Source of the DNA: Diphasiastrum complanatum | Taxonomy: Eukaryota; Streptophyta; Lycopodiopsida; Lycopodiales; Lycopodiaceae | Length of the DNA stretch: 64,000 bases | NCBI GenBank assembly: GCA_029204225.1 | Contig: CM055110.1 | Location: forward strand, 34,915,947 to 34,979,946 | Direction: 5' to 3' | Shown here: piece after piece, positions 1 through 64,000 of the stretch | How positions within the stretch are numbered: position 1 is the stretch's first letter | Layout of the letters: the number at the start of each line of letters is the position of its first letter | Notes under the pieces: generated by a model | What the model was told of the DNA's origin: nothing | The model's input: only the letters and a program-made list of their open reading frames with translations | Databases searched by the model: none | Translations under genes and position numbers: made by a program

Positions 1-863
1 TTGTTTTACTATCCCAGCCTTGATCCATGAGCTCTGACAAAGTCTCATCTGATAAATCCTTGTAAACAAATAAAGTTGGTGTCCTACGAACACTAGCACT
101 CGAGAAAAAATCAACAAATATATGTAATGAGATAAACCAACTTAGGTGAACAATTTTTGAGCCTGTGCTTATCTTCATAGCAATTCTAATATTAATGAGT
201 AGCTTGCATCTCAAGGATTCAGAAACAATACTGTCAGGAGTAGGCCACTCATCACTTTGAAAACTAGGCAATGGAATTGCTTCGAGCTTGCCAAAACCTC
301 CATCTGTTTGTGGCGTGAATAAAGATTCATAAAAATAGATACCACAATCTGCAAGTTCCTTTGGACTTCTTCCTCTGTATTGCAGCTTTCCAACATCAGA
401 GTGAATCATGTCTAATATTCTTGCAAGTGATTGTGCGGGCTCCCATTCACTTATGCATGATGGATATAAATCTGAAAGAAAAATAATCTGAAGAGCATCA
501 ATAAAGAAAATCACCTATGATTGCTATAGAGTGCATATATTTTGATATACTTACAATTACATTTTTGATGATCATGAGGATTGATATCATGTACTTTGAT
601 TTTTGAATGCATATATACATGTTGTACTAAGACTTCTGATATCGATTGACCTCCCGGGGTAGTCCTAAACTCCAAAATTTTGCTTTCCAATAAGATTTGT
701 AAGTCATTTTTGCTCTTTTCTTTTGTCAAAAATTGACCTTTGATGATGGATGCAGCAATACCCATGAATTCTTTATATATTTTGTTGGCTTCCAATTATC
801 AACTTTATCTTTCTCATTGTAAAGAATCACAGACTCGATTGTAGATCTGGGTCTCCTTGCCAT
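1..863 (-). pseudogene. Unrecognised two-exon gene, 5' part, one frameshift
   Basis: I do not recognise the product. Reading leftwards, exon 1 runs from the ATG at 863-861 to 555, an 83-bp intron lies at 554-472 (donor GTAAGTATA, acceptor TTTCTTTCAG), and exon 2 is open from 471 to the window edge. The splice joins AATT to ATTTA, and exon 2 then stays open for about 157 codons in that one frame, which is strong evidence of a real exon. Exon 1 opens MARRPRSTIESV; exon 2 contains ISEWEPAQSLARILD and YRGRSPKELADCGIYFYES. Near 790 the frame shifts by one base between VDNW and EANKIYKEF, so this copy is broken, mis-sequenced, or has an intron I cannot place. The gene continues beyond position 1. 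It could be a host gene or a transposon gene. Confidence 0.5.
472..554 (-). other. Intron of the left-edge gene
   Basis: 83-bp intron on the minus strand with a strong donor (GTAAGTATA), a pyrimidine-rich 3' end and acceptor TTTCTTTCAG. Splicing keeps the reading frame across both exons. Confidence 0.6.
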
Positions 864-964
864 TGCTATTTTCAAAGCTTGGGCGTCAAAAATCTCTCTA
901 ATATGATACTTAATTTCAATTTTTTGTATCACATTTAGTCTAATGTGAACATAGTCACAGTTAC

Positions 965-1130
965 TGCGTATACTATATTTTATGTAACTGTACATACTGT
1001 ATTCCTCTAAGTGTAACTAGTATAGTTAGAAAATTTCATTATACTAACCAACATAGTCAAGTAAATTTAACTTGAGGTATTGACGTCGGACAGATTAGCA
1101 CGTGTCGAGTAGGAAGAAGAAACCAATGGG
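965..1130 (-). promoter_or_regulatory. Promoter-like cluster for the left-edge gene
   Basis: Upstream of the ATG at 863 on the minus strand are an AT-rich TATA-like stretch (ATAAAATATAG, about 973-984), GACGTCA (1081-1087), a CACGTG G-box inside an ACGTGTC ABRE-like site (1099-1106), and a CCAAT box readable on the plus strand at 1123-1127. Spacing and order suit a plant core and proximal promoter. Function is inferred from motifs only. Confidence 0.3.
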
Positions 1131-1451
1131 ATACGTCCATGCTGCCCAAAAACAAATTTCGAAGTTTTCTATATTGCATTTTTGTTTCTCAGTTTATTTG
1201 AACTATGTTACATAGATTTCAAATTTGTGCATTTTGATTGGGCCTGGTGATGGTCAAAACTAAAGAAAAAAAATAAAAGTATCTTTACAAAAGGTCTTTT
1301 TGATATTGAGAACTCCTCTAATGATGCATTTCTAAGTTTTAGCATGTATAAAGTCGTGATTTCTATCTTCTAGCTATTTTTAGATGTGAAACCAAATTTG
1401 GCTAAGATCTTGTTGATCCATCAAGTATGTTTTGGATCTGATTTTTTCACA

Positions 1452-1463
1452 TGGTATTAGAGC
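1452..1463 (+). other. LTR primer-binding site (tRNA-iMet type)
   Basis: TGGTATTAGAGC differs by one base from the plant initiator-tRNA PBS TGGTATCAGAGC and is preceded by TTCACA, a plausible LTR 3' end in CA. This implies a 5' LTR ending at about 1451 and a copia element reading rightwards, consistent with the protease and integrase remains at 2.39-3.04 kb. I could not define the LTR's left end. Confidence 0.5.
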
Positions 1464-2391
1464 AGGTTGCATGCCAAAGTTGGAGGATTTTCCAAATCTA
1501 GAGATTGATTTGAGGGCACCATGAATTCTATGTAGATTTGGAGGTGTTTCTAGCTTGAATCTTGTAGTTTCAAGTATAGACATTGAATTTTGGTGCTTTG
1601 TAGCCAATTCGGAAGCCAAGATGGTTTCCGTTCCAAAAATGCGACACAGGCTCCTAACTTGGCGCTCCCTGAAGGGGCAAAATTGTTTTTGGCACCCACT
1701 AATCACTTTCTCCATGGAAAACACTCTATTTTGACATACCGTACTTATAAGTATAGTCCATGTGTCGTTCGTTTGGAGGCTATAGCCTTCTGTTTGGCCA
1801 AAAATCGCTGAAGGACATGTAAATAATGTTGGATTTCTATCCTCTCCATCCCTATCTCTCTGCTAATCTACATCCATTCACTAGCTATTGTAAATACTTG
1901 TATACTCGCATACTCTATAGAAATACACTTGTTTCTTGACGGTCTGCATAAATACAAAGGAATAGATGATAGTGTCCTCACGACTCAACTGACACTGACT
2001 ATTCAGCCATTCTTTGACTATTCAATCTACCCCAACTATTCATCAATCACATCTACACAACCAACACTAACTATTTGTCAGACACCCGACATCCACAATT
2101 CGACTTCACCAATTGCTCGTATGTCAATATTAACTCCAAAACTCGACTCGAACAATCGGTGGCTCACCAGTACCTTCATCACGACCGGACATAATCAAAT
2201 ATCTTCCAAAGGTGACTGCCAATAGCACGTAGTGCCTTTATCCTAATTGTAAAGACAAATTAACTATTCTTTTAATTAGTTAGCCATGAGTAAAAAAATC
2301 TAGCAACTTATTGGTTGCTTGGTAAAGCTTCACAAACATTGAATTAGCTCAATCGTCTATCAAGTCGATCAATCGAGCATCCAGAGCACTG
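1464..2391 (+). other. Presumed 5' leader and gag region of a decayed copia element
   Basis: This lies between the PBS and the protease motif, so gag is expected, but I recognise no gag motif. Short open stretches (for example 1929-2225) show no family signature. A pyrimidine-rich stretch at 1845-1875 recalls LTR leader sequence. Confidence 0.3.
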
Positions 2392-3036
2392 GAAGAGTGG
2401 TTTCTCGATTCTGGAGCAACGACCTTGGAAATAGCAGCTCACATAGAATTGAATATGAAGGTACTGTAAGACTGAATTTTCAAAATGGATTATCGAAACT
2501 CATACCAAATGTATTGTATGCCCGAACCTGACAAAAATCTATTGTCGGTCAGTCCAATTATAGACTTAACACATAAGGTACAGTTTCAAGTAGATTCTTG
2601 TCAGATTCTTGATAAAAACAAGAGGATTCTTGCATTGGAAAGAGGCAAGGATATCTCCATAGACGTAGTCATTTGTAATTGATTGTGCTTTATGTAGTTC
2701 AGCATCCGTTTAAAAAAGTATTGATTTGGCATTATAGACTTGGTCACCTTAATCATGTATCGATAGGTAACATGTCTAGACATTCTTCAGTTCATGATTT
2801 AGACTATTGAATTGTCGACCCTCTTGTCTGCTGAAGCTCTATCATAGGAAAGCAGACAAGAAGGCCAACACATATCCAAAGATTTGTTATACATTGTATA
2901 TACTGATATATGTGGCCCAATGCAAACACCATTACTACTTGGTGCTAAATTCTTTATTACATTTATAGATGACTATTCCAAAAGAACTGTTGTATATTTT
3001 TTGAAGCACAAATCATTAGAGAAAATATGGGCCCAA
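2392..3036 (+). pseudogene. Ty1/copia pol remnant: protease and integrase start
   Basis: Aspartic protease active site WFLDSGATT (2398-2424) is followed, after an internal deletion, by the copia block LNFQNGLSKLIPNVLYA and then, one frame over, DKNLLSV and IIDLTHKVQF. The integrase zinc-binding start appears as WHYRLGHLNHVSIGNM (about 2720-2775), and the catalytic core start as YTDICGPMQTP with FITFIDDYSKR (2896-2985), giving the first two core Asp-containing motifs. There are several stops and frameshifts, and homology ends abruptly near 3030. RT and RNase H are absent. The family (Pseudoviridae-type gag-pol polyprotein) is clear; the copy is dead. Confidence 0.85.
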
Positions 3037-3090
3037 AGAGGGCCCTATAAGAAATGCCATGTAGGAGAGAGAAAAATAACTATAAAGTAA

Positions 3091-3420
3091 TTATAATATC
3101 ATTTTCTAACTTCTTTACGCATCTGCCCGCACTACTTTCCATGTAAATGAATGCACCTTAGTTTAGTCACATCAAACTTCACTAGTGTTTAACCACAGTA
3201 AAAATATAATTTTTAAAATAATATTCCCTCCCAATAGTTGAGAATACTCAAAAATTTGAATTAGGAGTGACATTTCTGAAAAAAGCCTACGTCATCTCTA
3301 TCTCCAGCAGAGTTGTTAGCGCCATCTCTAGCTTTGTTATTTTCATTGTGTTGTTTGCTACTATACTACTGTACTGATGACAAAGCTTTATCATCTTCAT
3401 GTGGATCTGTCACCAGAATA
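3091..3420. other. No feature recognised
   Basis: AT-rich sequence between the copia break and the first exon of the transposase-like gene. It may include that gene's 5' flank or promoter, but no clear TATA box or terminal repeat was identified. Confidence 0.3.
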
Positions 3421-4000
3421 TGCTCCACTCAGGACGAGAAATGCAAAGCAACCCAAATTGTCAACTTCTGATATGGTCTGATTCATGGAGGAAAAGCTAA
3501 AACATGTAGATTTATGGTCATCAGGAACATTGTATCCTATTGATCCATGTTCATTGCAACATCCAGATTTTCATTCGGTGAGTCAGTTAATAATCTATAT
3601 GTGTCATGGTAAAAATGGCCTTTTGGGTTACTGTGAGAATTTGATGCTCTATGGGAATGCACATTCAATGCAAGAATACACTATTTGGAAGAGGAATCAA
3701 GGAAAATATCAAAGGAGTGCGAAGAAAAATCTACAAAGATGAAAACTTGTTTGGATGAAAATGAGATGCTCAAGGAGGAGATCCAAAGGTTGAAATCTTC
3801 TTTGCATCATTATACAACTAGTAATGATGATATAAATTTGCATTTCAATCCATGCGTATCTCATATTTGTCTCTTGTTAAAGATATGGATGTGCTCAACA
3901 GAAAGGTTCGAAGCATTAAGAGGAAAAGACTGGTAAACAAGGATATATGTGATCTATCATCCAGAGGAGGTCATAGAAAAAGACGAATCTGTACATTCAA

Positions 4001-4167
4001 GTAAGTTATAGCTTATTTGGTACTGGAAATTGCTTGGACTTTTTGATTTATTCATAATTACTGATTTTCTTATTTATTCATTTCAACTTTCTGTTGATTT
4101 GCTTATTATATACTGTTGTGAATACTATGAGTGTCCTAATTTCATGAACATTATGTTTGCAATATAG
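4001..4167 (+). other. Intron 5' to the duplicated exon
   Basis: Donor GTAAGTTATAG at 4001 and acceptor TTTGCAATATAG ending at 4167, or the duplicate acceptor TTTGCAATGCAG ending at 4352. Either join keeps the frame. Confidence 0.5.
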
Positions 4168-4492
4168 ATCAGCATTGGTTCTTGAAGATCATTTGGCTAA
4201 TGAGATTTCAATTGGAAACTCTCTAGGCTCTATCTTGACTTCTAAATCTATGAAATCAGTGTTAAATAATAGCAAAATGAAAAAGATTAAGGCTTCAGTT
4301 ACTGATTGCAAACATATGGTTCATTTTCATGAACATTATGTTTGCAATGCAGATCAGCATTGGTTGTTGAAGATCATTTGGCCGATGAGATTTCAATTGG
4401 AAACTCACTAGGCTCTATCTTGACTTCTAAATCTATGAAATCAATGTTAAATAATAACAAAATGAAAAAGATTAAGGCTTCAGTTATTGATA
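4146..4492 (+). repeat. Tandem duplication of an exon with its splice acceptor (185-bp unit)
   Basis: 4146-4330 and 4331-4492 are about 94 percent identical by eye. Each unit has its own acceptor (TTTGCAATATAG and TTTGCAATGCAG) followed by the same coding start (ATCAGCATTGGTT). The downstream copy runs in frame into the rest of the gene. The upstream copy runs instead into KHMVHFHEHYVCN, which is intronic read-through. Confidence 0.85.
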
Positions 4493-5020
4493 GCATTATA
4501 GATGAAGTTGGAAAAATATTAGACACTACATTGCTTTAGGGGGCATGTGACTTTTCTAGCATTAGTAGGGAAGCATATGCAACAATGTTTAAGATAAAGG
4601 AGGCATTTGCACAGGTAAATATTAAAAAGTTTTCAATTCCACGACCATTTCATCTTTTGAAAAAAAGAGACATGTTAAACCATGGTATGCAGACAATAGT
4701 TGGTAATCCTTCTCATATCAATGAAGTGTATTGCTTGAAAGGAGAAAGTCTAGCATATAACAATTCCAACAATTTATTTATTGACATTAATCAGTTATTA
4801 ACATTCATCATAAATTTTTACGGTATTACAAATAAGAATGTCAATAACAAGTTGATAGTTGTTCTCAAGTTAGATGAGTCTGAAATTATAAAAGGACAAA
4901 AAATTGGAAAGAGTCAGTCTCACAATCATGAATGGAGCACTTTCAAATTCAGAAGACTCAGAAGGCCTCAATTTCAGTGTTCAATCAGAAAATGATATCT
5001 GGTGGTTGGCAGCATTTCAG

Positions 5021-5128
5021 GTATAGCAGTTCCTTTGCATAATAAATAGGGATAATCATTTGAATATGGATTTCATATCTAAAATATTCTCTGTGTTAGA
5101 CTAATCACGTTTTTGTATTATCTGATAG
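5021..5128 (+). other. Intron of the transposase-like gene
   Basis: 108 bp, donor GTATAGCAG after a phase-0 CAG codon, acceptor ATCTGATAG. Coding continues in frame as LLKKDHNILSW. Confidence 0.55.
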
Positions 5129-5938
5129 CTGCTGAAAAAAGACCATAACATTCTCTCATGGATATTTAATAGAACATCATATCCTGCCACCATAAAAAAT
5201 CACATGGAGGGAGTTCCACTCAGTATTCCTGGAATTGGCACTTTCAACATTGAATGGCATTTAGCAGGAGATCTGAAGACATTTAAATGTATGTTCAATG
5301 TATCTCATGGCGCTAACTCTAAACACCCTTGTTTGTACTACATGAAAATAGCAAAAGACATGACAAGGAGTACATGAATATCAAGAGATCGAGAAGATCC
5401 TAATTGGAAACCTGTACTACCGATTCCTCTACAAAATGTTCATATCTGTACGTTGCATGCGGAGGTGCGTATTATAGAAAAAATAATATATCTTCACATT
5501 TTGTTTGCATGGAATTCCGAACCAGAGGCCTCTACAAAGGAAGCTATTTCCAGATTAGAGGATGTGTTGTCCAAAGCAGGCTTACATAAAGGCCACGTTA
5601 AAATAAAAAAAGATGACAAGTTATCAGGTAAAACAAGAAATATTCCTTGCAAGCTGAGCATTGGAGGATCTAAAGTTTGAAGATTTTTATCAAATTATTC
5701 TGTAAGGTTCAATACACGGTTTGGAAAGAAATTATTGCAGTAACTCAAGTTTTCGAAGAACAAGATTCTACTCGTATACACAAAGTAGAAGTTTGGAAAA
5801 AGTTAGACAACATGGTGAAATACTTGAAAAAAGATAAATTTTCAAATACTAATGTTCAAATGATACTGGAAAACAACCAATGAATTTGTGGATGCAGTTC
5901 AGAGTGCATGAGGTGTTGATCATATAACACATTATATG

Positions 5939-6032
5939 GTAAGATTTTGATTTTACACTACGATAGACAAATATGTGCAATTAAATTAGATACTTTGGTT
6001 ACTGATTTAGATTATGTTTTTATGACATGCAG
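5939..6032 (+). other. Last intron of the transposase-like gene
   Basis: 94 bp, donor GTAAGATTTTG, acceptor TATGACATGCAG. It joins THYM to HILRHHSTSFARN in frame. Confidence 0.55.
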
Positions 6033-6338
6033 CACATATTACGACATCATTCGACATCCTTTGCAAGAAATAGTGGAAGTCTTAGCATATGGTCATCGCA
6101 AGGAATGGAAAAATCTCATTGGCAAGCAAGAGCGACATTTCATAAAAGTACACAACATGGCGGGACTAGCACAAAAAACAGCTATATACTGCAACTTTTT
6201 CAATGGTTTTACAGAAGAATCCAAATTCGTCATAATACAAAATCGACGGATTATAAAAAATTTCAAAAAACATGCAAATTTATACAAGCCAGTAGGCTAT
6301 AGACACATAATAAAATTTTGTATATTAATTAAAAATAT

Positions 6339-6765
6339 TTACAAAGTACAATTCAGCAGTATCCAATCTACTTTCGATATTTTTTCCAACAAAAGTTGCA
6401 ACTTAGAATCATGCAACAATTTTCTTCTTTCGTATGGATCCAATAGCTCATAGTTTTCATGCTTACTCAGATCAACGTAAGCAACATACACTGCAAAATG
6501 AGATGATTTGAGCATGGAATTCATTGGTCCATATCCTAAAATTTTAACCGCAATAGTTTTCTTTACAAAAACTATTTTATGCACCTTATTACATTTATGT
6601 CCTCCAAGAAAATGAGACAGTGCCTTGATTGCCATAATCATAGTTTCACCATGTTCGTGAAACTTTGAATGGACAACACTTATCTCATTATTCTTAAAGG
6701 ACTTTAGATAGTGCCCGAGTGCATGATCTCTTGAAAATTCTCCCGCAGAAGATCTCTACCCTCGA
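6339..6765 (-). CDS. Hypothetical protein, convergent with the transposase-like gene
   Basis: A reading frame open from about 6765 (SAGEFSRDHALGHYL) to a stop at 6339, with an internal ATG at 6641. Family unknown. A TAG just upstream of SAGEF sits at GGGTAG followed by AG, so this may be an exon starting at a splice acceptor. The stop lies only 37 bp from the stop of the transposase-like gene on the other strand, a tail-to-tail arrangement that fits a two-gene element, though this is inference. Content is moderately charged (YERRKLLHDSKLQLLLEKIS) with no clear membrane segment or catalytic motif. Confidence 0.35.
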
Positions 6766-7015
6766 CGAATTGCGAAATCATCTAGGAAAATTGTTTCTTG
6801 AAATAATAAAAAACAAAGTAAGCTCCAGTATATAATCTGACATAACAAATCTACTAGTACTTGATAAGAGACAAAAACATGAATTTTCCCAGTCCAGCCA
6901 TCTTGCCAAAAATTCTTCCTATAATGCCCTAATGAGACCAAATGGAAAGCTTATAGTGCAATTGGAAGTCTTGAAAGTCAACTTTAAAGTCTGACCAAAT
7001 ACATTCTAGGCATTC
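6766..7015. other. No gene recognised
   Basis: Mixed AT-rich sequence. Short open stretches on the minus strand show no family signature. It borders the LTR beginning at 7016. Confidence 0.3.
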
Positions 7016-7394
7016 TATCACGATCACCAAGTAGAGAAGATCTATCATGATCCTTTCACATGCAACCAAAAGGATGTTGTGGATCCAAACCACCCAACCA
7101 ACAAAAAATGAATAATCAAATCCCTAATTGCTCCACCCCTAAGCCACGGTGACTAAATGCAAGAGAGGAGAGGATCCTAGCCTTGGAAAATAGAAAATCG
7201 AATGAGGAGATGGGGAGAGTTCCTACAAGAGGTATAGCCCCCAAAAGTTGAGAAATATTCTCTCTAGAATTCCCTAGTCCAATCCCAAAAATATTTGACC
7301 TCTTATTCTTGCACCAAAAGTTGTCAATCAGTATGCACTAGCTCCATAGGTCCAATTAGAGCATATGGGCCCTCACTTGGACATGGATGTAACA
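7016..7394 (-). mobile_element. 3' LTR of a chromodomain gypsy element
   Basis: On the minus strand the sequence begins TGTTACATCC immediately after a polypurine tract (TTCAAGGGGGGAAGAA, 7395-7410) and ends near GGTGATCGTGATA. The right part matches a second LTR at 46605-46982, with shared blocks including CGATCACCAAGT, ACCACCCAACC and GGGCCCTCA. No PBS follows it, as expected for a 3' LTR. Confidence 0.7.
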
Positions 7395-7410
7395 TTCTTC
7401 CCCCCTTGAA
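7395..7410 (-). other. Polypurine tract
   Basis: TTCAAGGGGGGAAGAA on the minus strand directly abuts the TG of the LTR, the priming site for plus-strand DNA in LTR elements. Confidence 0.7.
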
Positions 7411-7419
7411 ATACTTCTG

Positions 7420-7962
7420 TCCTTGGAAGTAGATACTAGAAAAGTCTTTCTTTATCCTTTTAACTCTTTCCCATGACCCTTCCACTGAATCAAACACTTA
7501 TAGAAATAATGATTTTTCAATTGCATATCTCTGATTTTGAGTACTCTTTCAGGTTCCAAAGACATACTAAGTGGTAAATCCTCCAAATGGATAAGATTCT
7601 CATCAGATGCAACTATTTCAACCGATAAATCCTCCAAATGGATAAGATCCTCATCAGATCCAACTATTTCAACCGGCTTACATATCATGCATGAAATCCA
7701 CAACTTTTTGGATCTCAACAGATTTTGTCTCTACGTTTAATGGAGATGATCTAGATTGAAAACTATACATTAGTATAAACGAACTATAACCTATAGCAAA
7801 ATGTTTTCTACTATCGTAAGCAAACTCAATTAAAGGAATGTAGTCCTCCCACTGAGACTACATATGAGACTCATAAGTCCTCAACATATCCTCCATAGTC
7901 TGATTAGTTGTCTCCATTTGGCCATCTAATTCATGATGATCAGTATAACTAAAACTAAGTGA
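7420..7962 (-). pseudogene. Gypsy integrase C-terminus with chromodomain-like tail
   Basis: On the minus strand, DGQMETTNQTMEDMLRTY retains the integrase Glu motif (GQ-x-E). It is followed by IPLIEFAYDSRKHF and LMYSFQSRSSPL, the same family as the integrase at 45.6-46.3 kb. After a stop the frame gives EPERVLKIRD and CLIQWKG, the start of a chromodomain fold (usual pattern: EYLVKWKG). Two acidic repeats (EIVGSDEDLIHLEDL and EIVASDENLIHLEDL) precede it. This places the element among chromoviruses (Metaviridae). It has stops and is truncated at about 7962, where the oppositely oriented gag begins. Confidence 0.7.
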
Positions 7963-7974
7963 GATTTCTAGTTT

Positions 7975-9300
7975 TGATGGACCTCAGCCTCGTCCCATTA
8001 TCAGAAGACCTCCTCGTTAAGAGTTGCCTAGGTATAATGAAGTATCAGATCCAGTTAGATTTCTTAAAATATTTACTGAATCTTGCGAAGTCTATGGTGA
8101 AGTTAATCCAGAGGATAAACTTAGATTATTTTTTATGATCTTAGCTGGTGCTCTCAAGATTGGTTTTATAATCAATACTTGACCAAACGATCAGAATGAG
8201 AAGTAGTTAAAATTGCACTCGTTACGAGATTTAAACCTAGAAAATTCTTGGATGATCCTTTCCTACTATTAAGTAAAATTCAAATGGGAAAGAAAGAGAT
8301 GGTGCATCTTTATATAGAACGAATCAAACATCTCCACTTTGAATGTGAAGCTGATCTTCTGAATAATGAGGCTCTAATTATGTGGTTTTTGGCCGGATTA
8401 CCAAAATAAATCAGACGTGAACTTAAGCATCATGAACAATATTTGACATTGCAAGGGGCAATTGGATAAAGCTATTAATGAAGAAGATGAAGATTCAAAT
8501 GATAAATCAGGTGTGAGGATGTTGTCATACACTGCTAGGTAAGTGACCACAACTTTCACAACTATTTCACCCACAAACATAAATGCAATAGCCGAATTGA
8601 TGATGGACAAGTTTGAATAACTTGTTTAGAAGCTACAATTGTAGTCACAATGTGATGCATTATTAAAAGAATTGGAAGTGCAACATGCTAAGATCAACAA
8701 AGAAGGTAAAAAAAAAATGGTTGAAAATTTTTCTAAAAGAGAAAATGTTTGGTGTGTGATTTGTGTTGGAAATCACACCATGGATAAATGTCCAACAATG
8801 AAAAGACGTATGGCAGATACCTATTGTATTCCAATGGACATGAGAAAACTTTTTGTTCGTTTAGTCCACGAATTATCCAGCAAAGATATTCTAAGTATGG
8901 ATATCAATAAAGTTCGAGATGGAAAGCACCATATGGTAAGGTCCATGGCCTTGGATTTTCAAAACGATTAGCCTTGCTAGCTCCTTCAGTACAACAAGCT
9001 CCTCCTGCAAATATGATGGAACCAGAACATTTAAGTGGACATGATCATTGGAATTATAATACAGAACAAGACATTGGCCCTCCATAGCAATATGCTATCT
9101 ATGCTATTGCACAACAACAATCCACTTGGTTTTTTTGGATGTGGAAAAAATCACAAAATTGCAGAATGTCCAAATAAAGAAAAATTTAATCCAAATTGTC
9201 AAGATTGTAGATATGGGCATTGCTACAAAGATTGTCCAGCCAAACCAAAACCACCACTTGTAACTGCTCCTTTGAATATGATTACCATTAAATAAAGACC
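7975..9300 (+). pseudogene. Gypsy gag with three zinc knuckles
   Basis: The retrotransposon-gag core is seen as LPRYNEVSDPVRFLKIF, MVHLYIERIKHLHFECEADL and MWFLAGLPK. Three zinc-knuckle-like motifs follow: CVICVGNHTMDKC, FGCGKNHKIAEC (first Cys lost) and CQDCRYGHCYKDC. The first and third have spacing CX2CX3HX4C, one residue shorter than the usual CX2CX4HX4C. Stops occur in the core and the frame changes around 8460-8670 and 9000. The same architecture recurs at 51.0-52.3 kb. No protease or RT follows. Confidence 0.75.
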
Positions 9301-9820
9301 AGTAGTTCATCCTATTGAACCATGCGCTCAAATCATATGCTCAAATCTAAATCCATAAGGAGGTCATTCTGGATTTGTTTACAACATGAGTAGCATTTAC
9401 TTTTACCTTCCCAACAAGCTATTAGACCTGTAAATTGATGGCCAGTGGCTTATGCTCCATCTCCATCAAGTTTGAAGCTATTTTGACTTCTACAAACCAA
9501 GAAATCTTCATTCTCAGCTTATAATGCTTCATAAAACCAGTATAAAGGCTTCTTGGAAGTCTAATAGACCATTTAAGACTGTTGGTAGCATCACTTTTGG
9601 GCTTGGTGAGGTGTTTGCATGTTTTTTTGATCAATTGGTCTAGAAAAAGTGCGGCCTACTACATATTTTTGGCTGTTTTGATCTCGCAAGTGTGAAGCCT
9701 AGGTGGCAGGCTTATGTGACATAACTAACAACTTGATTTATTGGAATACCTTGTATCCAAGACTACGAGTATACTGAATCCTATGTACTGGTCATAGACA
9801 TAACAAAGAGATACCACAAT
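9301..9820. other. No gene recognised
   Basis: Sequence between the gag and a short ORF. A 70-codon minus-strand frame at 9422-9634 has no recognisable motif. Confidence 0.3.
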
Positions 9821-10135
9821 ATGAGGCAATGGATCAAAGATTTAAAACAAGAAGAAGCCTTGGAAACGGCCAAAGTTGCAGCAGAGGTTCGCTCTATACC
9901 TGTGCCACCATTGGATTTACCAGATCCTTTGCATAGAACACATCATTGTAATGATGTAAACACTCAATTGCATCATCATGAAGAACCATTCAAGATGACA
10001 GATCTTGAGGCACTACAAACAGAGCTAATCGTGAATATTCTGTCAAGTAAGAAGGATATTACATTGGGAGAATTCTTAATTTTAGTGCATCAAGACAAGG
10101 AAGTATTAGATGAAAGATTGATCAAAACTGAATAA
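9821..10135 (+). CDS. Small hypothetical ORF, possibly transposon-derived
   Basis: 104 codons beginning MRQWIKDLKQEEALETAK, with a proline-rich stretch (SIPVPPLDLPDPL) and a helical, acidic C-terminus (EALQTELIVNILSSKKD). It follows a gypsy gag on the same strand and may be a broken part of that element. I recognise no domain. Confidence 0.3.
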   Translation: MRQWIKDLKQEEALETAKVAAEVRSIPVPPLDLPDPLHRTHHCNDVNTQLHHHEEPFKMTDLEALQTELIVNILSSKKDITLGEFLILVHQDKEVLDERLIKTE

Positions 10136-10331
10136 AAAATAGGAAGCACTATATTGTGCCAGATTTGAAGAATCAAACGATGTACTCAATGTAGGGGCCT
10201 GGGAGAGCGAACAAAGGAATATCACCTTGCCAATTTAGCATAAACATTTTGATTGAGAGGCAATAGTAATAGATGGAGGTTGTAGGTACGCAGGTATGGT
10301 CGATGAGCAGCCTTTCAGGGTTAGATCGCTA

Positions 10332-11878
10332 GGATAGGCACCTAACTATGCAAAGATGCTACTTTTAGTTATTTCACTACTTTCTCCCTTAACTCTACTC
10401 ACCCTTAACTCTACTCCACTAAACTAGCATTCCACATGATTTTGGGTGAAAGGGAAGAGAAGAATAGAAGAGATAGAGAGGAGAAGAGAGAAAGAGAGAG
10501 ATAGAGTGGAGAGGGAGGCTAGCTCAAGATGCATGCTAATGGAGAAACCATAACTATTAAAACAGCAACATAGAAATGAAAACAAATAGAAACACACAAC
10601 AAAAGCATTAGCATGAGTGCTTAGCAAATGAGGATGCTTGGCTCTCTTATTTGGTAGAGTTTCCTCCTTCTCATTAAGCATCCAAATAGAGTACATGAGG
10701 TGCCTTTTTATAAGTGGGGAAGGCCCTTGCCCCAAAATACTATTGGCTAATATGTACACTAATCCTATCCATTCATCTTGGACCCAACGTAATCCAAGGG
10801 TTCTAAAAAAGTACATTGGATATCACAAGATTCATGTGAGTCTCAGATTGGACCCAACTCAAAAAAGTCTAATACTAAGCTCTAAACTTGACTTTGTGGC
10901 CTCTACTTTTATTTTAATTACATAAAGGCCCAAGTCTATTATTCTATTTACAACTCCACTTGCGTGCTCATTGGGCCATGAGTTTATACGCGCAGGATGC
11001 CATGCCCTCGCAACATATTTTATTGGTCGATATTATTTATTTACATTATGTTGGGAATATCCCCAATAGGACCCACGGCCTGAAGTAGTGCCGGTCCTTC
11101 GGCACTCTGCCGGTTCAATACAAAGTCTTCTTGGCCCGATTTTGGTGGATCAGGTAGCCAGTGACATCTTCCATAAAGTTTATTCAATCAATATTTTTTA
11201 AGTCCTTGTGCGTGTGAAGGGACTTGTGGACTCCCATTAGCCATTTTTGGTCGACCCATGCTTGAAATATGCCCGTCTAGGGATCGCCAAAGAATGCTGA
11301 TCGATAATAAACTTGAGCTACTGGCAGCTGATCTTCCACTTTTTTCGAGGCTAATGCCTTATTAGGGTCATAGAATATGTGTGGGAGAAAATTATCCCAC
11401 TTAGTTTCAAGTCTCATTAAGTACTCCAAGTTGCAGGCATAAGTGGTTGCCACGCAGACTTTTGGGTCAGGGTAGTTGAAATACTAACTAGAAAACTGGG
11501 TGAGAACCCTTCCGGTGTCCACTTCCAACCATACTCAGATGAAATTCTAGGCCAATTACAATTTTGGACGGTGATCTTGTCCAGAGGAGTGCCGCATTCT
11601 GTCCATTTGGATCTTCGTGTGCATGGCAGGAAATGCGCATTCACCCTGAGTTGTTTGTCACATACATACCCCTGATGGCCGCAGGGTCAGATTCAAATAA
11701 CTGTCGGCACCACTCTAGCTGTGGTTGGAGGGCGGTGAGTGCTTGCAGCTCGTTGCATTTTATGGTCTGTGCCGAAAATGATATCTGCCAGCTGTCTCTT
11801 GAAGACTCATGGGGATACTTTGCTACAAATTCGCTGATTTTCTCCTCCACAGACTTTGGACGTCGGAAAGCGCGGGCA
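10332..11878 (-). repeat. Direct repeat, copy 1: LTR-like part plus accessory-ORF C-terminus
   Basis: Collinear with 12586-14290. The left part (10332-11045) is LTR-like: shared GGATAGG-ACCTAACTATGCA edge, purine-rich GAGAGAGA block, and shared sequence near 10960-11030. The right part is coding on the minus strand. Homology starts at GGATAGG in both copies and ends near 11878. Confidence 0.7.
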
Positions 11879-11880
11879 AA
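11046..11880 (-). pseudogene. Gypsy accessory ORF, C-terminal fragment (copy 1)
   Basis: Minus-strand frames give FRRPKSVEEKISEFVAKYPH, QISFSAQTI, ALQPQLEWCRQLFESDPAAI, then VNAHFLPCTRRSKWTECG and, near the end, NFMEDVTGYLIH and HYFRPWVLLGIFPT. These match copy 2 at 13.44-14.3 kb domain for domain. The reading is broken by several frameshifts and stops. Function unknown. Confidence 0.55.
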
Positions 11881-12585
11881 ATAAACTATCCTCTTCTTTC
11901 CAATGCATGACTATGCCTATCAATTTCAAACAAAACAATAGTGATAGAAATTACGTTTGAACTTATAGTAACTAACTTTGAAATCGCCAGTACTACAGTG
12001 ATTACGCAGCCAAACAATTAAGCATCGAAAATTATCAGACAAATAATTAGTCGTGAAGAAATACAAAACGCATACATTCTGAGACAAAAACTGAATGCAA
12101 TGAAGAATAGTATTGATTCAGTATGAAAACGTAACAGAAGTAAATGAGTACAATAAGTTGTGGATTGAAGCCGTGTACTCTATGCTATCTCTGAGTGACT
12201 AAAATGAAAGTCTAAATTAAGCGCAATGCTGATAAGTAGTAGCGCAATAGCAATCTCTAAAACAACTCTAAGAAGTGAGCTAGAATGCTCAGGAGTGTTC
12301 AAGCTTGCAGCTTGAGAGAGAGAGAGCTAACTATTCAAAATGCTTGATCATAACAACTTCTGATAATCAAACTGTATGAATATGAACAACTATTTATACT
12401 AAGAAATTAGGTCGTCAAATGCGATCACCAATTGGCTGATGATCCGCTGGCATCCATCCGGTCCTTATCTTTGATTGCTGATAAGCAGTGAAATTGGCCG
12501 TAGATGTTCTGTTTGCATAAATGAACCAAAACTGTTTGTAGGGTCAAAGATCTTGTGTAGTATAGCCCTCCCACCTGTCAACAAG
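11879..12585 (-). other. Promoter-bearing spacer between the two repeat copies
   Basis: No coding content seen. On the minus strand it carries a TATAAATA box at 12391-12398 followed by a pyrimidine-rich leader (CTCTCTCTCTC at about 12315). It could be an LTR or a 5' leader that drives the fragment at 11.05-11.88 kb. No paired LTR copy was found. Confidence 0.35.
12391..12398 (-). promoter_or_regulatory. TATA box
   Basis: TATAAATA on the minus strand within AGTATAAATAGTTG, upstream of the truncated accessory ORF. Consensus match only. Confidence 0.4.
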
Positions 12586-14290
12586 GGATAGGTACCTAAC
12601 TATGCATAGATTTTATTTTTAGTTAGTTTCCTACTCTCTCCCTTAACTCTATTCACCACTAACACTGCTCTCCTTTAACTCTACTCCTCTACACTAACAT
12701 TCATCATGCTTTTGGGTGAAGGGAAAGGATAGACAAAAAGAGAAAGAGAGAAGAGACGAAAGGAAGAGAGAGAGATGAGATGGAGGTTAGCTCAAATGCT
12801 TAATGTCATTGCTTATGGACAAACCTTAACTAATCACAAACAAGAAGCATGGAAGAAATGAAAATAACAAGCAACACAACAATAGCATAAGCAAGGTTGA
12901 TTAGCAAATGAGAATACTCGAGCTTTTAAAATAGTAGATTCTCCTCCTCTCTATTAAGCATGGAAATAGTGTACAAATGGTGCCTTTTTAAAAAAATGGG
13001 AAAGGCCCTTGCCCCTCAATTCTATTGGCTAATATTCACCTTGATCCTATCCATTCATCTTGGATCTCCTCCTATCTATTAAGCATGGAAATAGTGTACA
13101 AATGGTGCCTTTTTAAAAAAATGGGAAAGGCCCTTGCCCCTCAATTCTATTGGCTAATATTCACCTTGATCCTATCCATTCATCTTGGATCCAACTTGAT
13201 CTAAGGGTCCACAAAACGTACATTGAAAATCACAAGATTCATGTGAGTCCAAAATTGGACCCAACTCTAAAAAGTAAACTCTAAGTTTAAAATTGACTTT
13301 GGGCCTCAAGTTTTATTTTAATTACAAAGGCCCAAGTCTATTTTATTTTATTTACACTTTGGCTTGCGTGCTCATTGGGCCATGGGCTTATACGCGCAGG
13401 ATGCCATGCCCTCGCAACACATTTTATTGGACAATTTTATTTATTTACACTTTGTTGGGAATACCCCCAACAGGACCCACAGCCTGAAGTAGTGCCGGTC
13501 CCTCAGCACTCTGCCGGTTTAGTATAGCGTCCGCTTTGCCCGCCTCTGGTGGATCAGGTAGCCCGTAATGTCTTCCATGAAGTTGAGATGGTCCAGTTTC
13601 TTCAAGTCCTTGGACGTGTGGAAGGACTTGTGAAATCCTGTCAGCCATTCTTGATCGACCCATGCTTGGAATCGGTGCGTCCAAGGATTTTCAAGGAATG
13701 CAGCTCAGTAATATACACGAGCGACTGACAACTGATCTTCGACTTTGTCGGAAGCTAGTGCCTTATTAGGATCAAAGAATATTGAGGGAAGAAAATCATC
13801 CCATTTTGTTTCAATGCCCATTAAATGTCTAAGTCCCAGGCGTAAGTGACTGTCGCGTGGACTGTTGGATCAAGGCAGTTGATATATTGATTTGCGAACG
13901 TGGTGAGAGCCCTTCTGGCATCTACATCCATAGTCCACCCATATTTTGATGGTATGATCGGCCAATTAAAATTTTACAGTGTGATCTTGTCCAGAGGGGT
14001 GACGCATTCTACCCATTTGGATCATCGTGTACATGACAAGAAGTGCGCGTTCACCCGTAATTGTTGCGGACTTATCACGTAGGCCCTGATGGCCGTAGAG
14101 TCTCTTTCGAACAACTTTTGACACCACTCTGGTTGTGGTTGGAGGGCGGGTAATGCTTGCAGTTCTTTGCCCTGTATTGTTTGAGCTGAAAAAGATATCT
14201 ACTAGCCGCCTCTTGATGACTCGTGGGGATACTTTGATAGAAATTCGTTGATTTTCTCCTCCACGGACTTTGGTCTTCGGAAGGCCCGAC
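12586..14290 (-). repeat. Direct repeat, copy 2: LTR-like part plus accessory-ORF C-terminus
   Basis: Second copy of the 10332-11878 unit, offset by 2254 bp and slightly longer because of a 125-bp internal tandem duplication. The protein-end to LTR junction is at about 13445, where the minus-strand ORF stops (VFPTKCK then TAA). Confidence 0.7.
12941..13190. repeat. 125-bp tandem duplication inside the LTR-like repeat
   Basis: 12941-13065 and 13066-13190 are nearly identical, both running from CTCCTCCT through TTAAGCATGGAAATAG to CATCTTGGATC. Copy 1 at 10.3 kb has a single unit, so the duplication arose after the two LTR copies separated. Confidence 0.85.
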
Positions 14291-16632
14291 TGGCAGATAT
14301 TGTGCGCGAACCTCTGGATGATGTGCCTTGGCTTTGGCTGGTATCTATGCTTTGGCCTTGGTCTCGCGTCTCAGCAGCCGTATCTGTTTGTCTTTGGTCT
14401 TGGCCTTCGGACCCTTGATCTTGGATGAATCACCTTGCTGCCTGCTGGCTTTGGTCTTGGTTGATACTGGCCTGTGCAACGGCAGAATTAAGTGGTGGTG
14501 GAATTACCACGGTGGTGGGCTGGGCCTTTGTTTCCATGAATTTTTGGCAAGCCTTGAGGGCTTGTTTGGCCTGGATGAGCTCGTGAGTTGCGCTTGTCCG
14601 ATATTTGTTGAACTCTACCTGGTAGCTATTTAAGTTTTGGCTATAAACCTGCACCTGACATCAAAGAAGATTCATTTTTGATTAAGAGAGCGGCCTTAAG
14701 TCTGGTGCAGGTTGAGCTAACTAGACAAGCTTTTCATCTTGTAGGGCTTTGACCTCCGTCCTCAGATGCGTATTCTCTACTTCCAAAAGGTTTAGTTGCA
14801 CCTGAATGGGAGCAAACCGTTGAGACGCTTCGGATTGAAGCTCTCGCACCTTCGTGGAGGCCTCTATCAGTGCTTTGGAGAGGCTTTGGATATAATTATT
14901 GAGGCCCTCCTCCTTCTGCTGCAGCTTGGCGATCTCCTGGTGCCCTTCTTGTTCATGTTGTTGAGTCAAAATCAGCTCGTGATGCAGCTTGGTGAGTTCT
15001 GCTCGCAGTTTTGTGTTGCTTGTTGCCAGGTGTAGTACCCTGCTTTTCAAGATAGCTCTATCGCATCCAAGATGTATTTTTCCAAAGTCTGGTACGCCTT
15101 CGTTAGGTCTGTGAGAGTAGCCGGTACACTGGCACTGGTAGGGGCTTGTGTTGTATCGGCCTCAACGACTTGTGGAGTACCGTCGTCATCATCTTCTATC
15201 AGGTTCTCATTGAACCTGATGTCATCTGGGGCAGTAGGATCAGCCCGATCTGGCGATGGTACAAAAACTGTTTGGACAAATGCGTCATCAGACAACGGTT
15301 GGTTGCCCTTGGCAACCTTTGTTGGTGAAACAGGTGGGGTTTGAGAAGCAACTACGGAAACATGGGTGAGGACGGTTTGTCCGAACGAGAGGATGGGAGG
15401 AACAGAGGGGAACTGAAGGGTGATGTGGAGTATGGAAGAAGGTGATGATGGAGCAGAAAGTGTCTGACGTGGGGGTGAAAAATTGATGACTTTCATCTAT
15501 GCTAGAGTGTCTGGAGACAATTGAGAATCATAAGGATTGAATGGAATGGAAGCAACAATGGCAGCAGGAGTGATGGAAGATGCGATGGTGATGGACGGAG
15601 TAGTAGATAATGGAGCACAGATAGGGGTGGTATCAACAGAGGAAACGGTAAAAGACACACAAATATAGTTGTGGATGAAACATGAAGAGAGGTAGCGACA
15701 ACAGAGATCGAAGTGGGGGATTGCACAGAAGAAGAAGTGGCGGTGGTTGATGGAGTGGTTAGTGCGGTAGTGGAGGCACATCTTCGGGTAGTAGGTGGAG
15801 ATGGGGATGTAGAGACAATGCCACACGTTTGTTTGCTGGCCGTTGTGTTAATAACTGTAGGTTGGGAGGAGGTGGATGCTTGGGATGGCAGATAAAGGTT
15901 AGTGTGTGGCACTCGGGTGGACAAAAGGGATGAGCGTTGAAAATCGCGCACTTTTGCCTTGAGAAGTGTGCAGGCAAAGTTACACAACGAGGGGCCTGTT
16001 GCGATACGCTCAGGTTGTTGGGTTTGATGGAGTTGGTTAGTTCACAAATAAGAAAGCTATGCCAGTCGTATGGCACAACTGAAGAGCCAGAAAATTCTAG
16101 AAAGGATTCCACTATTTGACTCAGCAGCTTAGATTGGATTCTGTCCTTGCAAAATGTTGAAATCACCAGAAAGCTATTCAACAAATGCGCAGCCGTCTGA
16201 ATGACAGGTTCCGTGATAGCATCTATCAGATAACCATTGTTAGTCTAGATTGGGATTTTTGGTGCGGTTTGGGTGACGAATGGTTTGATCAGAGTTTTGG
16301 CGTGGTGATGGGAGATGGGTTGACGATCACCGGACATAATGCCAATGGTGACCATCGAGTCTGCGTTAATTCTGACCTTGTACGTGGTACCTTGGTACAG
16401 GAAGTGGAAGCGAGTCTTTTCCTCGTCCCAGGTGGCGTAAGCATGAAGGGCGAGGCCCATGTTAATCTCAGAATGGAAAAGCGTCAGGTAAAAACCCATT
16501 GCCTCTAGAAGTGGGCCAGTTGTTGGATCAGAGCGTCAGAGGGTAAGGGCCAAATCTGTGTGGCCTCGAGGATTTCACGCTGGATCACCTTCTTGGTGCC
16601 AGAGTCTTCAGAGGATGAGGAGGCCATGTTAG
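13440..16632 (-). pseudogene. Long accessory ORF of a gypsy element (N-terminal domain, Pro/Thr-rich linker, coiled coil)
   Basis: Reading leftwards from the ATG at 16627 (MASSSSEDSGTKK): a compact N-terminal region with INMGLALHAYATWDEEKTRF, then NNGYLIDAITEPVIQTAA; a Pro/Ser/Thr-rich low-complexity segment (about 15.1-15.9 kb); a coiled coil (14721-15050, KLRAELTKLHHELILTQ); an Ala/Gln-rich stretch; then RRPKSVEEKINEF and the C-terminus shared with copy 1. In total about 1,060 codons with several stops and frameshifts. The N-terminal block recurs on the plus strand at 21.84-22.2 kb, downstream of gypsy pol. It resembles plant transposon-associated gag/transposon-like domains in general style; I cannot name a family. 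Role unknown. Confidence 0.55.
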
Positions 16633-16984
16633 CAGTGATGATTAAAGGTCAAAAAAGTAGAAAAAACGGTGGAAAAGATAAAAAGGTGTGGAAACAACAA
16701 AAACTGTGAATTACGAGTGTTGGATGACAAGTATTGTAGTTCAGAGCGCAGATCGGTGTTCAGTATGAGCAGATGATAGTTGGTAGGAAGTTTGGTCACA
16801 AACGGAGAACTTGGTAATTTCAGTGTAAATTTCAGTAGAGCTTCGCTAGCAAAGGTGACAAATGACTCGAATTCAGTCCTTATATAGAGGAATTTAGAGT
16901 GCGTATTAAGTGATATCCACTTTCTATTGCTCAGTTCCACCAAAATTTTGGCAGACACCTTCTTCACAAAATTCTAAGACCTCA

Positions 16985-17230
16985 GAGAAGTCTGCGAGAG
17001 TTCAGAAGGTGATTTGACTGCTATGCAAAGGTTCTGCGAGGGTTCAGGCTGTCTGCGAGGGTTCAACTCTTGCAGGAAGTGATCTCTTGCACAGCTTGTT
17101 CCTGTGATTGGATTTTCAAGATCAGACCATGTAGACAGGCTAATTTCACTACTTTGATTCCATTTAGGCACCTTGCGAGGGTTGATAAGATGATCTTGAA
17201 GCTCTGCGAGGGTTCTGAAAATTCAGCTTC
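16985..17230 (-). repeat. Repeated GAACCCTCGC motif upstream of the accessory ORF
   Basis: At least five copies of a GAACCCTCGCAGA-like motif (plus-strand view TCTGCGAGGGTTC) occur at about 16990, 17034, 17054, 17172 and 17206, some 350-600 bp upstream of the accessory ATG. A cognate GAACCTTCGCCGA cluster sits upstream of the plus-strand copy at 21.2-21.5 kb. Confidence 0.7.
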
Positions 17231-17514
17231 TAGGAACCCTTGCACACACTAAAAAATGGTGATTCCTCCATCAAACACTCTTGCAGAGATTTTCATGGAT
17301 GCATCTGGGTCAGATCTGGTAACTGTCCAAGTTTCAAGAGCTATCTCCCAGGGGATCTCAAAAAATCATGAAAAAAGTGCTCTTTTAGAGTGTTTTTTGA
17401 CGAGATCTCGAGATTTTCTGATTTTTAACTTTTGTAAATTGGTAATCAGCTTCATCTAGACTTGATCTGACTGTTGGTAGTTCTCTAGAAGTTCTTATGG
17501 ATACTTGGTAATAG
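17231..17514. other. Unassigned junction sequence
   Basis: Sequence between the motif cluster and the copia RT fragment. Contains LTR-leader-like text but no recognised gene or site. Confidence 0.25.
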
Positions 17515-17805
17515 ATCTTGAAGCAATCTGCTCGAGCATGGTTTCAAAGGATCAATACTTTTCTTATTGATCACAGCTATACACCTAGCTCTTCAGATTC
17601 AAACGTTTACTTCAAAGCAGTGCAACAGTCTTTTATCATTATCACTTTGTATGTGGATGATACATTGCATTTCATCAACAATACCGATTTGACAATGCTA
17701 TCTTCCGAATTCGACATGACCGATCTAGGCGAAGCTCATTTCTGCCTTGGTATACAACTCCATAGAGACAGAAAACAAAAGTTGGTCTATATTATCACAG
17801 GATCG
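17515..17805 (+). pseudogene. Ty1/copia reverse-transcriptase fragment
   Basis: KQSARAWFQRINTFL, then TPSSSDSNVYFKAV, the catalytic YVDD box (LYVDDTLHF, about 17650-17676) and DLGEAHFCLGIQLHRDRK form the C-terminal half of a copia RT. It is fused in frame to gypsy-type upstream sequence (17806-17988), so the open frame is chimeric. No copia flanks or LTR were seen around it. Confidence 0.85.
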
Positions 17806-20800
17806 ATGATGAAGAAACAAGCTAAGCAACATTATAATACGGTCCTGAAATGGGAAAATTCTCCTCAAAAGATTGATTCAAAGAATGTGCCACCCTTACT
17901 GGATAAAGACAAAGGAAAAGTCGAGGATGATTCTACAAGTCAGAATTCTAGTAAGACATCATCGTCTCAAAAGTCATCACCTCCATGATCAATTCTTGCT
18001 AAGAAGGCTAAGTGAAGATCCAAGACAAGTCCTTTAAAAAAGGAACAAACAAATATAGTCCAGCATGATATGTCCGAGCATTTTAAACAATATACATTGG
18101 ATGATGTGGTTATCATGTTACCTAAAGCACATCGTGAACCTGAAGAACACGTGCCAGAATTGAAAGAGGTTTATGATGGCCCAACTAGGATGCAGCCAAT
18201 GAATCTTGATAAACTAGGAGAACCGAAAAAGATTGTACAAGTTGGATTACAACTTAATCCTGAACAGTATCAAGCACTCCGCATGTTACTTATTAAGTAT
18301 CAGGATTGCTTTGCATGGAGTTACCAAGATCTAAAGGGTATTCCGATGTCAGTTATTGAACATATCATACCTTTAGTACCTGATGCAGTTCCAAAGGTTA
18401 CAAATTTCTATCGTTGTAATCCTAATATTGCGGACCTGATAAAGAAAGAACTTCAGAGACTGCTTGATGCCGATTTCATTTATGAGATCGAGCATACCGA
18501 ATGGATTTCACCGATTGTCATTATTCTTAAGAAAAATGAGAAATTACGAATCTGTGTGAATCTCAAAGTGTTGAGCAAAGTGACGCGGAAGGATCACTTT
18601 TTGTTACCTTTTACTGAAAGCATTTTGGATCGCCTTGCTGGATCAGAAGCTTATAGTTTCTTGGATGGATTTAGTGGTTACAACCAAGTTAAGATTGCAC
18701 CTGCCGATCGTCACAAAATCGCTTTTGCAACAGAATGGGGCACCTATGCTTACAAAGTAATGCCATTTGGACTCTGTAATGCACGAAGTTCGTTCCGAAG
18801 AGTAATACAATTTGCTTTTAAAGATTATCTACAGAAATTTTTTGAAATTTACTTGGATGACCTGGGAGTCCATAGTACAGATACAGACCACCTGGATCGA
18901 TTGGAGAAAGTATTTGAAAAATGCGGCAAATATCAGATTTCTCTAAATGCAGAAAAATGTTAGATGTGAGTTTCCCATGGAGTTGTGCTTGGACATGTGA
19001 TATTGAGACATGGTATTGCCACAGATTATTCTAAGATCAAAATTATTGTGAAATTGCCACCGCCAACAACGATTCGTGGAGTTTATGTGTTTATGGGTCA
19101 TGCGAACTACTATCGAATTTTTATTATTTTCTTTGCGGATTTAGCACGACCTATATACAAACTTACTATTGTTCCTATTTGGACACTAGAGGCATTAGAA
19201 GCCTTTGAAAAGTTAAAAAAAACATTAACTTCAGCACCAATACTGCGTTCTCCAGATTGGACGATAGAATTTCATGTTCATACAGATGTCTCAAAATACG
19301 CCATTGGATCAGTTTTGACGTAGCCAGGTGATTATAATAAGTATTATCCTATACGATTTGCAAGCAGACAGCTTACAGATCCGGAGAGGAATTATTCAGC
19401 AATAGAACGTGAAGTGTTAGCCATGTTCTTTTTTGTTCGAAAATTTTGTCACTACCTCATGGAAACGCACTTTGTATTTTATATGGATCATCAGCCGCTA
19501 CTTTACTTGGTAAACAAGACATGCAATACTAGACGTATTGCAAGATGGTTATTGTTATTGACTGAATTTGACTTTCACATTGTGGTTCGGAAGGGCAAGC
19601 AACATTATCTAGCCGATTATGTTTCACGAATCGAATCCACACCAGTTAATACGAAAGTGGATGATGAACTACCAGATGCTGCATTGTTCTATGTTGAAGC
19701 AGTACCTGAGTGGGCAGCGGATATTGTTGAGTACCTGATGCTAGGACAACCGAATGACTCCTTGACAAAAGTACAGAAGAGACAATTGATTCATAAGGCT
19801 CAACCTTATCAATTGATTGCAGGACAATTCTATCGTCGTGGATCAGACAATATTCTACGAAGATGTGTTTTACCGCATGAAGTACCAGATTTAATCATGT
19901 TTTCACATGATGGCATGGGCGGAGGACACTTCTCTACAGATATTACTGTTTGCAAACTTTTGCAATCAGGTTGTTGGTGGCCTATGTTTCATAAAGACAC
20001 AAAAAATTTTATTCAAATATGTGATGTCTGCCAGCGAGTACGACGGCCTACTTGACAGAATTATGAACCCTTGCATCCGGTTTTATCGCAAGCACCATTT
20101 AAAAAATGGGGACTGGATTATGTTGGTCCAATTCACCCTGTCGCACAAGGATCTCAGGCCCAATACATTATCGTAGCAATTGATTATATGACCAAGTGGG
20201 TTGAAGCCAAAGTTCTCAAAGTTGCTGATGCGAAATCTACGCCAAGTTTCTATATGAAAATATTATAATCAGATTTGGATGTCCGATCGAGATTGTCAAT
20301 GACCGGGGTACACACTGCTTTTGTTATACACAGATTTAGCTTTCCCTACTATCCCAGAGGGAATGGCCAAGCTTAGTCTTCCAATAAGATTCTCTACACC
20401 ATTATGACAAAGACAATTGAAGCAAGTCAGTCTGATTGTAGTGTCATGGGCATTCAGAATCGCTTACATAAATAGTACAAATCAAACACCTTTTCAACTG
20501 GTTTATGGTCAAGATGCTGTCATGCTGATTGAATTTTTAATTCCATCTTTACGCATAGCAGCAATAGAACGCTTAAATGATGATAAGTCTTTACAGCTCC
20601 GTCATGAAGCATTGCACAAATTATGTAAAACTCGATTGATGGCAGTTCATGTGTTAGCAACAGAGAAAGCCCGCCGCAAGGCATGGCATGATCGTCGATT
20701 GCGCAAAAAGGATCTGAAACCAGAAGATCTTGCATTGATGTACAAAACCAAGCTGATCAAGGGAATGTTGAAGTTCACTAGTGAAGGCCCGTATAAAGTG

Positions 20801-20896
20801 AACGAAATCCTGAACTATGGCGCAATAATTCTTGAGCACTTGGATGGAAAACGATTTGATCCTCCGGTGAATGACAATCGGTCATGCAAGTTTTGA
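17806..20896 (+). pseudogene. Ty3/gypsy pol: RT, RNase H, integrase, near full length
   Basis: RT spans about 18160-18960, with the Asp motif FLDGFSGYNQV, MPFGLCNA and the catalytic box YLDD (18850-18861). RNase H follows (TSAPILRSPDWTIEFH, HTDVSKYAIGSVLT, then DHQPLLYLVNK, near 19230-19530). Integrase has an HHCC finger (HDGMGGGHFSTD ending CDVCQRVRRP), first Asp in GLDYVGPIH, second in NDRGTH and a conserved C-terminal region (TPFQLVYG; KARRKAWHDRR). Stops interrupt at 18961, 19321, 20053 and 20266, and the core of the integrase around 20270-20410 is frameshifted, losing the clear Glu motif. The first 180 bp after the copia fragment are Ser/Lys-rich. Protease was not identified. Non-chromovirus gypsy type is likely, as no chromodomain is seen. 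Confidence 0.9.
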
Positions 20897-21220
20897 CATT
20901 CTGGTCCGCCAGTTCAACAAGTCTGATCTCAATGGTTTTTTTAATTTTATTTTATTTTTTCAATTTTTTGTTTTCAGTATTTAAATTGCTGAGTTTTTTG
21001 AAAAAAAAACAGTAAAAAAAAAAAAGATAAATTGAGAAAAGACTGATGAGCAAAAGTCAAAAAAGTCATCAGTATGAGAAAAAGGAAGGACAGTCTTTTT
21101 GATGAAAAATGAGTTAAAAAATCACTGTTTTGGTATGATGTGGCCTATATAGTACCAGAAACCTTCATTGAGTTCTCAAATTGTACATCCACTTCAGATT
21201 TATATAATTTGAGGTGGGCG
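20897..21220. other. AT-rich spacer after gypsy pol
   Basis: Long A and T runs and a purine-rich stretch (21000-21130). No gene. It separates integrase from the motif cluster and accessory ORF. Confidence 0.35.
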
Positions 21221-21500
21221 AAGGTTCCTGTCCAGGAAAAATCTAGTTTTTGAGTCAAGCAAAGGATCAGAGATTTGAAAATCTTCGTCGAGCACCTTAA
21301 CATTATGAACCTTCGCCGACCTACTAGATGATCTTAAAATGTCAAAATTAGGTTGTCCATAGGTTCAGATTGTGAGAAAATACATTTATGACAGTACTTG
21401 GGCGCAGGACCCTCCTGGGCGAAGGTTCATCCTTCGTCAGCCTTGGAAAATATTCGCCTGATAGGTTCAGATCCCCAGAAACCTTCGCCGAGATTTTTAT
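21220..21500 (+). repeat. Repeated GAACCTTCGCCGA motif upstream of accessory ORF copy
   Basis: Copies in both orientations of GAACCTTCGCC occur at about 21215-21230, 21307-21320, 21419-21440 and 21478-21492, with a weaker CTTCGTCGAG at 21283. The equivalent position in the minus-strand element carries GAACCCTCGCAGA copies. Confidence 0.6.
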
Positions 21501-21829
21501 GGCCTATTTTCATAGTACTGTACATGCCTGTAAATTTTTGTTCAGAATTGACCAGCCAAACTAGTATTCAGTGTAATGGACCCACCAAGTTCACTTATAA
21601 GTTGGTTGAATTTGATTCATTCCTCACTTGTGCTAGCGAAGCTCTTGCAAATTTTTCCCACGACCAAAGCCTTCCAAACATCCTGAACTGCTTTCTGATA
21701 TACTTTCACGCATCTTACGTTTCATTTCTGATCATCTTGTCTTCTACTAATACTTCCCAATCCCCGTGTTATACTATCCATCGTGATGTCCCATCTGCAA
21801 CAGACATCATGATACTTCCTAGCACAAGC

Positions 21830-22200
21830 ATGGTCACTCAACGGATGACCCTTGCGGAGCCTCTGCTCACCGTGATGGGTATTCATGAGAGAGCCTTTTC
21901 TGGTAGAATCAACATGAATTTCATCACTCTTGCCTTCAGTACGTGGAAGGAAGAGAAATCCAAATTTTATTTTACTTTTCAGAGAGCCACACACAAGGTG
22001 CATGCCACTAAGGCCGCCATTGTAGCCATAGGTATAGCGTCCGGTACGCAGGCCTCACCCAATCACAAGTAGGCCATCAAGCCATACATTGACCTCACCA
22101 ATGATTTGCACTGGACCAACAACGGATACCTCCTTGAAGCCATCACTGAGCCTTCCATCCACACTGCTGCTCAGACATTGAACAAGCTGGTTGAGTTAAG
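21830..22200 (+). pseudogene. Gypsy accessory ORF, N-terminal part (plus-strand copy)
   Basis: Frame open through MTLAEPLLTVMGIHERAF, INMNFITLAFSTWKEEKS, then after a stop at 22070 IKPYIDLTND and TNNGYLLEAITEPSIHTAAQ. These align with the minus-strand accessory ORF (INMGLALHAYATWDEEK; TNNGYLIDAITEPVIQTAA). It lies about 940 bp after the gypsy integrase stop on the same strand, placing it between pol and the expected 3' LTR. It is cut off at about 22195 by an inverted RNase H fragment. Confidence 0.55.
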
Positions 22201-22395
22201 ACAGTTCCCACTACATACTTCGATGCATCTATATGCACATGAAACTCTATGGACCAATTGGGTGGACGTAATATTGGTGCTGAGACGCTTCTGGAAATGG
22301 AAGACAATTGATTAAGGTAGCTGAGGACCTCATCCTCGCTCATAGAGGAAAAGTGGGATGACTCGCGACGGCTAGGGGATGCATCGTCTGACATA
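22190..22395 (-). pseudogene. Inverted gypsy RNase H fragment in a chimeric open frame
   Basis: The minus strand reads from an ATG at 22395 (MSDDASPSRRESSHF, MSEDEVLSYLNQLSS) directly into VSAPILRPPNWSIEFHVHID and SKYVVGTVLTQP, closely matching the RNase H start at 19.23-19.33 kb. The first 35 residues are of unknown origin. It is open, but its fusion point suggests rearrangement rather than a working gene. Confidence 0.6.
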
Positions 22396-23339
22396 ATGGG
22401 CAGGTAAATAAGAGAGAAAAATATTGCAGACAACCAATGAGAGTCATAAAAATAGCAAAAAAAAATCACCATCTCTCTCTCTCTCTCTCTGCAATACATT
22501 TATGTATATTGACTCATAGCTACAATGTCAATACCAATACGTATATTGTCCATTCATGACATATTCAAACTCAAACAACAATGGAGTTTGCAACTTCCAT
22601 AAAATTGTGAGAAAAAAAGAAAAAAACATCAAAACTATGAGGGAGAAATAAAAGGTGCATTAATTAATGGTTAAATATTGATGATGATCCAAACTAAATC
22701 TCATTGAGGATTACACCTCAAAAGATACTCATTGGCTCTACAAGTGACTTGTATGTAACGAGGGGGTGTCTCTTCTGTGACGACACCGAAGAAGACCATG
22801 GTGTGTAAGCACTTGGCAATCCTTGAGTCTGACGGTTCTTAGCATTGAAGAGAGAAAAGGATGCTGCTACTTTGAACTCAATATTTCAAAGTGGTTACAA
22901 GTGTCAACATCTGACAAAGGAAGATCTAGAATAGAGAAGATCTTCATCCGTCAAATTACATTGGCACTTATTTGAATCCACATGAACCTCATGCAACCTT
23001 TAGAGTTATTGAGTTTGAAGTAGCCGCAACATCTCTCTACGAGGTGGTGAACCATCTGGTTCAAGAACGCCCATGGCCTGCACACCATCGGCCTCTTTGG
23101 TGGTGTCATAGCTAGAAGAAATACTCAATCGCAACAAACAACTCGATTTCAGAGCTAGTGAGTCCCCTTTGCATCCTCAATGGATTTGTGTCATCATTAA
23201 TATTTCAAGAATTCATCGCACGTCCTAATCTTTCATCATAGTATTTCATTTTCATTTCCCACAGTTTTAGGGGAGTTTAGGATCCCTTGTTTTTGTTTAG
23301 AGTTTATGGTTTACTATTAATCATAGATGGAAAATTTAT
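22396..23339. other. No gene recognised; GC-richer segment at 22.7-23.2 kb
   Basis: A short (TC)n lies at 22471-22490. 22.7-23.2 kb has higher GC than its surroundings and a 50-codon open stretch (EVVNHLVQERPWPAHH), which might be a relic exon, but I recognise nothing. Confidence 0.3.
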
Positions 23340-23730
23340 TTATATACTGGTATTGGCCCCGTAGCTTTGACTCAATACCTATAAAAGCTCGGACTATGAA
23401 GATACTCAAACCCTGAATAGAGTCAAATGTGATAATTATAATGCCCAAACCTTGCGGTTATGTCCTATTTCAGAATGTCATCTCATATTCCCTCCCTGCG
23501 ACATGTAGGTTTTTCCGTTCAAGGAAAGAACCCCACCTTTAATGGGAAAAACGTAGGGCTAGACCTTCCTAGGATTGGGAATTATAATTACTTGCATTTG
23601 ACTCTTTCATATTAACTGATTTCAAGTGTATGTGATAAAAATTGAACTATAAAAATACTAGGATCTAGATATCATACATGTATAGAAGAAAGAGCAACTA
23701 TATGGCATATAAACATGAAACTCGTCTCAC

Positions 23731-23868
<138 letters not shown>

Positions 23869-24183
23869 ATTGTCCCCGTAGCTATGACTCAATATCTCGC
23901 TATCTCTCACACAAACCCGTGATCGTGCGCGCCCACACACACACACACAAACATACAAAACACACATGAAACAAAAAAACTTATAGAGTGCTAATCAAAA
24001 CTTTCGAACCGTACGATTATATCGTATTCTAAAATGTCACCACATGCTCCCTCCCTGCGGCGTTTGGGCTTTCTTGTGGAACTTATCTTCCAAGAAACAT
24101 TTGAACCATGCCTTTAATGGAAGAAAACAAGGGCTACACGCCTTCCTAGAATTGGGAGTATTGGTTGCCTTTAAGTCTTTAAT

Positions 24184-24185
<2 letters not shown>

Positions 24186-24258
<73 letters not shown>
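24186..24258. repeat. (TC)n microsatellite
   Basis: About 36 uninterrupted TC units. Confidence 0.98.
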
Positions 24259-24260
<2 letters not shown>

Positions 24261-24332
24261 CTTGAAACATAAAAGAATATATAACACATACATTAAGATA
24301 ACATGAATTAAAGTAGCATGAAACATAAACTG

Positions 24333-24430
24333 CATCATACTTAAAGCTAATTACCATGAAACGTTAATCTTTGAGAAAAAAAGCATGAAACATAAACTAT
24401 TACATAACACAAACCGTAAACTAGTAGCAT

Positions 24431-24476
<46 letters not shown>

Positions 24477-24620
24477 AAACCATCATACTTAAAGCTAATT
24501 ACCATGAAACGTTAATCTTTGAGAAAAAAAAGCATGAAACATAAACTATTACATAACACAAACCGTAAACTAGTAGCATAAAACACGCACACGCATCCAC
24601 ACACACACACACACACACCC
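24333..24620. repeat. 148-bp tandem duplication containing (AC)n
   Basis: 24333-24480 and 24481-24620 share CATCATACTTAAAGC through CTAGTAGCATAAAACAC and end in CACACA runs and CCCTAAAC. The AC tract differs in length between copies. Confidence 0.85.
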
Positions 24621-24798
24621 TAAACATACACAAAGAGAAAAAAAAAAGGAGAACATTATAGAGGGCTAATCAAAACTCCAAAATCGTACGATTATATCCT
24701 ATTCCAGGATGTCACCACCCTCCCTATGGCGTTTGGACTTTCTTGTGGAACTTATCTTCCAACAAGAAATATTTGAACCATGCCTTTAACGGAACACG

Positions 24799-24895
24799 AT
24801 GACATCTGTTTTGGGACTTTGACATGAAAAAGAGTAATCTTTTTTGGTGTTTTTTAATGGTCCTAGTTTTAGGCCAAAATCATGGATTTTTTTAA
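24799..24895 (+). repeat. Left terminal inverted repeat
   Basis: Begins ATGACATCTGTTTTGGGAC and pairs with the reverse complement of 30610-30703, with a few indels in the middle. Confidence 0.65.
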
Positions 24896-25068
24896 AAAAG
24901 CCAAAAAATGCATATTTTAAATAAAGAATTACAAGTTTTTTGTTGCAAACTTCATAAAACCATCATAATTACAAATGAAATAATAATTCAAGAGAACAAA
25001 TGATTTTTGAAACTCGAAATTCCATCGAAATACAAAACAACTTAAATTATATTTGCACATTCTTTTTC

Positions 25069-26902
25069 TTAAAGTACATTTTCTGAGGAATTTTCACTGA
25101 TGACTCTCAATTCAGAACTTGACATATTCTCAACACTCTCGTTTTTAGCTGATGAAGTAGAAGACCCGTCTTCTTCATCAGAGTCAACTAGCATATCTTC
25201 CTCAAAATCCGCGTCTAATGTTGACAAAAAAACCTTGTAAATCAGCTTTTCTCTGTTGATGACGAGTGGAGGATGATGGGTTTTCCAGTAATCCAAGTCG
25301 TTCTTCCAATATAGATATAGTTGACTTTTGTAGATAATTGGTCATTGTTAATTCAAAATTAAATGCCAAAACATCTACATCATGTAGATTCATATTGTTG
25401 ACTCTTGGTTGATTTTTTGACAATCTCTTTCTCTTGCCCTTTGGATCTACTTGCAACATTTCGAGTTCGTACCTTCCCAAAAAAGCATTCTTGAAAGTGG
25501 TGCACAACCAATGGACACGTAGTACTTTCGTTTGATTGCTATTTTGAATAAAACCAAGTACTTTGGCAATCCAAAATGGATGTCCTTCATTGTTTTCTGA
25601 AGCTAGAAGTATAACAAGGCTTCCAATTTGGATTTCATTCAAATCACCGTGCCATTTCATTTTTGCAGCTTTTACAGTTTGCCTATTTTTCCTTGAGCCC
25701 ACATAAATTTCACGTTTTTCACCTTGCACAAGCTACAAAAAATTATTATCTCGAGGAAGATCTAAAGATTCAACAGTTGTAGTTAATGTTTCTAATTTAT
25801 GAGGCCAATAAAATTCTCCAATTGTTGATGTATATTCAGCAAACTGATTTTTTGTTTCTCGAAAAAGTCCATCCACCAATCTGATCAAACTCATCAAAAA
25901 TATGATAAGCTACTTGAATACTTGATTCCAAAAAATTCAATGAGGCAAATGGATCAATCTCACAATCTCTTTGTGCCGTTTGTTCTTCTAGCAAGGACTT
26001 TAAGGGAGACAACACAACAAGCTTGATTTGAGTCGATGGAATGCTAAGCAAAAAACAAATTCCTTCAAGAGGTAGTCATGAAACTGAATTTAAAAATAGT
26101 TTGCCCCATAATAATATAATGTTTGATTCGTTACATTTAATTTTAAACTGGTGTTGAAAGTTAATATCATTAATATTAGCTACGCATCGTTCTGTTTCGT
26201 TGGATGTCTTAACATAATCATGAAAATCATATGTGTGTCTGATTAATAACAGGTTTGGCTTTAGCACATACAATTTCTCAACAATGCTTTGAAGCACTAG
26301 TAAAGAAAATGCCTTTTGCGTCTCAACCTCTTAGAAAAGCAACTAAATATTTGATCAATTTGATCATGGGTATGTCCTACCAACAAAAATCCTTATTTTT
26401 ACTATTTTTTTTTTTAAAATTTCTCCACTAGCATGGACAAGTATGCCAAAATAGTTTGGTTTTTATTTTCCCTAGTAGTGTTGTCAAGCTACAAATAAAG
26501 TATTTCTGAAAGATTTTCACCGAATTCGTAAATTATCTTATGTACAATGGTGATCATCAAATTTGGATCATTTCGAACATTGGGATAATTAAAAAAGACT
26601 TTGGACTCCAAAGTGCCATTAAACACAGGTGCTCCAACGAGATGAACCTAAATAAAATCTGCCTTGTTCAAATTTTTAAGCACTTTGACAAAATGAGACA
26701 GTTTTCTTTTGATCCATGCCATCAATAACAAGATCCAGATATTTTTGTGGACATTCCAAACATTTTTTTCGATGTTTGGCCAACTTTTGTCTTTCAACTA
26801 TCTGTTGATCTCTGTTGTGCAGTTGAAGAGCTTTTGCATCGCCAGTGGACTGATATATCTATGTACTTTATCCTTAGCCTTCCCCATACACAGCGTGGTC
26901 AA
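25069..26902 (-). pseudogene. Transposase-like gene (DGMDQxKT / VGHTHxxIDQxFS family), decayed
   Basis: Reading leftwards from a likely acceptor (TTTTCAG, exon from 26902): RDQQIVERQKLAKHRKKC, then IDGMDQKKT (26700-26726), FNGTLESKVFFNYPN, a LYL-LDNTTRENKNQ block (about 26440-26510), and VGHTHDQIDQIFSCFSKRL (26326-26384, one base insertion). The C-terminal part has IQIGSLVILLASENNEGHPFWIAKVLGF, split here as IQIGSLVILLASENNE and PFWIAKVLGF (25.54-25.66 kb), which looks like a Tudor/SH3-type barrel segment, and an acidic Ser-rich tail ending at 25069. I remember these motifs from uncharacterised proteins now grouped, I believe, as DUF7869. The LDN and VGHTH acidic residues suggest an RNase-H-fold nuclease; this is inference. 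Stops near 26093 and 25733 and frameshifts show decay. Confidence 0.65.
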
Positions 26903-26905
26903 CTG

Positions 26906-28393
26906 AAAATACAATGATTCACTTATTTAATAGAATAAAGATCATACCATAATGATATTAAAAAAGATTGCAACTTAAATTTTTTCAAAACAGAAAGTAT
27001 TAAAATTAATAACAAATTTGATTAATAATATTTATCTTTCTCATCATTCGTCTTTGCAAAAATAAAATTTTTTGTTTTGTTTCAAAAAATAACTGCGTTT
27101 ATATTTTTTGATGGATTGTGTTTTGAAATATTTTTTATTGATTTAATGTTTTTAAATTTATTTTCTAATGATTTAAATTAAGAATTTGAAATATTTTAAA
27201 ACTTTTAACATTGATAATCATTACCAAAACTAAAATTGTAACGATTTGTCAAGTTTATAATATTTTAATTTTGGATGCGTTTTTATAATATTTTTTGTAA
27301 AAAAAAATATTGTTAGAAATTTAAAAAAATGAAAAGATTTTTTTCAAGGTGATTTAAATATTTTCACAAATTATTTAATCTCGATTATTGTAAAGTAATA
27401 TCATTTGCGTTTATTTAATATTTAAATATTCAATGAACTTACATAGGTATAAGTAAAGATTTTAAAAATATTAAAACTTTAAAAGATATTGATTAAAATT
27501 TTAATCATAATTTAAAAAAAAATACAAGAATTATAATTTAAAAAACTCTTAAAATTCCAAAAAAAAACTATAACTTTTATTTTAAATAAGCAAAAAATAT
27601 TTTTTAGTTATTTTAGTGGTTGTGTATCTAATGATTTAATTTTGAATAGTATTACTATTTCATATAAGATAATTTTAAATTATTTATGAAAATCTACTCA
27701 CCAAATTTTTGTAGCTTGAAATATTTTCTTGCAAAATACAACATTTCTTAACATTATAATATATTTATTTGAAAGTAAGAGGAAAAATAAGATTTTATGT
27801 AATGTGCTAAAGTAATTTTTTTAGAAAGGTCACTTCCTAAGTCTTGCTGGAGTGGGACTCACCTTTATTGATGGATTTGTTGGACTCTACTTATATGTAT
27901 ATTCTAAAATGCCAAGTGTACTACTATCACGACAGTAAGATCAAATAATGGTGGTAAGCATATTTCAAAAGATCATTGGAACTTTTTTATATCTCACTTC
28001 AAATATGTGTTGGAAAACCAACTCACTTCAAATATATGCTGGGAAACCAACTCAACAAGACTATCAAGGCTCTAAAATCAAATAATGGTGATAAGCATAT
28101 TTTAAAAGATTCTTGGTCGATTATTGGTCAAGCTATACTTGAAGGACAAATGTAACCTAGTTACAAAACTTGCAACTAATAATCTATGGACAACAATCAC
28201 AAATAGGAACTCACAGTCTAGTACAATCAAAATAAGTGAGGCTTTAATGTCCTATGAGATTAAAAAAAATGCTGCATTGGTGTGGCACATTTTGCTAAGT
28301 AAAACAATAGAATGATTAAGCAGCAATTTAATTACGTAACAAATCACCTAAAAACTACAATTTAAAAAGAAAATTCAAAAATGCTAATGTTCA
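26906..28393. other. Very AT-rich interior of the DNA transposon
   Basis: 27.0-27.8 kb is almost pure A/T with no coding signal and may be an intron or leader. 27939-27977 and 28076-28112 carry a small direct repeat (ATCAAATAATGGTG and AAGCATATTT), with a second one around CACTTCAAATATRTG. No other gene was seen. Confidence 0.4.
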
Positions 28394-28965
28394 TCCTCGG
28401 AATAGACCTTGGTATAGGTCGTGACATACTGTCTGAAACAGATCTACCAATTTTGAGGTCTGTTTTGACCCCTATTGCTAGATCATTCATTATCTTTACT
28501 CGAATTTTCATGATTTGAAATAGTTTGATATCCAATCAAATAAGATCCATTCCAACTCTTACAAAAAGAGTCTTGGACCTGAGTAGTCTATTAGGGGTAA
28601 TTGGATATGGAAATCAAGACTTCAGATTTGAATGCAAGTTACTCCAATGGATTTTACTATATTAGGGGTGATTAGATTTGAATTGATTAGCTAGTTCAAG
28701 ATATCTGAAAGGGATTAAATAAAGATTATTCTAGTCTTATTCAATCCTATGCAATCCAGATAATCTCCCTTCAATGTATAACTCATTGTATCCAAATGTT
28801 GCATTGTTAGGTCACATTTTGCTAATGTCAATCTATTAGTTGAGTGGAAATGATCAAGTAGATTTGGTCAAAACAGATCTCGGAATAGGTGGTGGTATAC
28901 TGTCTGAAATAGATCCACCTATACCTTGGTCTATTTCGACCCCTACTGCTAGATCATTCTCACCC
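28394..28965 (+). repeat. Direct repeats of about 90 bp flanking a 380-bp segment
   Basis: 28394-28490 and 28877-28965 share CTCGGAATAG, TACTGTCTGAAA, GACCCCTA and TGCTAGATCATTC. The right copy forms the start of the open frame of the nested gypsy element. The intervening 28.5-28.87 kb contains two ATTAGGGGTRATT blocks. Confidence 0.7.
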
Positions 28966-30460
28966 CAGCTGATAAATCTGCCCATCATAAACATATTTAT
29001 TAATATAATTGGAGATCATATGGAAGATTTAAAAGGCATTAACAAGAAATCTGGTCAACATCGAATTGACTTGAAAGAAGGTGCAGTACCAATATGCCAA
29101 CGCCAATATAAACTCAATCCTAAGTATTCATTGTTGGTGAAAGACAAACTTGACAAGTACTTGAAGTCAGGAATTATTTATCCAGTACTCAACAGTGAAT
29201 GGGTTTCCTCTATAGTGGTTGTTCCGAAAAAGAAGACTGGGAAGATCCGGTTTTTCCAAGACTATCGGAAGCTTAATGTTGCAACTCGTAAAGATCATCA
29301 TCCTCTTTTTTTACTGATATGATTCTTGATCAAGTTGCGAGAAATGAAAGGTACAGCTTCTTTGATGGATTCTCTGTAACTAGGTATCAATCTGAGAAGA
29401 GGACCAGTCCAAAACAACTTTCACAATTGATTGGGGTACTTACACCTACCAAAAATGTCGTTTGGACTGTGTAACGTGCTAGCCACATTCCAGAGAATGA
29501 TGACTGTTATTTTTCAAGAATACCTACGTGTATTCCTGGATATATTTATGGATGACTTCTGTGTTTACAGCTCAGAAGACACTCATCTTTCAAAGTTGTG
29601 GAAGACATTGCAGAGATGCAGAGAAACTTCACTACGTCTCCAGGCAGAGAAGTGTTATTTTGGCATGCCATAAGGAATACTACTCGGACACAGAATATCA
29701 AAAAGAGAAATTGAAGTTGATAAAAATAAGGTGAAAATCATAAAGAATTTGAAAGAGCCAACAAACTTGCGAGAACTCAAAGGATTTCTAGGTCATGTTG
29801 GTTATTATAAACGGTTCATTCAAGACCACAATAGAAAATACTATAAAAAAGATCTTAAATTCTAAGTACTGGTGGCCAACGATGTACAAAGATGTTGCAG
29901 CGTTTGTAAAAACTTGTGATCCTTGTCAATGAGTTGGGAAACCAACTCCTTCAATGTACTGGCCACTTATGCTGATAGTTCCACTTGCACCATTTGAAAA
30001 ATGGGGCATTGACTTCGTTGGACCAATAAAGCCTATCACTTGCTATCCTAAAAGAAGTTATATTCTTGTAGCAACTAACTATGCGACTAAGATGGTCAAA
30101 GTGGAAGCGACGAAAAGGAATGATGCAAAAACTGTTGCAGAGTTTCTCTTTCGGAACATTATAACCCGTTACGGTTGTCTATTGGAGTTAGTAAGCGATA
30201 GAGGTACACACTTCTTAAATGATATGATACGCCTGCTTACTAAGCACTTTATGATTAAACACCGAAAAACAACTTCGTACAACCCAAAGGCTAACGGTTT
30301 ACTGAGTGAGTCAATGGCATTTTGTGTAAGGTCCTAAATAAGATCACCACAACGCATGCATATGATTGGGATCAGAAATTACCTTTTGTCCTATGGGCGT
30401 ATAGAAATGCCAAAAAGGTGACCACAAAACAAACACCGTTTTATCTGGTCTATGGCATGA
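28840..30460 (+). pseudogene. Nested Ty3/gypsy pol with RNase H deleted
   Basis: RT starts with GQHRIDLKEGAVP, then SEWVSSIVVVPKKKTG and DYRKLN, FFDGFSV, MSFGLCNVLATFQRMM and the catalytic box FMDDFCVYS (about 29547-29573), then LGHVGYYKRFI. The frame jumps straight to the integrase finger end (YWWPTMYKD, CDPCQ) at about 29860, so RNase H and the HH part of the finger are missing. The integrase core has Asp in GIDFVGPIK and SDRGTHFLND and a putative Glu in NGLLSES. TPFYLVYG follows after a frameshift. Many stops. It sits inside the 24.8-30.7 kb transposon. Confidence 0.85.
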
Positions 30461-30609
30461 TTAATTTTAAATTACATCGACGTGATATTTTTAAGTTTTA
30501 ACTAATTTAATCTATTACTTTTAGTTTGCTAAGGTGCTTCAAGTGCATAGAGATCAACAGATAATTGAATGACAAAAGCATGCCAAAATGAAAACATTTA
30601 GTTTGGAGA

Positions 30610-30703
30610 ATGACTCATAAAAAACCATGATTTTGGGCAGAGAATTTAAAAAATACAAAAAAGATTACTCTTTTTTAGGTCAGACTTCGAAAATAAATGT
30701 CAT
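30610..30703 (-). repeat. Right terminal inverted repeat
   Basis: Reverse complement begins ATGACATTTATTTTCGAAG and contains AAAAAGAGTAATCTTTTTT, matching the left TIR. Confidence 0.65.
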
Positions 30704-31738
30704 TGCATTTTCATGATGTGTATCAACAAAATCTTGGATGTTGGAAATCATTGAGAGCTAGCTATATCTTGTTACAATCTTAATAGTTATGTCATTTAGT
30801 AGGTGGTATTTTATTGAAAAACAGATTGTCTTTTATTGATTAATATTTAGAGGTACAAGAGTATGAAACACAACAATTTTTGGTAGTTTATTTCTTTTGA
30901 AAAAACCAACAAGACTTGTTTATTTTTACTCTACATGTCGTATCTTCTCCACCGTTTGATGTTATAAGTGTTGGATGATTGGGTCACATAACCAGGAATC
31001 TTTTAACCACCAGTTAGAATTGTCAGCTCCTTGTCATGGAACATCAATAAATTTGTGTGTTTATTGCTTATGTATGTACTCAAGCATAAGAAGACGATGA
31101 TATGATTTTAAAGTATACGAGCTTTGTTTTTTTTTTTGGAAGCCTTAGTCTAATTTTTTTTTCTTGCTTAAAAGGTATATCTACTTACTCGTTTTGTACT
31201 AAGGTGTAATTTCTTTAACTAAGTTGCAGTAAGCTTAAAAGCAACAATATGGGTCTTGACTTTGGACATTTGGTGTGTGTGTGTGTGTGTGTGTGGCCCT
31301 TCAAGGTTGTTGCGCCGAGGAAGGGCCTTAGTTCGAGGGAGGTAGCCTAGTGGCGCAAAAGGCTCTTTTAATGATGGAGCGGCTGAGGAGGCGGACCTTC
31401 TCCGCCGTGACAACAAGTTCTACTTTTTTATGCCCTAAATGTTTTTTACATGCACCTTCTAAGCAAATAGTGCACATATAAGAAGAAATTTTTCTTACAT
31501 GCGCGCAGGTGCACGGATTGTGCAAACAGAGCAAAAGCCCTCTTCCAGAGAAAGGCATTACCTCATAAACCAAAAGAAAATGATTAAAGCCTCCCTCCAC
31601 CCTGGGAGATCACAGCTCTTCCTCCACCTTGGGAGGTGCCCTTGAGGCATAAAGCCCCCAACAACAAGGCAATTATTTGGCTTTACCCTAAACCTCATAT
31701 GAAGTCCATGTCTACGTGCATTGACCCTCGGCTTGTAG
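30704..31738. other. No gene recognised; short (GT)n
   Basis: (GT)n at 31270-31293. 31.3-31.65 kb is GC-richer and has overlapping minus-strand open stretches (for example 31328-31600) without a recognisable domain. Confidence 0.35.
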
Positions 31739-32188
31739 TTACGTGAATGCATGCATATTGCTGGAGTGTAAATTTTGAAGTAATAAGAAAAGAGTGATAG
31801 CGATGGCGGTAGACGTCCCTCTCTCGGTATGGCGACTGGAGAGATGGCGGTCGTCAGCCATTGGCACAAATGGCGGTGCTCCCTTCTGTGTCACGGAGAG
31901 GGATGTGCTGGTGTTTCTGCCATGGGGTACCGGAAACAATCTTCGATGATAGGCCAAGGATGAAGTATTGTCCTGAGCAGGAACCTTGGGATTCTGGTTG
32001 GTGAAATATAGTGGAATAAGGACCATCGATGGACGAGGAATTGGTTTCTTTTCGCGAAATGGGAGAGTGAATTTGAATCTGAGTAGCATTCTGCATGTCG
32101 CAGAAGTTCGTAGGCCGGGGACAGCAGTAGCATAGAAACTTCTGGCCAGGTCTTTCTCAGTGAGGGATCGAGTCACAATGCACACGAC
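31739..32188 (-). CDS. Possible exon of an unrecognised gene
   Basis: A GC-richer minus-strand frame (full open length 31739-32215) reads YVVCIVTRSLTEKDLARSFY and FKFTLPFREKKPIPRPS. A candidate acceptor TTTCTTTCAG lies just before YVVC near 32195. A second frame is also open over much of it, so the frame choice is uncertain. No family recognised, no upstream exon found. Confidence 0.22.
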   Translation of the reverse strand, partial: VVCIVTRSLTEKDLARSFYATAVPGLRTSATCRMLLRFKFTLPFREKKPIPRPSMVLIPLYFTNQNPKVPAQDNTSSLAYHRRLFPVPHGRNTSTSLSVTQKGAPPFVPMADDRHLSSRHTERGTSTAIAITLFLLLQNLHSSNMHAFT

Positions 32189-32215
32189 GTACTGAAAGAA
32201 ACTGCGAAATAACAT

Positions 32216-33060
32216 GAGAAATACGTCTGCTCATCAGCCATCACTGCCAATTTTCAGGCTGCAGTAGAGGCAATCATGAATGCTCACATCATATGCGATA
32301 CGATCCACAGAGGGGCAACGAGATCGGGAAGACAAGTCCAGTGTCATTATTTGTGTAATATGATCAAGGAGTGAAAGTCTATGCTTATTCCCCAAGGCAA
32401 TAATTAAACCGTTAACTTACTCTGTGATCTACAAGCTCCATCATGACACAAAATGGAGTTTGAGACTATAAGGTTTTCTTTTCCTGTCCTATCTTGACTT
32501 CGTACGTTTGTTCCAAAGGAGCGTACGTAGGTGGGAATAAAGCAGCAAACTTATTTTAGACTTTACAAAAGACGTGCGTTTTATCTGAAATGCTTTGTAT
32601 GTCATATTCGACATGATTGTCCTAATTGATTCGTGCGTGTTTAGCTACAGATTTGAGCTTTTACGGATGAACTATGCCAGAGAGGGCAGCTTTGTAGAAT
32701 GTCCCGACGTGAAGAAGCTACGAAATTCAAGACATGCTTAGAATATGCCACAATTTAAACAAAACCGCATCGATTCCTTGCGTCCGGAATTCTCATATAA
32801 AAACAATAAAGTTCCTTTCTAGGAGGCTGCTGCAGTTATCCGGACACATGGAAAGAAGGAAAATCTGGAGTTCGACAGCGCCCATGATTTCTTAGCAGGC
32901 TAGTGGCAAACTAAACAACGTTAACAAATGCAGGAGAGATTCTGATCAGTTTCAATATAGGAATTGACTTAAATCAACCCATTTTCCAAGTTTGAATATA
33001 CATAAACTGCTATCTCTAGATCTTTGAATTGGAAATGGTAATCTGCATGAGAGATCAGCA
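32216..33060. other. No feature recognised
   Basis: Mixed sequence, moderately GC-rich at 32.2-32.9 kb, without a clear gene. Confidence 0.3.
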
Positions 33061-33062
33061 AT

Positions 33063-33066
<4 letters not shown>

Positions 33067-33115
<49 letters not shown>
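33067..33115. repeat. (GA)n microsatellite
   Basis: About 24 GA units. Confidence 0.98.
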
Positions 33116-33117
<2 letters not shown>

Positions 33118-33378
33118 TAAACAACCAATGTATTGAATGTAAAATGGGCATGGGCAACCACCCGTTACATAGTGAATATGAATGAAAGTTTGTCTCTCAA
33201 AGACAGTCACGACCTTTGGTATGGAAACATTAACTTGACATAAAATCACTTCAAGTGCCCTAAACCTAAGTGAATGCACCTGACCCAACCCTAATATATG
33301 TCTAGTTCATATTGTAATCAAAAGGAAAAAAATATAGCATAAATACATCCTTCACATAATGTATCTACTCAAATCTTA

Positions 33379-33583
33379 TATGAGTCGTCTATCAGAGCAC
33401 GATGTAGGGGTAGAGTTGTTGACTACGACTCGTATTGTTGGTTGGGACTATGGTTGGCATGGCATAGGCTCGAATCCCAACCGTTGCGTAGTGACATCTT
33501 AGGAGCTTGCTCCCCACTTGGTGTTGCCAAGCTGTACATGTTGTGTATAACTACTAGTTCTGTAACTAAGTTGTATAGAAAAA
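33379..33583 (+). mobile_element. tRNA-derived SINE with 8-bp target-site duplication
   Basis: A 205-bp unit with an RNA polymerase III B box (GGCTCGAATCC, 33467-33477), a weak A-box-like region near 33405-33420, and an A-rich 3' end (ATAGAAAAA). It is flanked by perfect AAATCTTA repeats at 33371-33378 and 33584-33591. Non-coding. Confidence 0.6.
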
Positions 33584-33591
33584 AAATCTTA

Positions 33592-35749
33592 AACGGTCCA
33601 AATTGAGTTTGTGGCCACCATTACCTAGGGCATAATAATAAGACCTTATTATATTTTACACTCTGATTTTCAGCCCTCAAAATAATAAGTTTCCATTAGC
33701 GGAACTCATGGATGAAATCTTGAAAATGCATAGGCCTCGTGGATGGAATCTTGAAAATATGTAGACCTCATGATAAAATCATTAGTAGAATCTTACAAAT
33801 GATTCACAAGTTTATTTCCTTTAAAGTTTTTGTGACACACATTATATACGATAACATTCTCTCGACCCATGGCAAGGTCCCTCTTTTTAACTGATCATAT
33901 CAACGTAGCATCAAAGGCATCAAACTTTTCCTTCACACATTAAATGGCCATTGCACCACTCTAGATGTCCACAATTAAATCTTAACCATGAGTGCTATAT
34001 TTCATTATATTCAGTACATCATAGATGCATATCAAGAATGTATATTCATGTCCTTCCCAGACATGTATGCCAAGAACAACTACGTACTCTGTCATGTACA
34101 CATGAACACATAAGGCTTCCTAACTAACTAACTAACATAGTGACTGATTGTGAAGTGCCACCATGGTTTGCAACCATGAATTAACAAATTTACATGAGAG
34201 ATCAAGATAGAACTGTGTAGACAACCCATTACATAGAACAATGTTTTAGTAATGTCCAACAAATCTCAAGTTCTATTCTTTGCAAAAATGCATTAGATTT
34301 CTCGTTTGTTGCTTCATACCATTTTCACATTCTTTTTTGGGTGATTGAAAGAATTTTATCCCTTCATACATCCCTCTTAATCATTTCTATTAACTTCATC
34401 TTTTGTACATGAAATTTTAAATTTAGTTTTTTAAAGATAAGCTTATCAAAACTTCAATATGAACTCGTAATTCTGTGTGTGGAGAATTGTGATTTTAACT
34501 TATGAGAATAGAATCTATTTTCCAATTTCAACAAATTAACATTTTATTTTCATATGTCCCTTGTTATGAAAGTTGAAAATTGTGGTCATCCAAAAACATC
34601 ATACAATAATTTTAAGTTTCACTTTTAGTCAAAATTGTAATTTGTGGTCTTATTCTAAAACTATGCACTATTTCATTTGAATAGGTTTATAAATAATTAA
34701 TTTGAAGTGCTTTGTGTTGGATTTCCACCCACTTTTTATATCAACTTTTGATGTATTTTTTGAAATGTAAATACTTAGGAGAATTTCATATGGCAATTTT
34801 CACACTATTTTATGATAGTATGCATAGATACATAAAAATTATGAGGAATTATATTTTCACATGGAAAAACCAACAAGCGACTTATAGAAACTTTTTGAAA
34901 ATGTACTTTGGAAATGATTCATACAACATAGAAAATACTGATGGGAATTATCATGAGTATCAGCACATCATTGCGCATCTATCTGACACATTGATCAACA
35001 TTTATATAGTGTCTAAAGACAGTACTAATCAATGTGCTCTTTGATGATGTAAATTTAATGGTTATAATTTTTAAACTTTGGTTTGAAATTAACTCAAAAA
35101 TAATTAGATCATGGTCAAAGTTCTAAATTGTTAGATTGGATTTGTAGATTTCTATTCAATAACCAAATAACACTTTAAAATAAAATTTGGCAGTTAGAAT
35201 TTTTTTTCCAAGTTATTGTTAGAATACTAAATTTCTTTTAACTATTAAGGATAGTTTATGAATATTTAGGGACAAGGGTAGATTTTAATTGAGTTTTAGA
35301 CGGAACCAACTTGAAAATTGGTGAGAAACCCCTTTTATTCACTAATTTGACTTTTAGGCCCTGCGACATAAAAAGTCCCGCAAAAAGGCCTAAAATCCTT
35401 TTCTTAACTTGTAACTCATCAATTATCTATGTGATCATCGGGTTGGATTTACACACGCAAGGTGCCAAATCCCTCTCAGATATTAACTAGGGTTAGGGTT
35501 GGCTCGATATCCGCAAACCCTCCAATAGCCATTTTTCTACATTTCTCAGTGGCTCTTCTTGCAGCGCTCTTCCACACTGAGGTTGCCCTACTTCCAGTAC
35601 TCCGCAACTTCAAACGGTTCGCAAATTGATGAAGAACCGAACAAGTTCTAACTACAAATGCTTTCTAGCTTCTTCTACAAAATTCCAGACTTCCATTTAA
35701 TTCAAATAGTTAGGGAGGTAGAAATTGGCCAATAGAATTTGATGCCAAT
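33592..35749. other. No gene recognised
   Basis: AT-rich. A 110-codon plus-strand frame at 34712-35044 is open but has low-complexity composition and no recognisable motif. 35.3-35.75 kb is GC-richer and may be LTR-like, followed by the TATA palindrome. Confidence 0.3.
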
Positions 35750-35765
35750 CCACTATATATAGTGG
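35750..35765. promoter_or_regulatory. Palindromic TATA element
   Basis: CCACTATATATAGTGG is a perfect 16-bp palindrome containing a TATATATA core. The sequence after it (CTTCATTTCAATACAAG) looks like an LTR or gene leader. The 36.0-36.7 kb stretch that follows shows no gene. Confidence 0.3.
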
Positions 35766-36739
35766 TAATCTCCAATCATTTGTACATGTTCTCTTCATTT
35801 CAATACAAGCAGGTTGGCTCTCTTATGAAATGGATATGGCTCTCCATCTTTCTTCCTCTAACTCTCATGCTTTCTTTGTGTTTGCTATTAGTTGGATTTG
35901 ATGCTTATTGGGATTGAATGTTCTTATGCTTTTTGTGAGAGAGAAAGGGAGAGAGAAAAGAGAAAGTATCTATTATTGTTGTGGATTAGGGTTAATGGAT
36001 GTAGTGTTAATGCTTAGTGTTAATATATCTTAGTGTTAGATGTGAATCTTATGCACATGCTGGATTATGAAATATGCTATCGCTCTGAAGGCCAAAGTGA
36101 CTGTACATCTAGTTGTTGGTAACCTTTTGTGAAAAGTTTAACACCTTCTTACAAAAATATCAGTTCTCTCAGAAGAACCAAGACCCATGCATAGGCACAA
36201 TGTACATCCTATCCCATACTAGGATGCAACACACATGCCTATATCGCATGCATGCATAGCCCATGGTCCTACTTAACTATTATCCGGATTAAGCATGGCC
36301 CCTACGTCTAAGACAACCCCTAATGGTACAAATCCCCATTAGGCCCATAACGTACTTCCCCCCTTATTTTAGTTTTGTCCTCAAAACTTACACTTCGGGA
36401 AACTCTTCTTTAGATTACCTTCTAGTTCCCATGAATTCTCATCATCAAAATATCCTTTCCAACGAACCAGATGCTCAATAACATCTCGACTTCGCAATCA
36501 CTTGGATCTTGTATCAAGAATCTTTTCAGGTTGTAAAGGAATCCTCTCGGATAAGTCCTCAAATGAATCTAGATTAGTACCAAAATTTGTTTGATTTCTT
36601 ATGCTTAGCCTTAACAAATTGTTCAAGTAATGAGCATCCTAAAAATAGCCGAAGGCCGACTACATGTTTCGGACCTTCACATTCTCCACTCTTCCATTTT
36701 GTGCCTTAAACATTTTTAGGCACCTTTGCATGTTTCGCG

Positions 36740-36960
36740 TTTTTCGCACCTTCGCAAAAAATGCGACAAAGTGATCAAAATCGATTTTAGACTTGTCTTA
36801 ATCATTTTAAGGCACCTTCACCTTTTTCGCACCTTTGCGAAAAATGTGACACAATGACCAAAATCCATTTTAGACTTGTCTTAATCATTTTAAAGCACCA
36901 TTGCCTTTTTTGCAATTTTTGCACCTTCCAAAAAAATGCGATACAGTGGCCATAATGCCT
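36740..36960. repeat. Tandem repeat, 83-92 bp unit, with GCACCTTCGC motif
   Basis: Units start at about 36745, 36828 and 36920 with CGCACCTTCGCAAAAAATGC and variants. The first two share TTTTAGACTTGTCTTAATC. Open stretches on both strands at 36.8-37.2 kb are shadows of this repeat. Confidence 0.75.
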
Positions 36961-37442
36961 TGGTATCCATTTCAGGCCTACCTTCAGGTTTTCACATTTC
37001 TCTGCCTTTGCCTTTTTGGACACCTTCGGGATTTGCATGCCTTCCCTGTTCAAAAGCACCTTCAGGTTTTTCGAGTTTTTCCAACAATGGCAGACCGACA
37101 TTGCCAACTTATTACCAACCCTAAAAACAGCTGGACCGCTAAATATCTCAAGGGCGGGTATCTGCTTTTTTGTACATATACAAAGACTAGAGTAATTAGC
37201 ATTCAAAGCTTGTAAGATATTTTTAAGACACTTGTAAATACATATACGACTAGCTGAATCAAGCTAATTAAGGTTTTTCATTATTATCAGAGTTTTTTTT
37301 TAGCCAGCGTTATCACGCTCAACAAGCTGAAGTATATATTATGTACAAATTATTTTGGATTTAACCTACCTATATTATTTCCACACATTATGTACAATTC
37401 TACAAGGTTTAATCAAGCTATAATTTTTTAGTTTTGACAATT

Positions 37443-37488
<46 letters not shown>

Positions 37489-38020
37489 TCCCTTCCTATC
37501 TATTCCAATTGTAGAGATAATGCAATCCAAGTTTGCTTTAAATGCAAAGTTTTAGAGGAGGACATGATTCATCTTTTTTATGTCATTTTTTCTCTTTGGT
37601 GATCTCTTTCTAATAATTTCATTGCTAGATTCCATGTTAAATTTCAAAACTTTTTCTATTTTAATTTGATGCTTTATGATATTGTTTTTGTTAAACCTTT
37701 GTTGGCAAAGTTTTTGAGTGGTCTCTTTATGGAAGATTGACTAGCTTGATAGAATTTGCTCTACTTTTGTATAGAGTCTTTAATCTATGTTTACCCTTTT
37801 GAGAGAAATATAAATGAAAATACATGGAGATAAAAAAGACTATATTTGATTAAAAAAAAAACCAAACTTGGGTACAAGTGATGGCACAGAATGCTTGAGG
37901 ACCAAGACTATTAATCAAATTGAGTAAATGACATCCTTATGCTTACTCTTATTAATTTATTTCTTGAGTCAGTTGGTACACTTTGTTTCAACATAAATTC
38001 TAATAAAAGTATTGCCCTTA
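36961..38020. other. No gene recognised; (AC)n at 37448-37489
   Basis: Sequence between the tandem repeat and the copia LTR, with a 21-unit AC microsatellite. Confidence 0.4.
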
Positions 38021-38721
38021 TGTGAAAGTACTGTACTTTAGGACCATAAATGGATCTACAAAAGATCCACAAGAGTGATTGGATGCTCGCTTAACAATCT
38101 ATCAAAAAACTAGACACAAAAAAGTTGTTCTAGATTGGCAATTTGACAAACAACAAGCATTAACAATCAAAAGCATTGATATACATTGAAATTCGAGCTC
38201 GCACGTGTGTACTACAGGCTGTAGTACGGCCTTCAACCTGAGAAACAAGTACAAATTGACTTGGTTTCATTTGGATCACAAAAACTCAATGTACATAGTG
38301 AACTAGCTTGAGATTGCCAATGAGCTCCAAAAATTTTCTATCTTCTCACTATGGAGAGAGGGAATACATAGCAAATTCGACTTCCTTCTTGAAGTTAGGT
38401 GGATTTCCACCATGTAATAAGGAAGTTAACTCACTCTCCTTGACCTAAAATGAAACCCTAGTCTATTTCCTAGAGTTATGCTTGGTAGGTAGCTAGTTGG
38501 TCAAATTTTCACCTTAAACTTAGGTGTAGGTCCTATGAAGTAGGGATGACCACCAAATAGACATGACCAACTCTCTTGACTTGACCTAACCTACATTAGG
38601 ATGGGTTTCCCATGTGGAATCATGGCCTCACATGTGTGGGACCCACTTGTGTACACAATTTACACTATTCTACATGGTTTTTGATCAAGCTAGATTTGCC
38701 AATTTTTGGCAATTCTTCACA
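38021..38721 (-). repeat. 3' LTR of the copia element
   Basis: 701 bp, starts TGTGAAG and ends CTTTCACA on the minus strand. Near-identical to 41571-42271. Confidence 0.92.
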
Positions 38722-38730
38722 CTCCTCCTC
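38722..38730 (-). other. Polypurine tract
   Basis: AAATTTGAGGAGGAG directly before the 3' LTR on the minus strand, typical of copia elements. Confidence 0.8.
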
Positions 38731-38931
38731 AAATTTAGCTTGATCTATTTACAACTCTCTTGATAGATCAATGAAAGCTTTTAGAAGTGTCTAAAAAATC
38801 CAGCTACAAAGAAGGAACTTTTGAGACTCCAATAGAGAATGATGTCCATGAAGGATCTTTCACCACCTCTTAGAGGATCCCTTACAAGATATTCCATAAA
38901 TGTGTCTATATACATGTAGCACACTTCAAAA

Positions 38932-40785
38932 CTAAACATCATGCCAAGCCATGGATTCCAAGGCATTTTGTGCACTTGAAGATACATCAATTAAAATATT
39001 AAGTGCATAAATAATGTTGCCAAAGACAACTTGTCTTGCTTGATCCATATGATTGAGCCTAGATGGCTCCATCTTGATACTCAAGGTTCTTCTTGGAGTC
39101 CTTGGGTCTTGAGCTTGCTCCTCCACTTGACTTGACTCCAAACCATCAATGAATTGAATAAGGTGTTGATCCAAAGGTGCTTCTTCAAGTTTACAAATCT
39201 TCCACTCTTGAAAGATCACATTTCCACCATTGACAAATTCTTTGGCTGAAAACAAGTAGATTCTACAATCTCTACTTGAAGAGCAAAACACTACCATTAT
39301 TCCTATCATTGAAATAGGATAATCTTTGGTCCTTGCATTGGAATGATCATGCTCAGAGCATGTGGACCCAAAGATTTCCAATACAAATGATGTTTCATCT
39401 TTTATGACACTATTCAAACTATTACAAAAATAGTTATCCAATGAAATTGCTTTATCAACAACAAATGTAGATTTCAAAGCATCCCATTTCATTGTCTTGT
39501 CATACAAAGTAATAAACACCATGAATCTTAAAGGTAAGAAACAAGTCACCTCATGTCTACTAATACTTTCCAAAATGTATTCAAAGATAGTAGACTCTCC
39601 AATGCTCACCACCCTTGCAAGATGCACACTTGAATGGACAATTTGCATGCAATTTGATGACTCGGACATTGTCATTGAGGACTCCCTTGGAGCTCTCATG
39701 CTTTGAGGCTGATCCTCAAGATCTTCCTCCTTTTGATGCTCCTCCTCAATGCAAGCAAGATCACACTTTGCCAAGATCTCCTCTTGAGTGATCTCCTCCT
39801 TTGCCAAGCTCATTCTTTTAAAAGAAACACTAGCTTCCAACTTAAACAATCTTCCATGTTTAAATCCCTTTGCAATGCAAACATCATTCTTCAAGATGAA
39901 GCAAACACCATGCTTAAAGTGGACATCCAAACCACTTTCTAAGAGTAGACCAACACTAAGCATATTCTTGGTGATTGATGGTACATAAAGGACATTTTCT
40001 AGATCCATGCATTTTGAGGATTCTAGACACAAAGAGATGGTGCCAAGGCCATCTATCCTACACTCTTCATCATTTGCAGTAAAGACAAACGTTTTAGCAT
40101 CATTGAATGAGTGTAAGGTTGAGAAAAAGTCCTTTTCACAAGACATGTGGGAGCTAGCCCCACTGTCAATCCACCAATTGTCTCTTGAATTGCTATTGCT
40201 TGTTGGTGAGGATGTAGATGCCGTCAAGAATACATCTACTTCATCATCCTCCTCCTCCTTTGCAAGGTTTCCTTGTTTGTCCTCCTCCACTTGTGCTCTT
40301 AGCCTCTTGTAGCATTTAGATGCATAATGCCCCTTCTTTCCACAAAAGAAGCATTTTTGCTTTGACTTGTCCTTTGAGCTTGATGCATCATCCCCTTCTT
40401 TGGCCTCCTTTGGATGCTTCTTCTTTCCATTGGTCTTCTTTTTGCCCTTGAATGAGAAATTGGCTTTCTCATCACCATCCTGCAAAGACAAGGAATTCAT
40501 CCTAGATTTTACATGGAGCATCCTACACTCTTCAGCCACTAATACACTGTGAAGTTTTTCTATAGTTGGTAAAGTGTCTTGGATGGCAAAACTTTGGACC
40601 AAATTTGCAAAGTCATCTCCTAGACCATTAAGGAAAATTTGTACAAGCTCTCCATCATGAATCTTCTCTAACTAATAAAGGTCTTGGAGCACCAAGAGTG
40701 ACTCCATTCTAACCTTCCAAATAGCATAATTTGTAGAATTCAACCTCTCACTAGCTTCTGAAAGGTATGCTCCAGCAGATCCCAT
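38932..40785 (-). CDS. Copia gag-protease chimeric ORF (one TAG near the N-terminus)
   Basis: From the ATG at 40785 (MGSAGAYLSEASERLNSTNY, the usual copia gag start) the frame has one TAG at 40674-40672 and is then open for over 550 codons. Gag is shortened: the central capsid-like part is missing between VLQDLY and EKIHDGELVQIFLNGLGDDF. Then come a zinc knuckle (CFFCGKKGHYASKC, CX2CX4HX4C), a basic Lys-rich stretch, and the protease with its Asp intact (WWIDSGASSHMS) and the NVLYVPSITKNMLS block. The integrase core is absent. Instead a segment of unclear origin (MKWDALKSTFVVDKAI) leads to the integrase-tail pattern YLFSAKEFVNGGNVIFQE. RT and RNase H are absent. Several in-frame deletions with the frame preserved suggest that the ORF has been kept for translation, or that a very recent master copy carried it. 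Confidence 0.85.
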
Positions 40786-40811
40786 TTTACTAGTGACTTC
40801 TACAAACAAGA

Positions 40812-41130
40812 AATAGATTTGATTGACTTGAAACTCACAAAGGTCTCACACTTGCAGTGTTTCACTCAAATTTGATTTCTAATCCAACAAATGGACTTAT
40901 AATCACAGTTCCATCACTCCCTCACAAAGCTGGAATGAAGATAAGATGAAGTGAAAACTACTTTCAAACAAATCTTGCCAAGAAATGGATTTGATTGTCT
41001 CTAGAAACTCACTAAGGTCTCTCTCTTGTAGTTTTTCACTCAAATTAGATTTCTAATCCAACAAATGGACTTATAATCTCAGTTCTAGAATGAAGATAAG
41101 ATGATGTGAAAGCTACTTACAATCAAATCT
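40812..41130 (-). repeat. Imperfect tandem repeat in the copia 5' leader (about 170 bp x 2)
   Basis: Both halves share GATTTGATTG, TTTCACTCAAATT, GATTTCTAATCCAACAAATG and GAATGAAGATAAGATGA. It lies between PBS and gag, where packaging and translation signals usually are. Confidence 0.8.
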
Positions 41131-41557
41131 TGCCAATTTTGGCTAGTTTTGGACAAAAAAATGACTTAATCTCTTTCTTCCTTCTTGGTGTACTTTCAAG
41201 ACCTGTTTTTAACCTTAATAGGACTTGAACTCAGCCTAGATTAATTAGATTCCATGAAACAAATTCAAATCTAATCAATGGCAAATGATCTTGGTAGATT
41301 ATCCTAGGATCTCCACCAAAAATGACACCAACAGCTCACAAATTGAATTTTTTTGGATCAAATGAATACCATGCATTAAATACAGGTTCAGAGGTGCCCA
41401 CACATGTGGACAGTACGGATTTGGACCCCTACCAAGTTTGGGATCAAATCTCCTCACCAAAATCAAGATTCTAGCTTGCCCTCTCAATACTAGTTTTAGC
41501 ACCAAAACTTGCTAAAAATGGATTTGCATTAGATCAATGGCTTATGCTCTTGTACTT

Positions 41558-41570
41558 GGCTCTGATACCA
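41558..41570 (-). other. Primer-binding site
   Basis: Minus strand TGGTATCAGAGCC, the exact plant initiator-tRNA complement, directly after the 5' LTR. Confidence 0.9.
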
Positions 41571-42271
41571 TGTGAAAGTACTGTACTTTACGACCATAAA
41601 TGGATCTACAAAAGATCCACAAGAGTGATTGGATGCTTGCTTAACAATCTATCAAAAAACTAGACACAAAAAAGTTGATCTAGATTGGCAATTTGACAAA
41701 CAACAAGCATTAACAATCAAAAGCATTGATAAACATTGAAATCCGAGCTCACACGTGTGTACTACAGGCTTTAGTATGGCCTTCAACCTGAGAAACAAGT
41801 AAAAATTGACTTGGTTTCATTTGGATCACAAAAACTCAATGTACATAGTGAACTAGCTTGAGATTGCCAATGAGCTCCAAAAATTTTCTATCTTCTCACT
41901 ATGGAGAGAGGGAATACATAGCAAATTCGACTTCCTTCTTGAAGTTAGGTGGATTTCCACCATGTAATAAGGAAGTTAACTCACTCTCCTTGACCTAAAA
42001 TGAAACCCTAGTCTATTTCCTAGAGTTATGCTTGGTAGGTAGCTAGTTGGTCAAATTTTCACCTTAAACTTAGGTGTAGGTCCTATAAAGTAGGGATGAC
42101 CACCAAATAGACATGACCAACTCTCTTGACTTGACCTAACCTACATTAGGATGGGTTTCCCATGTGGCATCATGGCCTCACATGTGTGGGACCCACTTGT
42201 GTACACAATTTACACTATTCTACATGGTTTTTGATCAAGCTAGATTTGCCAATTTTTGGCAATTCTTCACA
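41571..42271 (-). repeat. 5' LTR of the copia element
   Basis: 701 bp, near-identical to 38021-38721. It drives transcription leftwards into the gag-protease ORF. Confidence 0.92.
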
Positions 42272-45200
42272 CCTTGGACTTTTGCATCAACATTGTAGTC
42301 TCTTTTTGGAACCATTGAAATTTGTAAAAAAACTAACTTACCAATTTAAGAGAAAAAAATTGTAATATGCACTTGCATAAAAATTAGAGCATCAAGTGAA
42401 ATACGTAGAGTGTCATTGGAGTATATATTAGCTTGTTTTCTAACTTATGTCCTTTTCATAAAAGTGTGAATATAAGATGAGTAATCATTTGTAGAGTTTG
42501 GTTGCAAAAAATGACTAGTGAAGGAGTCTCAAAGTGATCAATTTTTTGTCTCATAGGGCACAAATCAGTTTGAAACAAAAAACAATATATTTGAGTGATA
42601 TTTTCCTTGACATATATATTTGATCATACTATTGTAGATTTTAGTCAATTTCAAAGTACAAAAGTTTTGAAAGCCATGCATCAATTCATATAGTGACACT
42701 TCTCACTTTTCTTAGACCTTAGAGACCAAATAAAATCAAAGTCTATTAGACAAACAAATCTAAAATGTGACTTTTTATTTTCAAAAAAAATTTAGGGCTC
42801 TTTTTGGAGTGACTAGATTAATCAATAATACTTAAAAAAATGTTGAAGTTCAAGTACTAATTGCCAAAAACCAAAATAAGTTAAAAGTGTCACATGAGTG
42901 ATAGGAAATTTGTAGGTTTTTTATGCTACATTCCTGATAAAATGACAAAATACACCCTTACATAAAAAAGACTCAATTCTCAAACTATGCAAGATCGAAA
43001 GAAAAGTTGTTGGAAGTCAAGAATATAAGTACCATTGACAAAGTGTATAGAAGTACCTAATTTATTATGTTTTGCTTGTGATGCTTTGAATTTGTACCAA
43101 TAATTTTTTGGTTTTGATTTAGTCGGGTTGCATCTTCTAGACGGATGGTGAAACTGAACTTTGTCTTTTTGTTGATGTTTTTCTTGATATTGAGAGAGAT
43201 GATTTCTATTTAGTATGTCTTATGTATCAAACTTTTGTGGCACTACATATCACATGCAAAAAAAAGTCTATGTACCATAACTAAAAGTTTTGCTCATGGA
43301 GTAACTTTTAGCCTTCAATTTTCAAATAAGAGTAACAATATTTGCACTTGAATCAAGAAATCAAAGAAAGAAACAAAGGAATCAATTCATTTTATGGAAC
43401 ATTGATAAAACAAATTGGCTGTATAAGCCATGACTAAAATGTATGTAGGTGACATGTTATTCTAGTAAAGACATTATTATTGTGAATACTTACAAATATT
43501 CTAACTTTTTTCAAATTGCTTTCAAAATCCCACTACCCAAATCATTTATCTCACACTACGGTATGAGACATTACTATATATGTACTCATATGGAATTGAT
43601 TTGACTATGTTTTGAATAGTGTAAAAAATGACAAACTTTTAAGTTAATATACAAAATATTCAAAACATAGAGTTTACTTTTTACTATATGTTTTGCTACA
43701 CTAAAGCTTGAATTTTTGTACATATCTTTGTAGCTCATATTATGTGAGCTTTCAAATTGCTATTTATTAAAAAAGATTATGTAATACTACAGACTTTTAA
43801 TCAATTGATTATATATGTAAAAGAAAATGTGCTATGGATGTCAAGTAGATCTATAGTTGCTATCGAAGAATAATCTCAAGTTTTCTAACGTAAAAAATGT
43901 ATTAAAAGAAAAAGTGGTTAAATAGGTCATTGTCTAGAGTAGCTTAACAATATATAGATTATTATCGTTCTTTTTTTCTCTCAAAAAAATTAACCGTAGA
44001 TTAAATACTTTTCACAAAGTATAGAGAAAAGATCAAAAGCTTACAAATGATAGAGTTTCTTTGCCTCCTTAAAAAGAAGCAAGGGGAAGATGACATAATC
44101 ACCATTCTTGAATTCCTTGCTATTTCTATCTATTAACCAAATATTCCAAATAGATAATCTTAATACATTGCCAATAACCATTAATAGCTGCATCCTCAAT
44201 ATAATATCGTTCAACAGATGTCACAGTGGCAAAACCTTCTGAATTTGATATGACATTAATATCTGTTGAGTAGACTTTTTCAAAGATAAATTATTATTGA
44301 TAAATGTGATGTTGCTTCCAATTATCTTATTGTACTTCATTTTTTCAACTAATTCAAAAGATGGATCTTTCTAATATTAATGAATAAAATAAGCAAGCTC
44401 TAATATATAGATGTCAAGAAGATAAAAATTACAAAAAAAATTATAGAATGCATATCTATCATTTGAAAAGAAATAGAATATGTAAATTATGTTAAAAGCT
44501 AATGGAAAGAAAAAAAATTCCAAAAGAAAAAGAAGATATTTACATTAAAAAATGCATAAATTGTATCTAAACATTTTGTTAACAAATAATTTGGTGTTGA
44601 TTTGAGTAAGTTTTGCAAAATAGATTGTGAGAGAACTAGTTTTCATAGCGTTTGAGATGACATTGTTAGTCTTTTTCAGGTCAGCCCTTTATGCACACTC
44701 CTACCTTCCAAATATGTATAGGTTGTAGATTTGTGAGTATTTTGCCATTTCATTCCCTGTTTCTGATGTTTTCTAGTTTCACAAATTCTGGCCAAGGAAT
44801 ATTGGTGTTCTTAGTTTAGACGACTCTCTTTTTCTCTATTTTTTTTTGTTTCAATATATTCCTTTTGAATTAACACACTAGTGCTAATGTGTGGACCCAG
44901 GTTTTAGGGGCCTGTGGACCCTATAGTGCCCGTATATTCTGACGGGACACAAATGGTTGTGTTCTAGATGAGGAAAAATGATTCAGAATCAATTTCTAAG
45001 CCCGAGAGGATATTCTGCCTCACAAGGTGCCCGTTATCCCTCCCTTTGTATTCCAAGAGGTTGGGCATAATAACCATTTTAAGACATAAATCACACTTCA
45101 TTCACTTACATCATGCACATGCTACTTAAAGTGTCACTCAAAAACTCACAACTTACACTGATGTGACGAACATTTTAGGCTAAGCACTGAACTCTATAGA

Positions 45201-45550
45201 CGTCCCATCTTTTTTGAGCATAATGCTAGTCTATCGAAAAACTGGCTATATCTATTCATGAATCACATTGAAAAATCAAACCTTGTGTTTAGAGTTTCTA
45301 CTATCAATAATAGCTATCCACAAAAACATCACATGCTACAAATAAATTGGAAATGTTAGATACACAAAGACCAATTTCATACCAATTTCAATCATTCCAC
45401 CTTAAAGCATATGCATTCTATCTCAATAGGATTGGAAGGAATTTACCTCAGTACTGTTCCAGACTTGTGCTCGATGGGGAGAGGAGGCTTGGCTAGTGAT
45501 CGCACTACTGCCACATTTTTGTTCTAACTGAATGTAGGACCGGTTTCTAA
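42272..45550. other. No gene or repeat recognised
   Basis: AT-rich sequence with many short poly-A and poly-T runs and no long open frame. From 44.88 kb base composition becomes more mixed (CTGTGGACCCTATAG, TGACGGGACAC), possibly the leader or LTR remnant of the gypsy element whose integrase begins at 45.55 kb. Confidence 0.35.
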
Positions 45551-46326
45551 AAAAGATAAGAAGATAGCGGAACAATTCTCTATCTGAGGTAGTTTACTAT
45601 TTTGGAATGGATAAATTTGTGTACCAATGGATGATGAGTTAAAGAAAAGGATTCTTTATGAGTGTCATGGTGTTCCCTGTGCAGGACATCCAGATATACA
45701 CAGGACTTTGGACTTGGTCAAAAGAGAGTTTTATTGGCCAAAACTCAAGCCATTTGTCGAGTCGTATGTGGATAAATGTAGACCTTGTCAGTTAGCCAAA
45801 GCTGAATGCTTGAAGACTGGAGGGCTGTTACATCCCCTAGATATCCCTCAGAAACGATGGGAAAGTATATCTATGGACTTTGTGGTTGGATTTCCAAGGA
45901 CCCAACACCAAAATGATTCTATTTGGGTTGTGGTGGACAGGTTGACAAAGTTAGCTACTTTTATACCAGTCAAGTCAATTGCTAAGGCTTCAGATTTAGC
46001 TTAGATCTTTGCGAAAAGATTATTTAGGCTTTATGGACTGCCAAGTAATATAGTTAGTGATAGAGATCCTAAATTTACAGGTCACTTTTGGTCAGTTGTA
46101 TTCCATAAGCTAGAAACCTTGCTTAGTTTTAGTTCTTTTGATCATCCTGAATCAGATGGCCAAACTGAAAGAACTAATCAAACTATGGAGGATATGTTGA
46201 GAACATATGTGTCTCATAGGCAATCTCAGTGCCAGGAAGATTATGTTCCTTTGATTGAGTTTGCTTATAACAGTAGGAAACATTCTGCTACTAGTTATAG
46301 TCCATTAATGTTGATGTATAGTTTTC
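45551..46326 (+). pseudogene. Ty3/gypsy integrase, catalytic triad intact
   Basis: HHCC finger: ECHGVPCAGHPDIHRTL followed by YVDKCRPCQLAKAE. Core: Asp in SMDFVVGFPR, Asp in NIVSDRDPKFTGHFW, Glu in SDGQTERTNQTMED. Then IEFAYNSRKHSATSYSPLML. One TAG at about 46000 interrupts it, and it is cut off at about 46326 by LTR-derived sequence. It is the same chromovirus family as the 7.4-7.96 kb remnant but on the opposite strand. RT, RNase H and chromodomain are absent. Confidence 0.88.
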
Positions 46327-46591
46327 AACCAAAAGGACACCTATGGAGCATGAACCACCCAACCAATATGGAGAGGTTAGTCATGTGGCTTGGGGGTGGA
46401 TTGGTTAGGAGCAAATCCACAATTATGATCTTTAGACTGAAAGAACACCAAGGATCTGAGAAGCCACCTACTTGAAATTGAATTTCACCACCTAAAAGAA
46501 TAAGCACAGAGATACACCAAAGAACTCACACACCAAAGAACTGCAAAAATCCAAGTTTCTAAAGCTCCACCTCTTGGTTGATGTGATCCAA
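46327..46591 (-). other. Scrambled LTR-derived segment and 5' leader
   Basis: 46328-46413 repeats LTR text (ACCACCCAACC, ATATGGAGAGG-TAGTC) and carries TGGCTTGGGGGTGGATTGG, whose reverse complement is at 46713-46736. 46420-46590 looks like the leader downstream of the PBS of a minus-strand element. Confidence 0.5.
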
Positions 46592-46603
46592 GCTCTGATA
46601 CTA
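46592..46603 (-). other. Primer-binding site
   Basis: Minus strand TAGTATCAGAGC, one mismatch from the initiator-tRNA PBS consensus, directly after the LTR. Confidence 0.65.
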
Positions 46604-46604
46604 C

Positions 46605-46982
46605 TATAACGATCACCAAGTGAAGATCTTCAACAATCCTGTCACATGCAAATTAAAAGGACACATGTGGGGCATGAACCACCCAACCGATATGGAGAGG
46701 CTAGTCAATACCCTAACCAATCCACCCCCAAGCCATAGTGAATGAACACAAGAGAGGAGAGCAAACCTGGCTCAAGAATCTGAAATTCCAATAGAGAGAT
46801 GAGCGAGTTTCCATAGAATGTATTCTCTCCAAGAGGAGAGAATATTCCCCTTAGGATTTCCATGCAGTCTCTATTGAGCTGTTGACCTCCTATTCTTGCA
46901 TTAAAGTAGTCATTCACCATGCATGTGCTCCTATGTCAAATTATAAGTCTGGGCCCTCATATGATTATTAATTACTTGTGAC
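46605..46982 (-). mobile_element. 5' LTR of a chromodomain-type gypsy element
   Basis: About 378 bp, homologous to the 3' LTR at 7016-7394 (GATCACCAAGT, ACCACCCAACC, AAGAGAGGAGAG, TGACCTCCTATTCTTGCA, TGGGCCCTCA). A PBS lies at its 3' end. The 5' boundary is less sure because TGTTACATCC is not conserved. Confidence 0.65.
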
Positions 46983-48639
46983 GACCACGTCCGGAATGAT
47001 GTAGCATAACTAATAACCACATACAACTAGAGTGACCGGCTATTCATGTCAGGAATTATTCCAATTCCCTTATAAATGACATGGACATAACACCATTCCT
47101 AACTATCGATTTAGATAGATTCACCAAAATTCCCTTCCCAAATCGACCATTGCTTGGATTTTTGCAAAGACATCCAAAGATCCGGGTTGCGTAACCATAA
47201 GACTGTTACAAATAGCCATGCACTTCCCCAAATGAACCAAACCTCCTTGCAAAGACAATAGAATCCATGCAACCATAAGGCTACTGTCATGCACAACTCA
47301 GTGAACTAACTGAGACATGCAATCAGTATGGTTTACCATGCAACCAGAAGAAAGCAAGAAGTAAACAAAACCTCATTCTAAGCCAATAAAGCCCCCCCCC
47401 CCTTTCCAAACCCCTAAAAAGGGTTTAAAATTCCTCAAGGCCACTGTAGCCATTTTGCAATAGCTATAGCTTGAGCTCCAACATCGAGCCAACCCTCGTT
47501 GCAAACTCGCATATCAAGCCAGCCACCATACCTCCAGCCCTCCTCACCAAGCATCCATCGCTGCAAGGAAAAAACATAATTGGCAATGGTCTAAAGTGGT
47601 TGTCACCATGTCCATGTCAGCACGGCTGGAACTGCTCTCTTAGGTCCACAACAAGTGATCAAGTCTCAACATTGTCCCATTACAGAACTCTGGAGACAGA
47701 AACACATCCAAAATCATCCAGCAACCTAAAGCGCAAACCAGCCCATGTTTGCTGTCATTCCACGGCCCTCAACCCATCAGGTTTATAAGAAGCGCAAGAA
47801 AAAACAAAACTGCTACTACATATCGGGATTCAAGATTTCTATCACTCACAGATTAGGGCAACCTCAATGTGCAGAGGACTGGAAAAAGAGCTTCATCAGT
47901 TTTATATTACTCAATTTCTCATAGAGACAATTTGTCAAGAAAATATTTTATTGTGGTCTCAATCTACATGTTCTTTAAACTGCTCCAAACAATCATGATT
48001 TTTACTAACATCTTAGCAACAACAAAATTGTTTCTACGGGGAGCTGTTTAAATCCAAATATGTACATGGACAATCAATTGCCCCTGTACTCTGCTGGAAA
48101 TGATCAGAACCGGATAACTGCAAATCCAATTTATGTCCTCTAATATGCATGTCAACTGGAGAATCCTGAAAAGTTCCAAATCCTCACATGCAATTACTAG
48201 AATCCGTAATTCTTTTACTTTCAATTCATTCTTTTGGATGAATTGATTCACAATCAATTTGTCAATGAATAAAAGTTAATAACAAGATTCAGGACAAATA
48301 GAATTCATGCGAGTCATTCAGCCATTTAGCCAAGCAGAAAATTGCTATAAAACAAGCAACAAGATCCACCAAAGCAGATCATTCAATAGCAATTGGAAGA
48401 TTCCTCAAGAAACAAGGAATTAACAATGAATTTACCCTAATTCACAACATCTTTACCAAAATCAACCATGTAGAAGTGCACTCTACCAATTTCGAAAAGC
48501 ATGTTTCAAATCGGAATTAGTGAATCAAATTCCCTTCAAAAAATAGCACTCCAACCGGGATGCAAATCCAAGTGCTCCTTACTTCCAAATCGATGTAGCT
48601 CTCATCTCCATTCCCATCCAAGTCCGCATCTTAGCCGGG
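46983..48639. other. No gene recognised; presumed element interior
   Basis: No conserved domain on either strand; contains a C-run at about 47392. It lies downstream (minus strand) of the PBS at 48.64 kb and so may be the leader and decayed gag of that element. Confidence 0.3.
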
Positions 48640-48651
48640 CTTTGATACCAA
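48638..48651 (-). other. Primer-binding site
   Basis: Minus strand TTGGTATCAAAGCC, an initiator-tRNA-type PBS with one change, abutting the LTR at 48652. Confidence 0.6.
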
Positions 48652-49113
48652 TGTAAGGACCACTAGGGGAAACCCCTAAGATGAGGATAGGAAAACACAA
48701 CAAGAGAGACGATGGAGCAAAACCACCCAACCAATCCTAGATCCCTCCTGAAGAATCCTCCTGAATCTAGCCCTCCAAGCCATGTGATAGGAAGAGGAGA
48801 AGAGCTCTACTGGTAACCTAGACCAAAGTTGTCGACGGAATAATCACTACCTCAATATATAGAGAGTAGGATCATGTGCATGAACCCATGCAATCCCCAT
48901 GCAGGTCAACTATAAATAGATCACAGCTCTTCATGCATACCTCTTGCCTATATCAGTCACACGTACATGCACTACTCCATATACCTCATCATTAGTCACC
49001 AACAGGCCTTGAAGTGGAATAAAATCTAGGCGTGACCAATAATTTCGAACATTGGAGGGCCGGTCTACCATATTAGGAGTATTCCATGTCCTTAGCGAAA
49101 TATGGCCATAACA
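48652..49113 (-). mobile_element. LTR (462 bp) with PBS on one side and PPT-like tract on the other
   Basis: On the minus strand it starts TGTTATGGCC and ends CCTTACA. TATATATTGAGG at about 48860 is a TATA-like site. PBS follows at its 3' end, and a purine-rich TTCAAGAGGGAATT precedes its 5' end. No second copy was found in the window. Confidence 0.5.
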
Positions 49114-51019
49114 AATTCCCTCTTGAAGTGGGGTCAAAACTCAACATAACAGTTTCACAAGGAGGAAAAATGCCAGCACAATATTAGGAATCAGCATGAG
49201 AACACTTTATGAAACACATAAGACAGAACTTGATGATGCCAAAGTAAGCCATCAACAGACTGGTTTCCTCAATGCTCATATAGCAGGATCATCAGCAGTG
49301 TCAGCATCCTTCTTGAACCTTACTCAACATGAAAACCTCAGCACCATGTTGTTGATAATAGCTAAATGAACACCATCACACAGCCCAGCTTGAGAACATA
49401 TTTTGGTGCAGTAAAGTCTTAGCACAAGAGCATGCAGTTGACAATGAATAGAAGAGCAAATCTAAAGCACATAGAGCATAATAAAATTTTAAACCAAATA
49501 ACAGAACTGTAGCCATTTTTTTAGCAAAACATTTGCCCATTTTATAAGCCTAGAGCCCACCCTTCTTCTTCCTTTTGCCATTGTGCTCCTCTCTTTACTT
49601 TTCTCAGCCTTCACTAGTCACCTCTTATGGCATTAAATGTGATTTGATTTTTTAATTCATGTGTCTATGGAAGACTCCCTCATGCCTATTTAGTTTTAGG
49701 CCCATGGTAGTGGATGATGGCCCTCTTGAAGAGCCCATAACCTTTGAATTGCCCATTATGATTCCTTTTCACTTTGGCTAGCAATAAAGGATGGTTAGGG
49801 CACTTTTTTCATGTGCCAATTAGAAGGGCACTTTATCAATTGCCATACCTACTTGTAAATTGATTCTTTGCTCTCTTAATGGTCCAAATACCCCTAGCTC
49901 TCTTTTAATGCCCTCCTCATTCCGCTTGCTATTAAGAGTGACTTTTTGTTTTCCCATGTGGCTATTAGGAGGCCTCATGGCTAAATTCTTTAGCCCTTGG
50001 TCCATTGCCCATGTGGTCATACACCATGTTTTCGACATTGGTCGTTTTTTATGTTGCACTTTGTAGCCTCCTTTAACCTTAGCCATTGGTTTTTTTACTT
50101 GTAATTCCTCAATTTTGGTGACTGAGCCCCCTCTTCCCATTGAGCAACAACCTGAAAATACAGTACTTCGATTTTATATTAGTATCAAAAATCACAGTAC
50201 ATTGCAAGATTTTGGCATAGTAGCTGAAACTATACTTATAGGCCGATTTTTTAAAGGCCGTCAAAAATTTAAAGGCCAATTCTAAGGCCAAAATTTTTCT
50301 AGCCACATTACGGGTGGGCTAGGACCCCTAACTATTGGCAATTTTCAGCCATTTTTACATTGCAATTGTGTGGCTTTTACATGCTGATTTCTATACTATA
50401 GCAAAATTAAGCTCCAAAATTAGCCCGATTTTTTGGTGTCAAAAATTTGGCTAACATTAGATTGCATTCACATCAAAAAAGTTACAACACAAAGGCTGTA
50501 AAAGCTCCACATTGTCAATTGTTCCAAAATCATCATCTCTCCCACATTGAATGCATGCTTTGCAAGTACAAAAAGGATCCTATTCTTGGCCTACTATAAG
50601 TGTACTTTTCAAATGTGTGGGGAGTTGTTGTCGTACCTGCATTAAAAGTTCCATTATTGATAGGAACCTCATAATTTTTCTACACATCATCTTGATTAGC
50701 TTCTATGGTATTGTGTTCACTTTCCTTTTTCTCTTTTTTGTCACGTATTAAAATTAGCTTTTCATTTTGCAATATCACAAAAGGCTTGGACATTGTAGCA
50801 TGAGCCACTATATCATGTGAATCATTTACAATTATTCAACTTTCTCATGTAAGACAAATATATAGTCTCGATGATAATGCAAGTACCAAAATGTGCTGTC
50901 TATGTGGCAATTTATGTATCAAATCATCATTGTCATGAACAGTATCCACTTTTAAGATATTAAATCATATTTTCTGTGGATACATCATAGGTTTGATAGA
51001 TTGAAAAAGTCTACGTGCT
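49114..51019. other. No gene recognised
   Basis: Includes the PPT-like tract at 49114-49127. A 106-codon minus-strand frame at 49820-50140 has no family signature. 50.2-50.5 kb has LTR-like text with repeated AAAATT. Confidence 0.3.
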
Positions 51020-52267
51020 GGAACTATCTTTTTTGTCTAGTTCGGGCAATCTTTATAGCAATGCCTTTTGATACAATCAGCACATTTAGCTACAAAATCA
51101 TAACTAAGTCTGCATTCACTTTGAAAGTGAGTGGTTTCTCCACATACAAAACATCTCTTTTGAAGTGTTGAAGGGAAAATGGCATAACTATTTGGTCGAC
51201 TTGCGTAGGTTGCTCCTCTAAATAGTATTGTTCACTGGAATAAGAGGCAAATGCCTCATCTACGTATGTGGTAGGATTACCATCGTCATAAGTAGATTCA
51301 TAGGCTAGAGTGTCATAGGTGGTATTCTGCACTACATTGGCCTGAACTTGGGGTTGGTTTTGCTAGTTTGGCTTGTTTGGCTGAGCAGATCCTCTTCGAC
51401 CTGGGAGTGCCAATCATTGTTCTTGTATAGGTGGTTGTTGTCTAGACAATTCCTAGACTTGGACTGGACTCATATAACGAGGGTTATATGGCGCTTGTGG
51501 TTGTCCTCATGGTGCATATTGTTGTGGTTGAGAGTATTGCATGTTGTGTGGGTTGTACCTACAGATTGATGTGGTATGAATTCTAGTATGACACAGTATA
51601 TAGTGCTAATTTTGTAAGGTCAGTGTAATGGACACTCATTACCGATATGTGTGCCACGACATTGTGGGCACCAGACATCTTCTTGCCTATGGATAGTGTT
51701 ACCAGATGGAAATTGCCCTGGCAACTGACTTTGAAACAAATTTAAGACTTGTTGAAATTCGTTGTTGAGTTTCTCCAAATGTTGTTGATGTTGTTGATTT
51801 ATCAACTCAAACTGAGATTTTTGAACTTGGTCTGAATCTCGGGACTCATTGGGATGATTATCAAGGTAAACATGGTGAGCTCTTTTCTCTTTCTGGTTCT
51901 CATCATCAGACCCTTCATCTTCTTCACGAATGGCATTGGACATGGTAGACTTAAGAGTAAAATACTCTTCGCTAGGTTTAAGTTCTTTCTGGATGCGTCT
52001 TGGAAGGCCAACTATAAACCATATGATTAACATTTTATCAGTTGGTTGTTCTTGGACTTGACTTCTGAGATGCTTAAAGTGCTCGATGTAGTCATGTAGG
52101 CGTTCATCTTTTTTTATTTTTGTATTACTAAGGCAAACAAATGAGCTTTCTGTGAGTCTAAAAGGTTGGAAGCGTTTAATAAAAGACTCTTTCAGCTCTA
52201 ACCAATCTTGTCGATCATCACGATCGAGGTTAAAAAACCACTCTCGTGCTTTGTCTACCATGGTCAT
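51020..52267 (-). pseudogene. Gypsy gag with three zinc knuckles (second family copy)
   Basis: From the ATG at 52267: KAREWFFNLDRDDRQDW and IKRFQPFRLTESSF, then DYIEHFKHLRSQ and WFIVGLPRRIQKELK form the retrotransposon-gag core, open for 215 codons. First knuckle CPQCRGTHIGNEC (51.63 kb). After stops and a Gln/Pro-rich stretch a frameshift leads to CFVCGETTHFQSEC and CADCIKRHCYKDC (51.04-51.16 kb). Knuckles one and three have the short CX2CX3HX4C spacing, as at 8.7-9.25 kb. No pol follows on the minus strand. Confidence 0.85.
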
Positions 52268-52289
52268 TGTACTTAATCTTCAACTTATA

Positions 52290-53110
52290 CAAGAAAAGTA
52301 CATTTTTATAATACATCATGACAAATAAAAATTACAAACTTCGTAAAACCCTCATAATAAAAAATAAAATAATATTGAAAAATAACACATGATTTTGTAG
52401 AAGTCAAATTCTAAAAAAATATATGAGGGCCCAAAATATGTATACAGAACTTTTTTTTATAATACATTTTTCAAAGAATTTTCACTAATGTCTCTCAATT
52501 TGGAACTTGATATATTATCAATGCTCTTTGTTTTAGATGATGAAATTGAAAGCCCTATCTTCTTCATCGAAATCAACTTACATATTTTCTTTTTAATCGG
52601 TTTCAAATATTGACAAGAAATTGTGTAAGTCGGTCTTCTTCGTTAAGTGACGAAATGAAGACAATGGTTTTCCAATTAATCCAAGTCATTTATTCTAAAT
52701 AGATATTGTTGAATTTCGTAAATGGTTGGTTATTATCAATTAAAAATTAAATATTGAAACATCCACATTTGTTAGACATAAATCGTCAATCCTTTATTGA
52801 TTTTTTTCACAATCATTTTTTCTTGCTCTCCAGATTTAATTGCAACATTTCTTATTTGTACATTTTCAAAAAAAATTAGTTAACATGGTGTGCAACACAT
52901 AGACCCATAATATTTTTATTTCGTTACTGTTTTGAATAAATCTAAACACTTATACAATAGAAAATAGATGTTTTCCACTATATTTAGAAGCCAAAACGTG
53001 CAACAAGACTTCTAACATGAAGCTCATTAAGATTATGACACATTTCAACTCATGTTTTTCTAAAAAAAAATTCAAACATATCATCTTTTTTCAAACTACA
53101 ATTTTTTTTT
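52290..53110 (-). repeat. Decayed copy of the TIR transposon's 3' coding end
   Basis: Aligns with 24900-25720: shared ATTTTCACTRATG, CTCAATT-AGAACTTGA, TTCTTCATC, TTTTCCA-TAATCCAAGTC and TTGCAACATTTC. Coding sense is minus, heavily shifted, with no TIR seen nearby. Confidence 0.65.
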
Positions 53111-53458
53111 ATCTTTCTAACACACTTCGCATTATTTGTGAACTATCGAATTACTCTTATGTTTGAAATTTTAAAATTCTTTATTTTAGTATTTATTGTC
53201 AACATTTAGATTTCTAATTATTTATTTATTTTAATAATTTAATAGTTTTTAAAAATTTTAGCTATTCTAATTTTATTATTATTTTTTTATTATTTTTAAG
53301 ATATTTTAAAACTTTAATTTCTTTGAAACCTGTAGAATTTTTTTTTTATATTTTTTAGATTTTTCAGATTTAATATTTTTAATATCTAAAAATTTAAAAA
53401 TTCAGAATTTTATTAAAATTTTTATTTTTTTTTATGTTTTTAAGTTTTTAAAATTTAC
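53111..53458. other. AT-rich spacer
   Basis: Almost entirely A/T runs, no coding signal. It borders the palindrome cluster. Confidence 0.5.
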
Positions 53459-53566
53459 ACGTTCGTTCTTTTGCTATGCTGAGCATAGTCATGCTATGTT
53501 GAGCATAGCATCATTGCTATGCTCAACATAGCATGGCTATGCTCAGCATAGCAAAAGAATGAACGT
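53459..53566. repeat. Near-perfect 52-bp inverted repeat with 4-nt loop
   Basis: Arms 53459-53510 and 53515-53566 differ at only two positions, and both would be G-U pairs in RNA. The loop is TCAT. Each arm contains two smaller palindromes of the form CTATG-N5-CATAG (53474, 53494, 53517, 53537), so the DNA can extrude as one long or four short cruciforms. No ORF spans it. Confidence 0.95.
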
Positions 53567-53601
53567 AGATGTTCCTTTTGTTGTAGCAAAAGTTCTTTGG
53601 C

Positions 53602-53735
53602 CATGCTCAACATAGCAGAGTATAATAACAAAAAAACTTATGCTATGTTGAGCATAGCAAGAACAACTTTTGTAGTGCTAAGCATAGCAAAAGAACGGAC
53701 TGAAAGTTCCTTTTGATATGCTCAACACAAGAATA
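53602..53735. repeat. Further palindrome copies and flanking AAAAGAAC/GTTCCTTTTG repeats
   Basis: One exact CTATG-TTGAG-CATAG at 53643-53657; degenerate copies at about 53601, 53673 and 53716. Blocks GCATAGCAAAAGAA and GTTCCTTTTG recur at both 53547-53580 and 53682-53715, showing that a larger unit was duplicated. Confidence 0.85.
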
Positions 53736-54161
53736 AGCATGAGTATTCTTTGCTTTTATCAACAACTATGTTGACAAAATGGAGCTATGTTCAATATTGT
53801 CTACTCGAAATTTCGATGGCTTTAACTCTACTGTGACCCTAACCTATGACTTTAACTATATTGTGACCCTCATCTACAAAACATGGTCCTAGTAAAGATT
53901 TGGAGACCAAGATGTGATAGGAGATCTAATGAACGGAAGAAAATCTAAAATATCGAACATGAAAAAAATAAACTTTAGATCTAAAAGATTCATCCATGTG
54001 TGAAGCATATATGAGTGCAAAATCATGGTTGAAAAAAAAAACAAACTTGAGAAGGGGTCTTATGGACTAGAAAATAAAAAAATTTAAGTAAAATGTTTGA
54101 AAAGGGGTTGAATGGTGAATAATAAGTTGAAGGGCATAGTTTTTTCAAATGGAAGAAACCG
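53736..54161. other. No gene; two palindrome half-sites
   Basis: Half-sites CTATGTTGA (53766) and CTATGTTCAA (53785). Otherwise AT-rich. Confidence 0.4.
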
Positions 54162-54210
54162 TTCAAAAGTTTTCTAATCTATGCTCAACATAGATTAGAA
54201 AACTTTTGAA
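54162..54210. repeat. Perfect 22-bp-stem hairpin, loop CTCAA
   Basis: Arms 54162-54183 and 54189-54210 are exact reverse complements ending in CTATG and CATAG around CTCAA. Confidence 0.97.
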
Positions 54211-54212
54211 AT

Positions 54213-54241
54213 TTTTTTGCTATGTTGAGCATAGCAAAAAA
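54213..54241. repeat. 12-bp-stem hairpin, loop TTGAG
   Basis: TTTTTTGCTATG and CATAGCAAAAAA around TTGAG. Its loop is complementary to the CTCAA loop of the neighbouring hairpin. Confidence 0.95.
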
Positions 54242-54384
54242 GTTTTGGAGTTTGCTATCTTCTATCGCCGCTCTTGATCTTTCTCTGAAATACGGTTCTG
54301 AAAATGAGAATATGGTAAAGAGATCTTGTTGAGAATGGAGAAGAGGAGTTGTGGACATGAAATACAAATTCTCATTACTGAAAC

Positions 54385-54605
54385 TTGCCATTGACAGTTT
54401 TCACAGAGTTGGTGCTGCTTTTGCTTGTGATAGATCATCTTGACCCGCTGCTAATTGTCAGAGGTATTCGAATATCCCAAAATATTGGTTTTGCTCTCAC
54501 CGTTGTAAAATATATTCTGAAAGATCAAGATATCGAATCAGAGAAAGTGAAAGGATATAGACCCTAGCTAGGGGTTTATAGGCTTTGGTTGTTTTCTGTT
54601 TTCTA
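54385..54605 (+). pseudogene. MOT1: Molybdate transporter (MOT1-like) exon, central part
   Basis: The frame LLIVRGIRISQNIGFALTVV, then KYILKDQD and GYRP aligns with the MOT1 signature around IPLxVVRGIQLxQGLxFA and AVKYIRKxQD, ending at the conserved RPWLGLDGL, where TAG stands for the Trp codon TGG and further stops follow (LGVYRLWLFSVF). MOT1 proteins are membrane transporters of molybdate in the sulfate-transporter superfamily. Only this part and the exon at 56.3 kb were found. The substitutions and stops mean a dead host-gene copy. Confidence 0.65.
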
Positions 54606-56305
54606 GTACTGATCTCTAGCAGCGTGGACGGCATGATAGAGAGAGGTGGCATGAAATAGAGATAGATCAACCACCCATTTTGATCTGCAAATGCCAGCAT
54701 CATAGCCCGCAATACATAGCACTCACACATTGGCGAACTTTCTGTTTGCAACAAAACATTGTATATTGGAAGTTCTAAATAGGTCGTGCTCTAAATCCAT
54801 CACAAACGCAACTGTTTTGAGGTCATCGGCAATCATATCGTGCTTTGAGTAGGCTGACTGCCTGGCGGATTTGAAATCCAGTACTATTTCATTAAATTGC
54901 AGTATTGTAGTTCCGAAAGTTTTACATGAAGAAGATGGAGGGCAAGATGCAAGGATAGGAAAAAAATTTAAGTTTGGTTCCTAAGGACACAACATTGGCT
55001 TGAAAAACCAAGAAATCACTTCTTGTCCAGCCTGGATTGCAATTAAAGCCAGCTAAAATGTGGCACTAAGTTTCTATGTAGCATTTTGTACCTTATATCA
55101 AGTATGTACAATCTAAGATAGAGCTCAACCAACTCCATTGGATGTAGATAAAGAGGTATATATGTTACTCAAAGAGGTATTATACATCAGGTGGTGTTTA
55201 TGTCTAACCAGACTTTCAAATCTCCCAAACTCTTGCTAGTGTCATCCTTGGAACTGGGGACTTATAGGTTCCCAATATTCTATTACTGAGGACTTGAAGG
55301 TTCTATGGCATTTCATGACAATCTATTGAATGTGTAATCAAGCAGGTAACTTCATTGCAAAATTATAGACTATTTATTGTTGTTTCATGAGCCCATACTG
55401 GGAAGTTATGCAAGTGAATGGCAGGGCTTTTTCCCGGGGCACTTGACTGCCAAATACCATTAGCATTGTTATATCAAAAGGAAGCAAAATCCTTGACATA
55501 ATTTTTTAGAAATAAAGATTGAAACAAATTCACTAGTTTCGAATGATTGAAGAAAGTCGTTAACATGTGCAGTGTGATAAAAAAGGATACGAAGTGCTTG
55601 AGATAAACTTTGTGATATTAGAAGAATACAAAATGTTTGACATGTTTCTATGATGTTAAAGTCTCAAAGAGTGATATCTTATCATGAGCAATAAATCTAC
55701 TTGTATTGTTGTGTTACAAGTTTTGTATGATCGGTAGAAGCATGTTTGTTTCACTAAATTGTTAATCTACTACCACTTGCTTGTCTCAATGTGACTAAAA
55801 ATTTTTCAAATCTCAAAACTTCAATGCCTATGAATTTTTATTTTGTTGCCTTTCTTGGTGTGATTTAATATGCTTGCATAAGCTGATTAACACCTTCAAA
55901 CACTGTGGTACACGTAAGATGGAAAAGCTCCAAGTAATTTGAGCCTTTAGATAATAATTGTTTATCATTGAACCTACTCCAATCCTCAAAAGTCAAGGAA
56001 GACATTGGGAGTCCATGATGACCATTTTCAAAGCAGGACGTCATGTTACATAGTACAATGCAATGAGATTCGGGTTGCTGTATGTATTGATTGATTATTA
56101 CTGAATTCAGTCCATAGCTCAAATCAAGGGTGATTGTGGGAGTTCATGATAACTGTTTTAGAGTGTTGTATACTTGATTATTCATAATGATTTCATAGTT
56201 TCAAAGCAAAATGTGATGAGAAGGTTAGTAGCTCTATTTGTCACTAGTTGTCATGCTATTACTCAATAATGAGCTACTTTATGGATTAAGAATTTATTAT
56301 TTGCA
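54606..56305. other. Interior of the MOT1-like pseudogene; no feature recognised
   Basis: The expected intervening MOT1 segments (PQIPLxxLNS and the loop before the AGQYRFG block) were not found, so they are lost, or this is partly intron. Confidence 0.3.
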
Positions 56306-56540
56306 GATGTTCTTGGCACAACAAGATGTTTTATGGCGAGTTGGCAGGCCAATATCGGTTTGGTGCAAGGTCTAGCATCTTAGTGGTCTTGTTAGGTCCT
56401 GGAAAGCTTGTAATTGGCCTCCTTTTGGGCAACTCATTGCTACAAGCTCTAGTCCCATTTTCCATAGTTACAACTTTCACCCAAATTAAAGCTGCAAGAG
56501 CTATATTCTCAGTATTATGGACTCATGATAAGGTCTAACT
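56306..56540 (+). pseudogene. MOT1: Molybdate transporter (MOT1-like) exon, later part
   Basis: After acceptor TTATTATTTGCAG the frame reads GELAGQYRFGARSS and LLGPGKLVIGLLLGNSLLQA, matching the MOT1 block GGLAGQYRFGARSG followed by GKLVLGLLFGNSL. LGTTRCF just before, in another frame, recalls the FGAMPxCHG motif, so a small frameshift is present. The fit ends after VPFSI. A membrane-type hydrophobic segment is evident. Confidence 0.65.
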
Positions 56541-57500
56541 GTGGTACCTTATCTTGTTAGTTGTAACAAACAAACGAATAAAAAAAAAACATACGTTCAA
56601 AAATCAACATACTTTTTAGCATCTCTCAAACTGAAAAACAAACATCTCAAATTGACACACATTTTCAAAAATCATTTCAAGCTAGACATAAAATGATCTT
56701 TACAAATTTTCAAATAGTAGACCTTTTTTTTTATTGTCTCGTATGCATTTCTGAAATACAATCAGTTTCAAATTTCAATATTCTAGTCATTACAAATACT
56801 CTTAAACAAGTCAAATATGTGTACTTTTAGAAATTTTTTAACAAATAACTTAATCTAACAATTTTCAAACCATGTAAATTACGTAAAAACATAACTACTT
56901 TTCTTAGGTTTAAGTTCAAAGTTTAAAATTTTGACATTAAATTAAAAAATATTTTCAAAATCAATAAGCTGTTTACATCTGAGTTTGCTCAATAAGAACA
57001 AATTTGGGAATGACAAAAATAATTGATAACTTATATTTTTTCATATTTGTAAATTATAACAAAAGAAGACTTTTTTAATGTTTTAAAATTTGTTTTGAAT
57101 TTAACATTCAAAATATTGGCATTTTTCAATAAAATTCCAACTTCTTCGAAAAATGGGTGCCTAGGCCATTTCTCTTTTTTTGGTCACTGTGTTTTCTAGT
57201 AAAACCAAGAAAAGCTGTGGAATAGACTGAAATCAGTATGTTGACTAGCAAAGATTTATGTGGCTATTCTCCAAATTGTGTGTGCTTTTTTCAGGACATC
57301 AAAGGCTTGCATGTGGAAATGAATCCATTTTGGACTTGTCTAGGGCTGTCAAAACCTATCCTTGAGTATTAAGGCTGTTTTTTGTAGAAGATCCGTGAAT
57401 AACCTGCAAAAATCATGCTATTCTCTTGTGGATAGTAGAGGGCTAAGGTCACAATATCTCTTCCATGAACCCCATTTTTGCTTTTCCTAAATCTTTTCAT

Positions 57501-57501
<1 letters not shown>
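56541..57501. other. No feature recognised
   Basis: AT-rich, no coding signal. Confidence 0.35.

Positions 57502-57539
<38 letters not shown>
57502..57539. repeat. (TC)n microsatellite followed by CG/GC-rich and G-rich tracts
   Basis: About 19 TC units, then CGCGCGTGCGCGTG, then at 57.60-57.65 kb GGAGAGGGGGAGAGGGGGGGG. A 144-codon frame over this (57478-57912) is likely an artefact. Confidence 0.9.
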
Positions 57540-57541
<2 letters not shown>

Positions 57542-57953
57542 GCGCGTGCGCGTGTATTGGCGTTGTACCTGTTGCAACGGGCCAAGTGGCTGGCCTCCGG
57601 CAAGGAGGAGGAGCGGGTGAGTGGAAAAAGGAGAGGGGGAGAGGGGGGGGATTTACGCATGTAGTTAAGGGATGCTCTTGTGTTGGCCAAGCAATGAAAA
57701 ATGATTTTTTTTGTTTTATGAACGTAGTTTATGGATATGTTTTAGTGTGGTTTGCATGTCCCACCGAATATGGATATTTTTTTGCTTTGTTAGCATTACT
57801 GGCATATTCAGTGAAGTGGGGCCAAGTTATGGGTTTTTGGATTTGTAAGAAAACTTTTTTGTGTGAAACCGTTTACATCGGAGAAGAAATTCAAGAAGCC
57901 GACAACAGTTGAATCATGGATAAATCGGTGGAGCACTTAGTGCTTGAGGAGAA
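57540..57953. other. No gene recognised before the LTR
   Basis: G-rich to mixed sequence. A purine-rich TGCTTGAGGAGAA just before the LTR resembles a PPT. Confidence 0.35.
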
Positions 57954-58917
57954 TGAAGAAACAAAATGTTTCTAATGCCAAAGCTTTGCTAGCTTTCAAT
58001 TCTGGACCTTTGACAAAAGACGACACGACACGAAATCAGTCGTACTCCACAAACAGCCAAGAAGACCAGCCAAGTACCATGGGGTACAGTATTCTAATCA
58101 GATATCATGACATCTATAGAAGTATTCTAGATCGTGGCTAATGTGTCGCTCTTGTAATTCGCGATTAGTTGTAGATGTTTAATCTTTTTTAATCTATAAG
58201 TTACATGACGCGACATGAAAAAGTTTGCGAACTATATACTTTCTGATTGATGCATAATACTATAAGCAAGTAAGCAAGAAATTCAGAAGACAGTCCGCTT
58301 GTGAGCGAGACAATTTTGTAGAGGATCTGTAAATCCAGAAGTCCGCTAGTAAGCGAGACACAATTCGTGAGAGAACTGTATCTCTCTCACACCAACACAC
58401 TACGTGGATCTGTCATGCAGTGCTTGAAGAATCACGAAAATCAATAGATAATATTGTAGTTGTTGTGCACATATTAATCTGTATGATTGTATGATCTCGA
58501 AGATATTTTTGTCTGTTACTATTCGTGTGTCTGATTCACTTGTTCATTCAATTTTGCACATTTGTTTGATTTCGTTGAATGCTACATTAATCTGTTAATG
58601 TAGATCAGCAGTGTCTCTCTACTCTCTGAAGGATTATAGAAATGATATAGCTGGCAGTGACCAACAATCATATCGGAATTCCCGACGAACTGGTTTTATT
58701 TGTGAATGCTTTCGCTTTGCTTCGTGTTTCGCTTTGCTTTGCTTCACGATCACTTGGTTATAAGTGTAAATCAATTTCAAAGGCTCACTTAAGTTTCGTT
58801 TCGTTTTGTTTCGTTTCGTCTCATCTCGTTACAGAGCTTGATTGGTCTTGTCACAAATTCTTTCATTTTGTTTCGTGATCTATATGCTTCCAGCATGAAT
58901 CAATGTCAGAGCTCATT
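57954..58917 (+). repeat. 5' LTR of copia element
   Basis: Begins TGAAGAAACAAAATG. Shares with the right copy CAGTCCGCTTGTGAGCGA, ATCTGTTAA and TCGTTTCGTTTTGTTT-like tracts. A weak PBS-like ATGTCAGAGCTC lies at its end (about 58902), but the same string occurs in the other copy. Confidence 0.8.
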
Positions 58918-59448
58918 TATATCAGATCACAGGGGCTAAGCATTCAAACAAACAACCATCAATAAGTGAACACAAATTCAAAAGCAATGGCTTTAATCAG
59001 CAGCATACAATCCAAGATCTGTACAATTATGGTTTCATCAGGATCTAACTTTCTAGCATGAAAAGTTAAGACCTCGTTGATACTAAAGGGTGAAGGATTG
59101 AATTAAGGGAGAAAAATGACAAGGTAGTAGCCTTGCTATCATCATCCATAGCCTCACACTTGACCTGGGTACACTCTCCAAGGCAAAGGAGTTGTGAAAT
59201 ACACTACTCGTGAGATTTCAAACGAAATCATGCAGTCAAATAATGATGCTGGAAGATCAGCAAAGACCTCACTTCTTTTGTAAGGAAGATGAAGGATTTA
59301 TTCATTTCCCTACACAATTATGGAGCATAAAATGCAGTGTCAACAAAGAAGTAGCTTCTCACTTACCTATTGAGAGCCCTATCTAGATCTTTCTAGACAA
59401 CCAGAACCTTGCTAGCAAAGGATCCTACAATGACCCTCGAAAAGGCAA
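58918..59448. other. Copia leader, presumed
   Basis: Follows the LTR. ATGGCTTTAATCAGC at 58987 may start a decayed gag, but frames are too broken to follow. Confidence 0.35.
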
Positions 59449-59700
59449 TTGTCGAGATTGGAGAGGAAGTTGAGGCTAGAGAGCACCTTGATTACAAGGA
59501 TGCTTTTGACAAAGCCCTCTACAACAACAAGGAGAAGACCAAGAAATAATTCAAGCCTAAGAGGAAGTCAAATCAAAGGTAGGATCGTGATCAGCAAGCA
59601 GAAGAGAACAACAAAAAAAATTAGAATAAGGTCGAAACAGCAAAGTGGAGACAAGAAGACCTGGATGAGATGTAGACATGAAGGACACATAGTTAGTTTG
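59449..59700 (+). pseudogene. Copia gag remnant (basic C-terminal part)
   Basis: A Lys/Arg-rich frame ends in KKTWMRCRHEGHI, reminiscent of a zinc knuckle end (GKxGHI). Most of gag is lost and protease and integrase are deleted before RT. Confidence 0.45.
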
Positions 59701-60902
59701 TGATGGCTCAACCCAAACCCCCAGGATATGTCTCGAATTCACTTCCTGATTATGCATGCAGAATGCATAGGAGTATCTATGGTTTGAAGCAGTCAGCTCG
59801 ACAATGGTACAAGAAGAAAGATCAAGCTCTGAAATCCTTGGGATTCAAGCCATTAATGGCTGATTCCAATGTCTATGTGAGAATTAAAGTTGGGAAGATC
59901 ATCATTGTTCCTGTGTATGTGGACGACACTCTGATACTCTGCAAGAGTGAGAAGCTGATATTTGAAGTGAAGAATGACGTCTCGAAACATTTTGAGATTG
60001 TAGATCTGGAAGAAGCCAGGTTTTACCTTGTGTTGCAGATTGACATGGACTATGAGGGAGGTAAGTTGTACCTTCACCAGTCCAGATACACCCAAAATTT
60101 CTAGAGGATTTCGGAATGCTGAATTGCAAAGGAGCAAATACTCCAATGCTTGCAAGAACAGTACTGACGAACGAAAATTGTTCGAGGACTAAAGAAGAGA
60201 GAGAATTGATGCAGCTCACACCTTATAGGAAACTGATAGGATCATTGATGTACCTTGTAGTTAACACACATTTTGACATTGCTTATGTTGTGTTCAGGAT
60301 GAGCCAATTCTGCACGAATCCAAGCTCAACACATTGGAAGATTGCAAAATGAATTTTGCAATATCTTCAATTAACAAAGGATTATGGTTTGTGTTATTGT
60401 CATAATGCAAGATTTCAGATGCTTTCCTACAGCGATGCTAGCTGGGCATCTCTCAAGAAAGACTGTAAGAGTGTCTTAGGAGGATGCACCATCGCGCCAG
60501 GTGCAGCAATTCTCTGGGTCAGCAAGAAGCAGACCATTGTAGCTCAGTCATCTTGCGAAGCAGAGTATGTTGCAACAGCAAAGATGGCCAATGAGATAAT
60601 TTGGCTCAAACAGTTTCTGGACAAATTGGGCGAAACGAGGAATGAACCTTTGGTTCTACAGATGGCGAACACATCTGCAATACATCTAATGAAACAACCT
60701 GTGTTTCACTCAAGGACGAAACACATCGCGATCAAGTACCACTTGATTAGGGATCTAATTGGAAAGAAAATGCTGCAGACCACCTTCATTGGAACAAAAG
60801 ACATGGTTGCTGACATCTTCACAAAGGCCCTAGACAAAGGTCTATTCGAGAAACAGAGGAGTAGTCTTGGATTCGTCGAGCTATCATGCTTTGAGAGGGA
60901 GC
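59700..60902 (+). pseudogene. Ty1/copia RT C-terminus and RNase H
   Basis: RT: MHRSIYGLKQSARQWYKKKD, DSNVYVRIKVGK, catalytic YVDD in VYVDDTLILC (about 59917-59946), FEIVDLEEARFYL. Then LIGSLMYLVVNTHFDIAYVV. RNase H: YSDASWASLKKDCKSVLGG, SSCEAEYVA and NTSAIHLMKQPVFHSRTKHI, ending SSLGFVEL. The Asp of the usual DNxSAI motif is Ala here, so a catalytic residue is lost. A stop at 60102 and frameshifts near 60110 and 60353 break the frame. It belongs to the LTR pair at 57.95-61.9 kb. Confidence 0.9.
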
Positions 60903-61904
60903 TGAAGAAACAAAATGTTTCTAATGCCAAAGCTTTGCTAGTTTTCAATTCTGAACCTTTGACAATAGTGACACGACACGACATGACACGACAAAAAATC
61001 AATTGTGCTCCATGAACAGCCAAGAAGATCAGCCAAGTACCATGGGGTACAGATATCTGATCAGATATCATGACATCAGCAGAAGTATTCTAGATCGTGG
61101 CTAATCTGCCAATCTTGTAATTCGCAATTAGTTGTAGATGTTTAATCTTTTCTAATCTGTAAGTTACACAACGCAACATGAAAAATTTTGCGAACTATAT
61201 GCTTTCCTGATTGATGCATAATATTGTAAGCAAGTAAGCAAGAAAACCCAAAAATATTCTGAATACAGTCCGCTTGTGAGCGAAACAATTTTGTAGAAGA
61301 TTTGTAGATCTAGAAGTCTGCGAGTAAGCGAGACATGGTTCATGAAAGAACTGTATTTCTCTCACGCTAATGCACTGCGTGAATTTGTCATGTAGTGCTC
61401 AAAGAATCAAGAAAATCAATAGATAATATTGTAGTTGTTGTGCACATATTAATCTGTATGATTGTATGATCTCAAATGTATTTTTGTCTGCTACTATTCA
61501 TGTGTCTGATTCACTTGTTCATTCAATTTCACACATTGGTATGATTTCGTTGAATGTTATACTAATCTGTTAACGTAGATCAGCAGTGTCTATCTACTCT
61601 CTGAAGGATTGTAGGAATGATATAGCTAGCAGTTACCAGCAATTATATCTGAATTCTTGACGAACTAATTTTGTACGTGAAGGCTTTCGCTTCGCTTCAC
61701 GATCACTTGGCTATAAGCGTAAGTCAATTTCAGAGGCTCACTTAAGTTTCATTTCGTTTTGTTTCATTTCATCATGTTTTGTTTCGTTTCATTTCATCTC
61801 GTTAAAAAACTTGATTGATCTTGTCGCGAATTCTTTCACTTTGTTTCGTTTCGTTTTGCGATCTGTATGCTTCCAACATGAATCAATGTCAGAGCTCGTT
61901 TAAG
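60903..61904 (+). repeat. 3' LTR of copia element
   Basis: Begins directly after PPT GAGAGGGAGC with TGAAGAAACAAAATG. Homology to the left copy continues to about 61904, after which the left and right sequences diverge within a TTTCG-rich tract. Confidence 0.8.
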
Positions 61905-62055
61905 TTTCGCTTCGTTTCGTTTCCATTTTGAATTCATCTCGTTTTGTTTTGTTGTGTTACGGAGCCAGTTCGATCCAACACGAGTTATTCTCAAACAGAA
62001 ATAATTCGAGTTTTGAAAAAGTTTCGCGAATCATTCAAGAAACCCTTTATGAGTT
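61905..62055. other. Junction between copia LTR and gypsy element
   Basis: TTTCGTTT-rich sequence, no feature recognised. Confidence 0.3.
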
Positions 62056-62059
62056 TGTC

Positions 62060-63725
62060 ACTAGAGTTTATACTTGAATTTTGCATTTTTTGAGTGCATT
62101 TTTTGCATCAAAGAAGAGAATTTCTTTAGTACCGATTTTTTTGGAAGGTAAAGCCATATCGTGGTGGCGAGACCTATATCCTAAGCTAGTCACTTGGGAT
62201 GCTTTTCGAGAGGTGTTCCTGAAAGCATTTACGACTGTGGATGAGAGGGACTCATATCGGCATTTCGTTGAACTCAAGATGGGGTCGTGTGACTTGGACA
62301 CATACGTCCCAGAGTTCATGGACTTCCCGATTAAAGTGCCGCATTTTCTCAAAAAGTACGTACAGTGGCAATTTGTGTATGGATTGCCAGCGAACTTTCA
62401 AAATGAATGCAAGCACAATTTTTTGAACTCATTGGAGGATGCCATTCAGATCGCACAAGTGTACGATCAGACGGTGGAAGCTTCTAGAAAATGGGGGCAT
62501 GAAAAAGGCTCAACAAATTTTTGACTGCGAAAGAAGTCAAAAAAAAAAATTGATGAACCTGAAGGGATGGCTTATCAGAAACCCAAATCGGAAAAGAAAT
62601 TGAAGAAAAAATCTAAGTCATCAGTCAGATGCCTTTAAACAAAGGCTATGTTTTAATTGTGGCAAGGTAGGCCATATGACTAAAGAGTGCCTGTTAAAGA
62701 ACAAGTCCTCATCCAATCTCACGAAAGTTGATTTGCTAGCAGGTAAGATGAAAATTGATGTTATTAATAGTACTTATGAATGTCAATTCAGTACATTGTC
62801 TTTTGGCCCTCACAATTTGTTTCATGTTAGGGACAAGTTGTTAGGAGAAAATGTGAATGTATTGTTTGATTCACAGTACTCATAACTTTATTAATTCTCG
62901 ACAAACTCCAGGTACCTACCAGGCCAAGTGACCATAGATATGTGGGTCAGCTTGCGTCAGGTGTAGATACTGAAGTTTTTGATGTAATGGTTTCAGATTT
63001 GGAGCTAGATCTTCAAGGCCATGTTGAGAAAGTTAATTTCCATGTTCTAAACCTAGGCCAATCGGATGTAATATTAGGCTATGAGTGGCTCTTTGACAAA
63101 TTTGATAGTTTGCACATTGATTTTAAAAAGCATGAATTACAGTTCATGGGTTCTTGTGGTAAGTATGGTGATTTTATTGTGAGTGATGGAAGTCAGTATT
63201 GTAATTTAGATCATGAACATGAAGAAAAACAATTGTTAGCAAATTTAATTCAAGAGTTTGATCATGATTTTCCTAGTGAACTTCCACATGGTCTACCTCC
63301 GTCTAGGTCAGTAGATCATTAGATAGAATTAGTTTTGGGTAGTCAACCTATCTTTCGACAACCATATCGGTTTTGTCTGAAGGAAATGGAGAAAGTGACT
63401 CAACAAATTGAGGAGTATCTTTGAATGGGTCACATTTGACCTAGTAAGTTGCCATGGGGAGTGCCGATTCTTCTAAAGGATAAGAAGGATAGTACTTTTC
63501 GGATGTGCGTTGACTACAAGGGTTTGAATAAAGCTACCATAAGAACATGTATCCTCTGCCTAGGATGGACAATCTAGTTGATTGTTTGGGTGGAGCTAAG
63601 TATTTTACTAGAATTGATCTGCAAAGTGGCTATCATCAAGTTCAAATTCATTCAGAAGATGTATCTAAGATGGATTTTAGGACTAGGTTTGACTTAGAAT
63701 TTGCTTTGCACAAGAACACAGATCA
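62060..63725 (+). pseudogene. Ty3/gypsy gag, protease and RT start
   Basis: Gag core: FLEGKAISWWRDLYPK, WDAFREVFLKAF, DTYVPEFMDF, WQFVYGLPANFQNE. Zinc knuckle CFNCGKVGHMTKEC (62.65 kb, CX2CX4HX4C). Protease: VNVLFDSQYS, where the catalytic DSG has become DSQ, so activity is lost; then NFHVLNLGQSDVILGYEWL. RT starts DHDFPSELPHGLPPSR and KLPWGVPILLLKDKKDS, MCVDYKGLNKATI, then PLPRMDNLVDCLGGAKYFTR and QSGYHQVQI, stopping near 63705. Stops at 63320, 63422 and 63437. The element is cut off before the YxDD box. Confidence 0.88.
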
Positions 63726-64000
63726 TGCTACACAGTAACACAAACGGAAAATCACTCTCCTCAGTAAGCTCACATAGCAACTGTATTTCTCAAAATGAGA
63801 TTACACTGTACATATAGTTGTTCACTCAGCAACCCATGCATGACCCAAGTTGTCGTTGGCGGGACGCGTCTCCCGTCGACTTGCCTCGTGGCGAGGCCAA
63901 CTGATCCTTATCCACTGATAGGACCCACAGTATAGTAACACAATGATTCTAACTTTAATTCTAACTCTCTCCCTTAAAGTAGAGTCACTTTTTATACAGT
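63726..64000. other. No gene recognised; possible LTR start
   Basis: Ends the window. It has a GC-rich hairpin-like GGGACGCGTCTCCC (63862-63875) and pyrimidine-rich text near 63960. AGGACCCACAG recalls 13470, but no real alignment was found. Confidence 0.3.

What the first reader, a model, noticed from the sequence alone, without database searches (positions are those of the whole stretch)
53459..54241. Cluster of nested palindromes built on CTATG-YTSAR-CATAG, with a 52-bp-stem hairpin
Ten exact or degenerate copies of one palindrome occur in under 800 bp. Seven are exact CTATG-N5-CATAG with N5 always YTSAR (CTGAG, TTGAG, CTCAA or CTCAG). Four are built into a 52-bp stem with 4-nt loop and two mismatches, both G-U compatible; another forms a perfect 22-bp stem. 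Neighbouring hairpins have complementary loops (CTCAA and TTGAG). Flanking AAAAGAAC/GTTCCTTTTG blocks are also duplicated. This is far from chance and belongs to no element I recognise. Options: a new foldback/MITE family, a hairpin small-RNA precursor formed by inverted duplication, or a repeated binding site.
Basis: seen in the sequence. Interest (0 to 1): 0.88.

Follow-up and report, generated by a model that had tools for sequence, protein, structure and literature searches.

The report
Palindromic docking-site array inside a transposon
The hairpin-forming repeats are copies of a 15-letter palindrome arrayed in the non-coding middle of a DNA transposon whose left end occurs at least 290 times in this genome (probably a plant's), and they likely serve as a docking array for a protein that would help the transposon control itself or escape silencing.

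Summary
In detail: seven exact CTATGYTSARCATAG copies where shuffles give none, plus a 52-bp and a perfect 22-bp stem. It is no local accident: the genome holds 4276 exact copies, the reversed pattern 5. I fetched the 15 clusters that one search listed (first 15 Mb of one contig). Nine of 15 carry genes of one DNA transposon family: 5.0-7.9 kb, short inverted ends, equal 4-bp target duplications in 4 of 4 elements with both ends seen, 290 exact left ends. In 5 of 5 loci holding both 5' gene parts, the array lies between divergent genes, one with DUF7869 (presumed transposase), the other weakly like an N6/N4 DNA methyltransferase. Cores are conserved over linkers (9% against 24% divergence), spaced mostly 41-42 or 28 bp, mirrored into palindromes of about 440-520 bp whose arms evolve in concert, and nearly all outside coding pieces. 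Best reading: a self-recognition binding array that works like VANC motifs of Arabidopsis VANDAL elements, in a Sola2-like transposon. Protein binding and anti-silencing are inferred.

The parts
52270..57193 (.). Transposon copy that contains the cluster; about 124 bp of its left end are missing (joined to a gag-bearing retroelement), right end intact
   Evidence: Aligns with copy C (L015 and L030; 5016 bp, target duplication TAGG); right terminal repeat at 57193 (-)
52617..52997 (-). Decayed remnant of the part of the presumed transposase gene nearest the left end (piece T4)
   Evidence: tblastn 41% over 127 aa, 6e-21, to window 25205-25732 (-); DNA 70.8% to 24943-25639
53459..53566 (.). Hairpin 1: 52-bp stem, 4-nt loop, four cores
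   Evidence: in sister copy L015 its centre is missing (69 bp)
53474..53488 (.). Core CTATGCTGAGCATAG
53494..53508 (.). Core CTATGTTGAGCATAG
53517..53531 (.). Core CTATGCTCAACATAG
53537..53551 (.). Core CTATGCTCAGCATAG
53568..53695 (.). Hairpin 2: imperfect second inverted repeat with similar flank blocks (GTTCCTTTTG ... CAAAAGAAC)
   Evidence: Sequence and fold
53601..53615 (.). Core, 1 mismatch
53643..53657 (.). Core CTATGTTGAGCATAG
53673..53687 (.). Degenerate core (centre CTAAG)
53716..53730 (.). Degenerate core, 3 mismatches
53785..53799 (.). Degenerate core, 2 mismatches
54162..54210 (.). Perfect 22-bp stem around a core
   Evidence: a 462-bp gap in sister copy L015 starts at its centre
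54179..54193 (.). Core CTATGCTCAACATAG
54220..54234 (.). Core CTATGTTGAGCATAG
57182..57193 (-). Right terminal inverted repeat, AACACAGTGACC read inward
24793..26838 (-). Second, partial copy of the same family in the window: left end AACACGATGACATCTG at 24793, presumed transposase gene pieces on the - strand
   Evidence: the DUF7869 match itself was scored on L022:526-921
19742..19746 (.). Relative of the unoccupied target (in a gypsy element) into which copy C inserted

Best explanation
The cluster is a phased array of a 15-bp palindrome in the non-coding middle of a DNA transposon family, where it likely acts as a docking array that a dimeric protein, probably one encoded by the element, would bind as double-stranded DNA. 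Shown here: the element has inverted terminal repeats and 4-bp target duplications; in sister copies the array lies between two divergent genes (the window copy keeps only a remnant of one); single cores and small groups recur in gaps of the second gene that I take for introns; cores are conserved while linkers turn over; spacing is quantised; arms of the central palindrome are homogenised within each copy. Inferred: (1) a protein reads the dyad, because C and G interchange at its centre and one half-site is nearly always kept; (2) the protein comes from the element, with the methyltransferase-like second gene the first candidate; (3) the result is self-recognition, either control of the two divergent promoters or anti-silencing as VANC does for VANDAL elements; (4) hairpin or cruciform formation follows from packing dyads into mirrored arrays, and drives both the homogenisation of arms and the loss of hairpin centres.
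For: Genome count 4276 against 5 control. Target duplications AAAT, TAGG, AATA, TATT in 4 of 4 elements with both ends seen and a related empty site for one. Left end at 290 exact places, control 0; 4 of 5 exact left ends in the first 15 Mb of C1 have exact cores 1.3-4.6 kb inside the element. Array between divergent genes in 5 of 5 loci that hold both 5' parts. Core divergence 80/884 against linker 432/1796 between copies. In 110 array units, any change at G5 and C11 occurs in 8 and 3, of which C-to-T type 2 and 1; C-to-T type changes are 24 and 24 at positions 1 and 15, 16 and 20 at 6 and 10, never both at 6 and 10. The both-sided form CTATGTTSAACATAG occurs 48 times, about 179 expected from 53 exact cores. 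59 of 62 cores in three elements lie outside coding pieces, the other 3 at or near ends of translated pieces. Of 120 spacings, 53 are 41-42, 13 are 28, 9 are 53-55. VANC sites likewise lie in introns, intergenic and terminal non-coding regions as fast-changing repeats (PMC5735166, passages and section 9).
Against: No binding, methylation or expression data. Spacings 28, 41.5 and 54 bp are not all whole helical turns, and the window's own array is irregular (20 to 69). Gene readings rest on broken pieces: DUF7869 in 1 of 6 pieces of that gene scanned (the others cover other parts); PF01555 above cut-off in 1 of 3 homologous pieces scanned (28.1 against 26.7 bits). A ParB-like part that I thought I saw in gene 2 has no profile support. 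The window copy and L015 show no trace of gene 2. Four of 15 loci (L010, L014, L020, L023) could not be tied to the element; three of these have mostly about 28-bp spacing. One of 5 exact left ends checked has no exact core within 9 kb. Loci were found by exact cores, so core conservation is partly selected; searches used aligned or loosely matched units to lessen that. The 179 rests on 53 sites, many related by duplication. Between the two arms of one copy, core and linker differ less (15/221 against 45/449).
Confidence: 0.6

Rival explanations
1. Hairpin small-RNA source: the mirrored array is transcribed and diced, making siRNAs or young miRNAs that silence the element or host genes.
For: Near-perfect stems of 52 bp in the window and about 218 bp in L017; strong folding on both strands; paired variation inside arms.
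Against: The array lies upstream of both genes, so it need not be transcribed (inference). Isolated cores in three elements show no long stem around them by eye. Cores are conserved over linkers although pairing needs both alike. The centre is C or G in 86 of 110 units, either serving, as expected of a dyad read in duplex DNA.
Confidence: 0.15
2. Selfish DNA structure only: palindromes breed palindromes by template switching and conversion; the core is just the seed and nothing binds it.
For: Arms evolve in concert: 12 to 0, 21 to 1 and 26 to 1 sites. Two gaps in L015 start at hairpin centres. Mirrored linker order.
Against: Does not predict cores conserved over linkers, quantised spacing kept with unrelated linker sets, the shortage of both-sided changes, or single cores in separate gaps of gene 2.
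Confidence: 0.13
3. The core serves transposition itself (transposase binding, synapsis or an internal origin), not self-recognition for expression or anti-silencing.
For: In the loci with both genes it lies inside the element, beside the presumed transposase gene.
Against: It is internal, and no core shows in the terminal sequence printed. Gaps within a gene are an odd place for a synapsis site.
Confidence: 0.12

Closest known systems
VANC target motifs of Arabidopsis VANDAL transposons (PMC5735166: passages and section 9 seen; PMC10398659: abstract and section list seen)
   Same: Short motif multiplied in non-coding parts of a DNA transposon (introns, intergenic, upstream of the transposase gene), changing fast between families by repeat formation, units diverging together.
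   Different: Here the motif is a 15-bp dyad in mirrored, hairpin-forming arrays; it differs from YAGTATTAY and AGTTGTCC/AC; the element makes 4-bp duplications; no VANC domain was found in the pieces scanned; the second gene resembles a DNA methyltransferase. Binding and anti-silencing are shown for VANC, not here.
Sola2 transposons (PMC3627910: passages seen; Sola summary in PMC10741241: passages seen)
   Same: 4-bp, mostly AT-rich target duplications, short imperfect terminal repeats, multi-kb elements, some with extra genes.
   Different: Homology of the DUF7869 gene to Sola2 transposase was not tested; the passages seen do not mention internal palindrome arrays.
Foldback elements and MITEs (general knowledge; MITE size from PMC10741241 passages)
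   Same: Inverted repeats able to form hairpins.
   Different: Here the inverted repeat is internal, short terminal repeats define the ends, and elements are 5-8 kb.
Transposon-encoded methyltransferases (Mariner elements of viruses, PMC3627910 passages; retrotransposon DNMTs, PMC5890265, start of abstract in a listing)
   Same: A mobile element carrying a DNA methyltransferase or a gene like one.
   Different: Here the match is to the N6/N4 type (PF01555), weak, in a DUF7869 transposon next to a motif array.

Membership tests
DNA transposon with terminal inverted repeats | Inverted terminal repeats flanked by a target-site duplication of fixed length | tested here: met
   AACACGATGAC.. (one AATACGATGAC..) and AACAYRRTGA.. 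ends with equal 4-bp flanks in 4 of 4 elements with both ends seen; related empty site for copy C. For copy C a 5-bp reading, TTAGG, is also possible
Sola2 superfamily | 4-bp, AT-rich target duplications and short imperfect terminal repeats | tested here: met
   AAAT, AATA, TATT, TAGG (3 of 4 only A/T), about 11-bp repeats; yardstick PMC3627910 passages
Sola2 superfamily | Sola2-type transposase | not tested
   One gene piece matches PF25273 DUF7869; no Sola2 profile was at hand, and no paper held names DUF7869
VANC/VANDAL anti-silencing system | Short motif enriched in non-coding parts including introns and upstream of the transposase gene | tested here: met
   59 of 62 cores in L016, L017, L022 outside mapped coding pieces; intron status inferred from gaps between pieces
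VANC/VANDAL anti-silencing system | Repeats that differ between related elements and evolve together within one | tested here: met
VANC/VANDAL anti-silencing system | VANC-type protein (DUF1985/DUF287) encoded by the element | tested here: not met
   Pfam scans of pieces of both genes show neither domain; the pieces are incomplete, so an unseen exon remains possible
VANC/VANDAL anti-silencing system | Protein binding of the motif and loss of DNA methylation | not testable with these tools
   Needs binding assay and methylome
MITE | Short (mostly under 500 bp) non-autonomous element | tested here: not met
   Hairpins are internal to elements of 5016, 5967, 6931 and 7945 bp (coordinates)
Foldback transposon | Long terminal inverted repeats | tested here: not met
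   The palindrome is internal, about 23-49% of the way from the left end in the four elements (from coordinates); terminal repeats are about 11 bp
Hairpin siRNA or miRNA locus | Diced small RNAs from the stem | not testable with these tools
   Fold only; no reads available
N6/N4 DNA methyltransferase (gene 2) | Match to PF01555 above the curated cut-off | tested here: inconclusive
   P0003 28.1 bits against 26.7; L022 piece 12.6 bits; P0002 none; best solved-structure matches are adenine methylases at E 0.08-1.3

The most novel reading that the evidence does not exclude
A Sola2-like plant transposon carries its own N6/N4-type DNA methyltransferase together with an array of 15-bp dyad 'address' sites in its divergent promoter region and introns. 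The enzyme recognises the array and marks the element with non-5mC methylation, shielding it from host silencing. The mirrored arrays keep their dense sites by hairpin-driven self-correction. This would be an anti-silencing system that arose independently of VANC.
Probability: 0.25. Interest if true: 0.9.

Novelty: new variant of a known kind. Interest (0 to 1): 0.72.

Why it matters
Element-encoded anti-silencing with a repeated target motif is documented for the VANDAL transposons of Arabidopsis (PMC5735166). A second, unrelated transposon type with a more regular, dyad-symmetric array beside a DNA methyltransferase-like gene would let the generality of sequence-specific anti-silencing be tested directly. 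The mirrored arrays also record how long palindromes are kept in register and lost in a large eukaryotic genome: three copies show arm-by-arm homogenisation, and two gaps start at hairpin centres.

Tried and rejected
LTR or 5'UTR of a retrotransposon: the cluster lies near a gag gene (51620-52267 -), but no LTR pair encloses it, and the alignment with L015 gives other boundaries. Known RNA family: none in Rfam at gathering scores. Motif in print: the four 15-base forms occur in no paper held; two 12-base fragments occur in 3 papers on other subjects (listing only). Bacterial or viral source: the 19-base form has 0 hits in viral contigs and 5 in prokaryote contigs, about chance by my own estimate of 7. 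Protein relatives elsewhere: one gag relative, none for two gene-2 pieces at E 0.01. ParB-like domain in gene 2: suggested by eye, no support. A right-end-like sequence in L010 (4837) points away from that locus's array and is not counted. Open frames near the unassigned arrays gave no tie to the element. My note gives another spacing total; the table sums to 120.

Not done: genome-wide counts of DUF7869, gene 2, YTATGYTSARCATAR and CTATGCTSAGCATAG, because the genome search did not complete.

Full report
What is in the window. The region holds seven exact CTATGYTSARCATAG, degenerate copies at 53601, 53716 and 53785 and one centred at 53680. They sit in a 52-bp near-perfect stem (53459-53566), an imperfect second hairpin (53568-53695) and a perfect 22-bp stem (54162-54210). 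The repeat is best read as a 15-bp dyad, CTATGCT-S-AGCATAG, with C-to-T changes on one side or the other. The finding is confirmed.

Genome-wide. Copia and gypsy genes and a carotenoid-dioxygenase-like frame in L010 (my reading) suggest a plant. The exact pattern occurs 4276 times, its reversed control 5 times. The places that one search listed fall into 15 clusters in the first 15 Mb of contig C1; I fetched these 15 with flanks and no clusters elsewhere.

The carrier is a DNA transposon. The window copy (52270-57193) aligns with L015 and L030. That copy, C, sits inside a gypsy element whose uninterrupted relative is in the window at 18013-20928, with the break at 19742-19746. Four elements show both ends: B (L027 9549 to L028 292; 7945 bp; AAAT), C (L015 1763 to L030 677; 5016 bp; TAGG), L016 454 to L034 183 (6931 bp; AATA) and L032 1859 to L011 5825 (5967 bp; TATT). 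Each has the same 4 bases on both sides (lengths from the coordinates). For C a 5-base reading, TTAGG, is also possible. The left end AACACGATGACATYTGTTTTGGGAC occurs at 290 places exactly, control 0. Of 5 such ends in the first 15 Mb of C1, 4 have exact cores 1.3-4.6 kb inside the element; the fifth (4086436) has none within 9 kb.

Genes. A gene running from the array towards the left end has a piece matching DUF7869 (39.8 bits, cut-off 26); 5 other pieces of it matched nothing relevant. I take it for the transposase from its place; that is inference. A divergent gene on the other side has a piece matching PF01555, N6/N4 DNA methylase (P0003, 28.1 bits against 26.7). Two other copies of that piece do not reach the cut-off (12.6 bits; none), and the nearest solved structures are adenine methylases at weak E-values. 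By tblastn 9 of 15 loci carry pieces of one or both genes (L011, L012, L013, L015, L016, L017, L019, L022, L024). In the 5 with both 5' parts (L011, L012, L016, L017, L022) the array lies between them and they point apart. L018 and L021 share only array and flank sequence with these. L010, L014, L020 and L023 could not be assigned. The window copy keeps only the T4 remnant.

Array anatomy. In chains of three or more loosely matched cores, 120 spacings have modes at 41-42 (53), 28 (13) and 53-55 (9), that is 15 plus about 26, 13 or 39; shuffling the same 16 sequences in 50-base blocks, 20 times, gave one such chain. Linkers can be lettered: L024 reads a-b-c-d-e-f'-e'-d'-c'-b', L017 h-i-j-k-l-k'-j'-i'-h'-m, L016 m'-p-q-r-s-t-t'-s'-r'-q'-p'-m. 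The a-g and h-l sets were not assigned to each other; p-t are diverged relatives of h-l. Core and spacing are the same throughout. The mirrored order makes long palindromes: BLAST self-matches spanning 434 bp at 97% in L017, 441 bp at 94% in L022 and 517 bp at 81% in L016. The window array is less regular: 20, 23, 20, 64, 42, 30, 43, 69.

Cores are constrained. Between the arms of L016, L017 and L022, cores differ at 80 of 884 compared sites, linkers at 432 of 1796; between the two arms of one copy the contrast is weaker, 15 of 221 against 45 of 449. Among 110 array units, G5 and C11 are changed in 8 and 3 (of the C-to-T type in 2 and 1), while C-to-T type changes number 24 and 24 at positions 1 and 15 and 16 and 20 at 6 and 10; both-sided change at 6 and 10 is 0 of 110. 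Genome-wide the both-sided form occurs 48 times, its control 3, against about 179 expected from 18 one-sided and 35 unchanged among the 53 exact cores of the 15 loci. That sample is small and its units are partly related by duplication. The centre is C or G in 86 of 110 units, as for a dyad read in duplex DNA.

Where cores sit. In L016, L017 and L022, 62 cores with up to 2 mismatches were mapped. 59 lie outside coding pieces, which make up about half the length; the other 3 lie at or near ends of translated pieces. Outside the central array they recur just upstream of the first gene's 5' piece, after the first piece of gene 2 and in later gaps of gene 2, which I take for introns.

Dynamics. 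Had the arms evolved apart since the palindrome arose, arms in the same position would match between copies. Instead, sites grouping by copy against by arm number 12 to 0 (L017/L022), 21 to 1 (L017/L016) and 26 to 1 (L022/L016), columns with gaps and the first 18 columns left out. Arm identities within copies are 95.5, 95.5 and 80.5%. So arms are homogenised within each element. Between the window and L015 a 69-bp and a 462-bp gap both start at a hairpin centre, as expected if palindromes lose their middles.

Mechanism. A dyad kept in sequence, multiplied in non-coding DNA with quantised spacing while its linkers are replaced, is best explained as a protein docking array. In Arabidopsis VANDAL elements the element-encoded VANC protein binds a short motif repeated in introns, intergenic and terminal non-coding DNA and induces loss of methylation; the repeats differ between families and diverge together within a copy (PMC5735166, passages and section 9; PMC10398659, abstract). 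The present array works like that in anatomy. It is not a member on present evidence: no VANC domain was found in the pieces scanned and the motif differs. The short imperfect ends and mostly AT-rich 4-bp duplications fit Sola2 (PMC3627910 passages; PMC10741241 passages), but transposase homology was not tested. Binding, its agent and its effect are inferred.

Novelty. No paper held contains the 15-base motif forms or names DUF7869. Topic searches on palindromes and hairpins, methyltransferases in transposons, Sola-type transposons, VANC and a mixed one listed no such array. Seven of these eight listings were capped well below the number of papers found, and apart from the papers named above I saw only the listings.

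Noticed in passing
L020:3-965 (+), with a core array at 3031-3166 spaced 26-32 bp: A 321-codon frame that is open at the locus edge has a core-histone domain (PF00125, 2.6e-20) about 2 kb from another core array: possibly a second element type that carries a chromatin gene and the same motif.
   Followed up: partly
38020-42272: Young copia-like element on the - strand: direct repeats 38020-38722 and 41570-42272 are 98.4% identical, with a TGGTATCAGAG primer-site match next to one at 41560-41570 and a Pol_BBD frame between.
   Followed up: no
57954-61902: Copia-like element just right of the transposon copy: direct repeats 57954-58919 and 60903-61902 at 82%, with RT- and RNase H-like frames between (my reading).
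   Followed up: no
L014:2914-3832: Tandem array of long units (about 160-185 bp between exact cores), each with cores 28 bp apart; no tie to the transposon found.
   Followed up: partly
L017:6415-7038 (+): PIF1/Helitron-type helicase frame (my reading) just beyond the point where copy A stops matching the transposon.
   Followed up: no
window 54188-54649, against L015 3572-3573: The 462 bp absent from L015 begin at the centre of the 54162-54210 hairpin, a natural example of a palindrome-centred deletion.
   Followed up: yes
30528-30608: Small extra match to the DUF7869 piece (2e-4), a likely further fragment of the family.
   Followed up: no
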